Part shown: positions 1-64,000 of the stretch, one piece after another | How the letters are laid out: each line of letters opens with the position of its first letter | Numbering within the stretch: position 1 is the first letter of the stretch | NCBI RefSeq assembly: GCF_022809715.1 | Contig: NZ_CP094461.1 | Span: 434,001 to 498,000 of the forward strand | Origin: Burkholderia pyrrocinia | GTDB lineage: Bacteria; Pseudomonadota; Gammaproteobacteria; Burkholderiales; Burkholderiaceae | Direction of reading: 5' to 3' | Length of the DNA stretch: 64,000 bases | Notes under the pieces: generated by a model | Database searches by the model: none | The model's input: the letters and a program-made list of their open reading frames with translations, nothing else | What the model was told of the DNA's origin: nothing | Position numbers and translations under genes: made by a program

Positions 1-594
1 GTGTTCCAGGGCTATACGCTGTTTCCGTGGCTGACCGTGAAGAAGAACGTGATGTTCGGCCTGAAGCGCAACGGCAGCAGCAGCGGCGAGGCGGAGCGCG
101 AGGCGCTGCAATGGCTCGACCTCGTCGGGCTCACGCGCTTCGCGGACGTATATCCGCACCAGTTGTCGGGCGGGATGAAGCAGCGCGTCGCGATCGCGCG
201 CGCGCTCGCGAACCGGCCGCGCATCCTGCTGATGGACGAACCGTTCGGCGCGCTCGATGCGCAGACCCGCGCGAAGATGCAGGCGCACCTGCTCGACATC
301 TGGCGCAACATCGACGTGACGGTGCTGTTCATCACGCACGATCTCGACGAGGCGATCCTGCTCGCGGACCGGATTCTCGTGCTGAAGGCCAATCCGGGCA
401 AAGTGCAGGAGCTGATCGAGGTGCCGGTGCCGCGCCCGCGCGGTTATTCGCAGTTCAACACGCCGGAATTCATCGCGACCAAGGCGCGGCTCGAGGCGCT
501 GATCCATCCGGAGCCGACGGGCGCAGCGCCGGACGAAGACGCGGTGCGCCCGCACATGATCCGGATGACGGACGTGACGGACAACGTCGAGTGA
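1..594 (+). CDS. ABC transporter ATP-binding protein, nitrate/sulfonate type (5' end missing)
   Basis: ATPase subunit of a NitT/TauT-type importer (the NrtD/SsuB/TauB family), which powers uptake of small anions at the inner membrane. The window opens inside the gene at the Q-loop ([10 protein letters not shown]), so Walker A lies upstream and the apparent first codon is not a real start. Visible motifs are the signature [15 protein letters not shown] near residue 56, Walker B ([12 protein letters not shown]) and the switch histidine (FITHDLDEA). About 70 residues follow the ATPase core. Nitrate is the likely substrate because the next genes are an FNT channel and a NasR-like nitrate regulator. 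That is inferred from context, since the ATPase sequence alone cannot separate nitrate from sulfonate or taurine systems. Confidence 0.88.
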
Positions 595-599
595 CGTAC

Positions 600-634
600 G
601 CCGCCCCGCTGCGCGACGAACGCAGCGGGGCGGC
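600..634. terminator. Hairpin between convergent genes
   Basis: A perfect 14-bp GC-rich stem (600-613 with 621-634) with a 7-nt loop lies between the ABC ATPase stop and the convergent FNT gene. No T-run follows on either strand, so it may be a bidirectional transcript end or a 3'-end stabiliser rather than a classical intrinsic terminator. Confidence 0.55.
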
Positions 635-667
635 CTGTCACGGGTTGATGCGGAGCCGCAGGATGGA

Positions 668-1510
668 TCAGGCCTTGCGCGCGACGACGCCTACCGGCGA
701 AGCGGGCACGCGTTTCGGCGCGGTCTTGTAGTGCGTGCTGTACAGCGCCGCGCCGACGAACAGCAGCCCGCCGACCAGGTTGCCGAGCACCGTCGGGATC
801 TCGTTCCACAGCAGATAGTCGGCGATCGTGAAGTGGGCGCCGAGCATCAGGCCGGACGGGAACAGGAACATGTTCACGACCGAATGCTCGAAGCCCATGT
901 AGAAGAACACGAGGATCGGCATCCACATCGCGATCACCTTGCCGGGAACCGACGTCGACATCATCGCGGCGACCACGCCGGTCGATACCATCCAGTTGCA
1001 CATCACGCCGCGCACGAACAGCGTGAGCATGCCGGCGGCGCCGTGCGCCGCATAGCCGAGCGTGCGCGCTTCGCCGATGCCGCCGATCTTCTGTCCGATC
1101 GCGTTCGGCGCCTCCGAAAAGCCGAACGTGAAGATGATCGCCATGAACAGCGCGACCGTCAGCGCGCCCGCGAAATTGCCGATGAACACCAGCGTCCAGT
1201 TGCGGAACACGCCGCCCCAGGTCGCGCCGGGCCGGCGGTCGATCACCGCGAGCGGCGCGAGCGTGAAGACGCCGGTAAGCAGGTCGAAGCCGAGCAGGTA
1301 CAGCATGCAGAATCCGACCGGAAACAGCAGCGAACCGACCAGCGCGTTGCCGGTGTTGATCGTGATGCTGACCGCGAACGCGGCCGCGAGCGCGAGGATC
1401 GCGCCCGCCATGTACGCGCGGATCAGCGTGTCGCGGGTCGACATCGACAGTTTCGATTCGCCGGCGTCGACCATCTTGGTGACGAACTCGTTGGGCGTGA
1501 GGTAGGCCAT
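668..1510 (-). CDS. Formate/nitrite transporter (FNT) family channel
   Basis: 280-residue inner-membrane FNT channel for monovalent anions, here most likely nitrite. It has the family's usual six hydrophobic segments. Family motifs include the internal GVMCNWMV segment and the central-histidine motif GFEHSVVNMF. The loop region usually written as LFTxN reads LLTGVFTLAP, a divergent version. I chose the start MAYLTPNE because it fits the family N-terminus; the upstream in-frame extension runs through a terminator hairpin. The ribosome-binding site is weak. It lies 337 bp downstream of a NasR-like gene on the same strand, with an intrinsic terminator in between, and converges on an ABC ATPase. 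NirC-like nitrite transport fits the context, but formate cannot be excluded. Confidence 0.85.
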   Translation of the reverse strand: MAYLTPNEFVTKMVDAGESKLSMSTRDTLIRAYMAGAILALAAAFAVSITINTGNALVGSLLFPVGFCMLYLLGFDLLTGVFTLAPLAVIDRRPGATWGGVFRNWTLVFIGNFAGALTVALFMAIIFTFGFSEAPNAIGQKIGGIGEARTLGYAAHGAAGMLTLFVRGVMCNWMVSTGVVAAMMSTSVPGKVIAMWMPILVFFYMGFEHSVVNMFLFPSGLMLGAHFTIADYLLWNEIPTVLGNLVGGLLFVGAALYSTHYKTAPKRVPASPVGVVARKA

Positions 1511-1537
1511 GGTGTGTGCTCGCAAGGTTGGACGGGC

Positions 1538-1587
1538 AAAAAAAATCCGCGCCGGGCACTCGCTCGACATGCGAGTGCCCGGCGCGG
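1538..1587 (-). terminator. Intrinsic terminator/attenuator in the FNT gene leader
   Basis: On the minus strand a perfect 17-bp GC-rich stem (1587-1571 with 1563-1547, 7-nt loop) is followed, after one A, by eight T residues (1545-1538). This is a textbook factor-independent terminator ending 27 bp before the FNT start codon. It lies between a NasR-like antiterminator gene and its probable target, the same arrangement as the nasF leader of Klebsiella. It could also simply end the regulator's transcript. Confidence 0.85.
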
Positions 1588-1610
1588 ACGCTGTTATCCA
1601 CGGGATCGTC

Positions 1611-1630
1611 CGCCATGGTTCGACATGGCG
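1611..1630 (-). promoter_or_regulatory. Upstream hexaloop stem-loop in the FNT leader
   Basis: A perfect 7-bp stem with a 6-nt loop sits 24 nt upstream of the terminator on the transcribed minus strand. ANTAR proteins bind paired hexaloop hairpins, so size and position are suggestive. The loop (UCGAAC in RNA) lacks the preferred A at position 1 and G at position 4, which weakens the case. Confidence 0.35.
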
Positions 1631-1846
1631 CGACCGTCAGGCCGCCATTAGCCCGACGAACGTGTTGTTCGCAACTTTCATACCAGTGGCGGGGAAATCG
1701 CGATGCAGGCAGGCGGGGCGCGACATGCCGGGGGCGCCGGCCGCGAGCCGATCGCCGCGAATCGCACTCGCGCGGTGCAATTCGCGCCTCCTGCACGCGC
1801 TGTGGGCGCTACCGCGGTGCGTGGCGCGGCGCGCGCTCCGGTCAGC

Positions 1847-3202
1847 TCAGGTCGTGCCGTCGTCGCGCGGTGTCTTCGGCGGGCTTCGCTGCGTACGTCG
1901 CCGCGCGGCGGGCTGCGCGTGCTCGTCGATGAATCGCTCGGGCGACGTCAGCGCGTCTTCCGCGATATCGGCAAGCGGCCGATTGCGGTCCATCGACGCT
2001 TTCTGCAGCATCCGGTACGCCTCGTCCTCCCGCAGGTTGAAGCGCGTCATCAGCGTGTTTTTCGCGCGCTGCACGAGCTTGCGTTCGTAAAGTGCGCGAC
2101 GTGCGGCGTCGAGTTCGACCTCCGCGCCGGCCAGTCGCGCCGATTGCGATTCCAGCAGGGATTTGAGGCTGGCGAGCGTCGACGGGTCGGCGCCGGAGAG
2201 GCGCTCCGGCAGTTCGTGAACCGCCGCGCGCGCCGACAGCGGATCGCCGGCGAAGAAATGGGCGAGCGCCTGGATATGCGGCGGCGGATTGTTCCGCAAC
2301 TGCGCCATCAGGCGCTCGGAGTCGCGCAGCGTCCGATGCGCGTCGTCGATCCGGGCGTCGCACGTTTCCTGCACCTGCAGCGTCAGCGCGATCTGAAGGT
2401 GCCAGAGATCGTCGATGCGGGCGCTCGCGGCGTCGAACCAGGCTTCGCTCAGGCCCGCATCGAGCGTGTCGCCGGCCTGCGCCGTGCACAGTATGCGTCG
2501 CAGCTTCTCGAGCGCCGCCACGTGCGGCCCCGTCATGCGCGTTTCCCGCCATGCGTTTTGCTCGGCGCTCGCGAAATTCGCAAAGACTTCGAGACTGCGC
2601 TCCTGCGCCGCGATCAGATACAGCAGGCGCTGCTGCTGGTCCGCCGAAAATGTGCCCGCCGCGAACATGTGCGCGCCGACGGCGCGTTCCTGCCCCGCTT
2701 CCTCCTTGCCTTCGACGACGTGGACGAGCGCGATCAGCATGCGCGACACCGACGGATCGGCCGCGCTGTCGGCCAGCTGGAAAATCAGCTCCACCAGGCC
2801 GCCGATCACGGTGCTGAACGCCTGGACGGAATCCGGCGCGGACAGCGCGATGCGGTCGATCCGTTCCCGCAGCGCATCCAGCGATTCCAGGTCGAGCAGC
2901 ACCCATGCGATCAGCGACAGCAGGCGCGACGTCGAGCCGCGCGCGGGCGCCAGTTCCAGATCCAGGCGCTCGCGCAGCTGCGCGACGAGCGGTGCGGATT
3001 CGTCGCGTGCCGCCGCGCGTTCCGCGACGAAACGCCGGCCGAGCGACGCCAGATAGATGCTGGTCGCGCCGCGCTCGCGCTGCAGCGCGTGGATCAGGCG
3101 GCCGAGCAGGTCGATCAGCTCGATCTGTTCGGCCACGCGGCGCAGCGACGCGATTTCCTGCTGCTTGGCGAGCAGCGCGAATTGCAGGGCGGTGGCGGAC
3201 AT
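1847..3202 (-). CDS. NasR-like nitrate-sensing antiterminator (NIT + ANTAR)
   Basis: 451-residue, largely helical regulator. Residues about 35-290 match the NIT nitrate/nitrite-sensing domain, including the typical LLGRLIHALQRERGATSIYL start. Residues about 355-415 form an ANTAR RNA-binding domain (ALYERKLVQRAKNTLMTRF, then a segment ending AYRMLQKASMDRNRPLADIAE). In Klebsiella, NasR binds nitrate and lets RNA polymerase read through a leader terminator ahead of the nitrate-assimilation operon. Here a strong terminator lies just downstream, before the FNT gene, so the same mechanism is likely. The last 35 residues are low-complexity and basic. The family assignment is firm; the effector is inferred from homology. 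Confidence 0.85.
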   Translation of the reverse strand: MSATALQFALLAKQQEIASLRRVAEQIELIDLLGRLIHALQRERGATSIYLASLGRRFVAERAAARDESAPLVAQLRERLDLELAPARGSTSRLLSLIAWVLLDLESLDALRERIDRIALSAPDSVQAFSTVIGGLVELIFQLADSAADPSVSRMLIALVHVVEGKEEAGQERAVGAHMFAAGTFSADQQQRLLYLIAAQERSLEVFANFASAEQNAWRETRMTGPHVAALEKLRRILCTAQAGDTLDAGLSEAWFDAASARIDDLWHLQIALTLQVQETCDARIDDAHRTLRDSERLMAQLRNNPPPHIQALAHFFAGDPLSARAAVHELPERLSGADPSTLASLKSLLESQSARLAGAEVELDAARRALYERKLVQRAKNTLMTRFNLREDEAYRMLQKASMDRNRPLADIAEDALTSPERFIDEHAQPAARRRTQRSPPKTPRDDGTT

Positions 3203-3314
3203 GGCGGCGTTGAACGGCGGCAGGGGCTAAGTGCAGTGTAGTGCGGACAATAAATGTCGTTGTCGCGGGATTTTTCTGAACTTTGCACGGCCGCCGTCCG
3301 CTATCGCGCATCGC

Positions 3315-4805
3315 CTAGTTGTCGCCCTTTTCGAGGACGCTCTGCGTGAGCGTGACCGACGGAATCGTCGGTTTGAGCGACGCACGGCGCGCGCGGCCGC
3401 TCAACCACTTCCAGCCGGCGACGAGCAGCAGTGCGACCAGCGGAATCGACGCGATCGTCCACGTGCCGTTCGGGTAGTCGAACGCCATCAGGACCAGCAC
3501 GCCGAGCAGGAACAGCAGCGTGAGCCACGATGTCACCGGCGCGCCGGGCATCCTGAACGGCACGTCGTCCACTTCGCCGCGTTTGACGGCCGCCCGGAAC
3601 TTCATCTGGCAGACGATGATGAACCCCCACGTGCTGATGATGCCGAGCGACGCGATGTTCAGCACGATCTCGAACACGCTCGACGGCACCAGATAGTTGA
3701 GCAGCACGCCGATCACGTAGATCGCGACCGTCACGAGAATGCCCGCGTACGGCACGGATTGCGCGCTCATCCGCCCGAGGAACGCGGGGGCCGAGCCGCC
3801 CATCGACAGCGAACGCAGCACGCGTCCGGTCGAATACAGCCCCGAGTTGAGACTCGACAGCGCCGCCGTCAAAACCACCAGATTCATCACCGAGCCGATA
3901 CCGGGAACGCCGAGCGCGCCGAAGAACGTGACGAACGGGCTTTGCCCCGCCTTGTACGCGCTCCAGGGCAGCAGGCAGACGAGCAGGACGACCGACGCGA
4001 CGTAGAAGATCGCAATGCGCCAGATCACGCTGTTGATCGCGCGCGGCAGCACCTTGCGCGCATCCTTGCATTCGCCGGCTGCCGTGCCGACCAGTTCGAC
4101 GCCCGCGAACGCGAACACCACGCCCTGCACCAGCACGAGCGCCGGCATCAGTCCGTGCGGGAAGAAGCCGCCGTTGTCGGTGATCAGGTGCATGCCGGTG
4201 TCATGGCCCGCGACGTGTCCGCCGGTGCCCAGGATCACGGAGCCGATGCCGAGAAACAGCACGATCGCAGCGACCTTGATCAACGCGAACCAGAACTCCA
4301 TTTCGGCGAACCACTTCACGCCGATCAGGTTCATCGTGGCGACGATGCAGAGCGCGATCAACGCGAAGATCCATTGCGGAATACCGGCGAACGGCGTCCA
4401 GTAATGCATGTAGAGCGCGACCGCGGTGATGTCGACGATGCCGGTCATTGCCCAGTTCAGGAAATACATCCAGCCCGCGACGAAAGACGCTTTCTCGCCG
4501 AGGAATTCGCGCGCATACGACACGAAGCTGCCGCTGCTCGGCCGGTGCATCACCAGCTCGCCGAGCGCACGCAGGATCAGGAACGAAAACACGCCGCACA
4601 CCAGGTAGACGATAGCGAGCGACGGCCCCGCAGCCTGCAGTCGCGCGCCGGCCCCGAGGAAAAGCCCCGTTCCGATCGCACCGCCGATCGCAATCATCTG
4701 CACCTGTCGATTGCCGAGCGTCTTGTGATAACCGGCCTCGTGGGATTCGAGCCAGCTGCGTTTGTTGGTTTCGCCGGTCGGCGACGGTTCAGGAATCGAT
4801 GCCAT
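3315..4805 (-). CDS. ansP: L-asparagine permease
   Basis: 496-residue amino-acid permease of the APC superfamily (AAT family) with about twelve membrane segments. The sequence closely follows E. coli AnsP as I know it. Shared stretches include GNRQVQMIAIGGAIGTGLFL near the N-terminus, ALYMHYW, GVKWFAEMEFWFALIK and AFDYPNGT, with colinear spacing throughout. It imports L-asparagine by proton symport at the inner membrane. I chose the ATG at 4805 because a GAGGG ribosome-binding site lies just upstream; longer in-frame starts would place that site inside the gene. It stands alone, 112 bp upstream of the NasR-like gene on the same strand. Related permeases for other amino acids are the main alternative. 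Confidence 0.87.
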   Translation of the reverse strand: MASIPEPSPTGETNKRSWLESHEAGYHKTLGNRQVQMIAIGGAIGTGLFLGAGARLQAAGPSLAIVYLVCGVFSFLILRALGELVMHRPSSGSFVSYAREFLGEKASFVAGWMYFLNWAMTGIVDITAVALYMHYWTPFAGIPQWIFALIALCIVATMNLIGVKWFAEMEFWFALIKVAAIVLFLGIGSVILGTGGHVAGHDTGMHLITDNGGFFPHGLMPALVLVQGVVFAFAGVELVGTAAGECKDARKVLPRAINSVIWRIAIFYVASVVLLVCLLPWSAYKAGQSPFVTFFGALGVPGIGSVMNLVVLTAALSSLNSGLYSTGRVLRSLSMGGSAPAFLGRMSAQSVPYAGILVTVAIYVIGVLLNYLVPSSVFEIVLNIASLGIISTWGFIIVCQMKFRAAVKRGEVDDVPFRMPGAPVTSWLTLLFLLGVLVLMAFDYPNGTWTIASIPLVALLLVAGWKWLSGRARRASLKPTIPSVTLTQSVLEKGDN

Positions 4806-5093
4806 GGCTGCACCCTCTTGCATTTGCGTGATCGCATTCATCCGGATCGCGTGACGATCAGGACCCACCGGCACCTGCGACCACGACGCGTAAAGACACG
4901 TCGGGCATCCTGGTCGCGGCTCGCCGGCAACAGCGAGGGGCACGGTCAGACAAGAAAGTATTCAGCCGTAATTCCGCTCACAAACAGCATGCAAATTTGG
5001 ACTGAGCCTGTTCGAATCTGTGCATACGGGGGTAATGGAAAGCTTTTTGTTATATGGCTTCCCGTTTTGGGTGCGTTGCGTTCGATGGTGCGC

Positions 5094-5258
5094 CATTTCG
5101 GCTTCTGCGCCGAATTTCGACAACCGTAACTTCGATGGCGAGCGCGGCCGCGATCGTGCAGATGATGCCGATCGAGTTGCCGACCATCTTCGGATTGCAG
5201 AACACGCGATCGGCGACGAGCGCAATCAACGTCGGGCCGAGTCCGAAGCAAATCAGCC
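5094..5258 (-). pseudogene. Remnant of an MFS transporter C-terminus
   Basis: The minus strand encodes about 50 residues (FGLGPTLIALVADRVF and following) that resemble the penultimate and last membrane helices of MFS permeases, which commonly read GLGPTLVALxTDxVF. No start or upstream transporter sequence exists, so this is a decayed fragment. The rest of the 590-bp gap between ansP and zmpA (4806-5396) holds nothing else I recognise. Confidence 0.45.
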
Positions 5259-5396
5259 GCCTGCAATCGCAGGCAGCTGATCGGCACCTGCCTTTCTCAT
5301 GTCCGAGCGCCGCGTGAGCTCGATCGACTCGCTTTCCTCCGAAGCGACGAACCGCCACGCGGCTTTCCGGCGTTCAATACGCCCACCCAAGCGCGA

Positions 5397-7094
5397 TCAA
5401 TTCACCCCGACCGCACTCCACGCGCGCGCGACCGTGGCGCTCTCGGTCGAGTTCGCGCCATACAGGTCGTTCGCCGCCTGGATCGACGCACGCCGCGCGC
5501 TCGGGTAGCTCGAGTTGGCGTTCAGGTACACGGTCAGCGTCCGGTACCAGATCTTGCCGGCCTTCTCGCGGCCGAGGCCGCTGAAGGTCGTGTCGCCGTT
5601 GCAGACCAGCTGCGTCCTCGACAGGCCGGTGTCGGTCGACGGCACCGCCGGGCCTTCCGAAAGCAGGTAGAAGAAGCGGTTGCCGACGCCCGACGTGAAG
5701 TGCGGATCGTGGCGCGGATTCGACCACGAGAAACCGCCGGACGGATAGCAGCTGAACGACCGGCCATCGAGATCCTGCTTGTACATCTTGCGCAGGCCGC
5801 CGCTCACCACGCGCGCGCCGATCACGTAGTTGCCGGGATCGTTCGGGTTGTTCGCGTAGAACTTCACGAGCGTGCCGAAGATGTCGGACGTCGATTCGTT
5901 CAGGCCGCCGGCGTCGCTCGAATAGTTCAGGTTGGCGGTGGCCTCGGTCACGCCGTGGCTCATCTCGTGCCCGGCCACGTCGACCGATACGACCGGCTTC
6001 GGCAGGCTCGTGCCCGACTGGCCGTCGCCGTACACCATGATGTGCGACGGCATCCATGCCGCGTTCGCGCCGGTCGTGCCGCTGCCGGTGTCGAACACCA
6101 CGTGCGCGAAACTCCTCACGCCGCGCCCGTCGTTGAAGATGCCGTTACGGTTGTGCGTAGTCCTGTAGTAGTCCCAAGTCAACGCGAGGCCGTAGTCGAT
6201 ATCGGCGGCGACGGTTTGCCGGTCGGTGGTCGAGCTGTTGCCCCACACGTTCGTGCTGCTCGTGAAGATCGGCAGGTCGCTCGCTTGCTCGACATCCTCC
6301 GCGATCAGCCCGCGGCCGTCGTAGACGGAGCCGCTGCCGCGGGTCGGATCGAGCATCCGGTACGCGTTCGTGCCGGTCTGGTCGGTGGTCAGCGTCAGGT
6401 TGCCGTAGTACAGCGAGCGGCCGGTGCCGGTCGCGGCGGCGGTCTTGATCAGGTCCTGCGCGTCGAGCACGGTGCCCGTGCGCGCGTCGACGTAGTACAG
6501 CACGGCGTCGCCGTGCGCGTCGGTCGCCTTCCCGTATACGCGTACCGCGTAGGCCAGCGTCGGCGTGACGTCGCGCGCGAACACGACGAGCTCCGCGTCA
6601 TCGATGCGGCGCACGTCGGAGTTGAAACGCGCGGCCGCGATGCGCTTGACCCTGGCCGCGCCCACGTCGGGCGCGTTGCGCACCACGAAGCGGTCGCCGA
6701 CCTTGCCGATCTTGCCGGCGAGATCGATCGGCGCGGGCTGGGTCAGGCTCGCTTGCTTCAGCTGCCCCTGGTTCGAATGGACGACGACGTCGCCGCCGAT
6801 CACGGGCAGACCCGCGTAGAAGCGGTCGAAACGCACGTGCTCGGTGCCGTCGGGATCGACGATCACGTCGCGCACCCGGAACTGGTCGCCGTCCGTCGGC
6901 GCGCTCGCCTGCGGCGCCGCGAACTTCAAGGTGCGAGCGGCGCTGCCGGTAGTCAGGCTGAAGGCGGACGGGTTCTGCTGGATCAGTTGCAGCGCCCTGT
7001 CGACCGCGGCCGGCTGGTCGCCGGCTTGGGCAAAAGCGCTGAGACTGGCGAGGGTAATCGCGGTGATGGACAGCAGACGAGACAGTTTCTTCAT
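5397..7094 (-). CDS. zmpA: Secreted M4 (thermolysin-like) zinc metalloprotease
   Basis: 565-residue preproprotease. It has an N-terminal Sec signal peptide (cleavage probably after AFA near residue 22), an FTP/PepSY-type propeptide to about residue 220, and an M4 catalytic domain. The zinc site is HEMSH at 376-380 with third ligand E400 in GGLNESTSD; the catalytic histidine is H465 in DPHFTSG. Length, active-site numbering and sequence fit Burkholderia ZmpA, a type II-secreted protease that processes itself and degrades host proteins. In B. cenocepacia it is under CepIR quorum-sensing control. The ATG at 7094 has a GGGGG ribosome-binding site. It is monocistronic; only an MFS remnant lies downstream. 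Confidence 0.95.
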   Translation of the reverse strand: MKKLSRLLSITAITLASLSAFAQAGDQPAAVDRALQLIQQNPSAFSLTTGSAARTLKFAAPQASAPTDGDQFRVRDVIVDPDGTEHVRFDRFYAGLPVIGGDVVVHSNQGQLKQASLTQPAPIDLAGKIGKVGDRFVVRNAPDVGAARVKRIAAARFNSDVRRIDDAELVVFARDVTPTLAYAVRVYGKATDAHGDAVLYYVDARTGTVLDAQDLIKTAAATGTGRSLYYGNLTLTTDQTGTNAYRMLDPTRGSGSVYDGRGLIAEDVEQASDLPIFTSSTNVWGNSSTTDRQTVAADIDYGLALTWDYYRTTHNRNGIFNDGRGVRSFAHVVFDTGSGTTGANAAWMPSHIMVYGDGQSGTSLPKPVVSVDVAGHEMSHGVTEATANLNYSSDAGGLNESTSDIFGTLVKFYANNPNDPGNYVIGARVVSGGLRKMYKQDLDGRSFSCYPSGGFSWSNPRHDPHFTSGVGNRFFYLLSEGPAVPSTDTGLSRTQLVCNGDTTFSGLGREKAGKIWYRTLTVYLNANSSYPSARRASIQAANDLYGANSTESATVARAWSAVGVN

Positions 7095-7652
7095 GTAATC
7101 CCCCAGATTATGAATAAAAGCGTGATTTTCGAGGAATGCATCAAGGATAAACTTTGATATGAGACATGTCGCGAACCGCAGGGGCATGCTAGGAGGTAGT
7201 TTTTATAATTACAAGATATTTTCTGACAGGTTAATTTTTTATCCTTTCGATGTTAATCAAGTCGGGATTTGGTGAGAAATATGAAATGATCTTGTCGGCC
7301 GCGTTGGCGGTATCGGCAGCATTGCGCTGGCGGAGTGCGCTTGGGGAGGGGCGGGTGACACGGGGGCGCCGCTCGAGCGGAACGGGCGATGTGGAGCGGA
7401 GCGACAACGACGGCCATAATTTACTTTATTAAATATTCTTTATTCTCACTATGGCGCTATCGTTATTCGGAAGTCGATGATCGGAAAATGTGCCGGCATG
7501 GATACTGGTAGCCGGGACTGGCGGGCTGGTTCGAGGACGCAAACCAACATGAACGCAAATGAGGTCATCACGCATCACATCTGCGTACACCAGCGTTATG
7601 ACACTTCAGATCGGCAATTCGAGTTCGAATGTCTTCGAGGCTGTATCGGCCG
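7095..7652. other. Gene-free, partly AT-rich stretch upstream of zmpA
   Basis: 558 bp between zmpA and the convergent end of the MocR gene. The part nearest zmpA (7195-7260) is AT-rich and must hold its promoter. I looked for a dyad cep-box and found only a half-site (CTGACAG at 7223-7229). Short ORFs here (for example 7250-7432) have no supporting features. Confidence 0.5.
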
Positions 7653-9044
7653 CTACATCGCCGCACCGTAAAGATGATGTGCGTCGACCAATGCATCCGC
7701 GACGAGCTGCAAACCGTCCAGGCATTGCTCCTGGCTCTGCGGCCCGCCGAGGCAGATGCGGATCGCGGCCGGCGGGTCGCCGTCCGTCGAAAATGCCGCG
7801 CTTGCCACGGCGGCGACGCTTCGACTCCGCAGATGCTGCGCCAGATCGGGGGCAGTCCACAGGCACTCGCGCGGAATCGGCAACCAGAGATGGAAACCGT
7901 CGGGATGTGCATCGAAAGGCCATGCGCCGAGAATCCGCCTTGCAATCGCCTGCCGTGCATGCGCCTCCGATCGAATCGCGGCCAGCATCTCGCCTGCCGT
8001 GCCGTCGTTGACCCATTGCGTGGACAGCAGCATCGTGAACGGACTCGGCATCACGGTCGTGGCGCGCAATGCACCGGCGATACGCTGTGCTTCGCGCACC
8101 GTCGGCGCCAGCAGGTAAGCGATTCGCAGCCCGGCGCCGAGATTCTTCGACATGCCGGTCACATAGTAGGTCAGCTCGGGCGCCAGCAATGCCAATGGCG
8201 GCGGCGCGCTCTGCGGCAGCATCGCGTAGGCGTCGTCCTCGATGATGGGCACGTTGTAGCGCGTCGCGATATCGGCCAGCGCTTCGCGGCGTCTGAACGG
8301 TATCGTGAGCGTGCTCGGGTTCTGCAGGGTCGGGTTGCAGTACAGCGCGGCAGGCCGTCCGCTTCTGCAGAGCGATTCGAACGCATGCGGCAACGGTCCG
8401 TCGTCGTCCCGTGGCAGCGGCTGCAACTGCACGCCCAATTGTGACGCGATAGCCTTGATGCCGGGGTAAGCGAGCGAATCGAGGCAGATCGAATCGCCGC
8501 GGCGCGCAAGCCTGGAGATGAGCGCGACGAGGGCGCTGTGGATGCCCGGGCAGACCAGTACGGCGTCGCCGCTGCAGCCGGGCAGGCGATTGGCCAGCCA
8601 CGCGCGTCCGGCGGCGCGATCCGCCGGTGTGCCGCCGAAATCCTGGTATCGCATCAGCTGGTAAGGATCCGCTGCATCGAACAATGCCGCAGCCGATTGC
8701 TGCAGCCGCCTGGCCATCTCGGGCGGCTCGGGCGGCATGTTCATCGACATTTCGATGCTGCTCCCGCCCGACAGCGGAATCGTTCGCGTCGGGCCGCGCA
8801 CGAACGTGCCGCTTCCTGCTCGCGAATCGAGCAAGCCGCGTCGGCGAGCTTCAGCATAAGCGCGGGCCACCGTCGTGTAGTTCAGGTTCAGCGCACTGGC
8901 GAGATCGCGCAGCCCGGGCAGGCGGTCGCGCGGTTTAAGCCGGCCTGCAGTGAGATCTTCCTCGATGAGGTCGGGGATCAGCAGATACGCCGGTTTCCTG
9001 CTTTCCAACAGGCGCTTCGACCAATGATGGATGGCGTAATCCAT
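7653..9044 (-). CDS. MocR-type transcriptional regulator (GntR wHTH + aminotransferase fold)
   Basis: About 463-residue MocR/PdxR-type regulator. An N-terminal GntR winged helix (PAYLLIPDLIEEDLTAGRLK, LRDLASALNLNYTTVARAYA) spans about 15-80, followed by a class I aminotransferase-like domain. The PLP-binding lysine is in YVTGMSKNLGAG, and the cofactor-contacting IEDDAY motif is present. These proteins use PLP adducts of amino compounds as effectors. I chose the start MDYAIHHW at 9044, preceded by GGAAACAGG; in-frame starts at 9056 and 9068 are possible. It is divergent from the Nit1C operon and separated from it by 381 bp containing a 14-bp direct repeat, so it is the obvious candidate regulator of that operon (inference). 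Confidence 0.82.
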   Translation of the reverse strand: MDYAIHHWSKRLLESRKPAYLLIPDLIEEDLTAGRLKPRDRLPGLRDLASALNLNYTTVARAYAEARRRGLLDSRAGSGTFVRGPTRTIPLSGGSSIEMSMNMPPEPPEMARRLQQSAAALFDAADPYQLMRYQDFGGTPADRAAGRAWLANRLPGCSGDAVLVCPGIHSALVALISRLARRGDSICLDSLAYPGIKAIASQLGVQLQPLPRDDDGPLPHAFESLCRSGRPAALYCNPTLQNPSTLTIPFRRREALADIATRYNVPIIEDDAYAMLPQSAPPPLALLAPELTYYVTGMSKNLGAGLRIAYLLAPTVREAQRIAGALRATTVMPSPFTMLLSTQWVNDGTAGEMLAAIRSEAHARQAIARRILGAWPFDAHPDGFHLWLPIPRECLWTAPDLAQHLRSRSVAAVASAAFSTDGDPPAAIRICLGGPQSQEQCLDGLQLVADALVDAHHLYGAAM

Positions 9045-9135
9045 ACCTGTTTCCATTTGATGATTCATCAAAACGTTAGCATGGCGCATTAATCGACAAT
9101 ATATATATCGCCACTTTGAAGTCGGATGATTGCAT

Positions 9136-9329
9136 TGATCGCATCATGTATCGGATTGATGCATCGATGCACGCTGGATGCGCACCGGTTCACTCCTGCT
9201 GCATCAGTCAGGTGCGCCGTCTGGCCCGGTCAGGCCGGTTCCGGTCGGATCCGGATTGGGTCACGCAAGGATCGGACCGGCGGCAGCGGCATTTATCGAC
9301 TGAATGATCGGAGAGTGATCGCATCATGT
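9136..9329. repeat. 14-bp direct repeat in the MocR-Nit1C divergent region
   Basis: TGATCGCATCATGT occurs exactly at 9136-9149 and again at 9316-9329, both within the intergenic region (9045-9425). MocR regulators often bind direct repeats, so these are candidate operators. The 180-bp spacing is long and would require looping or two separate sites. Confidence 0.5.
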
Positions 9330-9425
9330 CTGTGCCTGGTTGGCATATGCGTTGCGTTAATGAGGTCGCCCGGATTCGAAAGCGTTCGGGATCATCACTC
9401 AACTCATTTTCAAACGGAGCGTGCC

Positions 9426-9908
9426 ATGCCCGCAGTGAATCAGCCTCTGCACAAGAAAGGAGATTTCCTCGTCGACTACGAGGAAAAAGTGTTCGAAGAC
9501 GTCAAGGCGGAACCGGGCGAGAAGGCGCTCGTGACGTTCCACACGGTTGCATTCGAAGGGTCGATCGGCTTCGTCAACCTGCTGCAGGCGACACGCCTGC
9601 AACGCAAAGGGTTCGAGACGTCGGTGCTGCTCTACGGCCCCGGTGTGACGCTCGGCCTGCAGCGCGGATTTCCGACGCTCGGCGACGAGGCGTTTCCCGG
9701 TCACCTGAACTTCAACAAGCAGCTCGTCAAGTTCATGGAAGAAGGCGGGAAAGTCTACGCGTGCCGCTTTGCGCTGCAGGCGCTTTACGGGCACGGCGAA
9801 GCGTCGCTGATCGAGGGCATTCGACCGATCAATCCGCTCGACGTGCTGGATATCCAGCTGCTTCACCGCAAGGAGAACGCGCTGGTCATCCACACCTGGA
9901 CCGTTTGA
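9426..9908 (+). CDS. MSMEG_0572/Sll0783 family nitrogen-starvation response protein
   Basis: 160-residue protein of the MSMEG_0572/Sll0783 family, the usual first gene of Nit1C (nitrilase 1) clusters. It has no enzyme motif I can name. Conserved-looking stretches include [20 protein letters not shown] and [20 protein letters not shown]. The fold is probably DsrE-like (my inference from the alternating beta/alpha pattern). The ATG at 9426 has a GGAG ribosome-binding site. It starts a run of ten same-strand genes ending at 19369. Nit1C clusters have been linked to nitrogen starvation and cyanide assimilation in other bacteria; the chemistry of this subunit is unknown. Confidence 0.85.
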
Positions 9909-9927
9909 TCGAATGACGGGTGCCATC

Positions 9928-10950
9928 ATGTCCGACAAACGCATCGTCCGGGCGGCGGCTGTCCAGATCGCCCCCGATCTGGAACGCGCCGGCGGTACGC
10001 TCGACAAGGTCTGTGCGGCGATCGACGAGGCCGCCGGCAAAGGTGTTCAGCTGATCGTCTTCCCTGAAACGTTCGTGCCGTACTACCCGTACTTCTCGTT
10101 TGTGCGGGCGCCGGTCGCATCCGGTGCCGATCACATGCGGCTCTACGAGCAGGCCGTGGCGGTGCCGGGCCCCGTGACGCATGCGGTTGCCGAGCGTGCG
10201 CGCCTGCACGGGATGGTGGTCGTGCTCGGCGTGAACGAGCGCGACCACGGCAGCCTGTACAACACGCAGCTGATCTTCGACGTCGACGGACGCCTCGCGG
10301 TGAAGCGCCGCAAGATCACGCCGACGTTTCACGAACGGATGATCTGGGGACAGGGAGACGCGGCCGGACTCAAGGTTGCGCAGACCGGTGTCGGGCGGGT
10401 CGGTGCGCTCGCGTGCTGGGAGCACTACAACCCGCTCGCCCGTTATGCGCTGATGACGCAGCACGAGGAAATTCATTGCAGTCAGTTTCCCGGTTCGCTG
10501 GTCGGCCCGATCTTCGCGGAACAGATCGAAGTCACGATCCGCCACCACGCGCTGGAGTCCGGGTGCTTTGTCGTCAATGCAACCGGCTGGCTGACGGACG
10601 CCCAGATCGAGTCGATCACGGGCGATCCGAATCTGCAGAAAGCCCTGCGTGGCGGATGCAATACCGCGATCGTGTCCCCGGAGGGTCAGCATCTGGCCGA
10701 GCCGCTGCGCGCCGGCGAAGGGATGGTGATCGCCGATCTGGACATGTCGCTGATCACCAAGCGCAAGCGAATGATGGATTCGGTCGGCCACTATGCGCGG
10801 CCGGAACTGCTGAGTCTTGCCATCAACGATCGGCCGGCGACGACGGTGACCCCGATGGGGAGCAGCGCGTCGGCCGCGCGCGACTTCGAGGGAAATTGCC
10901 ATGAGCGCGAACGCGAAACCGTCGGTGCAGAGCCGGCAATTGATGACTGA
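9928..10950 (+). CDS. Nitrilase of the Nit1C cluster (Sll0784 family)
   Basis: 340-residue carbon-nitrogen hydrolase that converts nitriles to carboxylic acid and ammonia. The Glu-Lys-Cys catalytic set is intact: E47 in [11 protein letters not shown]129 in [11 protein letters not shown] and C163 in ACWEHYN. Length and motifs match the Nit1 group. I chose MSDKRIVR at 9928 because family members begin shortly before the first beta strand; a start at 9913 would add five residues. The 3' end overlaps the radical SAM gene (by 50 bp if that gene starts at 10901). It is the only hydrolytic nitrogen-releasing enzyme in the operon, so the cluster probably channels a nitrile or cyanide-derived intermediate to it. 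Confidence 0.92.
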
Positions 10951-12013
10951 ACTGCAATCGGTCGGGCTGCGCCTCACGGATCCACGGGTTGGTGCCGCGA
11001 GCCGGCGCGGCGGCGCCGGGCCATCCGATCACAAGGCCGTGACGGTCGACGGTGTGACCATCATGGTGCCCGTGCACACGAGCACCGCGTGGGATTCGCC
11101 GTTCGTCGCGGCGGAACCTGATGCGGCGGGCGTCAGCCTGCTCTCGCGCGGCACCATCCCGATTGCGAGCATCAGCTTTCCGTCGAGCCCGCGCTTCTAC
11201 GCGTTGCAGACGCTGGAGGGCGTGCCGTACTCGCACATCGCGACGCTGCATGGCGCCGACGTGCTTGCGACCACGGTATTGCAGACTTGCATTCGCTACG
11301 AGAGCCGGCGCAAGACCTGCCAGTTCTGCTCGATCGGCCAGTCGCTTGCGGCCGGCCGCACGATCGCCCGCAAGACACCTGAACAACTCGCCGAGGTTGC
11401 GCGTGCGGCGGTCCTGCTCGACGGCGTCAAGCACATGGTGTTGACGACCGGTACACCGCCGACGCCGGATCGCGGTGCGCGCGTGCTGTGCGAAAGCGCG
11501 TTCGCGATCAGGGCGGCCGTCGATCTCCCGATCCAGGCGCAATGCGAACCGCCCGACGACGACGGCTGGTTCGACCGGATGAAGGCAAGCGGGATCGATA
11601 CGTTGGGCATGCATCTGGAAGCCGTGACGCCGGCCGTGCGCGAACGGATCATGCCGGGCAAGGCGAGCGTGTCGCTGTCCCGGTATATGGCGGCATTCCG
11701 CGCGGCCGTCGGCGTGTTCGGTCGCGGACAGGTCAGCACCTACATCCTGGCCGGGCTCGGCGACAGCGCGGCTGCGATTCTCGACATGTCGCGCGAACTG
11801 ATCGGGTTGGGCGTCTATCCGTTCGTCGTGCCGTTCGTTCCGATCAGCGGCACGCCGCTGGAGAGTCATCCTGCACCGTCGCCGGACTTCATGCGGGCGG
11901 TGCTCGAGCCGCTCGGTGCGATGCTGCGCGACGCCGGAATGCGCTCCGCCGACATCAAGGCAGGTTGCGGAAAGTGCGGCGCCTGCTCGTCGCTGTCGAC
12001 CTACGAGGTGTGA
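10901..12013 (+). CDS. MSMEG_0568 family radical SAM protein
   Basis: 370-residue radical SAM enzyme of the Nit1C cluster. The cluster-binding cysteines appear as C130, C140 and C143, a CX9CX2C spacing instead of the classical CX3CX2C. A second cysteine group (GCGKCGACS) sits at the extreme C-terminus and could bind an auxiliary iron-sulfur cluster. I chose the start at 10901 for its GAGGG ribosome-binding site, which gives a 50-bp overlap with the nitrilase gene. The alternative ATG at 10943 gives an 8-bp overlap (ATGACTGA) but has no good site. The substrate is unknown; by context it helps build or modify the molecule released as nitrogen by the nitrilase. Confidence 0.88.
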
Positions 12014-12015
12014 CC

Positions 12016-12576
12016 ATGTACTGCGCAGAGATGGGCCTGGCCGACAGCCGCGGCACGTATCGGCCTTCGGAGTACCGGATCAAATGGGCGGAGCTTCCGT
12101 GGGAAATCGACGAGGCGTACAAGCTGCGCCGGGCCGTATTCTGCGTCGAGCAGGGGATCTTCGTCGGCGACGATCGCGACGATATCGATCGTCGCGCGCA
12201 ATTGCTGGTCGCGGTCAGCTGCTGCGCAGGGTTGCCCGAGCAGGTGGTCGGCACGGTGCGGATTCATGAAACCGTCCCCGGAACCTGGATGGGTTCGCGG
12301 CTGGCGGTACACCCCGCGTTTCGCCGGCAGGGCAGGATCGGCTCGATGCTGATCGCGCTGGCCGTCAGCAGCGCGCATGCCGAAGGTTGCCGCACATTCG
12401 TCGCGCACGTGCAATCGCAGAACGTGCCGTTGTTTCGTCGGCTTCACTGGGATGCGCTCGGCGAGGAAACGTTGTTCGGCCGCCCTCACCAGCTGATGCA
12501 GGCGCAACTTGCGCACTATCCGCCGTGTGGCACGCCGTACGCGGGCTTCGTCCTGCGCTCGGAGGGGCGGCCATGA
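12016..12576 (+). CDS. MSMEG_0567 family GNAT N-acetyltransferase
   Basis: 186-residue GNAT-fold protein. The acetyl-CoA-binding region reads RLAVHPAFRRQGRIGSMLI (motif A, R/QxxGxG/A type). The N-terminal half contains the family's RRAVFCVEQGIF segment. In some organisms the GNAT domain is fused to the AIR-synthase-like domain encoded next; here the two are separate genes overlapping by ATGA at 12573-12576. It starts 2 bp after the radical SAM stop, so translation is probably coupled. The acceptor substrate is unknown. Confidence 0.87.
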   Translation: MYCAEMGLADSRGTYRPSEYRIKWAELPWEIDEAYKLRRAVFCVEQGIFVGDDRDDIDRRAQLLVAVSCCAGLPEQVVGTVRIHETVPGTWMGSRLAVHPAFRRQGRIGSMLIALAVSSAHAEGCRTFVAHVQSQNVPLFRRLHWDALGEETLFGRPHQLMQAQLAHYPPCGTPYAGFVLRSEGRP

Positions 12577-13559
12577 GTGTCGACGATCGTATCGCAACGC
12601 TGCGCGCAAGCCGGGGCTTCCAGCACAAGCACGACATTTCCGGCGTGGTTGCGTGGCTCGCAGCGGCATTGCCGAACGGCGAGCGGGATCTCGCTCAGGC
12701 CGTCGCGCTCGGTGACGACTGCGCGGCGATTCCGGACGCGGACGGCTACCTGTTGTTTGCGATCGAGGGCATGGTCGGCGATTTCGTCGAGTCGATGCCG
12801 TGGTTCGCCGGATACAGCGGCGTGATGGCGAATGTCAGCGACATCTACGCGATGGGTGGGCGGCCGATCGCCGTCGTCGATGCGTTGTGGAGCGACGGGA
12901 TCGACGCCGCGCAGCCGGTGCTCGCCGGGATGGCCGCGGCTGCGTCGGCGTACGGCGTACCGATCGTCGGCGGCCACAGCAACACGCGCAGCGCGCAGGG
13001 GCAGCTGGCCGTATCGATCCTGGGTCGGGCGCGTGCGCTGCTGTCGAGCTTCAGCGCGCGGCCGGGCGATCGCCTGATGATGGCGGTCGACCTGCGCGGC
13101 GCGTTCGAGGATCCGTATCCGTTCTGGAATGCGTCGGTCGGCGCGCCGCCGGCCCGGCTGCGCGGCGATCTCGAGATTCTGCCGGCACTGGCTGAAGACG
13201 GGCTGTGCGATGCCGCGAAGGATATCTCGATGGCGGGCGTGCTCGGTACGGCGTTGATGCTCGTCGAGTGCTCGCGCGTCGGTGCGCGCATCGACCTCGA
13301 CGCGATCCCGCGTCCGCCCGGCGTCGACTTCGATCGCTGGCTGACGGCCTTTCCGAGCTACGGATTCCTGATGGCGGCCCGGCCGGCGCATGTCGACACG
13401 ATCGTGGAGCGCTTCGCCGCGCGCGGGCTCGCGTGCGCGGTGATCGGCGATATCGACGCAACCCGTGAGGTCGTCGTCGAAGAGGCTGGCAAATCGGCGG
13501 TGCTGTGGGATTTCCGGATCGAGCCGTTTATTACCGGCGTCAGCGGAGGTGCCCGATGA
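12573..13559 (+). CDS. Sll0787 family AIR synthase-related protein
   Basis: 328-residue member of the AIR synthase/selenophosphate synthetase-like ATP-using superfamily. An early VALGDDCAAIPD motif (the usual GDDAA metal/phosphate site) is followed by NVSDIYAMGGRPIAVVDALW, the classical N-terminal dimer segment. The C-terminal half contains DISMAGVLGTALM. Related enzymes activate an amide or acid oxygen with ATP. Overlaps of 4 bp at both ends (ATGA with the GNAT gene, ATGA with the glycosyltransferase gene) show tight translational coupling in the Nit1C operon. Confidence 0.87.
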   Translation: MSVDDRIATLRASRGFQHKHDISGVVAWLAAALPNGERDLAQAVALGDDCAAIPDADGYLLFAIEGMVGDFVESMPWFAGYSGVMANVSDIYAMGGRPIAVVDALWSDGIDAAQPVLAGMAAAASAYGVPIVGGHSNTRSAQGQLAVSILGRARALLSSFSARPGDRLMMAVDLRGAFEDPYPFWNASVGAPPARLRGDLEILPALAEDGLCDAAKDISMAGVLGTALMLVECSRVGARIDLDAIPRPPGVDFDRWLTAFPSYGFLMAARPAHVDTIVERFAARGLACAVIGDIDATREVVVEEAGKSAVLWDFRIEPFITGVSGGAR

Positions 13560-14740
13560 GTCGCGACGCGTTGCGCATAGCGCTTCTTACCCACTCGGTC
13601 AATCCGCGTGGCGGTGTCGTGCACGCACTTGAACTGGCCAGTGCGCTGCACTTGGCGGGAAGCGACGTCACCGTATTTGCGCCGGCCGCGCCGGGTGAGG
13701 CGATGTTCCGCGATGTCCCGTGCCGCGTCGTGCTGGCACGCGTCGATGGCCGTCCGCGCGGCGTCGCGGAAATGGTGTCCGCGCGGATTGCCGCGATCAG
13801 GCGCGCATTGCTGGAGCACGATGCGGGCGGATTCGACGTCCTGCATGCGCAGGACAGCATCACGGGCAATGCACTGGCTGAACTGAAGCAGTCAGGCGCA
13901 ATCGACGGGTTCGTACGGACCGTGCATCACCTCGACGTATTCGACGACCCGCGGCTCGAACGCTGGCAGGAACGCGCGTGGCGAGAGGCGGACCAGGTGC
14001 TGTGCGTGAGCGCTGCCTGGGCGGTCACGATGCGCGAGAAGTTCGGAATCGACGCAGGCGTGGTGCCCAACGGCGTCGACGTCGCCCGGTTCGCTGGTGC
14101 GGACCATGGGGACATGCAGGCAGTGCGGCAGCGGTTCGGCCTGGGCAGCGGGCCGGTTGTCCTGGCGGTCGGCGGGATCGAGCAGCGAAAAAACTCGATC
14201 GCGTTGCTCGAGGCGTTCGCACGCCTGCGCAGCACGTTGCCCGGTGCACGGCTCGTGATCGGCGGCGGCGCGAGCCTGCTTGACCACGATGCGTACGCGC
14301 GCCGCTTCGTCGCGCGCGCCGCTGCGCTCGGGCTGGGGATCGGCGTCGACGAACCCGTCGTGACGACGGGGCCGCTCGACGACGCGGCGCTGGTCGCGCT
14401 GATGCACTGCGCCGATGTGGTGTCGATGGTGTCGATCCGCGAGGGATTCGGTCTGGTCGTGCTCGAGGGGCTCGCCTGCGGAAAGCCCGTCGTCGTGTCC
14501 GAAATCGAACCCTTTACCGAGTATCTGGACGAGCACGCGTGTGTGTGGGCCGATCCCGCCGATGTGGATTCGATCGCCGACGCGCTGCGCGATGCGCTCT
14601 CGGGACGGCGTGCTCCCGATTTCGCACATGCCGTCCCCGCATTGCTGAACCGCTTCACATGGGAAGCGAGTGCGCGCAAACATCTGGATATCTACCTGGA
14701 CAGGCTGGCGCAGCGTGCGCAAGCATCGTCCGTCGAATGA
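13556..14740 (+). CDS. MSMEG_0565 family glycosyltransferase (GT4-like)
   Basis: 394-residue GT-B retaining glycosyltransferase. The N-terminal Rossmann domain starts LRIALLTHSVNPRGGVVHAL, with the glycine-rich acceptor loop. The C-terminal donor domain has VVLAVGGIEQRKN and the E-x7-E motif region IREGFGLVVLEGLACGKPVV. It is a fixed member of Nit1C clusters, which implies that the pathway includes a sugar conjugate. The start at 13556 overlaps the upstream stop, and the next gene follows 9 bp after the end. Confidence 0.88.
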   Translation: MSRDALRIALLTHSVNPRGGVVHALELASALHLAGSDVTVFAPAAPGEAMFRDVPCRVVLARVDGRPRGVAEMVSARIAAIRRALLEHDAGGFDVLHAQDSITGNALAELKQSGAIDGFVRTVHHLDVFDDPRLERWQERAWREADQVLCVSAAWAVTMREKFGIDAGVVPNGVDVARFAGADHGDMQAVRQRFGLGSGPVVLAVGGIEQRKNSIALLEAFARLRSTLPGARLVIGGGASLLDHDAYARRFVARAAALGLGIGVDEPVVTTGPLDDAALVALMHCADVVSMVSIREGFGLVVLEGLACGKPVVVSEIEPFTEYLDEHACVWADPADVDSIADALRDALSGRRAPDFAHAVPALLNRFTWEASARKHLDIYLDRLAQRAQASSVE

Positions 14741-14749
14741 GGAGGAATC

Positions 14750-15034
14750 ATGCCGGTCATGCATTTTCGGGTTCGTTGGCCCGATCAGTCGGAAACCAAT
14801 TGCTATTCGCCTTCGACCGTCGTGTCGGAATTCTTCACGCCCGGCACGCGATACGCGCTCGACGACTTCGTCGAGCGAGCCCGACGCGCGCTGGGTATCG
14901 CGTCCGATCGCGTACGCGAGAAATACGGGTTCGCGTGCTCGGCCGCGATGGACGAGCTGGCACGGATCGAAGCACACGCGGAACGGTTTGCGCCGCAGGG
15001 CGACGCGACCGTGACCGTCATCGAACTCGTTTGA
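14750..15034 (+). CDS. MSMEG_0570 family small nitrogen-starvation response protein
   Basis: 94-residue protein of the MSMEG_0570 family, found only with Nit1C clusters as far as I know. It begins MPVMHFRVRWPDQSETNCYS and has a helical, charged middle region and a C-terminal TVIELV strand. No catalytic motif is visible. An excellent GGAGG ribosome-binding site precedes it. It may be a small structural or carrier subunit, but the function is unknown. Confidence 0.82.
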   Translation: MPVMHFRVRWPDQSETNCYSPSTVVSEFFTPGTRYALDDFVERARRALGIASDRVREKYGFACSAAMDELARIEAHAERFAPQGDATVTVIELV

Positions 15035-15090
15035 GGCGTCCGCCACGCAGGAATCCATCGTCGTCTTCAACACACATTCAGGACTGCATC

Positions 15091-16392
15091 ATGTCAAGCG
15101 AACCCGTTGTTTCATCCAGCCTCCCGGACATCGATTCCCGTCTCGGCGTAGCCGTCATCGGCGGCGGGCAGGCGGGATTGTCGATCAGCTACTACCTGAA
15201 GCAGGCAGGCATCGATCATCTCGTATTCGAAAAAGAGACCGTGACGCACACGTGGCGCAAGCAGCGCTGGGACGCGTTCTGTCTCGTGACGCCGAACTGG
15301 CAGTGTGCGCTGCCGGGCTATCCGTATCGCGGTGCCGATCCGCACGGCTTCATGACGAAGGACGAGATCGTCGACTATCTCGACGGATTCATCCGAAGCG
15401 TCGATGCACCTGTGCTGGAACACACCGCCGTCGAACGTGTGACGCGCGACGCGGACGGACGCTATCGCATCGCGACGTCGCGCGGCGCGTACACCGCGGA
15501 TCAGGTTGTCGTTGCATCCGGCGGCTACCATCGACCGATCGTGCCGCGGATGGCCGAGCGGCTTCCGGCAACGATCGTGCAGATCCAGTCGTCGGAATAC
15601 CGGAATCCAGCCGCGTTGCCGGACGGACCGGTTCTCGTGGTCGGATCGGGGCAGTCGGGCGCGCAGATCGCGGAAGACCTCCATCTCGCCGGGCGAAAGG
15701 TGTTTCTCGCGGTTGGCGATGCGCCTCGCTGTGCCCGTTTCTACCGGGGCAGGGACGTCGTCGACTGGCTGGCCGACATGCAGTACTACGACATGCCGGT
15801 CGATGCGCATCCGCTGCGCGAAGGCGTGCGCGACAACACCAACCACTATGTGACCGGCCGCGATGGCGGGCGCGATATCGATCTGCGCCGCTTTGCCGCC
15901 GAAGGGATGGAGCTGTATGGCCGGCTGGAGGATTTTGCCGACGGGCAGTTCCGATTCTCCGCGGATCTGTCGGCGCAGCTCGACAGCGCCGACGATACGT
16001 ACAACCGGATCAATGCCGGCATCGACGCCCATATCGAGAAGAACGGGATCGCGGCGCCGCCTGCGACGCGCTATGAACCCGTGTGGCGTCCGGCCGCCGA
16101 GCGCACGGCGCTCGATCTCGCGGCCAGCGGCATCGCATCGGTCGTCTGGTGCATCGGTTTCACCCCGGATTTCAGCTGGCTGGATGCACCGGTATTCAAC
16201 GGCCGCGGCTATCCCGCGCACCGGCGCGGCGTGACGCCGGTTCCGGGGCTCTACTTCGTCGGGCTGCCCTGGCTATACACGTGGGGTTCGGGGCGATTCT
16301 CCGGGGTTGCGCGCGATGCCGCCCATATCGTCGACCTGATCCAGGCCGAGATGACGGCCGCGCGGCGCTCGGCCGAAAGCGTGGCCGCCTGA
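15091..16392 (+). CDS. MSMEG_0569 family flavin-dependent oxidoreductase
   Basis: 433-residue flavoprotein of the flavin-monooxygenase-like type. The FAD-binding GxGxxG is AVIGGGQAGLSISYYL near residue 26, and a second dinucleotide motif (VVGSGQSGAQIAEDL) near residue 183 suggests NAD(P)H binding. The C-terminal half has VVWCIGFTPDFSWL, like other FMO-fold enzymes. It is the last canonical Nit1C gene and follows the 94-residue protein after 56 bp. Oxidation of an amine or aldoxime on the way to a nitrile would be a sensible role, but this is inference. Confidence 0.87.
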   Translation: MSSEPVVSSSLPDIDSRLGVAVIGGGQAGLSISYYLKQAGIDHLVFEKETVTHTWRKQRWDAFCLVTPNWQCALPGYPYRGADPHGFMTKDEIVDYLDGFIRSVDAPVLEHTAVERVTRDADGRYRIATSRGAYTADQVVVASGGYHRPIVPRMAERLPATIVQIQSSEYRNPAALPDGPVLVVGSGQSGAQIAEDLHLAGRKVFLAVGDAPRCARFYRGRDVVDWLADMQYYDMPVDAHPLREGVRDNTNHYVTGRDGGRDIDLRRFAAEGMELYGRLEDFADGQFRFSADLSAQLDSADDTYNRINAGIDAHIEKNGIAAPPATRYEPVWRPAAERTALDLAASGIASVVWCIGFTPDFSWLDAPVFNGRGYPAHRRGVTPVPGLYFVGLPWLYTWGSGRFSGVARDAAHIVDLIQAEMTAARRSAESVAA

Positions 16393-16397
16393 CGCCG

Positions 16398-17231
16398 ATG
16401 CATACCGCCATCCATCGCTATCGGGCCGGCATGCCGCAACTCGCGCACACGGGGCTCGCGGAAAACTGGCTGCTCAAGGAGTGCGGGCAGCGTCACTGGG
16501 ACGCGCTTGCCGCGCATAGCTGCCGCGATGTCCCCGAGTTCTTCGACGATGAGGGGCGGCGTGCCTATGCATCGTTCGTTGCGGTGCGCGTCGACATGAA
16601 CCGCCGTCATGCGATTCGCGAGAGCGACACATTCGCGCTTCATGTCGCGCTTCGCAGGGTCGGCCCGATTCGCCATTTCAGCGAGCAGCGGATCCGGTGC
16701 GGCGACGACGAAGTCGGTATCGTGCGGATGATGTCGGCGTTCGTCACGCGCGAACATGCCGGCAGCAACCGCTCGGTGGCGAAGGCGCGGATGAGCGGCG
16801 TCGACGGCCGCACCGGTCCGGTGCCTGCCGATGCGCTGTCGATGGCGGAACACGCGAAGAAGTTGCGGGTGCGGGATGCGTCGATCGTGCCGGCGCTCGC
16901 CGGCCTCGCAGAGGGCGATGGCGCAAGCGTCTCGTTTCTGCCGTGCCCGAACATGGATTTCAATGGTGCGGACCTGCTTTACTTCGCCAGCTTTCAGGCA
17001 TTCGTCGACCGCGCGGAATGGCAGCATTACCGCTTCGAGCACGCGCCGGTGTTGGCGGCGCGTCAACTGTACTTTCATGGGAATCTCGACATTGGCGATT
17101 CGTTGACCGTGCGTTTCGCGCGCGCACGATCCGATGCCGGTGGCCTGCTGCACTGGAGCGAAATCGTGCGCGACAGCGACGGGGCCAAGATTGCCGACGT
17201 GATCACGCAAAAGCGCTGGAGTCGGCCATGA
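16398..17231 (+). CDS. LnmK-like / Pnap_2097 family protein
   Basis: 277-residue protein resembling LnmK, the leinamycin enzyme that takes methylmalonyl-CoA and delivers propionyl to a carrier protein by combined acyl transfer and decarboxylation. It probably has a double hot-dog fold. The N-terminus MPQLAHTGLAENWLLKECGQ is typical, with two similar halves (SAFVTREHAGSNRS region; FLPCPNMDFNGADLLYF region). An internal start at 16431 is possible. It lies 5 bp after the Nit1C flavoprotein and overlaps the methylmalonyl-CoA mutase gene by ATGA. The mutase would make its substrate. No discrete acyl carrier protein lies nearby, so the acceptor is unclear. Family assignment is from memory of motifs. 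Confidence 0.68.
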   Translation: MHTAIHRYRAGMPQLAHTGLAENWLLKECGQRHWDALAAHSCRDVPEFFDDEGRRAYASFVAVRVDMNRRHAIRESDTFALHVALRRVGPIRHFSEQRIRCGDDEVGIVRMMSAFVTREHAGSNRSVAKARMSGVDGRTGPVPADALSMAEHAKKLRVRDASIVPALAGLAEGDGASVSFLPCPNMDFNGADLLYFASFQAFVDRAEWQHYRFEHAPVLAARQLYFHGNLDIGDSLTVRFARARSDAGGLLHWSEIVRDSDGAKIADVITQKRWSRP

Positions 17232-19369
17232 ACGAAGCCGCATTCATGGAGCCGGGCGCCGACGTGGAGAACGTCGCGCCGAACGGTCGAGACGCGCGCG
17301 CGGTGCCGCTGCGGAAACTCTACACGCAGAGCGATCTCGAAGGCATTGCCCATCTCGACGGCATGCCCGGCGCGTGGCCCTATGTGCGCGGGCCGTACGC
17401 GTCGATGTATACCGATCGCCCGTGGACGATCCGGCAATACACGGGGCACGCGGACGCAGCGGATTCCAATCTCGCGTTTCGCACGGCGCTCGAGCAGGGC
17501 GCGCAGGGACTGTCGGTGGCATTCGACCTGGCGACGCAGCGAGGCTACGACTCGGATTGCGCCGAGGCGCGGGCCGATGTCGGCGTGGCCGGCGTCGCGA
17601 TCGATACGGTCGAGGACATGGTGCGGCTGTTCGACGGCATTGCGCTCGACAGCACGACCGTGTCGATGACGATGAATGGCGCGGTTTTGCCGATCATGGC
17701 GGCGTTCATCGTGGCCGCCGAGGCGCAGGGCGTGCCGCCCGCCCGGATCGGCGGCACGATTCAAAACGACATCCTGAAGGAGTACATGGTCCGCAATACG
17801 TGGATCTTCGAGCCGGCGCCGTCGATGCGGATCGTCGCCGACGTGGCGTTGTGGCTGGCGCGGCATGCGCCGCGCTTCAATGCGCTGTCGGTGTCGGGAT
17901 ATCACTTCCAGGAAGCCGGTGCCGATGCCGTGCTCGAACTCGCGTTGACGCTGTCGAACGCGCGCGCGTACGTCGACACGCTGGCCGCACGCGGCATGCC
18001 TGCGGATGAGGCCTGCTCCCGTCTGAGCTTCTTCTTCGGCGTCGGCAGCGATTTCTATACGGAAATCGCCAAGCTGCGCGCGGCGCGTCTGCTGTGGGCG
18101 GAGATCGCACACGCGTGCGGCGCGCGTTCGCCCCGGGCGTGCGCACTGCGCATGCATTGCCAGACATCGGGATGGTCGTTGACGGCACAGGAGCCGGAAA
18201 ACAACATCGTTCGCGTGACGGCGCAGGCGATGGCTGCGGCGTTCGGCGGCACGCAGTCGCTGCACACGAATGCGTACGACGAAGCGCTTGCGCTGCCTTC
18301 CGCGGCGGCGGCACGCCTCGCACGCAACACGCAGCTGATTCTGCAGCATGAAACGGGGCTGTGCGACACGATCGATCCGTGGGCCGGCTCGTACATGATG
18401 GAGTCGCTGACGGACGGCATCGCGACACGCGTGCGCGCCGAGCTGGCTGCCATCGACGCGCAGGGCGGTGTGATCGCCGCGATCGAGTCCGGCTGGGTCA
18501 AGCGGCGCTTGCAGCGTGCCGCGGTCGCGACGCAGGCGCAGGTCGATTCCGGGCGCCGGACCGTGGTCGGCGTGAACCGTTTCGTCGCGGACGAACCGGC
18601 GGGCGAGCTCATGGTGCGCGAGACGGACGGCCGTCACGTGCGGGCCGTGCAGGCGCGGCGGATCGCAGCCGTCAAGGCCGCGCGCGATCCGGCGCGGGTG
18701 GCGACAGCGTTGCAGCGGCTGACCGACGCGGCGCGCGACGGCGCCGGAAACCTGCTCGCACTGGCGATCGACTGCATGCGGGCACGTGCGACCGTCGGGG
18801 AGTGTACTCGCGCGCTGGAATCGGTATGGCCGCGGCATGCCGCGGCGGTGGAAGCGGACGGTGAGGGCGTCTACGGCGAAAATCGGCGAGGCGACGCCGC
18901 CTGGCGGGCGGCGAAGGGCTGCGTCGACCGACTGGCGAAACGTGTGGGACGCAGGCCGCGCATCGTGATCGCCAAGCTCGGCCAGGATGGACACGACCGC
19001 GGAGCGGCCGTCGTCGCAGCCGCACTCGAGGACGCCGGATTCGATGTCGTCCGCCTGCCGCTGTTTCAGCAGCCGGCATCCGTGGCGGCTGCCGCACACG
19101 CGCATGGCGCCGATATCGTAGGCATTTCGTCGTTGTCAGGCGCTCACCTCGAGCTCGTCGAAGGGCTGCTCGACGAACCGGCATTGCATCGCGCCGGGAT
19201 TCCGGTGGTGTTGGGCGGAATCTTTCCGGCCGCGGATATTCGCCATCTGAAGGCGAAGGGCGTCGCGGCGGCTTTCGGGCCGGGCACACCGCTCGACGCG
19301 ATCGCGGAAGCGCTGTGCGCATGTATCGAGCGGGCTCGGTGTGCACGCCCGGCGGATGGCGAGAACTGA
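17228..19369 (+). CDS. Methylmalonyl-CoA mutase-like, fused catalytic and B12 domains
   Basis: 713-residue adenosylcobalamin mutase that interconverts succinyl-CoA and methylmalonyl-CoA. The catalytic barrel (to about 520) has GGTIQNDILKEYMVRNTWIF, SVSGYHFQEAGAD and MHCQTSGWSLTAQEPENNIV, all of the methylmalonyl rather than isobutyryl type. The C-terminal B12 domain has the axial-ligand motif GQDGHDRGA near 586 and the later VLGGIFPAAD loop. Single-chain architecture and length match bacterial MCM catalytic chains. The ATG overlaps the LnmK-like stop. Association with an LnmK-like protein suggests it feeds (R)-methylmalonyl-CoA into that enzyme. No MeaB/ArgK chaperone lies nearby, so a second, housekeeping MCM elsewhere is likely. 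Confidence 0.88.
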   Translation: MNEAAFMEPGADVENVAPNGRDARAVPLRKLYTQSDLEGIAHLDGMPGAWPYVRGPYASMYTDRPWTIRQYTGHADAADSNLAFRTALEQGAQGLSVAFDLATQRGYDSDCAEARADVGVAGVAIDTVEDMVRLFDGIALDSTTVSMTMNGAVLPIMAAFIVAAEAQGVPPARIGGTIQNDILKEYMVRNTWIFEPAPSMRIVADVALWLARHAPRFNALSVSGYHFQEAGADAVLELALTLSNARAYVDTLAARGMPADEACSRLSFFFGVGSDFYTEIAKLRAARLLWAEIAHACGARSPRACALRMHCQTSGWSLTAQEPENNIVRVTAQAMAAAFGGTQSLHTNAYDEALALPSAAAARLARNTQLILQHETGLCDTIDPWAGSYMMESLTDGIATRVRAELAAIDAQGGVIAAIESGWVKRRLQRAAVATQAQVDSGRRTVVGVNRFVADEPAGELMVRETDGRHVRAVQARRIAAVKAARDPARVATALQRLTDAARDGAGNLLALAIDCMRARATVGECTRALESVWPRHAAAVEADGEGVYGENRRGDAAWRAAKGCVDRLAKRVGRRPRIVIAKLGQDGHDRGAAVVAAALEDAGFDVVRLPLFQQPASVAAAAHAHGADIVGISSLSGAHLELVEGLLDEPALHRAGIPVVLGGIFPAADIRHLKAKGVAAAFGPGTPLDAIAEALCACIERARCARPADGEN

Positions 19370-19837
19370 CGCGGGTCGGCGGTCCGTCGAGCCTGGCTGG
19401 AGTCCGATGATATCCGCCGTAGGTCGAAGCTGACCGGGTAGCGCCATCGTGGCAACGTGTCGCAGGCCTGGCCGCGAAGCTGTCGATCTGAGTCAATACG
19501 AGTGTGTCAACTAATCCTCACGCAGCCTGGCATTCGCCGGGACCGCGGCCTAACCTGTAGGCCATCGAGATACCCACGCTAAAATGGGCCGAACGGTAAA
19601 AGCGCCGCTGGCTTCTAAAATCAACCGGCAACAACACTCGCCGGCCGAAGCAGAAGCTCTGCCGATGCCGACTAATCAGCCGAGAGAGGCGTTTGTGGCG
19701 ACGCTTTGCTGATAACATGCTGGCGAGGGAACTGCAGGAAGCCAGTATATTTGCCAATGCCTGAATTCTTCAAATTTCGACGAGGGCGAATAGGGCTGAA
19801 GGCATATCAAAAACACAAATTTGGAGAGAGAAGCAGC
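19370..19837. other. Intergenic stretch without a recognised gene
   Basis: 468 bp between the mutase gene and the sensor kinase gene. A 79-codon minus-strand ORF (19518-19757) reads like basic low-complexity sequence, and I recognise no family. The kinase promoter should lie in the AT-richer last 150 bp. Confidence 0.4.
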
Positions 19838-21160
19838 ATGCACGTTCAGCGCCGGAGCAATTCGCTGCAGCGCAGCATCCATAAAGCGTTTGAACCGGCA
19901 TTGCGCAATATGCAATATGTCGAGGGGCGACTGCGTCCGTTCGCGATCGTCGCCATTATCGGCTTTCCGCTCTATTACTACATCTGGCACGAAGTCTTTC
20001 CGCAACGCTACGAGAATCTATCGCTGCGGCTCATCGGATCGATACTCTTTCTGCCCGTCCTGTTTCATCACCGCTGGCCGGCTGCCGTGCGCGGGTTTCT
20101 GCCCTACTATTGGTACGCCATTATTCTCTATGCGCTACCATTTTTCTTCACGTTCATGTTGTTGAAAAATGATGGCTCGCAGGTTTGGGTCGAGAGCAGC
20201 CTGATCGCCGCGTTCGTGGCGGTGCTGCTGCTTGATTGGCTCATGCTGCTACTTAGCTTCGTCGCGGGCGTCAGCCTGGCCGTCGTCGCCTATTGCCTGA
20301 CCACGACGCCGGTTCATTTCGGCACGCCTTATTTCGCGCATCTCGCTATCCTTGCGTTCGCGATCCTCATCGGTGCCGTAGCCAACTACGACACGGCACG
20401 CATTCGATTCGAGCAGGAGCGCGCGATGGTCGCCACCGCAGGCAGCGTCGCGCATGAGCTTCGCACGCCGCTCCTGGCGATCCGTGCCGGCGCAGCGGGG
20501 CTGAGCCGTTTTTTGCCTCAGCTGCTCGCCAGCTACGATCTCGCGCAACGCAGCGGCCTTCACATTCCGAAAATCCGCTTCGCGCATCTGTCGTCGATGC
20601 ACGGCGTACTTGAACGGATCGAACAAGAGGCGTTGCTGTCGAATTCGGTGATCGACATGTTACTCGTCAATGCGCGTTTTACCGGCGGCTTCGATCAAAG
20701 GCCCGAGCGCTGCTCAATCGCGCGCTGCGTTGAAACGACCCTGCATCGCTACCCGTTTCGCGGAGTCGAGCGCGACCAAATTCGCTGTGATCTCGTTGAC
20801 GACTTCGAATTTCAAGGTTCGGAGACGCTGATAGTACACGTGCTGTTCAATCTCATCAAAAATGCGCTGCGCTCGTTGAGCGGCGTCGACAATGGCAACA
20901 TTTCGATTCTGCTCTATCGCTCGGAGCAGGCGAACCGTCTTGTGTTTCGCGATAACGGGTCGGGAATCGAGCCCGACGCGCTGCCTCACATCTTTACGCG
21001 TTTTTACACCTCTTCGGTGATCAACGATGATGTCTCGCTCGGTGCCGGGATCGGATTGGCCTTCTGTCGTGATGTTATGCGGGCAATCGGTGGAACGATC
21101 GAGTGCACTTCGACGAAGAACGTGTACACACAGTTTGTACTGACCTTCCCGTTACCCTGA
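19838..21160 (+). CDS. LqsS/CqsS-like sensor histidine kinase for alpha-hydroxyketones
   Basis: 440-residue membrane kinase. About six hydrophobic segments fill residues 32-182. The H-box is GSVAHELRTPL with H206, the N-box is FNLIKNALRSL, and the G-boxes are FRDNGSGIE and LGAGIGLAFC. Six short membrane helices followed directly by a kinase core match CqsS/LqsS/JqsS receptors, which detect alpha-hydroxyketone autoinducers and switch between kinase and phosphatase activity. The response-regulator ATG overlaps the stop by one base, and a CqsA-type synthase lies just beyond, so the ligand is probably that synthase's product. I chose the start at 19838 (GGAG upstream); 19757 is an alternative. 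Confidence 0.82.
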   Translation: MHVQRRSNSLQRSIHKAFEPALRNMQYVEGRLRPFAIVAIIGFPLYYYIWHEVFPQRYENLSLRLIGSILFLPVLFHHRWPAAVRGFLPYYWYAIILYALPFFFTFMLLKNDGSQVWVESSLIAAFVAVLLLDWLMLLLSFVAGVSLAVVAYCLTTTPVHFGTPYFAHLAILAFAILIGAVANYDTARIRFEQERAMVATAGSVAHELRTPLLAIRAGAAGLSRFLPQLLASYDLAQRSGLHIPKIRFAHLSSMHGVLERIEQEALLSNSVIDMLLVNARFTGGFDQRPERCSIARCVETTLHRYPFRGVERDQIRCDLVDDFEFQGSETLIVHVLFNLIKNALRSLSGVDNGNISILLYRSEQANRLVFRDNGSGIEPDALPHIFTRFYTSSVINDDVSLGAGIGLAFCRDVMRAIGGTIECTSTKNVYTQFVLTFPLP

Positions 21161-22185
21161 TGATCATGATCGAACCCTTCGCATTCCCGACCACGGTCGG
21201 CTTCATTGACGACAGTGCATCCTTTCTCGCCAATCTGAGCTTGCAGCTCGACACGCAATTGGCATTTCGCTTCTTCCATTCGGCAGAGCGTGCGATCAGC
21301 GTTATCAACGACGAAGCGATCCAGCCGCTCGCCGCCGAAGACTTCCTGTGCCGCTATCACGATCGGACGGAACAGAGCGACGCCCACGAGGTGATCGCAA
21401 TTCGGATCGACGCGATCCGACGCCAAATGCACAACGCGCGGCGATTCGAGCGGACGTCGGTTGTCGTCGTCGACTATGACATGCCGGGCATGAACGGCCT
21501 GGAAGTCTGCCGGCGCATCGCCAATCCGGCCATCAAGAAGATCATTCTTACCGGGAAGGCCAATGAACAGCTGGCCGTCAAGAGCTTCAACGAAGGCCTC
21601 ATTGACCGGTTCATTCGCAAACAGGATGTTCACGCCGTTTCCGTCCTCAATGAAGCGATCGACGAGCTGAAGCGCGCGTATCTGCACCAGACGCAACGCA
21701 CGGTCATCGAAGCGCTCGGCTTGTCCGAGTACCGGTTTCTGGTTGATCCGGCATTCGCCGCGAAGGCGACGGAAATCTTTCGCGAGCTCGGCATTGTCGA
21801 GCATTACCTGTCGACGCGCCCGACGGGGCTCGTGATGCTCGATAGTGCAGGCACGCCTTATCTGCTTCTCGTGCACACCGAGGATGCGCTGCGCGCGACC
21901 CGCGAAATCGCCGTCGAGCGTGGCGCGCCCGCCGCGTTTCTCGCCGAGCTCGACAGTGGCCATCGTGCGCCTTACTTTCCAGATTCGGAGGGGTACTATC
22001 CGATCGCGTGCACGTCGTGGCAGTCGTACATGCATTCCGCGACGGTCGTGCGAGGCCAGCAAGTCTATACGTGCAGCGTCATCAAGAATCCGCCTGGCCT
22101 CGAGCTGGGTTCCGTCGTTTCCTACGACGACTATCTCGACCGCCTTGATCGACATATAGATGAAAAAGGGGATTCACGGGCGTGA
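21160..22185 (+). CDS. LqsR/JqsR-like response regulator
   Basis: 341-residue response regulator with an N-terminal receiver domain. The acidic pair is in GFIDDSAS, the phospho-acceptor is D105 in VVVVDYDMPGMNG, and IILTGKAN is the switch-region threonine segment. About 80 residues separate the acidic pair from D105, a longer receiver insert than usual. The C-terminal half has no DNA-binding domain I recognise, as in Legionella LqsR, which has a similar length. It overlaps the kinase gene by one base (TGATG), so the two form a cognate pair. The stop codon lies inside a terminator hairpin shared with the convergent synthase gene. Confidence 0.8.
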   Translation: MIMIEPFAFPTTVGFIDDSASFLANLSLQLDTQLAFRFFHSAERAISVINDEAIQPLAAEDFLCRYHDRTEQSDAHEVIAIRIDAIRRQMHNARRFERTSVVVVDYDMPGMNGLEVCRRIANPAIKKIILTGKANEQLAVKSFNEGLIDRFIRKQDVHAVSVLNEAIDELKRAYLHQTQRTVIEALGLSEYRFLVDPAFAAKATEIFRELGIVEHYLSTRPTGLVMLDSAGTPYLLLVHTEDALRATREIAVERGAPAAFLAELDSGHRAPYFPDSEGYYPIACTSWQSYMHSATVVRGQQVYTCSVIKNPPGLELGSVVSYDDYLDRLDRHIDEKGDSRA

Positions 22186-22191
22186 ATCCCC
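22162..22191 (-). terminator. Terminator of the autoinducer synthase gene
   Basis: A perfect 10-bp stem (22168-22177 with 22182-22191) has a 4-nt loop and is followed on the minus strand by five T residues. It terminates the synthase transcript and overlaps the last codons and stop of the convergent response-regulator gene. Confidence 0.8.
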
Positions 22192-22227
22192 GGATCAATG
22201 TGATTGACGCCTAGGCGTTCATGTTGC

Positions 22228-23505
22228 TTACACTGCTTGCCTGATGGCCGCTATCCGGTCGATCGCGTGTGCGCTGGCGCGCATCCGCTGTGTTGACGGC
22301 CAGTCATCGAGCTCGACCTCATCGCGAATCGCTTCGCAGGCTTGGACGATCCGCCGCAACTCGTCGTGAGTAAGTGCTGCATGAACGGACAGCCGAATTA
22401 GCGCGCGGTTTTTCGCCGTGGCAGGCGCGCAGAAGACCGAGCCGAAAATGCCATGCGACTCGAGCGCGTCGCGTAGTTTGATCGTCCGTTGCTCCGTGCC
22501 GGACTCGAGCGCGATGATTTGAGTTTCACTCCCATTCAGGTTATAGCCGAGTCGCGTGAGTTGCTCGCGCAGGTACCGTGCATTTTCTGCGACCTGCGTG
22601 CGCCGCCACGCTTCCTTTTCGATCACGAGGATCGTGGCCTCCAAGGCGGCGGCTTCATGCGGAAGCAATGTCGAGCTGAAGATCGCCGGACGCGATTCGA
22701 ACTTGAAATACTCCTGGAATCGGCTCGAGCAACTGATCACACCCGCGCGGCCGGCGAACGCTTTTGCGAGACTCGCCGTGCGGAAGTGCACACGATCGGT
22801 CAGCCCCAACCCGACGACGAGCCCTGCGCCATCCGGCCCATGCGTGCCGAGCGAATGTGATTCGTCGACGACCAGCACGCAGCCGGCCGTTGTCGCCACG
22901 TCGACGACGTCGGCCAACGGGCAAACGCTGCCGTTCGTGCTGTAGATCGAGTCGACGACCACGATGCCAGGGCCATGACGACGGATTTGCCGGGCGAGAT
23001 GGTCGACATCGTTATGGGCAAAGCCGACCGCTTTCGCGCCTGAGCTTTGCACGCCTTCCCATAGCGACATATGGGCCATCATGTCGAGGTATACGGGCGT
23101 TTCAGCGGAAGCGATTGACTGAAGCAAGCCGGTATTCGCTGCATAGCCGGATTGGCAAAGAATGGCCGATTCCGAGCCCATGAAGCGGGCGAACCTGTCT
23201 TCGAGATCAAGCAGCGGACATGCACCGTGCAGAAATATGCCAGACATCAGCATCCCATTACCCTCGGATTTTATGCTTGCGCACATCGATTCGAGGATAT
23301 CGGGGTGTCGGGCGATCGACAAATAATCGTTGCTCGACAAATGCAACGCGTCGGGGCCAGGCAGACGTCCTCGCATAATATGGCCACCGTTCCAGTTTTC
23401 TTGAACGCGTTCGCGATAATAGCGTGTGACACGTTCGGCAACGAATGCCGGAAGCGAGACTTCGCCAACGTTCGACCGGGATTTCCCTTCATAATGTTCG
23501 TACAC
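22228..23505 (-). CDS. cqsA: CqsA/LqsA-type alpha-hydroxyketone autoinducer synthase
   Basis: 425-residue PLP enzyme of the alpha-oxoamine synthase family. It condenses an acyl-CoA with an amino substrate to give the precursor of an alpha-hydroxyketone signal. Motifs are LSSNDYLSIARHP, DESHSLGTHGPDGAGL (PLP-ring contacts) and SLAKAFAGRAGVI with the Schiff-base lysine at about 248. The DESHSLGTHG form is characteristic of CqsA/LqsA rather than BioF or Kbl. A GTG start at 23505 is chosen because AAGGAG sits 6 nt upstream; longer in-frame starts have no such site. It converges on its probable receptor pair. The chain length of the signal cannot be read from sequence. Confidence 0.88.
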   Translation of the reverse strand: MYEHYEGKSRSNVGEVSLPAFVAERVTRYYRERVQENWNGGHIMRGRLPGPDALHLSSNDYLSIARHPDILESMCASIKSEGNGMLMSGIFLHGACPLLDLEDRFARFMGSESAILCQSGYAANTGLLQSIASAETPVYLDMMAHMSLWEGVQSSGAKAVGFAHNDVDHLARQIRRHGPGIVVVDSIYSTNGSVCPLADVVDVATTAGCVLVVDESHSLGTHGPDGAGLVVGLGLTDRVHFRTASLAKAFAGRAGVISCSSRFQEYFKFESRPAIFSSTLLPHEAAALEATILVIEKEAWRRTQVAENARYLREQLTRLGYNLNGSETQIIALESGTEQRTIKLRDALESHGIFGSVFCAPATAKNRALIRLSVHAALTHDELRRIVQACEAIRDEVELDDWPSTQRMRASAHAIDRIAAIRQAV

Positions 23506-23511
23506 TTTAAG

Positions 23512-23517
23512 CTCCTT
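23512..23517 (-). promoter_or_regulatory. Ribosome-binding site fixing a GTG start
   Basis: A perfect AAGGAG on the minus strand ends 6 nt before the GTG at 23505. It sets the start of the autoinducer synthase downstream of several in-frame alternatives. Confidence 0.8.
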
Positions 23518-23727
23518 ATGGTCAACTGCACGGTTGTGCAGCGCTGCATAATGAGCCACCTGCTTGTTATAAAAAAAGTCGCGATACTCTTAACAGAGAG
23601 ATGCCGTCTATCCTTTTCGTATTGTAAAATTTATACCATTAAAGGATTTTTCATTTTTTTTGTAAGAAAGTGATGGGCAGGTAAATATCGTTCGCCGAGT
23701 ATCTGGAATATTTATGTAAGGCAGTCA

Positions 23728-23906
23728 GGTCTGGCGATCGCCGCGCCGGATTCGGCGATAATTGCCGATGAGCGCCTGGAGTGGCGTTGCCCTTGCTGGA
23801 TCTCGCGCATGCAATATGCCCATGAGGCGGGGTTTCGCAAGGCTGGGCAGGTGGAGAGGAGCAGGGCGCGCTTGAGCATCTTGTTGCCGCGGGGGATGGA
23901 TGTTCG
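23728..23906 (-). pseudogene. IS110-family transposase C-terminal relic
   Basis: The minus strand encodes RGNKMLKRALLLSTCPALRN and then PASWAYCMREIQQGQRH. This matches the conserved C-terminal block of IS110/IS116-type transposases (commonly GGNKRLKRALFLSAFAALRDPASRAYY...GKRH). After GQRH the match continues in another frame (LQALI), so it is frameshifted as well as truncated. It fills most of the 431-bp gap between the synthase and the LuxR gene and marks an old insertion or rearrangement. Confidence 0.65.
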
Positions 23907-23936
23907 CCTCGGACAGGCGAGTTAGCCGGAGAACGA

Positions 23937-24656
23937 ATGGAGCTGCGCTGGCAGGACGCCTACCATCAATTCAGCGCCGCGGAGAACGAGCAGCAGCTCT
24001 TCCAGCGGATCGCCGCGTATTCGAAGCGCCTGGGCTTCGAATACTGCTGTTACGGAATCCGGGTGCCGCTGCCCGTGTCGAAATCGGCCGTCGCGATCTT
24101 CGACACCTATCCGGACGGCTGGATGGCGCACTATCAGGCGCAGGACTACATCAAGATCGATTCGACGGTCCGCGACGGTGCGCTCACCACCAACATGATC
24201 GTCTGGCCGGACGTCGACGAGGTCGCGCCATGCCCGTTGTGGGAAGATGCGCGCGAGGCCGGGTTGTCGGTCGGCATCGCGCAGTCGAGCTGGGCCGCGC
24301 GCGGCGCGTTCGGCCTGCTGAGCATCGCGCGCCATGCGGATCGCCTCACGCCTGCCGAAATCGACATGCTCACGCTGCAGACCCACTGGCTCGCGAACCT
24401 GTCACATTCGCTGATGAGCGGCTTCATGGTGCCGAAGCTCGCGCCAGCGGCAAGCGTCGTGCTGACGGCGCGGGAACGCGAAGTGCTGTGCTGGACCGCC
24501 GAAGGCAAGACGGCATGCGAGATCGGTCAGATCCTCGGCATCGCGGAGCGGACGGTGACTTTTCACGTCAACAACGTCCTCGTGAAGCTTGGCGCGACCA
24601 ACAAGGTGCAGGCGGTCGTCAAGGCGGTCTCGGCGGGGCTCATCGATATGTTCTGA
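23937..24656 (+). CDS. CepR-like LuxR-family acyl-homoserine-lactone receptor
   Basis: 239-residue quorum-sensing regulator with an autoinducer-binding domain (about 15-160) and a LuxR helix-turn-helix (about 175-235; LTAREREVLCWTAEGKTACE, TVTFHVNN). Length and most of the sequence follow CepR of the B. cepacia complex (opening MELRWQDAY, GFEYCCYGIRVPLPVSK), with scattered substitutions, so I read it as a paralogue. Ligand-pocket residues typical of the family are present (W and Y in GWMAHYQ, W in IVWPD). No luxI gene occurs in the window, so here it is a LuxR solo that probably responds to the C8-HSL made elsewhere. GGAG precedes the ATG. It could also be the strain's only CepR, moved away from cepI. 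Confidence 0.85.
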   Translation: MELRWQDAYHQFSAAENEQQLFQRIAAYSKRLGFEYCCYGIRVPLPVSKSAVAIFDTYPDGWMAHYQAQDYIKIDSTVRDGALTTNMIVWPDVDEVAPCPLWEDAREAGLSVGIAQSSWAARGAFGLLSIARHADRLTPAEIDMLTLQTHWLANLSHSLMSGFMVPKLAPAASVVLTAREREVLCWTAEGKTACEIGQILGIAERTVTFHVNNVLVKLGATNKVQAVVKAVSAGLIDMF

Positions 24657-24814
24657 TCGAGGCGAGGCGCCTGGGTGTCACTACAATGCCATCCGACCGC
24701 ATTCGAGTCTGGCATACCTGACGCCCGACCCGTTCAAGCAGCAGTAGTGTTCAAGCGGATCACCCCACGAGTTACAGCGCACTGCAACCGACATTCCGAA
24801 CAACAATAGACGAA

Positions 24815-26020
24815 ATGAGCGATTTGAAAAGCGAACTCTCTCTTGAGGCACAGCATGACCCCGATGCGTCCCGTCGCCGCTCGCTGGTGGCCGCATGCGT
24901 CGCGCACGCCGTACACGACGGGTTGACGGACGTCATCTACGTGCTGCTGCCCATCTGGCAAGTGCAGTTCGCTATCAATTACGCGCAGATCGGCCTATTG
25001 CGCGGGCTCTATTCCGGCGTGATGGCGGGTTTCCAGTTGCTCGCGAGTCGGGCAGCGCGGCGATGGGGGCGGGAGCGCATGCTGGTGGCGGGGACCGCGC
25101 TCGCAGGCGTTGCCTACCTGATCGCCGGTCAGGCCGCCGGGCTGGCGGTGCTGCTGGTCGCACTGGTGCTGGGCGGACTGGGCGCGAGCACGCAGCACCC
25201 GCTCGCGTCCTCGATGGTCACCGATTCGTACGAGGCAGGCGGGGGCGTGAAGGAGGCGCTGGCCCAGTACAACTTCTCCGGCGACATCGGCAAGACGCTG
25301 ATACCAGGCCTGATCGGCCTTCTGTTGACGGTCGTCACGTGGCGCACCGGCGCGACGCTGATCGGTGTGCTTGGCGTGGTTTCAGCAGGCCTGCTGTGGT
25401 GGCTGATTCCGTCGCGCGGCGCGCCGCATGCGGCGCGCGAGACGATGCCGAAAGCGGCGAGCGGCAGCGGTTCGTCCGGCGGCTTGCGTGCGCTGCTCGC
25501 GACCGGCACCCTCGACAGTGCCGTGCGGATGGGCTTTCTGACGTTCCTGCCGTTCCTGCTGAAAAGCAAGGGTGCCGGCACCGCCGGTATCGGTCTCGCG
25601 CTGACGTTGCTGTTCGTGGGCGGCGCATTCGGAAAGCTGTTCTGCGGCTATCTGGGCGTGCGGATCGGGATGATGAAGACGGTGTGGCTCACGGAGTCTG
25701 CCACGTCGCTGCTGATCGTGGTCGCGGTGTTCTCGCCACTCTTCGCAATGATGGCGATTCTGCCGCTGCTGGGACTCGCGCTGAACGGGACGTCGTCGGT
25801 GCTCTACGGAGTCGTGCCCGAGCTGGCGGGTGCCGGCAAGCGCGAGCAGGCGTTCGCGTTGTTCTATACGGGCACGATCGGCGGTGGCGCGCTGTCGCCG
25901 GTCCTGTTCGGCCGTCTGGGCGACATAGCGGGTGTCCCGACCGCGCTGCTCGCCCTGGCGTCGATCCTTCTGCTGACGCTCCCGTTATCGTGGTACGTAC
26001 AGAAGGGGCTGGACGCCTAG
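24815..26020 (+). CDS. MFS transporter, Fsr (fosmidomycin resistance)-like
   Basis: 401-residue major facilitator protein with about twelve hydrophobic segments. The N-terminal ACVAHAVHDGLTDVIYVLLP stretch and the SSMVTDSYEAGGG loop resemble Fsr-type drug exporters. A soluble, Gly/Ser-rich loop divides the halves near residue 210. It overlaps the convergent LysR gene by 4 bp. The substrate is unknown; export of a small phosphonate-like or other antibiotic is only a guess from the family. Confidence 0.75.
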   Translation: MSDLKSELSLEAQHDPDASRRRSLVAACVAHAVHDGLTDVIYVLLPIWQVQFAINYAQIGLLRGLYSGVMAGFQLLASRAARRWGRERMLVAGTALAGVAYLIAGQAAGLAVLLVALVLGGLGASTQHPLASSMVTDSYEAGGGVKEALAQYNFSGDIGKTLIPGLIGLLLTVVTWRTGATLIGVLGVVSAGLLWWLIPSRGAPHAARETMPKAASGSGSSGGLRALLATGTLDSAVRMGFLTFLPFLLKSKGAGTAGIGLALTLLFVGGAFGKLFCGYLGVRIGMMKTVWLTESATSLLIVVAVFSPLFAMMAILPLLGLALNGTSSVLYGVVPELAGAGKREQAFALFYTGTIGGGALSPVLFGRLGDIAGVPTALLALASILLLTLPLSWYVQKGLDA

Positions 26021-26910
26021 CGTAATGCGATCGACCTGGCGAACTCGACGAATCGTTCGACGCAGGTCGACGAGAACGGTTCGGACCACGTGACGACCAG
26101 TTCGAGAACGTGCGGCCTGGCGAGCGGCACGTAAGCGACGCCCGAGCGTTGCAACGTCGACGTGAAGCTGGGCACGATCGCGACACCGCGTTCCGCGGCC
26201 ACAAGCGACACGAGCGTCGTAATCTGAGACGCGGTCGCCCCTATCCGCGGCAATACGCCCGCATGCGCGCAAAGATCCTCCAGCGCCGCGTTCAGCGCGG
26301 AACCGTACCCCGACGGGAACGTGACGAAACTCTCCATGGCGAGTTCGCGGAACTCGATCGTCGCCTTGCCCGCATAGGTGCTCTGGGCGGGCACCACGGC
26401 GACGAGCGGCTCCCGCGAGACGACGAGGGACCGGACACGCTCCCCGGATGTCTTCGTCGCTGACCAGCCGAATCCGATGTCCATCGTGCCGTCGCTGATC
26501 TGCTGTCGCTGGTTGGCGGTCGACACTTCCCGGAATGCCAGTTCCACTTCCGGCATGCTGCGGCTCACATTGCGGATGATGTCCGAGAACGCGTCGGACA
26601 TCGGAATAGAGCTCGCATAGCCGATCACGATTCGGCCGGCCATACCGTGCGCCATCTTGCGCGCTGTCTCCTCCGCCTCGCCGACCGCATGAATGACGCT
26701 CCTCGCATGTTCGAGAAACAGCGCGCCTGCCGGCGTGAGCTGGACCGCGCGCGTTGACCGTTCGAACAACCGGATACCGAGGTCGGCTTCCAGCGCTGCG
26801 ATATGGCGTGTCAACGGCGGCTGGGCGATACGCAAACGCAATGCCGCGCGCCCGAAGTGCAATTCATCGGCGACGGTCACGAAATAGCGGAGGCGGCGCA
26901 GGTCAAGCAT
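26017..26910 (-). CDS. LysR-type transcriptional regulator
   Basis: 297-residue LTTR. The N-terminal winged helix-turn-helix is MLDLRRLRYFVTVADELHFG, IAQPPLTRHIAALEADLG, and the effector domain follows from about 90. The BenM/CatM-like core (RIVIGYASSIPMSDAF) suits a small acidic or aromatic ligand. It is divergent from the MFS gene at 27006 with a 95-bp gap, the normal arrangement for an LTTR and its target, so it probably controls the 27-33 kb cluster. Confidence 0.87.
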   Translation of the reverse strand: MLDLRRLRYFVTVADELHFGRAALRLRIAQPPLTRHIAALEADLGIRLFERSTRAVQLTPAGALFLEHARSVIHAVGEAEETARKMAHGMAGRIVIGYASSIPMSDAFSDIIRNVSRSMPEVELAFREVSTANQRQQISDGTMDIGFGWSATKTSGERVRSLVVSREPLVAVVPAQSTYAGKATIEFRELAMESFVTFPSGYGSALNAALEDLCAHAGVLPRIGATASQITTLVSLVAAERGVAIVPSFTSTLQRSGVAYVPLARPHVLELVVTWSEPFSSTCVERFVEFARSIALR

Positions 26911-27005
26911 TTATGTCTTTTCGGTATCAATAGCCACGAAAACAGTATTGGCACGCGTTTCGCCCACTCGTCAGACTGTCACACAAACTAGATAGGGCGT
27001 TACCA

Positions 27006-28202
27006 GTGGGCAACAGAACCATCCGATTCGCATTTTTTCTGTGCGGATTCGCGGCTTTTCTCAATCTTTATTCGACTCAGGGCATTCTGCACGAACTCGC
27101 CGCGACATTTAACGTGAGCGCCGAGCAAGCAGGCCAAGGCGTCAGCGCTACCACCTTGGCGGTCGCCATTATCGCTCCGTTCGTCGGTGCGCTGGCAGCC
27201 CGCTTCGATCGCCGGACAGTAATTTCGTGCGCGGCAGTGGCGTGTGCGCTTCCCGTCGTCTGGTCCGCGCACGCGGCGAGCTTTTCATCGTTCCTCAGCG
27301 CCCGCTTTGCCGCGGGCGTGCTGATGCCGTTCATCTTCGCGATCTCGATCGCCTGTATCGGTGAGATCTTCAGCCGCGATGCGGCAACGGAGGTCAGCGC
27401 GCTCTTCGTCGCCGGCACGACCCTCGGCGGATTCGCCGGGCGCTTCGTTACCAACGTCCTGACGTCCGAATTCGGCTGGCGTCACGCGCTCGATTTCATT
27501 GCGTTCCTGTGCCTCGCGACGGGCCTCGCAATCCACGCGAGCCTGCCGGCGTCCGGCGCCGCGCGTCCGGGCGACGATGGCGCGTCGACGCCGCGCTGGA
27601 AGCTCATGACGCGCGGCCCGCTCCTGGCATCGTTTTTGGTCGGGGCATGCGTGCTCGCATCGCAGGTCGCGACGTTCACCTTTGTCGGACTGCGACTCGC
27701 CGGTGCGCCGTTTGGCTTCAATACGGTCGAGGTCGGCGCGATCTACGCGGTGTTTCTCGTCGCGGTCGTCGTCACACCGCTCGCAGGCCGCGTCGCGGCG
27801 CAACGCGGCCCGCGCGACCTCGCGCTCGCGGCTGCCGGGCTCGCAATTGTCGGCGCATTGCTGACGCTGTCGAGCAGTGTCACCGCGATCCTGATCGGTC
27901 TCGCGCTCAGCTCAACCGCGGTGTTTGTCGAGCAGGCGTCGGCCAACGCGTTCATCTCGAGGGCGGCACTGGGGGCAAGATCGACGGCGATCGGCATCTA
28001 CCTTTCCTTCTATTACTTTGGCGGAAGTCTCGGCTCGGTCCTGCCCGTTCCCGCTTGGAATCGCTGGGGCTGGCCCGGCTGCGTCGCATTTGTCGCCGGC
28101 GCACAGGCGATCGCAGGCGTGCTCGTGTTTTTCTTCTGGCGCGGGAATACCGCAGCCGGCGCGGGCAACCCGCGTTCGCATGAAATCAGTCTGACTCGGT
28201 AG
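27006..28202 (+). CDS. MFS transporter (first gene of a small accessory cluster)
   Basis: 398-residue MFS permease of the arabinose-efflux-like type, with about twelve membrane segments. The N-terminus reads FAAFLNLYSTQGILHELAAT, typical of YnfM-like inner-membrane exporters, with ARFDRRTVI as the motif A loop. The start is GTG at 27006, preceded by AGGGCG. The next gene begins 37 bp downstream. It is the likely exporter for a product of the cluster that follows, under control of the divergent LysR gene. Confidence 0.83.
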   Translation: MGNRTIRFAFFLCGFAAFLNLYSTQGILHELAATFNVSAEQAGQGVSATTLAVAIIAPFVGALAARFDRRTVISCAAVACALPVVWSAHAASFSSFLSARFAAGVLMPFIFAISIACIGEIFSRDAATEVSALFVAGTTLGGFAGRFVTNVLTSEFGWRHALDFIAFLCLATGLAIHASLPASGAARPGDDGASTPRWKLMTRGPLLASFLVGACVLASQVATFTFVGLRLAGAPFGFNTVEVGAIYAVFLVAVVVTPLAGRVAAQRGPRDLALAAAGLAIVGALLTLSSSVTAILIGLALSSTAVFVEQASANAFISRAALGARSTAIGIYLSFYYFGGSLGSVLPVPAWNRWGWPGCVAFVAGAQAIAGVLVFFFWRGNTAAGAGNPRSHEISLTR

Positions 28203-28239
28203 TTCATTTCAAACCACACCTAGAACCGGAGAGAAAGGG

Positions 28240-29061
28240 ATGGAAGCGTTTCAATCGCAAGCGGGGTTGCTCGATATCGTCACGCCGGTGCTTCACGAGA
28301 TGGAGAGCGGAGTCCTGAAGGATGCGCTGGTCGCGGCCTTCTCGGCCGAACAGGGGGCGCTTCAGGACATTGAAAATGCATTCCATCGATTGACGGAGCG
28401 TCGGCATCCGGCGCCGGCCCTTCGCACTTTTTTCTCCAGTTGGTCAAGGACCAACAATTCCGCGGCGAGCGTTTCCGGGCTTGCAAACCGGATCACGCTG
28501 CTCGCGCGCTCCGACACCGGTTCGGCGGCGTCGAAGCAACTCCATGACGTATGTGCCAGCCTGCAGCGCATCACCGACGAGGATCTCGGCGCGCTAGGCG
28601 GTGTGCTCCATGCCGACCTCTTCTATACGATGGCGACGGCTGCGTGCGGCGACGACACATGGCTGCTGAAATCGTCGTGCCTGCGATCCGCGCAGGCGTT
28701 CAAGGACTGGACGGACCGTCAGCGTCTGAAGGAACGGGATCTCCTCCTCGGCCTCCTCACCACGTTGGTTCACGAGGTCTACACGCACGGCGAAGTCGAG
28801 TTCATCCACGACCTCTACAAATCGTGGTTCCACACGCACGTCGGCATTCCGGCCGATCGCGTGCGCCACATCGTCGCGTGGGTCACCGTCCATACCGGCG
28901 GGACCGAGAGCAACCACTTCGGTCATGCCGTACAGGCGGTCAACGCGTTCGCAGACGCGATGCAGGTAACGATCGACGAGGCGACCGCGAAAGCTCTGTT
29001 CCAGGACTACCTGCGTCGCAAGGCGACCGTCATGCGCGAGTGCGCGCAGGCGCTCGTCTGA
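28240..29061 (+). CDS. Unknown helical protein, candidate haem-oxygenase-like metalloenzyme (copy 1)
   Basis: 273-residue protein I cannot assign to a named family. It is all-helical and paralogous to the 276-residue protein at 30558-31388. Both share (D)ED(L/I)G..., a YTMATAACGDD/YHRMATAICGSD block, an E(V/L)(Y/F)xxGE motif and VHxGxxExxHFxHA near residue 225. The spacing of Glu and His residues resembles haem-oxygenase-like diiron oxidases, which oxidise amino-acid-derived substrates, but I cannot confirm the metal ligands. GAGAAAGGG precedes the ATG. The neighbours are an MFS exporter and an aminotransferase. Confidence 0.6.
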   Translation: MEAFQSQAGLLDIVTPVLHEMESGVLKDALVAAFSAEQGALQDIENAFHRLTERRHPAPALRTFFSSWSRTNNSAASVSGLANRITLLARSDTGSAASKQLHDVCASLQRITDEDLGALGGVLHADLFYTMATAACGDDTWLLKSSCLRSAQAFKDWTDRQRLKERDLLLGLLTTLVHEVYTHGEVEFIHDLYKSWFHTHVGIPADRVRHIVAWVTVHTGGTESNHFGHAVQAVNAFADAMQVTIDEATAKALFQDYLRRKATVMRECAQALV

Positions 29062-29093
29062 CGCCGGGCAGGGTCTGGCGCGTCGCCGCACCT

Positions 29094-29121
29094 GCCGGTC
29101 GCCGGTCGCCGGTCGCCGGTC
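29094..29121. repeat. Heptanucleotide tandem repeat GCCGGTC x4
   Basis: Four exact copies of GCCGGTC lie in the 142-bp gap between the first helical protein and the aminotransferase gene. Copies 3 and 4 form the left arm of a long hairpin. Such repeats can change copy number by slippage. Confidence 0.9.
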
Positions 29122-29156
29122 GTGCGCGTGAGCGCGATGCACGGCCGGCGACCGGC
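29108..29156. terminator. 18-bp hairpin within the accessory cluster
   Basis: Bases 29108-29125 pair with 29139-29156 with one mismatch and a 13-nt loop. There is no T-run on the coding strand. It may attenuate or separate transcription of the aminotransferase and later genes from the first two. Confidence 0.5.
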
Positions 29157-29203
29157 TCGCCTTTCCGCCACGCCTGATTTCATTGGTTTTCGCATACAAC
29201 GAT

Positions 29204-30433
29204 ATGAATACACGCGACATCCCGAAAATCGAGTTGCCGTTGTCGGACCGTGCGCGGGGCGTTACCGCACCGGGGACGTCAAGCATGCGCAGCAAAGCAA
29301 ACGCATTGAAGGATTGCGGCATCAAGGTGATCAATTTCGCCGCCGGAGAGCTTTCTTTCGATGCCTGCCCGCCAATGAAGGCGGGCGCGATTGACGCAGT
29401 GGAAAGCCGACGTAATCGCTATACGCCCCCGATCGGATTGCCCCAGCTTCGTGAAAAGCTGGCGGAAAGCGTCAGCCGGCGATGCGGCGTCGGGTTTACG
29501 GCAGACGAGATCGCCGTCACCGCGGGCGCGAAGCAGGCGCTCTTCAACGCATCGATGGTGCTGCTGAACCCCGGCGACGAAGTGATTGTCCCGACACCCT
29601 ATTGGGAGACCTTTCCGACCCAGATCCGGCTCGCCGGTGCGACGGCCGTCTGCGTCGACACGCAGGCCGATCAGTACCGACTGACCCGGCGTGCGGTCGA
29701 AAGCGCGCTGACGGACAGAACCCGCATGATCGTAATCAACACGCCGAACAACCCGACGGGAACCGTCTATCAGCGCGAGCAGTTGCTTGGAATTGCGAAG
29801 CTCGCGTTCGACCGCCAGATCTGGGTGGTGTTCGACGAGTGCTACCGGCATCTCGTCAGGCACCCTCATGAGCATCACAACATTCTGTCGCTGTTCGAGC
29901 CGCTGAGGCGACAGACAATCCTCGTCGACTCGTTCTCGAAAAGCCAGGCCGTGACTGGCTGGCGTGTCGGCTACGCGTGTGCACCAGCACACGTGATATC
30001 CGCGATGCACAACCTGCAGGGGCATACGACGTCAAACCCCAGCAGCCTGTCGCAGTACGCGGCGCTGAGCACAATCACGTCCGGCTCCGAAGCATTCATC
30101 GCAGAGATCAACCGGTTCCTCGAACAGCAACTGAACACGGCACGCGCGCTTCTGGACCGGATCGCGGGGATCACCTATGCGCCACCGGAAGGCGCGTTCT
30201 ATCTGTTCGTCGATGTTTCCGAAAAGCTGGGCCGCCATTACCGCGGGCAAAGGATCCGCGACGTTGACCATCTCGGCGAGCTGCTACTGACGGAAGCGCA
30301 CGTGGCCGTCGTTCCCGGCGCCGGCTGCGGTGATCCGAACTGCATTCGAATCTCCTATGCAATCGAGCACGAAGAGCTGGTCGAAGGTCTGACGCGTCTC
30401 CAGCGGTTCGTTGCGGAGATCGACGCCGACTGA
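29204..30433 (+). CDS. Class I/II (aspartate-type) aminotransferase
   Basis: 409-residue PLP-dependent aminotransferase of fold type I. Motifs are TAGAKQALFNA, NTPNNPTGTVY, VVFDECYRHL and the Schiff-base region DSFSKSQAVTGWRVGYA (lysine near 246), with a final arginine motif (CIRISYA) for the substrate carboxylate. It moves an amino group between an amino acid and a keto acid. The ATG at 29204 has no clear ribosome-binding site; a TTG at 29183 is possible. It sits between the two helical paralogues. A biosynthetic rather than housekeeping role is inferred from this context. Confidence 0.85.
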   Translation: MNTRDIPKIELPLSDRARGVTAPGTSSMRSKANALKDCGIKVINFAAGELSFDACPPMKAGAIDAVESRRNRYTPPIGLPQLREKLAESVSRRCGVGFTADEIAVTAGAKQALFNASMVLLNPGDEVIVPTPYWETFPTQIRLAGATAVCVDTQADQYRLTRRAVESALTDRTRMIVINTPNNPTGTVYQREQLLGIAKLAFDRQIWVVFDECYRHLVRHPHEHHNILSLFEPLRRQTILVDSFSKSQAVTGWRVGYACAPAHVISAMHNLQGHTTSNPSSLSQYAALSTITSGSEAFIAEINRFLEQQLNTARALLDRIAGITYAPPEGAFYLFVDVSEKLGRHYRGQRIRDVDHLGELLLTEAHVAVVPGAGCGDPNCIRISYAIEHEELVEGLTRLQRFVAEIDAD

Positions 30434-30557
30434 ATGCGACGGCCGAGTTGATGCCGGCACCCGGCTCGATCGGCTTGCCGGGAGGCCCTGGCCTGGGCGG
30501 CACTAGCGGGGCAAATCTCGTCGGGATCGACCCGATTCATCAATCGAGGAGGAAGAC

Positions 30558-31388
30558 ATGGAGCATCCGGCGCATGCATTCATCGATTACGTCAACGACG
30601 CACTGATCGATGTGGAGGACAGGCAACTCGTCGACGCGCTGCTGACCGGCTTTGAAAACAATCGCGACAGGTTGCACGAATACCGAAAGACCTATGAAGG
30701 CATCACGTCGGGCAAATGGTCGAGCGACTCGCTCTGTACGTTCTTTTGCGGCTGGCGCAGCCCCGACGGCGCCGCCCATGCCGTATCGAGCATCATCGTG
30801 CGCATCCTGCAGGAGTCCGAGTCACTCGATGCCGAACGGAACAAAGTGAAGCTGCTGACAGCTGCACGACACTGCGGCGAGATCATCGTCGAGGATATCG
30901 GCCTCGGTGAGTTGCATGGACATCCGCACCACTCGAAGCTGTATCACCGGATGGCAACGGCCATTTGCGGCTCGGACAATTGGCGTCTACAGGACCGATT
31001 TCTCGATCCCGCCACGAAGGAATTCTCTGCATGGGTCGGACAGAAGCGCCCGCTCGCGCCCGACCTGACCGAGGCCATCGAGATGATGGCGATGACCGAG
31101 CTGTTCAATACGGGCGAATACAACCTGATGACGCCGATGTGGAAGAAATGGATCCGCGAGTCCTTCTCCGTTACGGCGACCGAGGTCAACCGGATAGCGT
31201 CATTTCTGAGCGTGCATTGCGGAAGCGTCGAAGCGCGGCATTTCAGGCACGCGGCCGATGCGTTGACGCTCTATGCGGATGCATCGAACCAGAAGATCAA
31301 TTACCGTCGCATCGGCATGCTGTCCGACGAGTATGTGATCAGGGCCTGCGAGCACCTTGGAAAAATGGCATCGGTGCTCCGGGCCTAA
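30558..31388 (+). CDS. Unknown helical protein, candidate haem-oxygenase-like metalloenzyme (copy 2)
   Basis: 276-residue paralogue of the protein at 28240-29061. Shared landmarks are EDIGLGELHGHPHHSKLYHR, the RMATAICGSDNW block, ELFNTGE, and SVHCGSVEARHFRHAADAL near residue 230. This copy has extra histidines (HGHPHH). Differences at several potential metal ligands suggest that the two copies do different jobs or form a heteromer. A GGAGGAAG ribosome-binding site precedes the ATG. It lies between the aminotransferase and fumC. I do not recognise a named family. Confidence 0.6.
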   Translation: MEHPAHAFIDYVNDALIDVEDRQLVDALLTGFENNRDRLHEYRKTYEGITSGKWSSDSLCTFFCGWRSPDGAAHAVSSIIVRILQESESLDAERNKVKLLTAARHCGEIIVEDIGLGELHGHPHHSKLYHRMATAICGSDNWRLQDRFLDPATKEFSAWVGQKRPLAPDLTEAIEMMAMTELFNTGEYNLMTPMWKKWIRESFSVTATEVNRIASFLSVHCGSVEARHFRHAADALTLYADASNQKINYRRIGMLSDEYVIRACEHLGKMASVLRA

Positions 31389-31559
31389 CCGGTCGGCGAA
31401 ACAAATCGAGCGGGTCGCACACTTTCGCGATTCGCGATGAGACCGCCGGCAAGGCTGGCGCCGACAGTCGCGTGCGTCGCCCGGCGAATGCATCCGGACC
31501 GTGCTTCGCCAACGGAACAAGTTCACCGCTCGCTGCTGCGAGCCATTCAATCGAGGTCA

Positions 31560-32951
31560 ATGAACATGCGTATCGAATCGGATTCGATGGGTTCCATCCA
31601 GGTCCCGTCGAACAAATACTGGGGCGCACAAACCGAGCGTTCCATCGTCAATTTTCCGATCGGCCAGTCCCGCTTCAAATGGGGGCGGTCGATCATCCGT
31701 GCAATGGGCATCCTGAAGAAGGCCTCGGCACTCGCGAACCTCGAGCTCGGCGAGTTGCCGGAGTCGATCGCCATCTCGATCTCGGAGGCAGCGGATGAAG
31801 TGATTGCAGGGGCGTTAGACGAGCATTTTCCGCTCGTGGTGTTTCAGACCGGCTCGGGAACGCAGTCGAACATGAACGTCAACGAGGTCATCTCCAATCG
31901 CGCGATCGAAATGAAGGGTGGCGTGCTTGGCAGTAAGACGCCGATCCATCCGAACGACCACGTCAATCGCGGCCAGTCGTCGAACGACACCTTTCCGACT
32001 GCAATGTATATCGCGGTCGTCACGGAACTGTTCGATACGTTGCTCCCGAGCGTCACGGAGTTGCGCGATACGTTGTTCGAAAAATCCGAGCGGTTTTCCG
32101 ACGTCGTGAAGGTGGGCCGCACGCACCTGCAGGACGCGACGCCGATCACATTCGGGCAGGAGATCGGTGGCTGGGTGGAGCAGATCGACTATTCGCTCGC
32201 GTCGATCCGAACCAACCTGACCGGGCTGTACGATCTCGCGATCGGCGGAACGGCCGTGGGCACGGGCCTGAACGCGCATCCTCTGTTCGGCGGCAGGTGC
32301 GCGGCGATCATCGGCGAACTCACCGGACATCCGTTCCGGTCGTCGCTCAATAAGTTCTTTGCGCTGTCCGCCCACGACGCGCTCGTCAGCACGTCCGCGG
32401 CGATCCGGACGCTAGCGATGGCGCTGCTGAAAATCGCCAACGATGTGCGCTGGCTGGCAAGCGGGCCGCGCTGCGGGATTGGTGAGATCTACATTCCCGA
32501 GAACGAGCCCGGCTCGTCGATCATGCCCGGGAAGGTCAATCCGACGCAATGCGAAGCGCTCACGATGGTGTGCACGCAGGTATTCGGCAACGACGCGACT
32601 GTCGCGTTCGCCGGGAGTCAGGGGAATTTTCAGCTGAACGTGTACAAGCCGGTGATGGTCCACAACGTGCTGGAGAGCATCACGCTGCTCGCCGACGCGT
32701 GTCGCGCGTTCAACGTGCATTGCGCGGTCGGCATCGAGCCCAATCTCCAGCAGATGGGTGACAACCTCGAAAAGAACCTGATGCTCGTCACCGCTCTCAA
32801 TCGTCACATCGGCTACGACAACGCGGCGATCGTTGCGAAGACGGCCCACCGCGAAGGGAAATCTCTGCGTGAAGTCGCGAATGCGCTGGGGTTCGTTACG
32901 CCGACGGATTTCGACCGATACGTCGTGCCGCTGGACATGACGCATGCCTGA
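31560..32951 (+). CDS. fumC: Class II fumarase
   Basis: 463-residue iron-independent fumarase that interconverts fumarate and malate. The motifs are complete: [42 protein letters not shown] and the signature [17 protein letters not shown]. Length is normal. I chose the first ATG of ATGAACATG at 31560, preceded by GAGG. It ends a small cluster of MFS, two helical proteins and an aminotransferase. Its presence there is odd: it could be a resistant fumarase that protects the producer, a supplier or remover of fumarate, or a lyase recruited for a related adduct. Sequence alone says true fumarase. Confidence 0.9.
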
Positions 32952-33126
32952 TAGCGCCCGCTTCGGTTTCCTTCCATTGAGATGCAAGTCACCGATTATG
33001 AGAAAGGGGGGCCTGTGTCTCGTCGAGGCGGCAACCTGAATCGGGCAGAGACCGGCCGTGCGTCCGGGAGCGGCGCCGGCGCACGGCGCGCATGGCAGCG
33101 CGCCGCGCCGGCTTCCGCCGGGATCG

Positions 33127-34875
33127 CTACGGCATCAACCGGTCGAGCAGCGGCGACCGGAAGATCCGGTGCGGGTCGTAGCGTTCGAGGGTCGCGCGCG
33201 CCGCATCCCAGCTGCTCGACGGCGGCTGGCCTTCACGATGCAGGTTCGGGATCGTGGTGGCGAGCATGGTGCCGTCCTGCCAGGCGGCCGTGTCGGTATA
33301 GCCCCAGCCCTTCGACCATTCGGGACGCAGCGTCGCATACGAACCGGTGTAGTTCGCGAGCATCCATTGCTCGATCTCGCGATAGAAGCGACCGGCGCCA
33401 GGCGTGCCCGGTAACGTCAGGATATCGAACCATACGGCGATGTCCCATTCCGGGTGATCGGGGCGCGGCTTGAGCGCGGACAGCGTGGGAACGACCGCGC
33501 CGGCGCCGGCATCGGCCGGCTTGTCGAGACCGGTGACCCGGATCTCGACGGGGCCGTTGATCGGGTACTCGCCGCGTACCTTGTATGCGTCGATGCGATT
33601 CTGATAGAACTGCACGAATTCGCTGATCAGGCGTTGTACGTCGGCACGCCGCGCCAGTATCGCGTAGCCGTTCGCGGTGACGCGCAGCGTCGTCGGCCGA
33701 ATGTACTGCAGCACGGTGCGCGACCAGCCCCAGATGTCCCCGCTGAGCGTGAGCGCGAGGCCGGCGGTCGTGATCGCCAGTTGCGTCTGGCCGAACAACG
33801 GCGTCAATGCACCTTCTCCGTTGATCACGATCCGCTTGACGAGATCCGAGATGGACTGCGAGATCGAATCGGAGAACGGATAGTTGTACGGCTGCGTGAC
33901 GGTGCGCGACAGGAACGGCTTGCTGGGCGTCGGCGTCCAGACCTTGAGCCACGGGCACGTCGTGAACGGGAACCAGATCGCTTCCATCCGGCCCGCTCGA
34001 TCGAGAAACGACGCGATCGTTCGGCCCGACGTGCCGGCCGGTGCAAATAGTTCGGAAGACGGAATGTCGACGAAGCTCTGGCAGCGCAGCCGCTGGTTCG
34101 GTCCTGCCGTCAGCGTAACTTCGACGACGAACGCCATCCCGATGTGCGCGAGGAACGCGCCGATCTCGGGATCGCTGCGCTCGAACCGGCGCAGCACGTA
34201 TTGCTGCCGGGCCGGATCGAACACGATCGCGGTCAGCGCGACCACGAGATTGCTTAGCGAGCCGTAGGTGTGGCCCGGTTGCAAGGTTTCACCGGCCGCC
34301 GGTACGGCGGTGCCGTGCGCGTCGATCGCAAGCGCACCGCCGAGCGTGATGCCGCCCGGCGCAGGCACGGCGACCATGCCGAGGCCGGATTGCTCGAGCG
34401 TCGCGAGCAGCGACTCCAGCGACACGCCCGTTTGCGCGGTGACGCGCGCCGGACTCGTCGACGTGTCGACGGAGACGGCCGTCAACGACTTCGTCGTATC
34501 GAGCAGCACGAGGTTCGCGGCGCCGGCGCTTGGGTCCAGCGTCAGGGGCGACCAGTTGTGCATGTAGCCGCGCGGACGTACCCGGTAGCCGTTCGCGCGG
34601 GCCCAGTTGACCGTCGCAACGACGTCGTCGGCGGAGCGTGGCGCGGCGGTCCATACGTCCTGCACGGCGATCTCGCCGCTCCAGTTCTGGAACGCCTGCT
34701 TGTAAAGCGGAATGTCGGCCGGGAAGCCGGGCGGTGTCGCGCCGGCCGTCAGCGCGTGCGCCGCTACCTGGTAGACCGGTGTCCAGCCGGTGACGACGCC
34801 GGCCGCCGCGAGTTTCGCCATGTTGGCCAGGAAGGCGCGACGCGGCGCAGGTTCGTCTCGAAAGTCGTGACTCAT
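33127..34875 (-). CDS. Cholesterol oxidase, class II (covalent FAD), secreted
   Basis: 582-residue FAD oxidase that oxidises and isomerises cholesterol to cholest-4-en-3-one with release of H2O2. The N-terminus carries a twin-arginine-like signal (PRRAFLANMAKLAAAGVV). The FAD domain of the vanillyl-alcohol oxidase type has RPRGYMHNWSPLTL near residue 100, where the family's flavin-linked histidine is expected, and GGALAIDAHGTAVP. Length and sequence style fit the B. cepacia enzyme. The ATG at 34875 has GGAG 7 nt upstream. It is monocistronic and convergent with fumC (175-bp gap). Substrate specificity for cholesterol is by homology. Confidence 0.8.
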   Translation of the reverse strand: MSHDFRDEPAPRRAFLANMAKLAAAGVVTGWTPVYQVAAHALTAGATPPGFPADIPLYKQAFQNWSGEIAVQDVWTAAPRSADDVVATVNWARANGYRVRPRGYMHNWSPLTLDPSAGAANLVLLDTTKSLTAVSVDTSTSPARVTAQTGVSLESLLATLEQSGLGMVAVPAPGGITLGGALAIDAHGTAVPAAGETLQPGHTYGSLSNLVVALTAIVFDPARQQYVLRRFERSDPEIGAFLAHIGMAFVVEVTLTAGPNQRLRCQSFVDIPSSELFAPAGTSGRTIASFLDRAGRMEAIWFPFTTCPWLKVWTPTPSKPFLSRTVTQPYNYPFSDSISQSISDLVKRIVINGEGALTPLFGQTQLAITTAGLALTLSGDIWGWSRTVLQYIRPTTLRVTANGYAILARRADVQRLISEFVQFYQNRIDAYKVRGEYPINGPVEIRVTGLDKPADAGAGAVVPTLSALKPRPDHPEWDIAVWFDILTLPGTPGAGRFYREIEQWMLANYTGSYATLRPEWSKGWGYTDTAAWQDGTMLATTIPNLHREGQPPSSSWDAARATLERYDPHRIFRSPLLDRLMP

Positions 34876-35589
34876 GGTGTGCTCCAATTTCTCGGAATTG
34901 TTTTACGGATTGGAAAGACGACAAATGACGCGTTGAAGCCAGCGTGGTAATTCGAGCAGGCGTGACGCGCGGGCAGCGTTGCGCGTAGACGGGCCGGGAT
35001 TGAAAAGAGGACGGTGCATTCGACAATGCGCGGCCGCTCGTCATCACGGACGTCTGGAAGGGAATCGGAAAACCTCCGGCGACTTCTGCAACTGGCCGTC
35101 GGTCTGTCCTGCCGGCAGGTGGATATGGTGATTCGGCTGAATAGCGTGAGACGAAGCGCTAGCCGCGACGATCGATAAAAGATGATTGCACGTGCATATT
35201 AATTTCCATGTTTCGTTTTTTTAAATAAACCCGCTTGCAGTTCAAAATCGGGCGACGTTTTGTCGTTTATTTCGCTGAAAAAGCGTAGCAATTTATCTGT
35301 CGCGCGGCAACGGGCGGAGTGGGTAAATTGCGTGCGCTTCAATATGGATATTTTATGACGGTCAATGATTTTTCCATTTGTTGATATTTTGCAACGCCCG
35401 TGTCGGCGGTGCTGGAAATGTTGTTTGTGGCGATTTTTATCGCCTGAAGGTGTAATCGACAGCGTGCTGCCGCAAGCAGGCAGCGAAAATTATGCCTGTC
35501 CATCACGCAGATTGAATCGATCGTTTATCGAATCGAAACAATTCCCGGAGGAAAGTGCTCGGGGCCACGTGGCGAGCGGGAGTGACGTA

Positions 35590-35661
35590 ATGAAATTATC
35601 TTATTCTTCTCTCGAACAAGACCTCTTTGACGAAAATCCATGGTATACGGCGCTCGGGTGA
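35590..35661 (+). CDS. Possible 23-residue peptide
   Basis: A short ORF with GGGAG 7 nt upstream encodes an acidic peptide beginning MKLSYSSLEQDLFDENP and ending in LG. It lies in the AT-rich stretch, and codon use is unlike the neighbours. No family is recognised. It could be chance, a leader peptide or a RiPP-like precursor. Evidence is limited to the ribosome-binding site and composition. Confidence 0.25.
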   Translation: MKLSYSSLEQDLFDENPWYTALG

Positions 35662-35699
35662 CTATTACAGGATTTCGGGGTAAATAAAGGTAAATTCGT

Positions 35700-35885
35700 A
35701 TGGCCTACCATAATTGTGCTCGTGAGTGGCTTGCAAATTTATCGACTTCCGTTTTGCAAGCGGCGCAATTTAAAAAAACGAATGTCACGATAAATGCAGA
35801 TATTTTAAATCGTCGCTATCATACGCGGCTGGGGTATTCGTGGATCAAATTCAATGGAAAGGATTATCTCGGTTTTTGTTCGTGA
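35700..35885 (+). CDS. Possible 61-residue protein
   Basis: ORF beginning MAYHNCAREWLANLSTSV, 38 bp after the 23-residue ORF and in the same AT-rich segment. The C-terminus (YSWIKFNGKDYLGFCS) faintly resembles the N-terminal motif of alpha-oxoamine synthases (NDYLGL), so it may be a fragment of such an enzyme. An AAAGG lies upstream with loose spacing. Function unknown. Confidence 0.3.
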   Translation: MAYHNCAREWLANLSTSVLQAAQFKKTNVTINADILNRRYHTRLGYSWIKFNGKDYLGFCS

Positions 35886-36164
35886 TTATTCGTTGAATCC
35901 GCCGGGAATGCGCCCGCTCCGGGCCGGCGCAGGGTTTTCCAATTCAGGCGTTCAGCGCGTCCGGCGGCAGTGCGTTTTCACCGCCCTCGTCCCCGCGCGC
36001 GATCTCGCATCGAACTGAACAGAGCACGGCGCGCCGCCGTTTCGCGTGAGCCGAACACATCGGCGCGCGACGAAACGCGCGCCGCGCAAACCGCGCCGGC
36101 TCGCCCGCGCTGGCGTTGCGCCGCCGTCCTCAAGCACGCACAACAAGGAAACAAGGAGAGTCAG

Positions 36165-36977
36165 ATGTTCGCGATGTTCTCGAAGCTCGGGAAGGTGATT
36201 TCGAGCGCCGGCAGTGAGCGGTTCGCATCCGACATGCATGCATTGCTGGTCGAATCGATTCCGCTCGCGATCACCCGGATGACTGAATGGACGCTCGACG
36301 AGCCGGCGGGCGAAGTCGTCCACGTGCAATCGCTCGGCGCGTTCGGTGCGCCGGGTGACGACGGGCGCAGCACCGGGCCGGCCGCGCACGGCGAGCGGCA
36401 GCCGGCAGCGCATCCGCTGTTGAACCGGATCGTGGCTGCTTGCGACCGGCAGCTCATTCACATCAATCCGCTGATGCGCAGCGGCAATGGCAGCGAAGTC
36501 GCGCCGCTGCGTGGGCCGGGCGGGGGATTTCAGTGCCATCTCGTGTCGTGCAAGGCGAATCGCCGCTACGTGATCTCGCTGCATCGAACGGCGTCGCATT
36601 GCGACTTCTCGTTGCAGGAGATGTCGTTCCTGAAGAATTTCGCCGATACGCTGCTGCCGCTCGTCGAGTGGCATGCGTCGACGCGCCGGCACGGCGACCT
36701 CGAAGGCACGACGATGCCCGCCGTCGAGGCGCTGCGCCAGGAGTTCGAATCGCGGCTTGCGCGCGCGGCGGTCGTGCTGTCGGCGCGCGAAAGCGAAGTG
36801 TGCCTCGGCCTGCTCGCGGGCAAGATGCTGCGAGAACTGGCCGGCGAGCTCGGTGTGAAGGAGAGTACGGTCGAGACGTACATCAAGCGCGCGGCGGTGA
36901 AGCTCGGCATCAGCGGCCGGCACGGGCTCACGAAATGGATGATCGACGATTACGTGCCGTGCGCGTCGGCGGCGTGA
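36165..36977 (+). CDS. LuxR-type regulator of the NRPS cluster (copy 1)
   Basis: 270-residue regulator with a C-terminal LuxR helix-turn-helix (LSARESEVCLGLLAGKMLRE, ESTVETYIKRAAVKLGI). Its N-terminal domain is not an acyl-homoserine-lactone domain. Regulators of this layout (SyrF/SyrG/SalA and AmbR types) control lipopeptide gene clusters. The AAGGAG at 36153-36158 is 6 nt before the ATG and fixes the start. It is paralogous to the protein at 37290-38195, sharing ISSAGSxRF at the N-terminus and the HTH, and the two genes converge. It probably activates the neighbouring exporter and NRPS genes. Confidence 0.83.
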   Translation: MFAMFSKLGKVISSAGSERFASDMHALLVESIPLAITRMTEWTLDEPAGEVVHVQSLGAFGAPGDDGRSTGPAAHGERQPAAHPLLNRIVAACDRQLIHINPLMRSGNGSEVAPLRGPGGGFQCHLVSCKANRRYVISLHRTASHCDFSLQEMSFLKNFADTLLPLVEWHASTRRHGDLEGTTMPAVEALRQEFESRLARAAVVLSARESEVCLGLLAGKMLRELAGELGVKESTVETYIKRAAVKLGISGRHGLTKWMIDDYVPCASAA

Positions 36978-37289
36978 TGCCGTCACGCCGGGCGCGGGCG
37001 CCGATACCCGGCGCGCGATACGCGCCGCCGGCCGACGTGCCGGGATTGCTGGCGCGCGTGCGCGCGCCGGCGCTCTCGTCGCGGGTGATGACGACGATGT
37101 CACCGGGTGCGGCGGTTCGGCCTTCGTCGTCGGCGTGATTGCCGGCGCGCGGCTCAAGGGGGAGACCGGCGGCAGCCATCCGATGCTGTTTGGCACGCAG
37201 CCCGCGTCAGCGTCGCGCAGGCTGCAGTTCCTTGCGCGCCGCGGTGCCGGCACGCGCTTTCGGACCGCCAGCCTTCGGATGCCGACGCT
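36978..37289. other. Intergenic stretch between convergent regulators
   Basis: 312 bp of GC-rich sequence. A 7-bp stem with a 5-nt loop (37009-37015 with 37021-37027) may end transcription of the first regulator. No gene is seen. Confidence 0.4.
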
Positions 37290-38195
37290 TCAGGTGCCGA
37301 TGATGTACGGCGATGCGCGGTCGCGCCGCACGCTTCTCGTGCCGTGTCGGCGTGCTCCAGTCGCGGCCTCGCTCGCGGCCCCTGCGGCCTCGTCGAGCAT
37401 CCAGCGCGTGAGACCATGGCGCCCGCCGAAGCCGAGCTTGACGGCCGCCCGCTTCAGGTAGGTCTCGACGGTGCTTTCGCGCAGCGCGAAACGCACGGCG
37501 ATGGCGGGCACCGTGTCGCCGGCCAGCAGCGCCGTGCATGCCTCGATCTCGCGCGTCGACAGCTTGACGCCGGCTTGCCGCAGACGGTCGGCGAACCGCC
37601 GCGCCACGCGCTCCCGGCCCGATTGCGTCGCCGGCGGCGCGGCGGCGGCCGCGTGGGCGGGCGGCGGAGTCGAATCGAGCGCCGCGACATGGGTCTCGAC
37701 GATCGGAAACAGCACGTGCGAGAGCTCCTTGAGGACGGTCTGCTCCCGCGGCGTGAAGTCGTCGAACGTGTTCGTGCGATACAGCGAGATCAGGTAATAG
37801 TGGCCCCGCTTGCGGGTCAAGAGGTGGAATTGCGCGCAACGCGGTGGCACGATCGCAGCCTGCATGAGGGCGAAGCGATGGAGCAGCGCGTGGGTCGGGC
37901 CGTGGCCGGCGAGCGTGTCATCGACGTGCAGGCGGCTCGCGCCCGGGCGCGGCGGCATCTGCGGCCCGTAACAGGCGGCTGCCGGGCCGGCCTTCGCGAG
38001 CGCCGCGCCGACCGCGCCGAGGCTGCGCACCTGGAGATCGCCGTCAGGCGTCGCGTCGACCGCGAGCTCCGAAATGCGGATCTCGTCGACGGGGACGGCC
38101 GCAGAGATCAGGCTGTACATCACTCGGGGAAAGCGTCGGCTCCCGCTGCTTGAGATCGCTTCGCCGACGTGTGCGAACAATCTGCTGAACTCCAT
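37290..38195 (-). CDS. LuxR-type regulator of the NRPS cluster (copy 2)
   Basis: 301-residue paralogue of the preceding regulator. It opens MEFSRLFAHVGEAISSSGSR and has a C-terminal LuxR helix-turn-helix (LSTREIEACTALLAGDTVPA, ESTVETYLKRAAVKLGF). A basic tail of about 35 residues follows the HTH. I chose the ATG at 38195, where AGGAA precedes it and the N-terminus aligns with copy 1; the longer in-frame ORF to 38318 would run into intergenic sequence. It has the same orientation as the NRPS-exporter operon and lies downstream of it, separated by an A-domain relic. Paired regulators of this kind are known beside occidiofungin and syringomycin clusters. Confidence 0.82.
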   Translation of the reverse strand: MEFSRLFAHVGEAISSSGSRRFPRVMYSLISAAVPVDEIRISELAVDATPDGDLQVRSLGAVGAALAKAGPAAACYGPQMPPRPGASRLHVDDTLAGHGPTHALLHRFALMQAAIVPPRCAQFHLLTRKRGHYYLISLYRTNTFDDFTPREQTVLKELSHVLFPIVETHVAALDSTPPPAHAAAAAPPATQSGRERVARRFADRLRQAGVKLSTREIEACTALLAGDTVPAIAVRFALRESTVETYLKRAAVKLGFGGRHGLTRWMLDEAAGAASEAATGARRHGTRSVRRDRASPYIIGT

Positions 38196-38313
38196 GAACG
38201 GATTCCTGATGAGACGTTGAAGCTGCGCTTGCGCGCATGGTTGCCGACATGATTTAAACACCCGGCGGCGAACGCGTCTGTAACGGATAGCCGGGACAGG
38301 CGACGCATCGCCG

Positions 38314-38480
38314 GCCACCGACGGCTACGTCGAACCGGCGTCGCGCGTTGACGATCTCGCCTACGCGATCTACACGTCCGGTTCGACCGGTAAACCGAAG
38401 GGTGTGATGGTCGAGCAGTCGCTCGCATGGTTCGATTTCGATGCGTCCCACGTGCGGTCGCGGTTCCATTCGATCGTGGG
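38314..38480 (+). pseudogene. NRPS adenylation-domain relic on the opposite strand
   Basis: The plus strand encodes VDDLAYAIYTSGSTGKPKGV and then MVEQ at 38347-38421, the A3 core motif of an adenylation domain with its normal left flank. The frame continues for about 20 more codons with weak similarity to the segment before A4 (RFHSI), then diverges. No start, A1-A2 or A5-A10 sequence surrounds it. It is a decayed fragment, antiparallel to the intact NRPS genes. Confidence 0.8.
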
Positions 38481-38541
38481 ACGGTGTGGCGGATCGGATC
38501 TGCGCGGAGCTGCAACGCGCGCACCGCATCCGGATCGCTGC

Positions 38542-40242
38542 TCATCCTGCAGCTTCGGCTTGGACGGCACACATGGCCGTATCGGAGAAGATGCGGCCGC
38601 TATCCAGGCGAATGACCCGATCTGCGAGCTTGAAGTACTGATCGTCGTGGGTAATGATAATGACGCATTTCCCGCGGGATTTCAGATCGGGAACCAGCAC
38701 TTCATAGAAAAATCTCTTGAAGACCGGATCCTGATCGGCAGCCCATTCGTCCAGGATGTAAATCGGGCGATCCTCGATGTAGGCGCAAAGCAGCGCCAAT
38801 CGCTTGCGTTGCCCTGTCGATAGGGCTCTGGTTGTCGAGTAGTCCTTGCCATTGATCTCTACTTTGTCGGCCAGTTTCAGGGTTTCAAGATATTTTCGGG
38901 CAAGCTCGATGCTCGAATTTTCGCGGTCCGGACCGATGATGCGGTTGAACAAATGGAAATCGGTAAATACCGCGGAAAACAGATTGCGGTACCGTTCCCT
39001 GGCAGCGTCGTCAACGACTTTTCCATCGAGGGCGATGTGGCCTTCGGTAGGCACGTAGAGGCCGCTGAGTACTTTGCCCAACGTGCTTTTGCCGCTGCCG
39101 TTTCCACCGATGACATAGACGAGCTCTCCGGCATGAATCGTCATATTGATGGGGCCGAGCACGAAATCGACCGACGAATCATTGTCGCGGTAGTTCATCT
39201 TCACATCTTTCAGCTCAATGAGTTGCCATGAATTCGCCGAGGATTCCCTGGTGCGCGGATGGGGCGGTTCCTTGCGTGAATCCTCCCCGTCATCGATCAA
39301 AAAACCGAATTCCGCCAGCCGGGCGAGCGCGGTTTTGCCTTCGGCCACGATCGGCAGAATACTGATCAGCATGGTCAACGGCCCCATCATGTAGAGCACG
39401 GCCAGAATGCTCGCCGTGAGTACGGACGGGTCCACGACGCCGAACGAAGGTACGCCGAACAGCAAGAATCCGAGCAGGACCGCTACCGTGATCTGGCCAA
39501 TGGTGTCGCCGCTCATGAACCAGAAGCGTTCTATGTAATTGAATCCTGCCACGCGCTTCGATGATAATTCGATCGCAGCCCTGGTAAACCAGCGTCGTCT
39601 GGCCCTGTTGAGCTTGAGTTCCTTGATGCCGAACACGAGGCCATGGGTATATTCATTGAACTGGACAAATTCATCGCGAACTCTTTCCGTGAAATTGACC
39701 GCCCTTCGATAGAAAAACAGATAAAGCGCCAGGCCAACGATTGTCTGGGTGATCGTCGAAGCGAAAACGATCCACGACAGATAGGCGAGATAGACGATGC
39801 TGCATACCAGGACGACGGACTGAACGATGATCGTCGGTATGGTGAGCAGGGTCTGGCTCAACTGCGGAATGTCCTGCGTCAGCATGGTCAGGATATTCGG
39901 GGCGCCGCGCCGGTCGATTTCGTCCAGTGGGGTCGCCAGGATCCTTTTGCACAGGTTGACGCGCAATCTCGTCATGACTTTCATGCAGGCATAGGAGGGC
40001 ATCACGGCAGCGCTGCTCCTGCAGACAACTGCGATGACGTTCACCGCAATGAATATCATCAGCAGCGTCTGTCGGTCGTCCTGGTCATGCAGCACCCTGC
40101 TGATCAATCCGACGCCCACGATCGACGCAATGCCGCTGACGAGGCCCGTAAGGACCGTGCCCAGGGTCAACCAGGGATGACTGCGCCACATCAGGGTGGC
40201 TGCCGAATGCCACGGCGGCGATTTACTTTGAGTGGAATCCAT
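38542..40242 (-). CDS. Cyclic (lipo)peptide exporter, SyrD/PvdE-like ABC transporter
   Basis: 566-residue half-transporter with a fused membrane domain (about six helices in residues 20-310) and ATPase domain (about 345-560). Walker A is GGNGSGKST near 382, the signature is LSTGQRKRLAL and Walker B is IYILDEWAADQDP. The WAADQDP form and the overall layout are typical of the SyrD/PvdE cyclic-peptide exporters, which move NRPS products across the inner membrane. It is the last gene of the NRPS operon, 16 bp after a 159-residue unknown protein. Its product should export the peptide. Confidence 0.9.
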   Translation of the reverse strand: MDSTQSKSPPWHSAATLMWRSHPWLTLGTVLTGLVSGIASIVGVGLISRVLHDQDDRQTLLMIFIAVNVIAVVCRSSAAVMPSYACMKVMTRLRVNLCKRILATPLDEIDRRGAPNILTMLTQDIPQLSQTLLTIPTIIVQSVVLVCSIVYLAYLSWIVFASTITQTIVGLALYLFFYRRAVNFTERVRDEFVQFNEYTHGLVFGIKELKLNRARRRWFTRAAIELSSKRVAGFNYIERFWFMSGDTIGQITVAVLLGFLLFGVPSFGVVDPSVLTASILAVLYMMGPLTMLISILPIVAEGKTALARLAEFGFLIDDGEDSRKEPPHPRTRESSANSWQLIELKDVKMNYRDNDSSVDFVLGPINMTIHAGELVYVIGGNGSGKSTLGKVLSGLYVPTEGHIALDGKVVDDAARERYRNLFSAVFTDFHLFNRIIGPDRENSSIELARKYLETLKLADKVEINGKDYSTTRALSTGQRKRLALLCAYIEDRPIYILDEWAADQDPVFKRFFYEVLVPDLKSRGKCVIIITHDDQYFKLADRVIRLDSGRIFSDTAMCAVQAEAAG

Positions 40243-40258
40243 GAGTCGCCAATATTGC

Positions 40259-40738
40259 TCAGTTGATCAGGTGGCTGAGTTCGACGTTTCTTGCCGCTGA
40301 TCTCAATCTCGACGAGGTTTCGTGCTTGCCCAGGAACGCGATGCTTTCCACGATTTCCAGCGGCGAGTCGGAAAACAGGATGCAGCACTTCAGCAAGCGC
40401 TGCGCACGGTCCCAGCCGAGGCCCGATGCATCGGCCACGCCACGCAACGAAGCCTCGACCGACGCGACCGTCCAGCTGTCGTTCCGTGTCAACCGCGCTT
40501 CGATCAGTCGAAGAAACTGCAGGAGGGTGCGGGGATTCCTTTCTATGCTGTACATCAGGATGTAATCGACCCGCCGTGTCTTCGTGATCAACGGAAAAAT
40601 CAGATCGATCACGTCGTCGATCGATTCGCATTTCCCATAAGCCAGCGAAATTGCCTCGCCGAGCTTGCAGTCCCGGTGAAGCGAATCGAGCGCGGACTTG
40701 ACGAACTCCGCTTCGAGGTCAACGGTGATGGTTTTCAT
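40259..40738 (-). CDS. Unknown 159-residue protein in the NRPS operon
   Basis: Predicted soluble, mostly helical protein beginning MKTITVDLEAEFVKSALDSL. No family is recognised and no catalytic motif is seen. The start is the ATG at 40738; the codon nine bases further upstream is TTG. It lies between a GT25 glycosyltransferase (63-bp gap) and the exporter (16-bp gap), so it is cotranscribed with the NRPS genes and probably takes part in tailoring, export or immunity. Confidence 0.6.
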   Translation of the reverse strand: MKTITVDLEAEFVKSALDSLHRDCKLGEAISLAYGKCESIDDVIDLIFPLITKTRRVDYILMYSIERNPRTLLQFLRLIEARLTRNDSWTVASVEASLRGVADASGLGWDRAQRLLKCCILFSDSPLEIVESIAFLGKHETSSRLRSAARNVELSHLIN

Positions 40739-40801
40739 GAGCTTCAATGGCCTGTTGAGATAGGGACCGCAGGGGATCGCAGCGAGCGCCGGCCGCAGGC
40801 G

Positions 40802-41458
40802 TTACCAGCCATCCGGAATCGGAAGGGAATAGCTCAGCGGCTTTTCCGGCATGACTTCGTCCATGATGTCGGAGTAACCGGACTCCTGTCCGACCAGATT
40901 GGGTTCGAAGCAGTAGCAATTGAACTTCTGCTGCAGCACGAGGTTGTTGCGGTCGTTGATCGCCGGCGGGTTTTCGTTGATCGCGATGAATGCGTCGTAA
41001 AGCGAGTCCCTGACGACGTAGGCATGCGCGGTGAGCGTCTCTACGGCCTTGACGATGTTCGGCGCGACGGGAATGGGCGGCGTGAAGTGATAGGCGCCCA
41101 GAAACAGCATGTGCCAGTCGTTCGGCACTTGCGCGATGAACTCGGGAAAGCGCGCGGCGAAGTCGGGGTCGAAGAAGGCGTCGTCCTCGAAGATCAGGAC
41201 TTCGCTCGCGCCCGCGGCCTTGGCCTGTTTCACCGCGGCTAGATGGCTCATCGTGCAGCCGTAGTCCTGCGCACGCATATGGCTCAGGGATTCCGGCACG
41301 GTCACCAGCCTTGCATCGACGGCGGGCAGTCGTTCCACCGTGAGGATGTTCTGCTCGGCGAATTTTCTTTGCATCGCTTCCCAGCGGTCGGGGCGCCGGT
41401 CCAGATTGATGCAGACCTTGCGGGCGAAAGCGTTGTCGATCGTCGGTGCTGATTTCAT
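40802..41458 (-). CDS. Glycosyltransferase family 25 protein
   Basis: 218-residue GT25 enzyme of the type usually found in lipooligosaccharide synthesis. The family motif KVCINLDRRPDRWEAMQ is at the N-terminus, and SEVLIFEDDAFFDPD carries the DxD-like nucleotide-sugar site. The ATG overlaps the NRPS stop codon (ATGA at 41455-41458), so translation is coupled to the NRPS. This suggests glycosylation of the peptide product, although GT25 enzymes usually act on lipopolysaccharide. The acceptor is unknown. Confidence 0.82.
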   Translation of the reverse strand: MKSAPTIDNAFARKVCINLDRRPDRWEAMQRKFAEQNILTVERLPAVDARLVTVPESLSHMRAQDYGCTMSHLAAVKQAKAAGASEVLIFEDDAFFDPDFAARFPEFIAQVPNDWHMLFLGAYHFTPPIPVAPNIVKAVETLTAHAYVVRDSLYDAFIAINENPPAINDRNNLVLQQKFNCYCFEPNLVGQESGYSDIMDEVMPEKPLSYSLPIPDGW

Positions 41459-44400
41459 GAGTGTTTTTTTTCCAGGAACTGATTGACGCGGGTAGCGAGG
41501 ACGGCGACGTGCGGGTCGAGCAGCATGGTCAGGTGGTCGCCGGGTACGTCCATCACCTCGACGGGCAGCGCCGAGAAGCGGGACCACCCCCAGCTCGGGT
41601 CGAGGCGGAGCTGCGCTATCTCGGGCGACGGATCGTAGTCGCCGGGATCCCGCTCGGTGCTGCGGAACAACGCGATCGGCACGGGAAGCGGGGTGGCTTG
41701 CGGCGCGTAGCGCGATTTGAAGTTGGCCTGATAGACGCGCAGATAGGCGCGCAGGCGGTCGGCTCCGGCATCCGCAAACCAGTTGCCGCGGTCGCCGATT
41801 CTGTCGAGGATCAGGCCGGCCTGGCCGTCGGGGTCGAGCGGGGCGAGGTCTGCTCGCGTTACCTGAAGGTCGGTCCCGAGGAAGGTGCCGATTTCGTGAG
41901 CGATCGCGACCAGCCATTCGGTGTCGTCCCAGTCTTGCCAGTAGGCTGCGGCCGAGCTGTCGATGGGCGCGGAAGCGTCGAAGATCGCCAGCAGTTCGAC
42001 GACGGCGCCCTTGGCAACGAGCTGCCGGCTCATTTCGAGCGCCACCTGCGCACCGAACGAGTGGCCCGCCAGGTAGTACGGGCCCGCGCCCACCAGCGGC
42101 CAGATGCATTCGATATGACGGGCCGCGATGTCTTCGACGCGGGTGAGCGGCAGGCAGGAGCCGTCGAGGCCGAGCGCTTCCAGGCCGTGCACCGCGTGAG
42201 CTTCGGTCAGGCGGTTCGCGAGCGGGTGGAAGTAGACCACGTTCCCGCCGGCGCCCGGAAGCAGGAAAAGCGGCGCGGCGGGACCGCCGTCCCGGATCGG
42301 CACGAGTCCGCCGGCGGGGGCGGCCGGCGCTTTCCCGGCCAAGGCCGCCGCCAGTTTCTCGACGGTCGGATTCTCGAACAGGCACGAAATGGGCAGCCGG
42401 CGATCGAACGCCTTTTCGACATTGGCCATCAGCTGGATCGCGATGATCGAGTGTCCGCCGAGGTCGAAATAATTGTCGCTGACCGTGATGTCGTTTCTTT
42501 TGAAGATCCGCTGCCAGATCTCCAGCAACGTGCTTTCGTCCGCCGTCGGCACGCCGGTGCGGGCCGCCGTGGCCGCACCGGCCGCAGGTTCGACGTCGGA
42601 GGCGGCCGCGCCGCGCGGCGCGCCCGGCTGGCCGCCGGCGGCCGGCACCGGCGCATCGGCGAGCTGGCCGGTCAACTGGGCCGGGTCGTCCGCGAATCGT
42701 TCCAGCAACGCGCGGATGATGTCCAGCATCTGCCGGACCACCTCGGGGGCGACGCGGTGCGCATCGTGCGTGATATGGAAGCCGAGGCGCGTATCCGGGT
42801 GTACGGTCAGGGTCAGCGGGTAATGCGCTTCCGCGAACGCGCGGGTGTCGAGGATCTCGATGTCGTCGGGCCCGAGAGCGGGGGCGGCGGCAACCGGGAA
42901 GTTCTCGAACACCAGCAGGCTGTCGAACAGGCTGTCGCGGGCAGGCAGTTCGCTCCACGACTGGATATCGACCAGCGAACTGTACGAATGCGGCTCCATC
43001 GCCGTCTGGGCTGCGTGAACCGTCGCCAGCCATTCGACGAACGGGCGTTCCGGCGCGATGCGCACGCGAAACGGCAGCGTGTTGATGAACAGGCCCACGA
43101 TCGACTCGACGCCGTCGAGCTGCGGCGGGCGACCGGACACGGTGACGCCGAAGACGACGTCGTCGGTCCCGGCGCGGCGCCGCAGCACCAATGCCCAGAC
43201 CGCGCGGATCAGGACGTTGAGGGTGAGGCGATGGGTTCGCATGAGCGTTTGCAGCCGAGCGGTCAGCGCCTCGTCCAGCAGGAATTGCTGGGTCCTGCGT
43301 TTGTCCTGCCGTGCGGCATCGCCGGAGATCTGCCCGGCCGGATGGGCCACGATCGGCGTGGCGGCATGGAACCCGGCCAGTTCGGCGCGCCACCAGGTTT
43401 CGTCGGCCGAACGAGGATGGCGCGCGAGCCAGTCGATGTACCTGCGGTATCCCGGCGCCGACGCGGCGAGCGCGGGCATGCCGGTGCGGGCGAGCGACAG
43501 GTAGTCGTCGAACACTTCCTTCATCAGGGTGGCGGTGCTCCAGCCGTCGAGAATGATGTGGTGCGCGCTCCAGCAGAACCGATGGCGTGTCTCCGTTTCC
43601 TGAATCAGCGTGCAGCGGAACAACGGCGCCCGCTGCAAATCGAAGCCGCGCCGCCGGTCGTCGGCGAGGAATGCATCGAAGTCCTGCGCGCGGCGGGATG
43701 CATCGCGGTGTCGCCAGTCGAGGAACGTCCACGGCAGATCGACCGTGTGCCGGACGGTCTGGACCGGATGATCGCGATTGGCCCACGCGAACGCGGTACG
43801 CAGCACGGCATGGCGCGCGAGCGCATTGGCCCAGGCTTGCCGGAGCGCCGGCACCTGGAGCGGGCCGTTGACGACGAAGCTGAACTGCTGGAAATACGCG
43901 GCGGGATCCAGTTCGTACAGCGAATGGAACAGGATGCCCTGCTGCAGGGACGAGAGCGGGTAGCTGTCTTCGAGGTTGTCCCACGCGGTGTCGGGAACCG
44001 ACGCCGCGAAGTCGAGCAACCGGTCCTTGAAGTGCGCGGCCAGGTTTTCGACCGTCTGCCGCTGGTGGAGACGCTCGCCGTAGCGCCAGTCCACCTGAAG
44101 TTTGCCGTCGGAAACGGCGGCGACGATCTCGAACGCATGCGTGCGCAGGGACCGCTCGGAGCGCAGCGAACCGAGGTCTTCGGCAGCCGGGCTCCAGCCG
44201 TCGGATTGCTGCAGCACGGTATCGAGCTGTCCGTGATAGTTGAAGAGGATGTCGGCATTCGGCAGCGCGGCGAGGCTGTCACGCACGGCGGCGTCGGGGC
44301 CCAGGTAGCGGAGCAGCGAATAACCGAGGCCTTCGGCCGGAATCCGGCGCAACTGCTGCTGCGCGTCGCGCAGCGCTTCCTGCGGCGTCTGCATCGCGTC

Positions 44401-47400
44401 GACCTCGAGGACGATCGGATAGATGGAGGTGAACCAGCCCACCGTCCTGCTGACGTCGATCGGCGCATCGCCGACGTGGCGGCCGTGACTTTCGACATCG
44501 ATCCGGGTGCGGGCGTTGCCCGTGACCATGCTGCATGCTTGCGCGAGCGCGACGAGCAGGACGTTGTTGATGCGGGTGTCGTAGGCCCGCGGCAGCCGGC
44601 GCAGCAACGCCGCGGTTTCGGCTTCGTCCAGCTCGAATGAAACGGATGCCGAGTCGCCGACCGCGTTGTCGGCCGCGCCCGCGGCCGGATAATCGACCGG
44701 CATGGGCTCGACGTCCTGCGAGAGGAGGGCTTGCCACCGTGGGGCTTCGTCGCCGATGGCAGGCGACCGGGCCAGTTGCTGCAGATGCAAGGCCCATTCG
44801 CGGAACGAAGTCGTCTTCTCTGACAACGGCTGGCCGTGGTACGCGGCATGCAGGTCCTCGAGCAGCACGCGCCATGACACGCCGTCCACCGCAAGGTGAT
44901 GAACCGACACGAACAGGCGGGCGAGCGGCTCGCCGGCAAAGCAGAACAGCCGGGCCGCCAGCAACGGGCCATGCGTGATGTCGATGCCGCGTTCCGCCTG
45001 CGCAGCGGCGGCGCGCATGGCTGCGATGCGCTCGCCGGCGTCGCCCGCGATCGCTTGCTTCGCGAAGAGCGCCGGCATCTCGCCACCGGCGACGACCTCT
45101 TGCGTCCAGCCGCCGGCGCTGCGCGAGAAGCGCAGGCGCAACGCATCGTGATGTTCGTAGACTTGTCGGAACGCGTCGTCGAGCTTCGACGCGTCGATAT
45201 CCGACGGCACCTGAATCAGGACCGTCTGATTGTAGTGCGACGGCGCATCGATCTCCTGTTCGAAGAACCAGTGCTGGACCGGTGTGAGCGGCGCATCGCC
45301 CAGCGGGCTGACGCTCGGCGCATGCGCCGCCCGTTCTTCAGGCGCGGCGGCCAGCTGGGCGATCGTCTGATACTGGAACAGCTGTTTCGCCGTCACGCGA
45401 AGTCCCGCCTGATTGGCGCGCGAGATCACCTGGATGCTCAGGATGGAGTCGCCTCCAAGTTCGAAGAAATTGTCGTGGATGCCGACGGATTGCAGTTGCA
45501 GCACGTCTTGCCAGATAGACGCCAGCAGGACTTCCCTGGGTGTGACGGCAGGCGCGTGCAACCGGGCCGCGTCGACCGTGTCCGCCGGGACGGGCAGCGC
45601 CTTGCGGTTGATCTTGCCGTTGGGCAGCGTCGGCAAGGATTCGAGCGCGACGAACCTCGACGGCACCATGTAGTCCGCCAGCTTGCCGCTCAGATGGCCG
45701 CGAAGATCGGCGATGTCCGGCGATGCGGTCGCGACATAGGCGATGAGGAACGTTCGGGCTCCGTCGGTTTTCGCGATCACGACACAGTCGTCGACCGACG
45801 GATGCTCGCGCAGCGCGGCCTCGATTTCACCGGGTTCGATGCGCAGGCCGCGCAGCTTGATCTGATGGTCGATGCGGCCGAGGAACTCGATGTTGCCGTC
45901 GGGCCGGTAGCGCGCGAGATCGCCGGTGCGATAGAGGCGTGCGTGCGGGTCGGTGGAGAACGGATCGGCGATGAACTTCTCGGCGCTCAGCTCGGGTTCG
46001 CCGTGGTAGCCGCGTCCGACCGGCGTGCCGCCGATCAGCAGCTCGCCCGCCACGCCGACCGGCACGGGTTGCAGCTGCGCGTCGACGATGTAGAGGCGGG
46101 TGTTGGCGATGGGCCGGCCGATCGGCACGATGCGGTGCGGGTCGTCGCGCCGGCATTCCCATGCGGTCACGTCGACGGCGGCCTCGGTCGGGCCGTAGAG
46201 GTTGTACAGCTTGGCGTCCAGACGCGCGAAGAAGCGCTGCTGGAGGTCGAACGGCAGGGCCTCGCCGCTGCATACGACGCGGCGCAGCGACGCGCAGTGC
46301 GCGTCGAGGTCCGGATGGTCGAGAAAGGCGCGCAGCATCGACGGCACGAAATGGATCGTGGTGATCCGTTCGCGCTCGATGAGTTCGACCAGGTAGTCGG
46401 TCTCGCGCTGGCCGCCGGGTCGGGCGAACACGAGGCGCGCACCGACGATGAGCGGCCAGAAGAATTCCCAGACAGAGACGTCGAAGCTGAACGGGGTTTT
46501 CTGCAGCACGGACTCGTCGGCGCCGAGCGCGTAGGCGTGCTGCATCCACAGGATGCGGTTGGTGATGGCGCGATGGGTGTTGAGCGCGCCCTTGGGCCTG
46601 CCGGTCGAGCCGGAGGTGTAGATCATGTAGGCGAGGTTGTCGCCGCTCAGCGCAGGCGCGGGGTTGGACGCGGGCGCGGCGTCGAAGTCGTGCGTGTCAC
46701 GATCGACGACGATCACGCGGGCGTCGGTGTCGGGCAGCGCGGCAAGCAGATGCTGCTGGGTGAGGAGCCAGCGCAACTGGGCGTTGTCGATCATGAAACG
46801 CACGCGCTCGGCGGGGTAGTCGGGATCGACGGGGACGTAGGCGCCACCTGCCTTGAGGATCGCGAGCAGCGCGACGATCATGTCGAGCGAGCGCTCCATG
46901 GCCACGCCGACGAGAGCATCGGGAACGACGCCGAGCTCGATGAGCCGGTGGGCGAGGCGATTGGCGCGCAGGTTGAGTTCGGCGTAGGTGAGCGAGGCGT
47001 CGTCGCAGACGGCGGCGACGGCGTCGGGCGTGCGCTCGGCCTGTTGCTCGAACAGTCGATGCAGCGGTTGCGTGGCGTCGGCGCCGAAATCCGTTTCGGT
47101 CCGATTCCATTCGACGGTCAGCAGATCCCGCTCCGCATCGCTCGACAACGAAAGCTCGCCGAGCGGCTGGTCCGGATCGGCGACAACGGCATCGACGAGC
47201 GTGCGGAAGTGTTCCGCCATGCGATCGATCGTGTCGGCGTCGAACAGGTCCAGGTTGTATTCCAGCGAGCCCGCGAGGCCGTGCTCGGCATCCTGGATAT
47301 GCAGCGTGAGGTCGAACTTGGCGGTGTGGGTCTCCACCGACACCGGCGTGGCCGTGAGACCGGGAAAGTTCAGCGCATCGGGCTGCGCTTTCTCATACGC

Positions 47401-50400
47401 GAACACGGCCTGGAACACGGGCGTGCGGCTCAGGTTGCGGTCGAGCTTGAGCGAGTCCACCACCTGCTCGAACGGAATTTCCTGGCGACTATAGCCGTCC
47501 AGCGCGACGCGCTTCACGCGCGCCAGCAGTTCGCCGAAGGTCGGATTGCCCGACAGATCCACGCGCAGCGCGAGCATGTTCGCGAAGAAGCCGATCAGCG
47601 GCTCGGTCATGCTGGAACGCCGATTGGCGATCGGGGAGCCGATGACGAGGTCTTGCTGGTTGCTGTACCGCGAAAGGAGCAGCGCATACGCGGCGAGCAC
47701 GACCATGTACGTGCTGGTGCCGGACGCGCGCGCGATCGCGCGCAGGCCGTCGGAGCGCTCGCCGTTCAGCTGGAACGGCAGAACCGCGCCGCGGAAACGC
47801 TGGATCGCGGGGCGGGGGCGGTCGGTGGGCAGTTCCAGCAGGTCCGGCGCGTCCGCCAGCGCCGCGCTGACGAGCGCCAGTTCCCGATGCGTGTCGGCGG
47901 ATGCCAGGCGTTCATGCTGCCAGCCGGCGTAGTCCGCGTACTGGACGGCCAGTTCCGGCAGTGACCGGCCGGCATAGAGCGCGGCCAGTTCGCCGATGAG
48001 GATGCCCGACGACCACGCATCCGAAATGATGTGATGCATCGTGATGCCGAAGACATGCTGGCGCGCGTGCACGCGATACAGCACGACACGATAGAGCGGG
48101 CCGGCGGCGAGATCGAATGGGCGGTCGGCTTCCTCGGCGAGCAGCGCGAGCGTGTCGGACTCGGTGTCGACGTCGATCACGTCGAGTGCGACCGGTGCCG
48201 GTGGGGCGATGCGTTGAACCCCGCGGCCGTCGACCGCGGGAAACGTGGTGCGCAGGATCTCGTGACGCCGGCTGATTTCGGACACGGCGGCGCGCAGGCG
48301 CGGGATGTCCAGAGCGCCGTCGAAACGCAGCGCGCTCGAGATGTTGTAGGTCGCCGACGGACCTTCCAGTTGCGCGAGGAACCACAGGCGCTGCTGCGGA
48401 AAGGACAGCGGCAGGTCGTTCGCGCGCGAGCGGGGCTGGATGTTGCCGGCCATCGAACCGGTCCGGGGCGACGATGCTTCGATCAGGTCGGACACCGCGC
48501 CGATGGTCTGGAGTTCGAAGATGGCGTCGATGCCGATCTCGACGGAGAAACTGCCCCAGATCCGCGAGACGATCTGCATGGCCTGCAGCGAATCCCCGCC
48601 GTAGTCGAAGAAGCGGCCGGTGAGATCGACGGCCGGATTGTCGAGCACTTCGCGCCAGATGCGCACCAGCTCGAGCTGGATCGGCGTTGCGTCGAGACTC
48701 GCGGCCTCGGGCGCGGCGGCAGGCTCCATGGCCAGGAGCGCCGGGCGATCCAGCTTGCCGTTGGCGTTGAGCGGAAATTCGGCGATCGTAAAAATGTCGG
48801 ACGGGACCATGTAGTCCGGCAGTTTCCCGGCCAGGAAGGCCCGCAGGTCCGCAACGCTCAAGCTCGCGGAACCCTTGACGTAGGCCGCCAGCTTGCGCAC
48901 CCCCTGGGCGGTTTCGCGCAGCATGACCGCTGCGCCGACGACATCCTCATGCGCGGTGAGCGCGGCCTCGATCTCGCCCAGTTCGACACGGTGCCCACGG
49001 ATCTTGACCTGGTCGTCGACGCGTCCGTAACACTGGATCCGCCCGTCGGGCAACCAGCGGCCGATGTCGCCGGTGCGATAGACGCGCGCTTCGCCGGGAA
49101 AGGGATGCTCGACGAATTTCGCGGCGGTGACGTCCGGCCGCTGGTGGTAGCCGCGCGCGAGGCCGTCGCCGGCGATGCAGATTTCCCCCGGCACGCCGAT
49201 CGGAACCGGCCGCAGGGCGTCGTCGAGCATGTATACCCGGGTGTTGGCGATGGGCCGGCCGATCAGCACCGTGGACGGCGCGTCCTCGACGCGCTCGACG
49301 ATACAGCCGACCGTCGCCTCGGTGGGACCGTACTCGTTGTAGATTTCGATCGCGGGATCGATCTTCCGCAGCGTGGCGATGTGCTGGGGCGTCAGTTCCT
49401 CGCCGCCGACGATCACCTTGCGCACGCCGGAGCGTGCCAGGTTCATGTATTCCAGCAGGTGAATGTGGGTGGGCGTGAGCTTGAGGGTGTCGACGCCGCT
49501 GCCGGGCTGGAACATCCGGGCCAGGATGGTGTCGATGCTTTCCGACTGCGGATAGATGCGCAGCGTCTTGCCGCGCACCAGCGGGCAGAAGATGTTGGTG
49601 AGCGTGAAATCGAAGCAAAGCGAGCTGTACAGGCCGAAACTGCCGGTCGTGCCTTCCGGAAAGTAATACCCGGCGGCCCAGGCAATGTAGTGGGCCAGGT
49701 TCCGGTGTTCGAGCAGGCAGCCTTTCGGTCGCCCGGTCGAGCCGGACGTGTAGATCACGTAGGCCAGCTGCGACGGCTCGGCGCGGCGCGGCGGATTGTC
49801 CGGCAGCGGCGTCCAGCCGGGCAGTTCCTGATCCAGCAGCAGCGTCGCGCCGGAGAATTCATACCACTGCGCCAGTTGACTCGATTGGGTCACCAGCAGC
49901 GACAGGCCGGTGTCGCCGAGGATGTGATTGATCCGTTCGGCCGGATACGCCGGGTCCAGCGGAACGAACGCCGCCCCCGCCTTCAATATGCCGAGAATCG
50001 CGACGATCATCCATTCGGAACGGTCGAGCATGACGCCGACCAGCGATTCCGGCCCGGCGCCGTAGCGGTCGCGCAATTGATGCGCGAGGCTGTTGGCGCG
50101 GGCGTTCAGGTCGGCGTAGGTCATCAGCGAACTGTCGGTGACCAGGGCCGGCGCCGCCGGCGTGCGGGCGACCTGCGCTTCGAACATGTCGACGACCGTG
50201 AGATGGCCGGGCCCGGCCGCCGCGGTTTCGTTGAAGGCGGCCAGCAGCCGGCGCGCTTCCGGCGGGCTCGACTCGATGTCGCCGACGGGCTTGTCGAGGT
50301 GTTCGAATGCCTCCAGCACCGCGCCGAGGCTGCTCGCGAAACCGTCGATGACGAAAGGCTCGATGGCGCCGGTATGACGGAGCTCGATTTCGCCGCGCGC

Positions 50401-50955
50401 GAGCCGCAGGTGCAACTGCAGGTCGTCGTCCCGACCGGCCAGCGCGTGGTGCACCCGATCGTCCACCAGCGCGACTTTCGTGAGCTGCGCGAGATCCATA
50501 TCCTTTTCGTTGCGCACGAGCGTTTCCAGCGGGAAATGGGGCTCGGCGTAGCTGTCTTCCACGATCCCGGCCACGCGCGACAGGTAGTCGTCGATGCGCT
50601 CGTCGGGACGTACCTCGATGATCAGCGGAACGGTGGCGGCCCGGGCCGGCGGATGCTCGGCAAGCCCCGGCGTTCCGAGCACCGTGACCGGAATCCGGAA
50701 GTATTTCCACAGCAGGAACGCAATGCCCGCGGCCGTGACGGCGAATTCGGCCAGCTCGCCGTCGCCGATGCGCCGCAACAGGTCGAGCGACGCGGGCGTG
50801 AGCGGCACCGTGCGGGACAGCAGGCGAGCCGGCTGCTGTCCCGGCGCGTGCGCTGCGATCCGGTAGCTGCCGGCGACCAGGGAAAGGCTTTCGCGCCAGA
50901 AACGCGCGGTGTGCGCATAGCGATGGTCGGTGACCAGCACGTTATTGTCTTGCAC
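41455..50955 (-). CDS. Non-ribosomal peptide synthetase, terminal protein (halfC-A-T-C-A-T-E-C-T-TE)
   Basis: 3,166-residue NRPS. Domains: truncated C-domain C-lobe without HHxxxDG (1-230); A (245-745) with pocket residues DFTKIGEVGK, predicting Asn; T (750-820); LCL-type C (840-1270, MHHIISDAW); A (1290-1790) with DVWHVSLVDK, predicting Ser; T (1795-1865, LGGDS); E (1880-2320, HHLAVDGVSW); DCL-type C (2330-2760, HHIILDGW); T (2795-2865, LGGHS); thioesterase (2910-3160, GHSFGA). The last module has no A domain, as in SyrE, so its T domain must be loaded in trans or left unloaded. A GTG start has AAGGAG 6 nt upstream (50962-50967). It follows the second NRPS gene by 87 bp. Specificity calls are hand-derived. 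Confidence 0.92.
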   Translation of the reverse strand: MQDNNVLVTDHRYAHTARFWRESLSLVAGSYRIAAHAPGQQPARLLSRTVPLTPASLDLLRRIGDGELAEFAVTAAGIAFLLWKYFRIPVTVLGTPGLAEHPPARAATVPLIIEVRPDERIDDYLSRVAGIVEDSYAEPHFPLETLVRNEKDMDLAQLTKVALVDDRVHHALAGRDDDLQLHLRLARGEIELRHTGAIEPFVIDGFASSLGAVLEAFEHLDKPVGDIESSPPEARRLLAAFNETAAAGPGHLTVVDMFEAQVARTPAAPALVTDSSLMTYADLNARANSLAHQLRDRYGAGPESLVGVMLDRSEWMIVAILGILKAGAAFVPLDPAYPAERINHILGDTGLSLLVTQSSQLAQWYEFSGATLLLDQELPGWTPLPDNPPRRAEPSQLAYVIYTSGSTGRPKGCLLEHRNLAHYIAWAAGYYFPEGTTGSFGLYSSLCFDFTLTNIFCPLVRGKTLRIYPQSESIDTILARMFQPGSGVDTLKLTPTHIHLLEYMNLARSGVRKVIVGGEELTPQHIATLRKIDPAIEIYNEYGPTEATVGCIVERVEDAPSTVLIGRPIANTRVYMLDDALRPVPIGVPGEICIAGDGLARGYHQRPDVTAAKFVEHPFPGEARVYRTGDIGRWLPDGRIQCYGRVDDQVKIRGHRVELGEIEAALTAHEDVVGAAVMLRETAQGVRKLAAYVKGSASLSVADLRAFLAGKLPDYMVPSDIFTIAEFPLNANGKLDRPALLAMEPAAAPEAASLDATPIQLELVRIWREVLDNPAVDLTGRFFDYGGDSLQAMQIVSRIWGSFSVEIGIDAIFELQTIGAVSDLIEASSPRTGSMAGNIQPRSRANDLPLSFPQQRLWFLAQLEGPSATYNISSALRFDGALDIPRLRAAVSEISRRHEILRTTFPAVDGRGVQRIAPPAPVALDVIDVDTESDTLALLAEEADRPFDLAAGPLYRVVLYRVHARQHVFGITMHHIISDAWSSGILIGELAALYAGRSLPELAVQYADYAGWQHERLASADTHRELALVSAALADAPDLLELPTDRPRPAIQRFRGAVLPFQLNGERSDGLRAIARASGTSTYMVVLAAYALLLSRYSNQQDLVIGSPIANRRSSMTEPLIGFFANMLALRVDLSGNPTFGELLARVKRVALDGYSRQEIPFEQVVDSLKLDRNLSRTPVFQAVFAYEKAQPDALNFPGLTATPVSVETHTAKFDLTLHIQDAEHGLAGSLEYNLDLFDADTIDRMAEHFRTLVDAVVADPDQPLGELSLSSDAERDLLTVEWNRTETDFGADATQPLHRLFEQQAERTPDAVAAVCDDASLTYAELNLRANRLAHRLIELGVVPDALVGVAMERSLDMIVALLAILKAGGAYVPVDPDYPAERVRFMIDNAQLRWLLTQQHLLAALPDTDARVIVVDRDTHDFDAAPASNPAPALSGDNLAYMIYTSGSTGRPKGALNTHRAITNRILWMQHAYALGADESVLQKTPFSFDVSVWEFFWPLIVGARLVFARPGGQRETDYLVELIERERITTIHFVPSMLRAFLDHPDLDAHCASLRRVVCSGEALPFDLQQRFFARLDAKLYNLYGPTEAAVDVTAWECRRDDPHRIVPIGRPIANTRLYIVDAQLQPVPVGVAGELLIGGTPVGRGYHGEPELSAEKFIADPFSTDPHARLYRTGDLARYRPDGNIEFLGRIDHQIKLRGLRIEPGEIEAALREHPSVDDCVVIAKTDGARTFLIAYVATASPDIADLRGHLSGKLADYMVPSRFVALESLPTLPNGKINRKALPVPADTVDAARLHAPAVTPREVLLASIWQDVLQLQSVGIHDNFFELGGDSILSIQVISRANQAGLRVTAKQLFQYQTIAQLAAAPEERAAHAPSVSPLGDAPLTPVQHWFFEQEIDAPSHYNQTVLIQVPSDIDASKLDDAFRQVYEHHDALRLRFSRSAGGWTQEVVAGGEMPALFAKQAIAGDAGERIAAMRAAAAQAERGIDITHGPLLAARLFCFAGEPLARLFVSVHHLAVDGVSWRVLLEDLHAAYHGQPLSEKTTSFREWALHLQQLARSPAIGDEAPRWQALLSQDVEPMPVDYPAAGAADNAVGDSASVSFELDEAETAALLRRLPRAYDTRINNVLLVALAQACSMVTGNARTRIDVESHGRHVGDAPIDVSRTVGWFTSIYPIVLEVDAMQTPQEALRDAQQQLRRIPAEGLGYSLLRYLGPDAAVRDSLAALPNADILFNYHGQLDTVLQQSDGWSPAAEDLGSLRSERSLRTHAFEIVAAVSDGKLQVDWRYGERLHQRQTVENLAAHFKDRLLDFAASVPDTAWDNLEDSYPLSSLQQGILFHSLYELDPAAYFQQFSFVVNGPLQVPALRQAWANALARHAVLRTAFAWANRDHPVQTVRHTVDLPWTFLDWRHRDASRRAQDFDAFLADDRRRGFDLQRAPLFRCTLIQETETRHRFCWSAHHIILDGWSTATLMKEVFDDYLSLARTGMPALAASAPGYRRYIDWLARHPRSADETWWRAELAGFHAATPIVAHPAGQISGDAARQDKRRTQQFLLDEALTARLQTLMRTHRLTLNVLIRAVWALVLRRRAGTDDVVFGVTVSGRPPQLDGVESIVGLFINTLPFRVRIAPERPFVEWLATVHAAQTAMEPHSYSSLVDIQSWSELPARDSLFDSLLVFENFPVAAAPALGPDDIEILDTRAFAEAHYPLTLTVHPDTRLGFHITHDAHRVAPEVVRQMLDIIRALLERFADDPAQLTGQLADAPVPAAGGQPGAPRGAAASDVEPAAGAATAARTGVPTADESTLLEIWQRIFKRNDITVSDNYFDLGGHSIIAIQLMANVEKAFDRRLPISCLFENPTVEKLAAALAGKAPAAPAGGLVPIRDGGPAAPLFLLPGAGGNVVYFHPLANRLTEAHAVHGLEALGLDGSCLPLTRVEDIAARHIECIWPLVGAGPYYLAGHSFGAQVALEMSRQLVAKGAVVELLAIFDASAPIDSSAAAYWQDWDDTEWLVAIAHEIGTFLGTDLQVTRADLAPLDPDGQAGLILDRIGDRGNWFADAGADRLRAYLRVYQANFKSRYAPQATPLPVPIALFRSTERDPGDYDPSPEIAQLRLDPSWGWSRFSALPVEVMDVPGDHLTMLLDPHVAVLATRVNQFLEKKHS

Positions 50956-51042
50956 AGGAAACTCCTTGAGACGTTTTGTTCACCTGAAACAACCCGAAGC
51001 AGCGCGCACGGCGCGCGCCGCCCGAACTCCGGCCGGCCCGCA

Positions 51043-54000
51043 TCACGTCTTCTCCTCGAGCGCGTCGTCGGCCGTGACTTCGGGCGCGCGCGTCAGGCGC
51101 AGGCCGACCCGGACCCGTGGGCTGGCGGCGGGCGCGTCGCCGGAGAGCGGGATGCGATCGACCGGCGTGGCCGGATCGCGGCGGAAGACGTCGTGGATCG
51201 CGAGCAGTCGATCGCGCATCGCGGCGATGGTCGCGGGGCGGAACAGGCGGGTGTTGTAGATGAACTGGATAAGGTGCCTGCCTTCGCTTTCCACGATCTG
51301 GAAGGACAGGTCGAACTTGGCCGTGCTGTCCGTCCGCGAGATGTCCGTGATGCACAGACCGGGCTGCGGCGCGGGTATCGAAACGTAGTTCGCTTGAATG
51401 TCGAAGATCGGGAAATGGTTCGCCGGGGTGCGGATCTTCAGGTCTTCCAGCAGCACGTCGAACGGATAGGACGCATGCTCCAGCGCTTGCGTGGAGGCCT
51501 TCGCCACACCGTCGATCACCTCGGCGACGGTCGCGGATTTCCGCACCGGGACGCGCAGCACGACGGTATTGAGGTACACCCCGATCTGCGATTCGAGCTG
51601 TTCGCTGTCGCGCCCGGCCGTCACGCTGCCGATGACGATGTCCTCACGCCCCGTGTAGCGGTGCATCAGCACGCAGAACGACGCCAGGAGCACCGCGTAG
51701 AGCGACGTATGGTGAGCGCGGGCCAGCGTCGCGAGCCCCGCCGCCTGCGGCGCCGACAGTTCGACTTCGAGCGTCTGCCCGGCATGACCGAGCCGCTCGG
51801 GACGCGGGAAATCCGACGCCGGTTGCAGGCGGGGCAGCGGCGGCGCCAGTTGCTCGAGCCAGTACGCGCGATGCGCGGCGGCGCGCGGACCGGCGAGGCT
51901 CGCGTTGTGCCACGCGGCGTAGTCGCGGTACTGGATCGGCAGCGGCGGCAGGTGGCGTCCCGCATACAGCGCATGCAGGTCGTCGGTCAGCACGCGGATC
52001 GACCACGCATCCGATATCGCGTGGTGCATGTTCAGCAGCAGCAGATGTTGCGTCGGCGAGAGCCGGACCAGCTTGACGCGAAAGAGCGGTCCCGACGCGA
52101 GATCGAACGGCTGCTCGCTTTCCGCGCGAATCAGCGCATCGATCGCTTGCGGCCCGGCATCGTCCGCCAGATCCATTTGCTCGACCCGGAATCCGGACGC
52201 CTCGCGGGTGAGGATGCGTTGCCGCAGCTCGCCTTCGATCATTGCAAACACCGTGCGCAGGCTCTCGTGGCGATCGACCAGCCGGTCGAACGCAAGGACG
52301 ATGCGTGCCGTGTCGACGGCGCCGTCCAGCTGCAGCGCGCCTGCCATGTTGTACGTGGACGGATCCGCGCTGCGGCTCGCGAGCCAGATCCGCTTCTGTG
52401 CACGCGACACCGCGTAGGACGGTTGCACGGCAAGCGCCGGGATGATCGCGTCGGCGCCGGCACCGTCGGCGGGCGTGGCAGCCAGCTTCTGCGCGAGCGC
52501 GCGCGGCGACGGCGCATGGAAGATGTCGGCGACCGCGACGTTCAGTTTCAGTTCGCGCCGGATCCGGCTGACCATCTGGATCGCCTTGAGGCTTTGGCCG
52601 CCATGCTCGAAGAAATCGTCGTCGATGCCGTTCGGCCGGCGGCCGAGCACCTCGGCGAAGATGCGCAGCAGCGCCGCCTCGACAGGCGTCTGCGGTTCGG
52701 CCGGCACGCCGTCGGGGACGGACGCGGCATCCGGGAGCGGCAGCGCGGCGCGGTTGATCTTGCCGTTCGGCATGACGGGCAGCGCCGGCAGCAGCATCAC
52801 GGTGTCGGGCACCATATGCGCCGGCAGTTTTTCGCGCAGTGCGTCGCGCAGGCCTTTGGGCGTCCAGCCGGTACCCGACGCGTAGCCGCACAGGGTCGTT
52901 TCCGAGTCCGGCGTCTCGCGGGCGACCACGACGGCGTTGGAGATGCCTGCGAGGCCGGTCAGCGCGGCTTCGATTTCCCCGAGCTCGATGCGATACCCGC
53001 GGATCTTGACCTGGAAGTCGCGGCGGCCGAAGAAGTGGAGATTGCCGTCCGGCCCGAAGCAGCCGATATCGCCGGTGCGATACAGGCGCGCGCCTGGTTC
53101 CGGACTGAACGGATCGTCGCGGAACACCGCCCGGGTGCGTGCTTCGTCGAACAGGTAGCCGCGCCCGACGCCGACGCCCCCGATGCAGATCTCGCCCTTG
53201 ACGCCGGCCGGGCACGGATTCATGTCGGCATCCACGACGTAGACGCGCAGGTTCTCGATCGGCCGGCCGATCGGAATCGCCGGCAGATCCGGCGCACGCT
53301 CCATGCTGTAATGCGCGACGGAGTCCGACGCTTCGGTCGGCCCATAGGCGTTGATGAGCCGGACCGCCGGATTCAGGCGGAACCAGGCTTGCGCGGTGGC
53401 GGGCTGCAGGGTTTCGCCGATCGTCAGCAGCGTTTCGAGGTGCGGGAAGGCCGGCGTCGCATGCCGTTCCAGCTCGCCGAGAAAGGTCGCCAGATAGGAC
53501 GGCACGAATTGCATCGCCGTGATGCGGTCGCGGTGCAGGTTGTCGATCAGGCGCGCGGGCTCGAGGATGACGGCATCGGGATAGATTACCGTCGTGCCGC
53601 CCGACACCAGCGCCGCGAAGCACTGCCAGACCGAAATGTCGGAGCAGTGCGAAGCGGTCTGGGCGACCGCGCTCTGCGCGCCGAGCCCGACCCTGCGCGC
53701 CATCGCGAGCACGTGATTGAGCATGCCGCGATGCTCGACCATCGCGCCCTTCGGTTGGCCGGTCGAACCCGACGTGAAGATCACGTAGGCGAGGTCCGCG
53801 GGCCGGCAGCGCGGCGTCGGCGCTGCCGCGTCGCGATGGCCGGGCAGGCGGGCGGGATCGACCAGCGGGATCGACGCCAGCGCCGGCGGCGGCTGGCAGT
53901 CGGTGCCGACGATGATGGCCGGCCGGGCCAGCGTCAGGATGGTCTCGACCCGCTGGGCCGGATAGGCCGGATCGACCGGAACATACGCCGCGCCGCACTT

Positions 54001-57000
54001 CCAGATGGCCAGGATCGTTTCCAGCATCAGCGGCGAGCGCGGCATCCAGACGGCGATCCGGTCGTCCGGCCGGATCGGCGCCGTCTGCAGAAGATGGCCG
54101 GCGATCCGGTCGGCGCCTTCGACGAGGTCCCGATAGGTGCGAACCTCCGTGCCGCAGCGGACCGCAATGCGCTCGGGGTGCGCGGCGGCCACGGCCTCGA
54201 TCAGTTCGACCAGCGTCCGGTCGGACGGAATCGGCGCGAAGGTATCGTTCCAGCCCAGCAGGATGGCGTCCCGCTCGGCGTCGGTGAGGAGCGCAACGCT
54301 GCGGTTCGGGCGATCCTCCTCGCCGGCCAGGCCGACCAGCAGGGTTTCGACATGGCGCAGCAGGCGGACGATCGTTTCGCGATCGAACCGGCCGTCGTCG
54401 TACAGCACCTGCAGCGACAGGCGCTTGCCCGGCGTCACGACCAGCGTCAGCGGGTAATTGTTCGGATCGGACACCTGGAATTCGCCGATCCGCAGGCCGG
54501 GCAGCGCATCGGCCAGTGCTTCCTCGACCGGATAGTTCTGGAAGATGAGCAGGCTTTCGAAGAGCGGCACGCCGGGCGGCAGGCCGGCGAATTTCTGGAT
54601 GTCGGCCAGCGGATAGTGCGCATAGTCCTCCTGCTGCGCGAGATCCATCTGCAATTGCGCCAGCCACGCGGACGTCGGGCGCGCGTCGATGCGGACCCGC
54701 ACCGGCAGCGTGTTGATGAACAGCCCGACCATCTCGTCCGACGCGGGCAGCGACGCGGGGCGACCGGAAACGATCGTGCCGAACACGACGTCCGCTTCAC
54801 CGCTATAGCGGCTCAGCAACTGCGCCCACGCACCCTGCGCGAGCGTGTTGAGGGTGACGCGATTGGTTTGCGCGAACGCGACGAGCCGTTGCGTGTCGTT
54901 TTCGGACAGCAGCAGCGGCTCCTCCACATAGGCGCCCGGCGCGGCCGTGCCGTCGAGTTCGGGGCGGCCCAGCACGAGCGGCGTCGTCGCCGGGAAATCC
55001 GCCAGCTTCGTCTTCCAGAAGCGTTCCGCCGCCGCGGAGTCCTGGCGCGCCAGCCAGCGCACGTAAGCGGCGAAGGCGGGCGGCGCGTGCCGCTCCGGAG
55101 CGCCTTCGGCCGGCAGCGCCTGATAGGCGGCGGCCACTTCGCTCAGGAGCCGCGCGGAACTCCAGCCGTCGAGCAGCAGGTGGTGATGGCTCCAATGGAA
55201 GCGCCATGCGTGATCGCCCACGCGGAACAGCGCGAGCCGCATCAGCGGCGCGCGGGTAAAGTCGAAGCCGCGCGCCCGGTCTTGCGCCACGTAGGCTTCC
55301 CGACGCTGCCCGGCCTCCGCGGCGGACGCCGCGCGCAGATCCTCGTCGTGCCAGGGCAAGTCGATACGGCGATGCACGACCTGCACCGGGCTTTCGATTT
55401 CTTCCCAGTGAAACGAGGTTCGCAAGATGTCGTGCCGGTGCGCGACGGTATCCCACGCGCGGCGGAACCGTTCGACGTCGAGCGCCCCGTCGATACGGAA
55501 ATTCAGGCTGCTGAAATAGGCATCCGACGCGGGTTCGTACAGGCCGTGGAACAGCATGCCCTGCTGGGTCGGCGTAAGCGCGTAGACGTCGGCGATCTCG
55601 TCTGGCACGACCGAGGCCGGCGCCTGCGGCAGACCGGTCGCGGGCCGGGTCGATGCGGACTGGACGGCATGGTCGGCGACCAGGGTTTCGAGCGCCGCGA
55701 TATAGGCTTGCGCGACGCGCCGGATGGTGTCCGGGTCGTGGCAGGCCCGGCTGAATTCCCACGCAACGTGCAGGCGGTTGCCGGTCACGTAGGCGTTGAC
55801 GTCGAGCAGGTGCTCGCGCAGCTGGTTCGCATTGCGGCCGTCCCCGCTTGGCTCCGCGGCCTGTTTCCAGTCGCGTGCGGCGGTGAACAGCTGGTCGGTC
55901 TGGCCCAGGTAGTTGAACAGCAGTTGCGGCTGCAGAGCCGGGCCGTCGAGCCGGTCTTGCAGCAGGCCGCAGGTGATGCCCGCGGTCGGCACCGCGCGCA
56001 GTCGCGTCTTGATCGACGCAACCAGGCGAGCCGGATCGTGCGAACCGGCATCGACCGTCAGCACGACCGGGAAGACGGACGTAAACCAGCCCACCGTGCG
56101 CGAGATGTCGAGGTCTTCGATCAGTTCCTCGCGACCGTGCGCTTCGAGATCCAGCAGGACGTCGGCGCATCCGCTCCAGTCGCTGACGGCACGCGCGAGC
56201 GCGGCAAGCAGCACGTCGTTGATCTGCGCGTCGTAGGCGCGGGGCGCTGCGCCCAGCAAGGCCGCGGTGGCGGCTTCAGCCAGCTCGACCACGATCGTTT
56301 CGGCGGACGACACGGTATTGGCATCGGCCGACGCGGCGCGATCGAGCGGCAGGCCGGGCAGCGCGGAACGCGCCAGCGCTTGCCAGTGGGCGAGGTCGGC
56401 GTCGGCGGCGCCGGAGCCGGCCCAGTTCGAAATGGCCCGGGTCCATGCGGTCCACGTCGCGCTGCCGCCCGCGAATTCGGGCACCTTGCCGTTGCGCAGG
56501 CGGGTATAGGCGTCGTACACGGTTTCGAGCAGTGCGCCCCACGACACGCCGTCGACGACCAGATGATGGGCGACCAGCAGCAGACGAAGCGAACGGCCTT
56601 CGTCGATGCGGAACAGGTCCGCGCGCAAGACCGGGCCGTCCGACAGATTCAGGCTCGCATGCGACTGCGCGACGTGCTGCGCGAGCCGATCGCGCGGAAT
56701 GTCGAACACGCCGACGGGGACCTCCGGATCGTCGACGACTTCCTGGACCCGGCCGGACGCGTCCGCGCGAAAGCGCAGCCGCAGCGCGTCGTGCCATTTG
56801 ACCGCGTGCCGGAGCGCGTGGCGCAGCAGGACCGGATCGAGATCTGCCGGCACGTCGAGCAGGACCGCCTGGTTGTACTGGTCCGGATCGTCCTTGCGCT
56901 GCGCGAAGAAACGCTTCTGGATGGGCGTCAGCGGCAGCGGGCCGGACGACGCGACGAACTCCGCCGCGCCGGTCGTGCCGCGCGTCGCCACGGCGGCGAG

Positions 57001-60000
57001 CTCGGCGACCGTCGGATGCTGGAAGATGAGCCGGGTGGTGAGCTTCAGGCCCGCCTTGGCGGCCAGCGACACGATGCGCATGCTGAGAATCGAATCGCCG
57101 CCCAGCGCGAAGATGTTGTCGTGGATGCCGGGCGACGGAATCCCCAGCGCTTCTCCCCAGATGCGGCACAGCAGCGTCTCGGTGGGCGTGCGGGGCAGCG
57201 TCGGCGCGTGTGCCGCGGCGGACAGCCGCGACCGGTCCGGCGGGGGCAGCGCCTTGCGGTCGATCTTGCCGTTGCTGCTCAGGGGCAGCGCGTCGAGCAC
57301 CACGTAGATGCCGGGCACCATATAGTCCGGCAGCGTGGCGGACAACGCGGCGGCAATCCGGGCGTCGCTCAGCGACGCGCCGTCGCGGAACGCGACATAC
57401 GCGCACAGCGCGGCGCGGCCGGTCTCGTCGCGATAGTCGAGCGCGGCCGCCTGGCGGATTTCCGGAATGGCGGCCAGCGCGTTGTCGATTTCCGCGAGCT
57501 CGATGCGGTAGCCGCGGATCTTCAGCTGGTGGTCCTTGCGGCCGTGCAGCACGATCGTTCCATCGGGGAGATAGCAGCCGATGTCGCCGGTGCGATACAG
57601 GCGGACACCGCGGTCCGGATGGAACGGATCCTCGATGAACGCCTCCCGCGTAGCGGCTTCGTTGTTCAGATAGCCGCGGCCGACGGCGACGCCGGACACG
57701 CAAAGTTCGCCGGGAATCCCGATCGGGCACAGGTTCAGCTGCGGGTCGACGACGTAGAGGCGCACGTTGCGGATCGGCTTGCCGACCGGTACGTAAGGCG
57801 TGGTCGGCGCGCACGTCATGCGGTGCTGCGCGACGTCGTCGGACGCTTCCGCCGGGCCATAGGCGTTCACCAGTGCGATGTCCGGGAACACGTCGAACCA
57901 CTGTTTCACCAAAGCCGGGCTGACCATCTCGCCGGTGACGAGCAGGTGCCGCAGGTGCCGCATCAGCGCCGGCCGTTCCGATGCGCGGTCGAGCACGGCG
58001 GACAGATAGGACGGCACCAGTTCGACGATGCTGATCCGGGTGGCTTCCAGGGTCGTGACGAAACTCGCGGGATCGCGAATGCATTCGTCGTCGACGATCA
58101 CGGTCCTGCCGCCGACGAGCGGCGCCGTGAAAAATTGCCACACCGAAATATCGAAGCAATGCGGCGCGGTTTGCGCGATCACCGACGACGCCGAGATCGA
58201 AAATTCGTCGATCTCGGCGAGCATGTGGTTCAGCATGCCGGCGTGCTCGACCATCGCCCCTTTGGGCTTGCCGGTGGAGCCGGACGTGTAGATCACGTAG
58301 GCGAGGCTGTCGGGCGATACGGGGCGGCCGGGATTGGTGTCGTCGACGATATCGGTGGCGGCGTCGAGCGACACGACCGGTGCGAGCGCGGCCAGCTCGG
58401 GAGGAAGCAGGCCGTCGCAGGTAATCACGAGGGCGGCGCCGGAATCCTCGAGAATGGTGCGGATGCGGGCCACCGGATAGTCGGGGTCGATCGGAATATA
58501 GGCGGCGCCGCACTTCCACACGGCGAGGATCGCCTCCATCAGGCGCGCCGACCGGTGCATGCAGATTGCGACCAGCGCGTCCGGCCCCAGCTCGGCGGCG
58601 GCCAGCAGGCGGCGAGCGGTGCGGTTGGCGCGCGCATTCAGTTCGCCCGCGCTCAGGACGTTGCCCCGGTACTCGACCGCGGGCCGCTCGGGATGGTCCG
58701 CGGCGGCCTGCTCCAGGCGATGCACGACGGTGCGCGCGGCGTCGAACGGCACGGCGGTGTCGTTGAAGGTCTCCAGCAACTGCCGGCGTTCGGCCTCGGG
58801 CAGTATCGGCAGGCGGCCTAGCAGCCGGTTCGGATCGGCCGCGAAGGCGTCGAGCGTCGCGGCCACGTGGCCCAGCATCCGCTGCATGGTGTCTTCATCG
58901 AAGCGCCGCGGGTCGAACGACAGTTCCATCTGCCAGTCGTCGCGCGCCGTCACCACGAATTCGAGCGGAATGTCGGCGCGGTTGTAGAGCAGCACCTCGT
59001 CGACCGCCAGCCCGTGCGCGCCATGCGTCAGCGACGCGTCGAGCGGGTAATTCATGAACGTGATGTTGCTCTCGAACAGCGGTGTCGTCAGCGGCACTTC
59101 GCTGCAGCGCTGAATGTCGGGCAACGGGGTGTGCTCGAACTGCGCACGTGCGGCCACGCGCGCCTGGATCATCTTCAGCCACGGCACCAGCGGCTGCCTC
59201 GGATCGACCCGCACCCGCACCGGCACCGTATTGATGAACAGGCCGAGCATGGTTTCGATCCCCGGCAGGTTGGCGCCCCGTCCGGACACGACGGCGCCGA
59301 ACACCACGTCGGTCTCCCCGCTGTAACGCGACAGCACGAGCGCCCAGGCCGCTTGCGCAAGGGTATTGAGGGTGACGTGATGCCGGGCCGCGAATTGCCG
59401 CAGGCGTGCGCTCAGGTCGGCCGACAGGTCGGCCTGCACTTGCGCGAGGCCCTGGCCGAAGCGCTCGCCCGCTTCCGCGCGCGCGGCCGTGGGCAGCGGG
59501 GTCGGCGAGTGGAAACCTTCGAGATAGCGTGTCCAGTACTGCTGCGCGGCTTGCGGCTCGCGCTGCTGCAGCCACTGGATATAGTCGCGATAGGGGCGCA
59601 CCGCGGGGAGCGCCGGCGGCACGCCGCGCGCGAGCGCGCCATAGACCTGGAAGATCTCCTCGATGACGAGCGACAGGCACCAGCCATCGGCAAGGATGTG
59701 ATGGTGGCTCCAGCTGAACAGGTATGCGTCGGCGGCGACGCGCACCAGGCGACAGCGCACGAGCGGCGCGCGATCGAGCGCGAAGCCCTCGGCCAGGTCG
59801 TCTTCGAGATGCGCGCGCCACCGCGTGCGCTGTTCGTGTTCCGGCAGGTCGCGCCAGTCGTCCTGCACCCACGGCAGCGTGGCGTGCGCGTGCACGACCT
59901 GCATGGGCTTGTCGAATTCCTCCCAATGGAACGACGTGCGCATCACCGGATGCCGATCAACGAGCTGCTGCCATGCGGCATGGAACAGCACGGGATCGAG

Positions 60001-60129
60001 GCTGCCGGTGATCCGGCAACCGAGCTGGTTGAAGCTGCTTCTCGTGCCGGGCGAGTGCACGGCATGAAAGAGCATCGCCTCCTGCATCGGGGAGAGCTCG
60101 TAGATATCGGCGATGGTGGGGGATGTCAC
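51043..60129 (-). CDS. Non-ribosomal peptide synthetase (C-A-T-E-C-A-T-C)
   Basis: 3,028-residue NRPS. Domains: DCL-type C (1-440, HHHILADGW); A (455-960) with pocket DIWELTADDK, an acidic pocket tentatively fitting 2,4-diaminobutyrate; T (near 1010, LGGDS); E (1050-1490, HHLVVDGVSW, RTVGWFTSVFPV); DCL-type C (1510-1940, HHHLLLDGW); A (1960-2465) with DIWQLIADSK, unassigned; T (near 2513, HGGQS); LCL-type C (2570-3000, MHHAISDAW). The protein ends in a complete C domain that must act on the Asn loaded by the next protein. The GTG start at 60129 overlaps the upstream stop (GTGA), so I reject the longer in-frame ORF reaching 61491. Confidence 0.92.
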   Translation of the reverse strand: MTSPTIADIYELSPMQEAMLFHAVHSPGTRSSFNQLGCRITGSLDPVLFHAAWQQLVDRHPVMRTSFHWEEFDKPMQVVHAHATLPWVQDDWRDLPEHEQRTRWRAHLEDDLAEGFALDRAPLVRCRLVRVAADAYLFSWSHHHILADGWCLSLVIEEIFQVYGALARGVPPALPAVRPYRDYIQWLQQREPQAAQQYWTRYLEGFHSPTPLPTAARAEAGERFGQGLAQVQADLSADLSARLRQFAARHHVTLNTLAQAAWALVLSRYSGETDVVFGAVVSGRGANLPGIETMLGLFINTVPVRVRVDPRQPLVPWLKMIQARVAARAQFEHTPLPDIQRCSEVPLTTPLFESNITFMNYPLDASLTHGAHGLAVDEVLLYNRADIPLEFVVTARDDWQMELSFDPRRFDEDTMQRMLGHVAATLDAFAADPNRLLGRLPILPEAERRQLLETFNDTAVPFDAARTVVHRLEQAAADHPERPAVEYRGNVLSAGELNARANRTARRLLAAAELGPDALVAICMHRSARLMEAILAVWKCGAAYIPIDPDYPVARIRTILEDSGAALVITCDGLLPPELAALAPVVSLDAATDIVDDTNPGRPVSPDSLAYVIYTSGSTGKPKGAMVEHAGMLNHMLAEIDEFSISASSVIAQTAPHCFDISVWQFFTAPLVGGRTVIVDDECIRDPASFVTTLEATRISIVELVPSYLSAVLDRASERPALMRHLRHLLVTGEMVSPALVKQWFDVFPDIALVNAYGPAEASDDVAQHRMTCAPTTPYVPVGKPIRNVRLYVVDPQLNLCPIGIPGELCVSGVAVGRGYLNNEAATREAFIEDPFHPDRGVRLYRTGDIGCYLPDGTIVLHGRKDHQLKIRGYRIELAEIDNALAAIPEIRQAAALDYRDETGRAALCAYVAFRDGASLSDARIAAALSATLPDYMVPGIYVVLDALPLSSNGKIDRKALPPPDRSRLSAAAHAPTLPRTPTETLLCRIWGEALGIPSPGIHDNIFALGGDSILSMRIVSLAAKAGLKLTTRLIFQHPTVAELAAVATRGTTGAAEFVASSGPLPLTPIQKRFFAQRKDDPDQYNQAVLLDVPADLDPVLLRHALRHAVKWHDALRLRFRADASGRVQEVVDDPEVPVGVFDIPRDRLAQHVAQSHASLNLSDGPVLRADLFRIDEGRSLRLLLVAHHLVVDGVSWGALLETVYDAYTRLRNGKVPEFAGGSATWTAWTRAISNWAGSGAADADLAHWQALARSALPGLPLDRAASADANTVSSAETIVVELAEAATAALLGAAPRAYDAQINDVLLAALARAVSDWSGCADVLLDLEAHGREELIEDLDISRTVGWFTSVFPVVLTVDAGSHDPARLVASIKTRLRAVPTAGITCGLLQDRLDGPALQPQLLFNYLGQTDQLFTAARDWKQAAEPSGDGRNANQLREHLLDVNAYVTGNRLHVAWEFSRACHDPDTIRRVAQAYIAALETLVADHAVQSASTRPATGLPQAPASVVPDEIADVYALTPTQQGMLFHGLYEPASDAYFSSLNFRIDGALDVERFRRAWDTVAHRHDILRTSFHWEEIESPVQVVHRRIDLPWHDEDLRAASAAEAGQRREAYVAQDRARGFDFTRAPLMRLALFRVGDHAWRFHWSHHHLLLDGWSSARLLSEVAAAYQALPAEGAPERHAPPAFAAYVRWLARQDSAAAERFWKTKLADFPATTPLVLGRPELDGTAAPGAYVEEPLLLSENDTQRLVAFAQTNRVTLNTLAQGAWAQLLSRYSGEADVVFGTIVSGRPASLPASDEMVGLFINTLPVRVRIDARPTSAWLAQLQMDLAQQEDYAHYPLADIQKFAGLPPGVPLFESLLIFQNYPVEEALADALPGLRIGEFQVSDPNNYPLTLVVTPGKRLSLQVLYDDGRFDRETIVRLLRHVETLLVGLAGEEDRPNRSVALLTDAERDAILLGWNDTFAPIPSDRTLVELIEAVAAAHPERIAVRCGTEVRTYRDLVEGADRIAGHLLQTAPIRPDDRIAVWMPRSPLMLETILAIWKCGAAYVPVDPAYPAQRVETILTLARPAIIVGTDCQPPPALASIPLVDPARLPGHRDAAAPTPRCRPADLAYVIFTSGSTGQPKGAMVEHRGMLNHVLAMARRVGLGAQSAVAQTASHCSDISVWQCFAALVSGGTTVIYPDAVILEPARLIDNLHRDRITAMQFVPSYLATFLGELERHATPAFPHLETLLTIGETLQPATAQAWFRLNPAVRLINAYGPTEASDSVAHYSMERAPDLPAIPIGRPIENLRVYVVDADMNPCPAGVKGEICIGGVGVGRGYLFDEARTRAVFRDDPFSPEPGARLYRTGDIGCFGPDGNLHFFGRRDFQVKIRGYRIELGEIEAALTGLAGISNAVVVARETPDSETTLCGYASGTGWTPKGLRDALREKLPAHMVPDTVMLLPALPVMPNGKINRAALPLPDAASVPDGVPAEPQTPVEAALLRIFAEVLGRRPNGIDDDFFEHGGQSLKAIQMVSRIRRELKLNVAVADIFHAPSPRALAQKLAATPADGAGADAIIPALAVQPSYAVSRAQKRIWLASRSADPSTYNMAGALQLDGAVDTARIVLAFDRLVDRHESLRTVFAMIEGELRQRILTREASGFRVEQMDLADDAGPQAIDALIRAESEQPFDLASGPLFRVKLVRLSPTQHLLLLNMHHAISDAWSIRVLTDDLHALYAGRHLPPLPIQYRDYAAWHNASLAGPRAAAHRAYWLEQLAPPLPRLQPASDFPRPERLGHAGQTLEVELSAPQAAGLATLARAHHTSLYAVLLASFCVLMHRYTGREDIVIGSVTAGRDSEQLESQIGVYLNTVVLRVPVRKSATVAEVIDGVAKASTQALEHASYPFDVLLEDLKIRTPANHFPIFDIQANYVSIPAPQPGLCITDISRTDSTAKFDLSFQIVESEGRHLIQFIYNTRLFRPATIAAMRDRLLAIHDVFRRDPATPVDRIPLSGDAPAASPRVRVGLRLTRAPEVTADDALEEKT

Positions 60130-63100
60130 GATTTGATCCTTGAGACAAGGGCGTCCAACGCTTCCTGGCTGATGCGCGCGGCCGGAAAATCCGACGGGCT
60201 CAGCCCGCGCGGGCCGTCGCCGCCGGCCGCGACGATCGACAGCAGACGGCTGCGGTAGCACTGCGTCAGCTGCTCGATGACGCCGGGTGCGCAGGCCTCG
60301 CGGTTGTAGTGCCAGGTCAGGCGCAGACGCCCGTCGAACACCATCCCGTCGATCTCGAACAGATGGCCGCGACGCGCGCGCGGGCTGTGCTCGGGGCTCT
60401 GGAAGTCGAGCACCGGCTTCCAGCCCGTGTCGTCGGCCAGCACGCGATCGACCTGGCCGAGATAGTTGAAGCGCACCGGCGCCGGCGGCTGCCGTTCCAG
60501 CGCCGCCGCGATGCCGGCGTCGTTGCCGAGGTAGCGGGCGATGCCGTAGCCGAGCCCGCGCATCGGCACCGCGCGCAGCTGCTCCTTGACGTGGCGCAGC
60601 GCCTCGACCGCCACGGTGGCGTCGCCGGCGTTCAGGAACACCGGATAGTGCGCGGTGAACCAGCCGATCGTGCGTGATGTATCGACGCCGTCGAAGAGGT
60701 CCTCGCGGCCGTGGCCTTCGAGATCGACGACCAGCGACGCGTTGCCGGTCCAGTCGCCGAACGCGAGCAGCAGGGCCGTCAGCAGGACTTCGTTGATCTG
60801 GGTATTGAACGTGCGCGGCACGTCCTGCAACAGCGCGAGCGTTTGCTGCGCGTCGAACTCGATGACCGACGTGCCGGCCTCGGCGACGGTGCCGACCGGC
60901 ATGTCGTCGAAGCACGCGTGCTCGTCGGCGTTCTCCCGGAGCCAGTAGTCCAGCCCGTCGAGCGCGGTCGCGCCGAGTTCGGACAGGCGCGTCGACCAGT
61001 CGCGCCAGGCCGTCGTCCTGGCCGGGAGCTGCACCGCTTCGCCCGCTTCGAGCTGGCGACACGCGGTGTACAGGTCTTCGAACAGGATGCGCCACGAGAC
61101 GCCGTCGATCACCAGATGGTGCGCCACGACGAGCAGGCGCTGCGGTTCGTCGGGACCGAACCGGAACAGGTGGGCGCGCAGCAGCGGCGCCACGGACAAC
61201 GTGAAGCTCTCCTGCATGCGGGTGGCGGTCGCGAGCATCTCGGCCTGCCGTGCGGCGGGCGCCGCGCCCGCCAGCGACGTGATGCCGAGCGGAATCGCCA
61301 GCGGCGGCGCCGCATGCGATTGCTGCCACGCCCCGGCGACGCGCTCGAAACTCAGCCGCAGCGCGTCGTGATGCGTCGCGACGGCCGCCAGCGCGCGCTC
61401 GATCACGTCCGGCCGCAGCGACGCGGGCACCTCGATCATCGTCGACTGGTTGTAGTGGTGCGGATCCGCCACGTCCTGCGCGAAGAACCAATGCTGGATC
61501 GGCGTCAGCGGCGCGGGGCCGACCACCGGCTCCTGCGCAATCCGGATCGACGGCGCCTCCACCGCAACCTGCGCCAGCTCGGCGATGGTCGGATGCGCGA
61601 AAAACTGGTCGGCGGTGAATTTGAGGCCGATTTGCTGGGCCAGCGACATCACCTGGATGATCAGGATCGAGTCGCCGCCCAGTTCGAAGAAATTGTCGTG
61701 CACGCCGATCGGCTCGCGGCCCAGCACCTCGGACCAGATCTTGCCCAGGCGCGCTTCGACGTCATTGGTCGGCGCGGCGTACGCGGTTTCGCTCGGCACG
61801 GGCGCCAGTTCCAGCGCGGCGAGCGCCTTGCGGTCGGGCTTGCCGTTCGGCGTCAGCGGCAGGCGTTCGAGCGTCACGATCGACGCCGGCACCATGAACT
61901 CGGGCAGACGTTCCTTCAGGTGTTCCCGCAGGCTGGCGACGCTGGCCGTCGCCGTCGCGACGCAGGCCACCAGTTGCTTGTGTTGCGGCGCGTCCTCGCG
62001 CACGAACACGATCGCGTCGGCGACGTCGGCGTGCTGCCGGAGCGCCGCTTCGATTTCGCCCATCTCGATGCGATAGCCGCGAATCTTCACCTGCGTGTCG
62101 CGGCGCCCGGTGACTTCCAGGTTGCCGTCCGGCAGCCAGACACCGAGGTCGCCGGTGCGATAAAGGCGCTCGCCCGCGTCGAACGGGTGGTCGACGAAAG
62201 CGGCGGCCGTCAGGTCGTCCCGGCCGACATAGCCGCGCGCCAGTGCGATGCCGGACACGCAGATCTCGCCCGTGCAGCCCTCGGGGGCCAGCGCCCCGTG
62301 CTCGTCGAGCAGGTACAGGTGCGTGTTGTGGATCGGGCGGCCTACCGGCAGGCGGGCGCCGTAGGCGGTTGCCGGGTCGACCACGTAGTCCGCGACGCAC
62401 ACGGTTGCCTCGGTGGGGCCGTACGAGTTGTGGCACGTGCGGGTCCGGGCCAGCTCGCGCAGATCCGCCGCGCGGGCGCTGTCGCCCGCGCTGATGACGC
62501 GTTTCACGGTGCCGAGCGCGTTCCAGTCGAGCGCGGCGAGATAGGCGGGCGTCGCGTTGAGGGTGGTGACGCCCTGCTGCGCGATATATTCGACGAAACG
62601 CGGCACGTCGCGGATCACGGCGGGCTTCGCCAGCACCAGGCGCGCGCCCGCGAGCAGCGTGACGAAAATCTCCATGATCGAGCCGTCGAAGCCCGGCGAG
62701 TAGAACTGGACGAACCGGTCGGCGGCATCGAAACCGAAGGCGTCCACATGGTACTGCGCCATGTTCAGGAGCCCTGCGTGTTCGAGCACGACGCCCTTGG
62801 GCACGCCCGTGGAGCCGGACGTGTAGATGATGTACGCCGCATCGTCCGGGCGGACCTCGACCTGCGCCGCCGCCGATGCAGGCGCCAGCGTGTCGAGCTG
62901 GAAGTCGAGGGCGAACATCGGGATCGCCCAGAAATCGGCGAGCAACGGCAGGTGTTCCGAGTGCGTCAGCAGCGCCTTGACCTTCGCGTCCTCGATCATG
63001 AAGCGCAGCCGCTCCCGCGGAAACTCCGGGTCGAGCGGCAGATACACCGCGCCCGCCTTGAGGGCGCCGAGCATGCCGACGATCCAGCGCTCGGAACGGT

Positions 63101-64000
63101 CGGCCACCACGCCCACCACGTCGCCGCGTTCGATCGCGTATTCCGCGAGCAGGAAGCTCGCCAGCCGGGACGCCTGGTCGTCCAGTTCGGCGTAGGTCAG
63201 CGATGCATCGGCGGTCACCACGGCGATGCCGTCCGGCGTGGCCGCGACCCGTTGCGCGAACTGCTCCAGGAAGGTTCCAGGTACCGCGACGGGCGCCGCA
63301 TGCGAACGAAGGCGCGCGCGTTCGTCGTCGTCGAGCAGCGAGACGGTGTCGAGCGCAGCGTCCAGCGCGCCGAAGCCGGCCAGCACGTTGCGCAGGTGTC
63401 GCGCGACATGCTGGAGATAATGCAGCGTGAACACCGTCGGCCGGCCCGTCAGCACGATCTCGTAGCGCTCGCGATGGCGGATCTCGATCGACAGGTCGTA
63501 GTCGGCCGACGCCCAGGCTTCGTGCAGACCGTCGAAGCGCACGCCGACGTTGGTCGTGTGCCGTTCGCCATGCAGCTTGTGCGCGAGGGCGGTGATCGGA
63601 AAATCCTGATACGAATAGCTGCGCTGCACCCTGTCGCGCACCTGGTTCAGATACGCGCGAACCGTCGGGCCGGGCTCGATGGCGTCGAGCAGCGGGACGG
63701 GATCGGCGGGGCCGCTCGCGGGTCCGGAGATCAGGCGCGGCGTATCCAGGAACAGGCCGGCCGCGCCGTTGTAGCGCCCCAGCACACGGAACAGCGCCGC
63801 CAGCAGCACGACGAACGCGCCCAGCTCGTTGCCGGCGGCGAGCTTCTCCAGCACCGCCGCCGCGTCGCCGTCGAGCTCGAACGTCAGTTCCGGCGCGGGG
63901 CCGAGCGGCAGCGCATACGCCTGCCACGCCTGCTGAAGGCGGAAGTCTTCGTCGATGCGACCGAGCGCGTCGCCCCAGAACGCCACGTGTTCCTGGTATT
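60126..64000 (-). CDS. Non-ribosomal peptide synthetase, probable initiation protein (halfC-A-T-E), 5' end at window edge
   Basis: At least 1,286 residues. Domains, counted from the GTG at 63986: truncated C-domain C-lobe (1-225), A (235-725; IYTSGSTGVPKG), T (735-805; LGGDSIL) and E (825-1260; HHLVIDGVSW, RTIGWFTAHYPV, FNYLGQVD). The pocket residues read DGMNIASVCK; the right half resembles Phe/Tyr/Trp pockets, so an aromatic residue is possible. A-T-E is the usual layout of an initiation module that starts with a D-residue. The reading frame is open beyond 63986 (YQEH before the GTG), and alignment with the sister half-C suggests that the true start lies about ten codons further up, just outside the window. 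The stop overlaps the next NRPS start. Confidence 0.9.
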   Translation of the reverse strand, partial: YQEHVAFWGDALGRIDEDFRLQQAWQAYALPLGPAPELTFELDGDAAAVLEKLAAGNELGAFVVLLAALFRVLGRYNGAAGLFLDTPRLISGPASGPADPVPLLDAIEPGPTVRAYLNQVRDRVQRSYSYQDFPITALAHKLHGERHTTNVGVRFDGLHEAWASADYDLSIEIRHRERYEIVLTGRPTVFTLHYLQHVARHLRNVLAGFGALDAALDTVSLLDDDERARLRSHAAPVAVPGTFLEQFAQRVAATPDGIAVVTADASLTYAELDDQASRLASFLLAEYAIERGDVVGVVADRSERWIVGMLGALKAGAVYLPLDPEFPRERLRFMIEDAKVKALLTHSEHLPLLADFWAIPMFALDFQLDTLAPASAAAQVEVRPDDAAYIIYTSGSTGVPKGVVLEHAGLLNMAQYHVDAFGFDAADRFVQFYSPGFDGSIMEIFVTLLAGARLVLAKPAVIRDVPRFVEYIAQQGVTTLNATPAYLAALDWNALGTVKRVISAGDSARAADLRELARTRTCHNSYGPTEATVCVADYVVDPATAYGARLPVGRPIHNTHLYLLDEHGALAPEGCTGEICVSGIALARGYVGRDDLTAAAFVDHPFDAGERLYRTGDLGVWLPDGNLEVTGRRDTQVKIRGYRIEMGEIEAALRQHADVADAIVFVREDAPQHKQLVACVATATASVASLREHLKERLPEFMVPASIVTLERLPLTPNGKPDRKALAALELAPVPSETAYAAPTNDVEARLGKIWSEVLGREPIGVHDNFFELGGDSILIIQVMSLAQQIGLKFTADQFFAHPTIAELAQVAVEAPSIRIAQEPVVGPAPLTPIQHWFFAQDVADPHHYNQSTMIEVPASLRPDVIERALAAVATHHDALRLSFERVAGAWQQSHAAPPLAIPLGITSLAGAAPAARQAEMLATATRMQESFTLSVAPLLRAHLFRFGPDEPQRLLVVAHHLVIDGVSWRILFEDLYTACRQLEAGEAVQLPARTTAWRDWSTRLSELGATALDGLDYWLRENADEHACFDDMPVGTVAEAGTSVIEFDAQQTLALLQDVPRTFNTQINEVLLTALLLAFGDWTGNASLVVDLEGHGREDLFDGVDTSRTIGWFTAHYPVFLNAGDATVAVEALRHVKEQLRAVPMRGLGYGIARYLGNDAGIAAALERQPPAPVRFNYLGQVDRVLADDTGWKPVLDFQSPEHSPRARRGHLFEIDGMVFDGRLRLTWHYNREACAPGVIEQLTQCYRSRLLSIVAAGGDGPRGLSPSDFPAARISQEALDALVSRIKS

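Follow-up and report, generated by a model that had tools for sequence, protein, structure and literature searches.

Nit1C operon of Burkholderia pyrrocinia extended by an LnmK-like gene and a methylmalonyl-CoA mutase gene as a possible propionyl supply

Why a Nit1C gene cluster should continue into an LnmK-like gene and a methylmalonyl-CoA mutase gene is the question raised by an operon of Burkholderia pyrrocinia, found in a 64,000-nucleotide stretch of contig NZ_CP094461.1 (the window). Nit1C was described in 2005 with cyanobacteria among its carriers (Podar 2005, PMC1199592). According to the accessible parts of that paper, the cluster originally had seven genes, the glycosyltransferase is an insertion seen in betaproteobacteria, and there is no conservation between species outside Nit1C. 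Published work, including that on Pseudomonas (PMC11049912, accessible text), links this widespread bacterial cluster to the use of cyanide rather than to any product, a point against the biosynthetic reading given below; an association with nitrogen starvation is on record as well. No Nit1C product is named in those portions of the literature that were examined. Among the matches listed, no publication joins Nit1C with LnmK, methylmalonyl or propionyl.

Proteins of the operon were assigned to families using the curated NCBIfam cut-offs, plus Pfam (Table 1). In the profile search of this operon, each of the seven core Nit1C families scores above its NCBIfam cut-off and in the conserved order. 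Together with the betaproteobacterial glycosyltransferase in its usual place, they match Nit1C (nitBCDEFGH) as described in the accessible text of PMC1199592 and PMC11049912. The preliminary description had counted eight Nit1C families in order; presence and order hold, though the original description of Nit1C comprised seven genes. What the operon adds to the described Nit1C is the LnmK-like gene and the mutase gene behind nitH. The close spacing claimed for them is confirmed, with a gap of 5 bp (16393-16397) after nitH and an ATGA shared by the two added genes (17228-17231). The GNAT also matches Pfam FeeM, an N-acyl amino acid synthase model, at 30.5 bits (gathering 27), while the MSMEG_0572 and MSMEG_0570 proteins had no match in the Pfam search.

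Table 1. Features of the extended Nit1C locus, with positions in the window.
Feature	Position	Strand	Basis (score and cut-off in bits)
MocR-type regulator (GntR + aminotransferase domain), divergent	7653-9089	-	Pfam GntR, Aminotran_1_2
Conserved repeat TGATTG...TGATCGCAT, copy 1	9127-9144	+	aligned upstream regions
Conserved repeat TGATCG...TGATCGCAT, copy 2	9305-9324	+	aligned upstream regions
Sigma54-type -24/-12 promoter (putative) TGGCATATGCGTTGC	9341-9355	+	conserved in 10/10 upstream regions
MSMEG_0572/Sll0783 family (nitB)	9426-9908	+	TIGR04044 290.9, cut-off 109.85
Nit6803-type nitrilase (nitC)	9928-10950	+	TIGR04048 580.7, cut-off 502.6
MSMEG_0568 radical SAM protein (nitD)	10901-12013	+	TIGR04043 598.2, cut-off 303.7
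MSMEG_0567 GNAT (nitE), proposed propionyltransferase	12016-12576	+	TIGR04045 236.2, cut-off 68.45
sll0787 AIR-synthase-like (AIRS) protein (nitF)	12573-13559	+	TIGR04049 504.9, cut-off 321.3
MSMEG_0565 glycosyltransferase	13556-14740	+	TIGR04047 545.6, cut-off 259.85
MSMEG_0570 family (nitG)	14750-15034	+	TIGR04042 135.9, cut-off 79.85
MSMEG_0569 flavin-dependent oxidoreductase (nitH)	15091-16392	+	TIGR04046 694.7, cut-off 498.35
Pnap_2097/LnmK-family acyltransferase/decarboxylase	16398-17231	+	TIGR04099 351.7, cut-off 125; LnmK model TIGR04098 304.7, cut-off 100
B12-dependent methylmalonyl-CoA mutase, single chain	17228-19369	+	NF006944 985.2, cut-off 876

A separate promoter and terminator before 16398 would, according to the preliminary description, have spoken against joining the added genes to Nit1C. 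Near 16392-16398, a simple consensus scan covering 8000-21000 detected neither a promoter-like nor a terminator-like site. The single terminator-like site within 16398-19369 lies inside the LnmK-like gene (17051-17067), and the scanned region holds five such sites, fewer than the mean of 8.7 in shuffles. Upstream of nitB, a GG and a GC with 10 bases between them are kept in all ten upstream regions, the window included. We take this site for a sigma54 promoter from the -24/-12 consensus; it is the sole match to the pattern in the window, where 0.21 would be expected. The divergent MocR-type protein is probably the regulator of the operon, and relatives of it lie upstream of the MSMEG_0572 gene at the loci of 16 other Nit1C-positive relatives. 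Most columns of the two repeat copies are invariant or at least 90% conserved in the 10 aligned upstream regions; they are possibly copies of a MocR operator. Both the regulator and the sigma54-type promoter were absent from the preliminary description.

We surveyed 150 relatives for the two families. MSMEG_0569 is above cut-off in 17 of them and an LnmK-type gene is present in nine, in every case directly behind MSMEG_0569, so that the co-occurrence looked for in the preliminary description is strong. The hypergeometric probability of the association is 2.9e-10, with eight of the nine genomes from one genus and hence not independent. In a draw across the phylum, four of the six genomes with an over-cut-off LnmK are Nit1C genomes, compared with 14 Nit1C-positive genomes of 349 overall. 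The mutase gene adjoins LnmK in all six betaproteobacterial but in none of the ten alphaproteobacterial plasmid loci. Nine other genomes of the phylum draw match LnmK, and the six tested all carry a mutase away from it.

The slot behind nitH can hold another gene. PrpE-type genes occupy it in five loci, never together with LnmK: those of Robbsia, a congener, Acetobacter, Komagataeibacter and Klebsiella, representing three lineages (the Robbsia genus, the Acetobacteraceae and Klebsiella). PrpE is the best-fitting family for all five at 828, 727, 527, 500 and 443 bits, below the equivalog cut-off of 955. The Klebsiella protein is shortened (499 aa), the Komagataeibacter frame ends at 541 aa and is absent from the gene table, and at one locus the GNAT and PrpE genes are 6 bp apart. 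The propionate-CoA ligase PrpE is the best fit for the slot gene of these loci; the operon in the window is without it. No third recurrent gene was found behind nitH among the loci examined. Aquabacterium has an acyl-CoA-dehydrogenase-like gene there with a weak family match, Rhodococcus a second carbon-nitrogen hydrolase, and Acinetobacter, Tistrella and two Caballeronia nothing clear. That different enzymes predicted to make propionyl thioesters fill one slot in unrelated bacteria suggests that the Nit1C product carries a propionyl group. This strengthens the earlier proposal that Nit1C builds a propionyl-containing molecule. Against it, both modules are missing from 20 of the 55 Nit1C loci tallied, many of these 55 having been chosen for LnmK and the tally resting on tblastn with Burkholderia, Robbsia, G833 and Klebsiella queries that may miss distant relatives. 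The extension is therefore not a fixed part of Nit1C. Neither module is present in 6/17 and 10/14 Nit1C loci from draws not chosen for LnmK, which argues that not every Nit1C cluster needs a propionyl supply in cis.

We consider it slightly better than an even bet (about 0.55) that the LnmK-like gene and the mutase gene are the C3-acyl (propionyl) supply module of a single Nit1C biosynthetic operon. All ten genes would be co-transcribed from the sigma54 promoter under nitrogen limitation. The mutase would convert succinyl-CoA to (2R)-methylmalonyl-CoA, and the LnmK-like protein would load the methylmalonyl group, decarboxylate it and pass the resulting propionyl thioester on; the recipient would be a housekeeping acyl carrier protein or the thiol of CoA or pantetheine. 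As acceptor of this thioester, the GNAT (MSMEG_0567) would propionylate an amine of the molecule made by the nitrilase, the radical SAM enzyme, the AIRS-like enzyme and the flavoprotein, and the glycosyltransferase, where present, would decorate the propionylated molecule. Hosts with a housekeeping mutase, such as the Alphaproteobacteria examined, would need the LnmK gene alone, and other lineages may use a PrpE-type ligase acting on propionate instead. More tentatively, and at rather less than even odds, Nit1C as a whole may be biosynthetic and not only for cyanide assimilation, its product N-propionylated by the NitE GNAT, its interchangeable non-homologous supply genes (mutase with LnmK, LnmK alone, PrpE-type) fitting host metabolism, and the Burkholderia mutase serving this pathway solely. 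Two unrelated routes meeting at a propionyl thioester in one slot would amount to a concrete structural prediction, a C3 acyl group on the product. The convergence also predicts the donor specificity of the GNAT, and it means that the molecule might be traced by supplying cells with labelled propionate or succinate.

The mutase has both the mutase and the B12 domain (PF01642, PF02310). In all 13 operon mutases, Tyr, Arg and His fill the columns that we take to be the carboxylate-binding Tyr and Arg and the active-site His, and 12 of the 13, all that reach the DxHxxG motif, have DGHDRG. Domain order and active-site motifs are those of the housekeeping methylmalonyl-CoA mutase (single chain, as human MUT). 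Unlike a housekeeping mutase, the operon enzyme is its genome's only NF006944 match, in a genome without the usual partners, an epimerase and MeaB, above cut-off. In all seven genomes with an intact LnmK the operon mutase is the only match, and none occurs in the 12 other same-genus genomes that were searched, which include three with an LnmK remnant. No epimerase exceeds the cut-off in the 11 Burkholderiales genomes (weak matches in all 11 reach up to 61 bits against 114.95), while five of five other genomes have one. The lack of an epimerase above cut-off and the conserved catalytic residues support the direction from succinyl-CoA through methylmalonyl-CoA to propionyl that the preliminary description proposed. 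A B12-dependent mutase seemingly kept only for biosynthesis, in genomes where no epimerase passes the cut-off, would be an unusual case. A branch with a bootstrap of 57/100 has the operon mutases together on one side, and because of this value we do not claim a single clade. MeaB-type G proteins were above cut-off in none of the 11 Burkholderiales genomes, a result that covers 78 of the roughly 100-130 candidates in each genome; this counts against a C3 module, since upkeep of the mutase would need explaining.

The direction of the pathway also bears on a catabolic role, which we regard as unlikely. The nitrilase would act on a (hydroxy)nitrile to free a carboxylic acid, and during cyanide use PrpE, LnmK and the mutase would help to clear or assimilate the C3 acid that results. 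In favour of this role, the assimilation of cyanide and nitriles has been linked to Nit1C (PMC11049912, accessible text), and PrpE, as its family name implies, activates a free acid. An LnmK-type decarboxylase works towards propionyl, not away from it. Propionyl-CoA carboxylase makes (2S)-methylmalonyl-CoA, and without an epimerase (0/11 above cut-off) the mutase could not receive this isomer.

The LnmK-like protein is a predicted methylmalonyl transferase/decarboxylase. It has the double hot-dog fold of LnmK (VIA-align) at 22-23% identity over the model. Tyr57 and Asn189 are invariant in 28/28 sequences, the latter aligning with an Asn in LnmK. We presume that the Tyr57 column is LnmK Tyr62 and that the Phe it holds in entry 4hzp is a deliberate mutation. 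The fold, the Tyr column and the loop Asn are thus common to LnmK/LrgK of leinamycin-type polyketide clusters. Those clusters also have the ACP LnmL, the HMG-CoA-synthase-like LnmM and a polyketide synthase (PMC9396626, accessible text), none of which was recognised among the ten genes here; that no carrier protein, ketosynthase or HMG-CoA-synthase-like gene was recognised counts against the propionyl supply module. NCBIfam and Pfam models matched no carrier protein among the ten operon proteins, nor a dedicated ACP partner beside the LnmK-like gene. The carrier-bound state of the propionyl group in the preliminary description is therefore not supported; since PrpE would yield propionyl-CoA, the carrying role may fall to CoA or to a housekeeping ACP.

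Less likely still, the LnmK-like protein may transfer methylmalonyl intact, that unit being the one used. The mutase motifs do predict methylmalonyl-CoA as its product, and the failure to recognise a carrier or PKS partner speaks in favour of such a transfer. However, the authors of the MadB study (PMC8666670, accessible text) tie an asparagine of LnmK to decarboxylation, and the invariant Asn189 would correspond to it; moreover, the unit expected from a PrpE-type gene in this slot is propionyl rather than methylmalonyl. A little below this in probability, the LnmK-like protein could serve in metabolite repair or resemble a thioesterase, with the mutase as a hitch-hiker; regulation would then be the sole reason why the two genes sit in the operon.

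That the genes are chance neighbours, added by horizontal transfer without a functional link, is very improbable: several hosts have the operon on a plasmid, and one of these plasmids was typed as conjugative, but its gene order is the same and its spacing mostly tight across Burkholderiales and Alphaproteobacteria, and the mutase sits in it where the host has no other. A mobile-element accident was rejected because order and spacing recur in many hosts. Nit1C also occurs on Klebsiella plasmids. The downstream quorum-sensing genes (19838-23559) were rejected as part of the operon, as no other Nit1C locus had them above trace score in stretches that often reached only about 6 kb downstream. Pseudomonas fluorescens NCIMB 11764, a strain proven to assimilate cyanide, has a Pnap_2097 protein. 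Its nitA lies three genes downstream of nitH (PMC11049912, accessible text), an interval that would leave room for LnmK and the mutase.

In the window, whose genome is 7.69 Mb in three contigs, ten genes with short gaps or overlaps form one run headed by the Nit1C (nitrilase gene) cluster. The preliminary description had given all ten genes family names, and each gene scores above the curated NCBIfam cut-off for its family. The 5 bp spacing between the flavoprotein gene nitH (MSMEG_0569) and the LnmK-like gene (Pnap_2097 family, TIGR04099), and the ATGA overlap of the latter with a methylmalonyl-CoA mutase gene, were likewise confirmed from gene coordinates. In a simple scan for promoter-like and terminator-like sites, no separate promoter or terminator was seen at the flavoprotein-LnmK joint. 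A MocR-type regulator gene lies upstream of the operon and is divergent from it. All 10 upstream regions that were aligned, the window's among them, keep the GG and GC of a sigma54-type element, whose pattern has a single match within the window against 0.21 expected by chance. Such an element is in keeping with reports from elsewhere that Nit1C responds to nitrogen starvation, and we infer that sigma54 drives the operon.

Features of the window and of related loci
Feature	Record	Position	Strand	Remarks
Sigma54-type element TGGCATATGCGTTGC	window	9341-9355		upstream of operon; conserved GG and GC
Ten-gene operon	window	9426-19369	+	
LnmK-like gene	window	16398-17231	+	
Methylmalonyl-CoA mutase gene	window	17228-19369	+	
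Sensor kinase, response regulator, autoinducer synthase	window	19838-23559		just downstream of operon
Sensor kinase	window	within 19838-23559		best NCBIfam match LuxN, 99 bits, far below cut-off
Alpha-hydroxyketone-type quorum-sensing autoinducer synthase	window	22231-23559	opposite	602 bits, cut-off 428
273 aa gene	window	28240-29061		
Aminotransferase gene	window	29183-30433		
276 aa gene	window	30558-31388		
Insert between MSMEG_0569 and LnmK	Methylorubrum extorquens AM1 (L044)	about 10755-11780		
Insert between MSMEG_0569 and LnmK	G648 (L081)	about 8298-9378		
240 aa gene behind MSMEG_0569	Aquabacterium olei plasmid (L126)	20267-20989		annotated acyl-CoA/acyl-ACP dehydrogenase

The expected co-occurrence of LnmK-type genes with MSMEG_0569 was borne out. 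Among 150 genomes around that of the window, which is included, TIGR04099 was found in nine (seven above cut-off, two partial) and MSMEG_0569 above cut-off in 17. All nine fall among the 17, and in each the gene lies directly behind MSMEG_0569. The hypergeometric probability of this overlap is 2.9e-10, a value that overstates independence, as eight of the nine genomes are from one genus. In a phylum draw of 349 genomes, LnmK was above cut-off in six and MSMEG_0569 in 14. Four of the six are Nit1C genomes, and in all four the LnmK gene is behind MSMEG_0569, once with a 1.5 kb stretch between. For the remaining two, G619 and G758, stretches of 9.5 and 15 kb were read and showed no Nit1C gene. 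In a class draw of 369 genomes, LnmK was above cut-off in the window alone. The inserts in M. extorquens AM1 and G648 each hold a gene of about 340-360 codons, outer-membrane-protein-like by reading.

LnmK-type genes occur in 60 plasmid records, 20 of which were read. Nit1C genes adjoin the gene in 16, including one split cluster on a Methylocystis iwaonis plasmid, where LnmK directly follows the AIRS gene and the glycosyltransferase and MSMEG_0572 genes lie about 4-7 kb further on. In the other four records, from Thalassospira (one), Azospirillum (two) and Streptomyces (one), the gene is among polyketide or fatty-acyl genes. The Thalassospira and Azospirillum stretches also have an annotated carrier protein (three of the four). 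A Burkholderia anthina plasmid of 234 kb, typed as conjugative, carries the complete ten-gene operon, followed after about 5 kb by a site-specific integrase.

We tallied the position behind nitH in 55 Nit1C loci, one per genome or record and the window included, leaving out L021 (the same locus as L029), L123, short loci repeating others and loci without Nit1C. LnmK with mutase was present in 13, LnmK alone in 14, an LnmK remnant in three, a propionate-CoA ligase-like (PrpE-type) gene in five and neither in 20, shares that are not frequencies since many loci were fetched for having LnmK. LnmK and PrpE-type genes occurred together in none of the 55. Two draws were not LnmK-chosen: the 17 relatives divide into seven with LnmK and mutase, three remnants, one PrpE and six neither, and the 14 Nit1C genomes of the phylum draw into four with LnmK and 10 with neither. 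On plasmids the LnmK form is a minority among Nit1C clusters, as MSMEG_0572 (nitB) is in 515 records (374 from Klebsiella, of which one was read) versus 60 for LnmK.

For clusters lacking LnmK, we asked what lies behind nitH. In Robbsia (G078) the end of the MSMEG_0569 match is followed, after 53 bp, by a 669 aa gene whose best family is propionate-CoA ligase at 828 bits (equivalog cut-off 955), with acetate ligase at 576. In a second genome of the genus (G833), the GNAT gene follows MSMEG_0569 and a PrpE-type gene (727 bits) is 6 bp on; a third had no MSMEG_0569 match at 1e-130. A Klebsiella plasmid has a shortened PrpE-type gene overlapping MSMEG_0569 (443 bits versus 354 for acetate ligase). 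On a Komagataeibacter plasmid, a PrpE-type frame of 541 aa missing from the gene table starts 15 bp behind MSMEG_0569 (500 versus 414), and in Acetobacter pasteurianus an AMP-binding protein is encoded 14 bp behind it (527 versus 449). These five genes represent three lineages. As none reaches the PrpE equivalog cut-off, propionate ligase is their best-fitting family and propionate a predicted, not a proven, substrate. The A. olei gene, which matches SfnB only weakly and nothing in Pfam, is possibly a third kind of acyl gene in this position.

The mutase follows lineage. Searched against 25 chosen genomes, model NF006944 gave exactly one match, the operon mutase, in each of the seven whose LnmK gene is intact (the G044 mutase being cut off by the end of its contig) and no match in 12 others of the same genus. 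Three of these 12 (G005, G041 and G060) retain LnmK only as a remnant, with open frames of 134, 124 and 75 residues, respectively, so LnmK decay and mutase absence go together in this genus. In plasmid loci the mutase adjoins LnmK in 6/6 Burkholderiales and 0/10 Alphaproteobacteria. Nine further genomes of the phylum draw match LnmK, three of them with E values of 6e-4 to 1e-3; the other six were tested. Each of the six carries a mutase that passes the cut-off. It lies some 46 kb from LnmK in G287, whose LnmK is below cut-off, and on a separate contig in the rest. The operon mutase is present where the host has no other mutase.

The epimerase (TIGR03081) was above cut-off in 0/11 Burkholderiales genomes and 5/5 others. 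Weak matches in all 11 (at most 61 bits, cut-off 114.95) are presumably other members of the wider superfamily. MeaB (TIGR00750) was above cut-off in 0/11 Burkholderiales, with 78 of 101-134 candidates scored per genome, and in 3/5 others. Methylmalonyl-CoA mutase forms the (2R) isomer and propionyl-CoA carboxylase the (2S) isomer. LnmK uses the (2R) isomer, going by the title of Lohman and Shen 2020 as cited in PMC8666670. Together with the missing epimerase, this stereochemistry points to synthesis that starts from succinyl-CoA and speaks against the breakdown of propionate.

Both the mutase-LnmK and the PrpE route would end in a propionyl thioester. Among the core enzymes, the strongest candidate for using this thioester would be the GNAT, given its Pfam match to FeeM, an N-acyl amino acid synthase (30.5 bits against a gathering threshold of 27), and its place next to PrpE in G833. 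We therefore propose, at about even odds, that a Nit1C intermediate undergoes N-propionylation. A weaker explanation is that the LnmK, mutase and PrpE genes serve to dispose of a C3 acid that the nitrilase would produce; the lack of an epimerase and the direction in which an LnmK-type reaction runs speak against it.

The 2005 description of Nit1C reports neither conservation outside the cluster nor experimental evidence of a metabolic role (PMC1199592). Later Pseudomonas work ties Nit1C to cyanide assimilation via cyanohydrins and sought co-occurring genes (PMC11049912). Among the literature matches listed, none links Nit1C to LnmK, methylmalonyl or propionyl. The Pnap_2097 family is not new, as NCBI models for it and its LnmK kinship already exist; what is new, as far as we could see, is the way the mutase follows lineage, together with the epimerase absence and the PrpE alternative.

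None of the other stretches read showed quorum-sensing genes next to Nit1C like those downstream of the operon here. Further along the window, an aminotransferase gene is flanked by two genes of similar size, both with 0 Pfam or NCBIfam matches.
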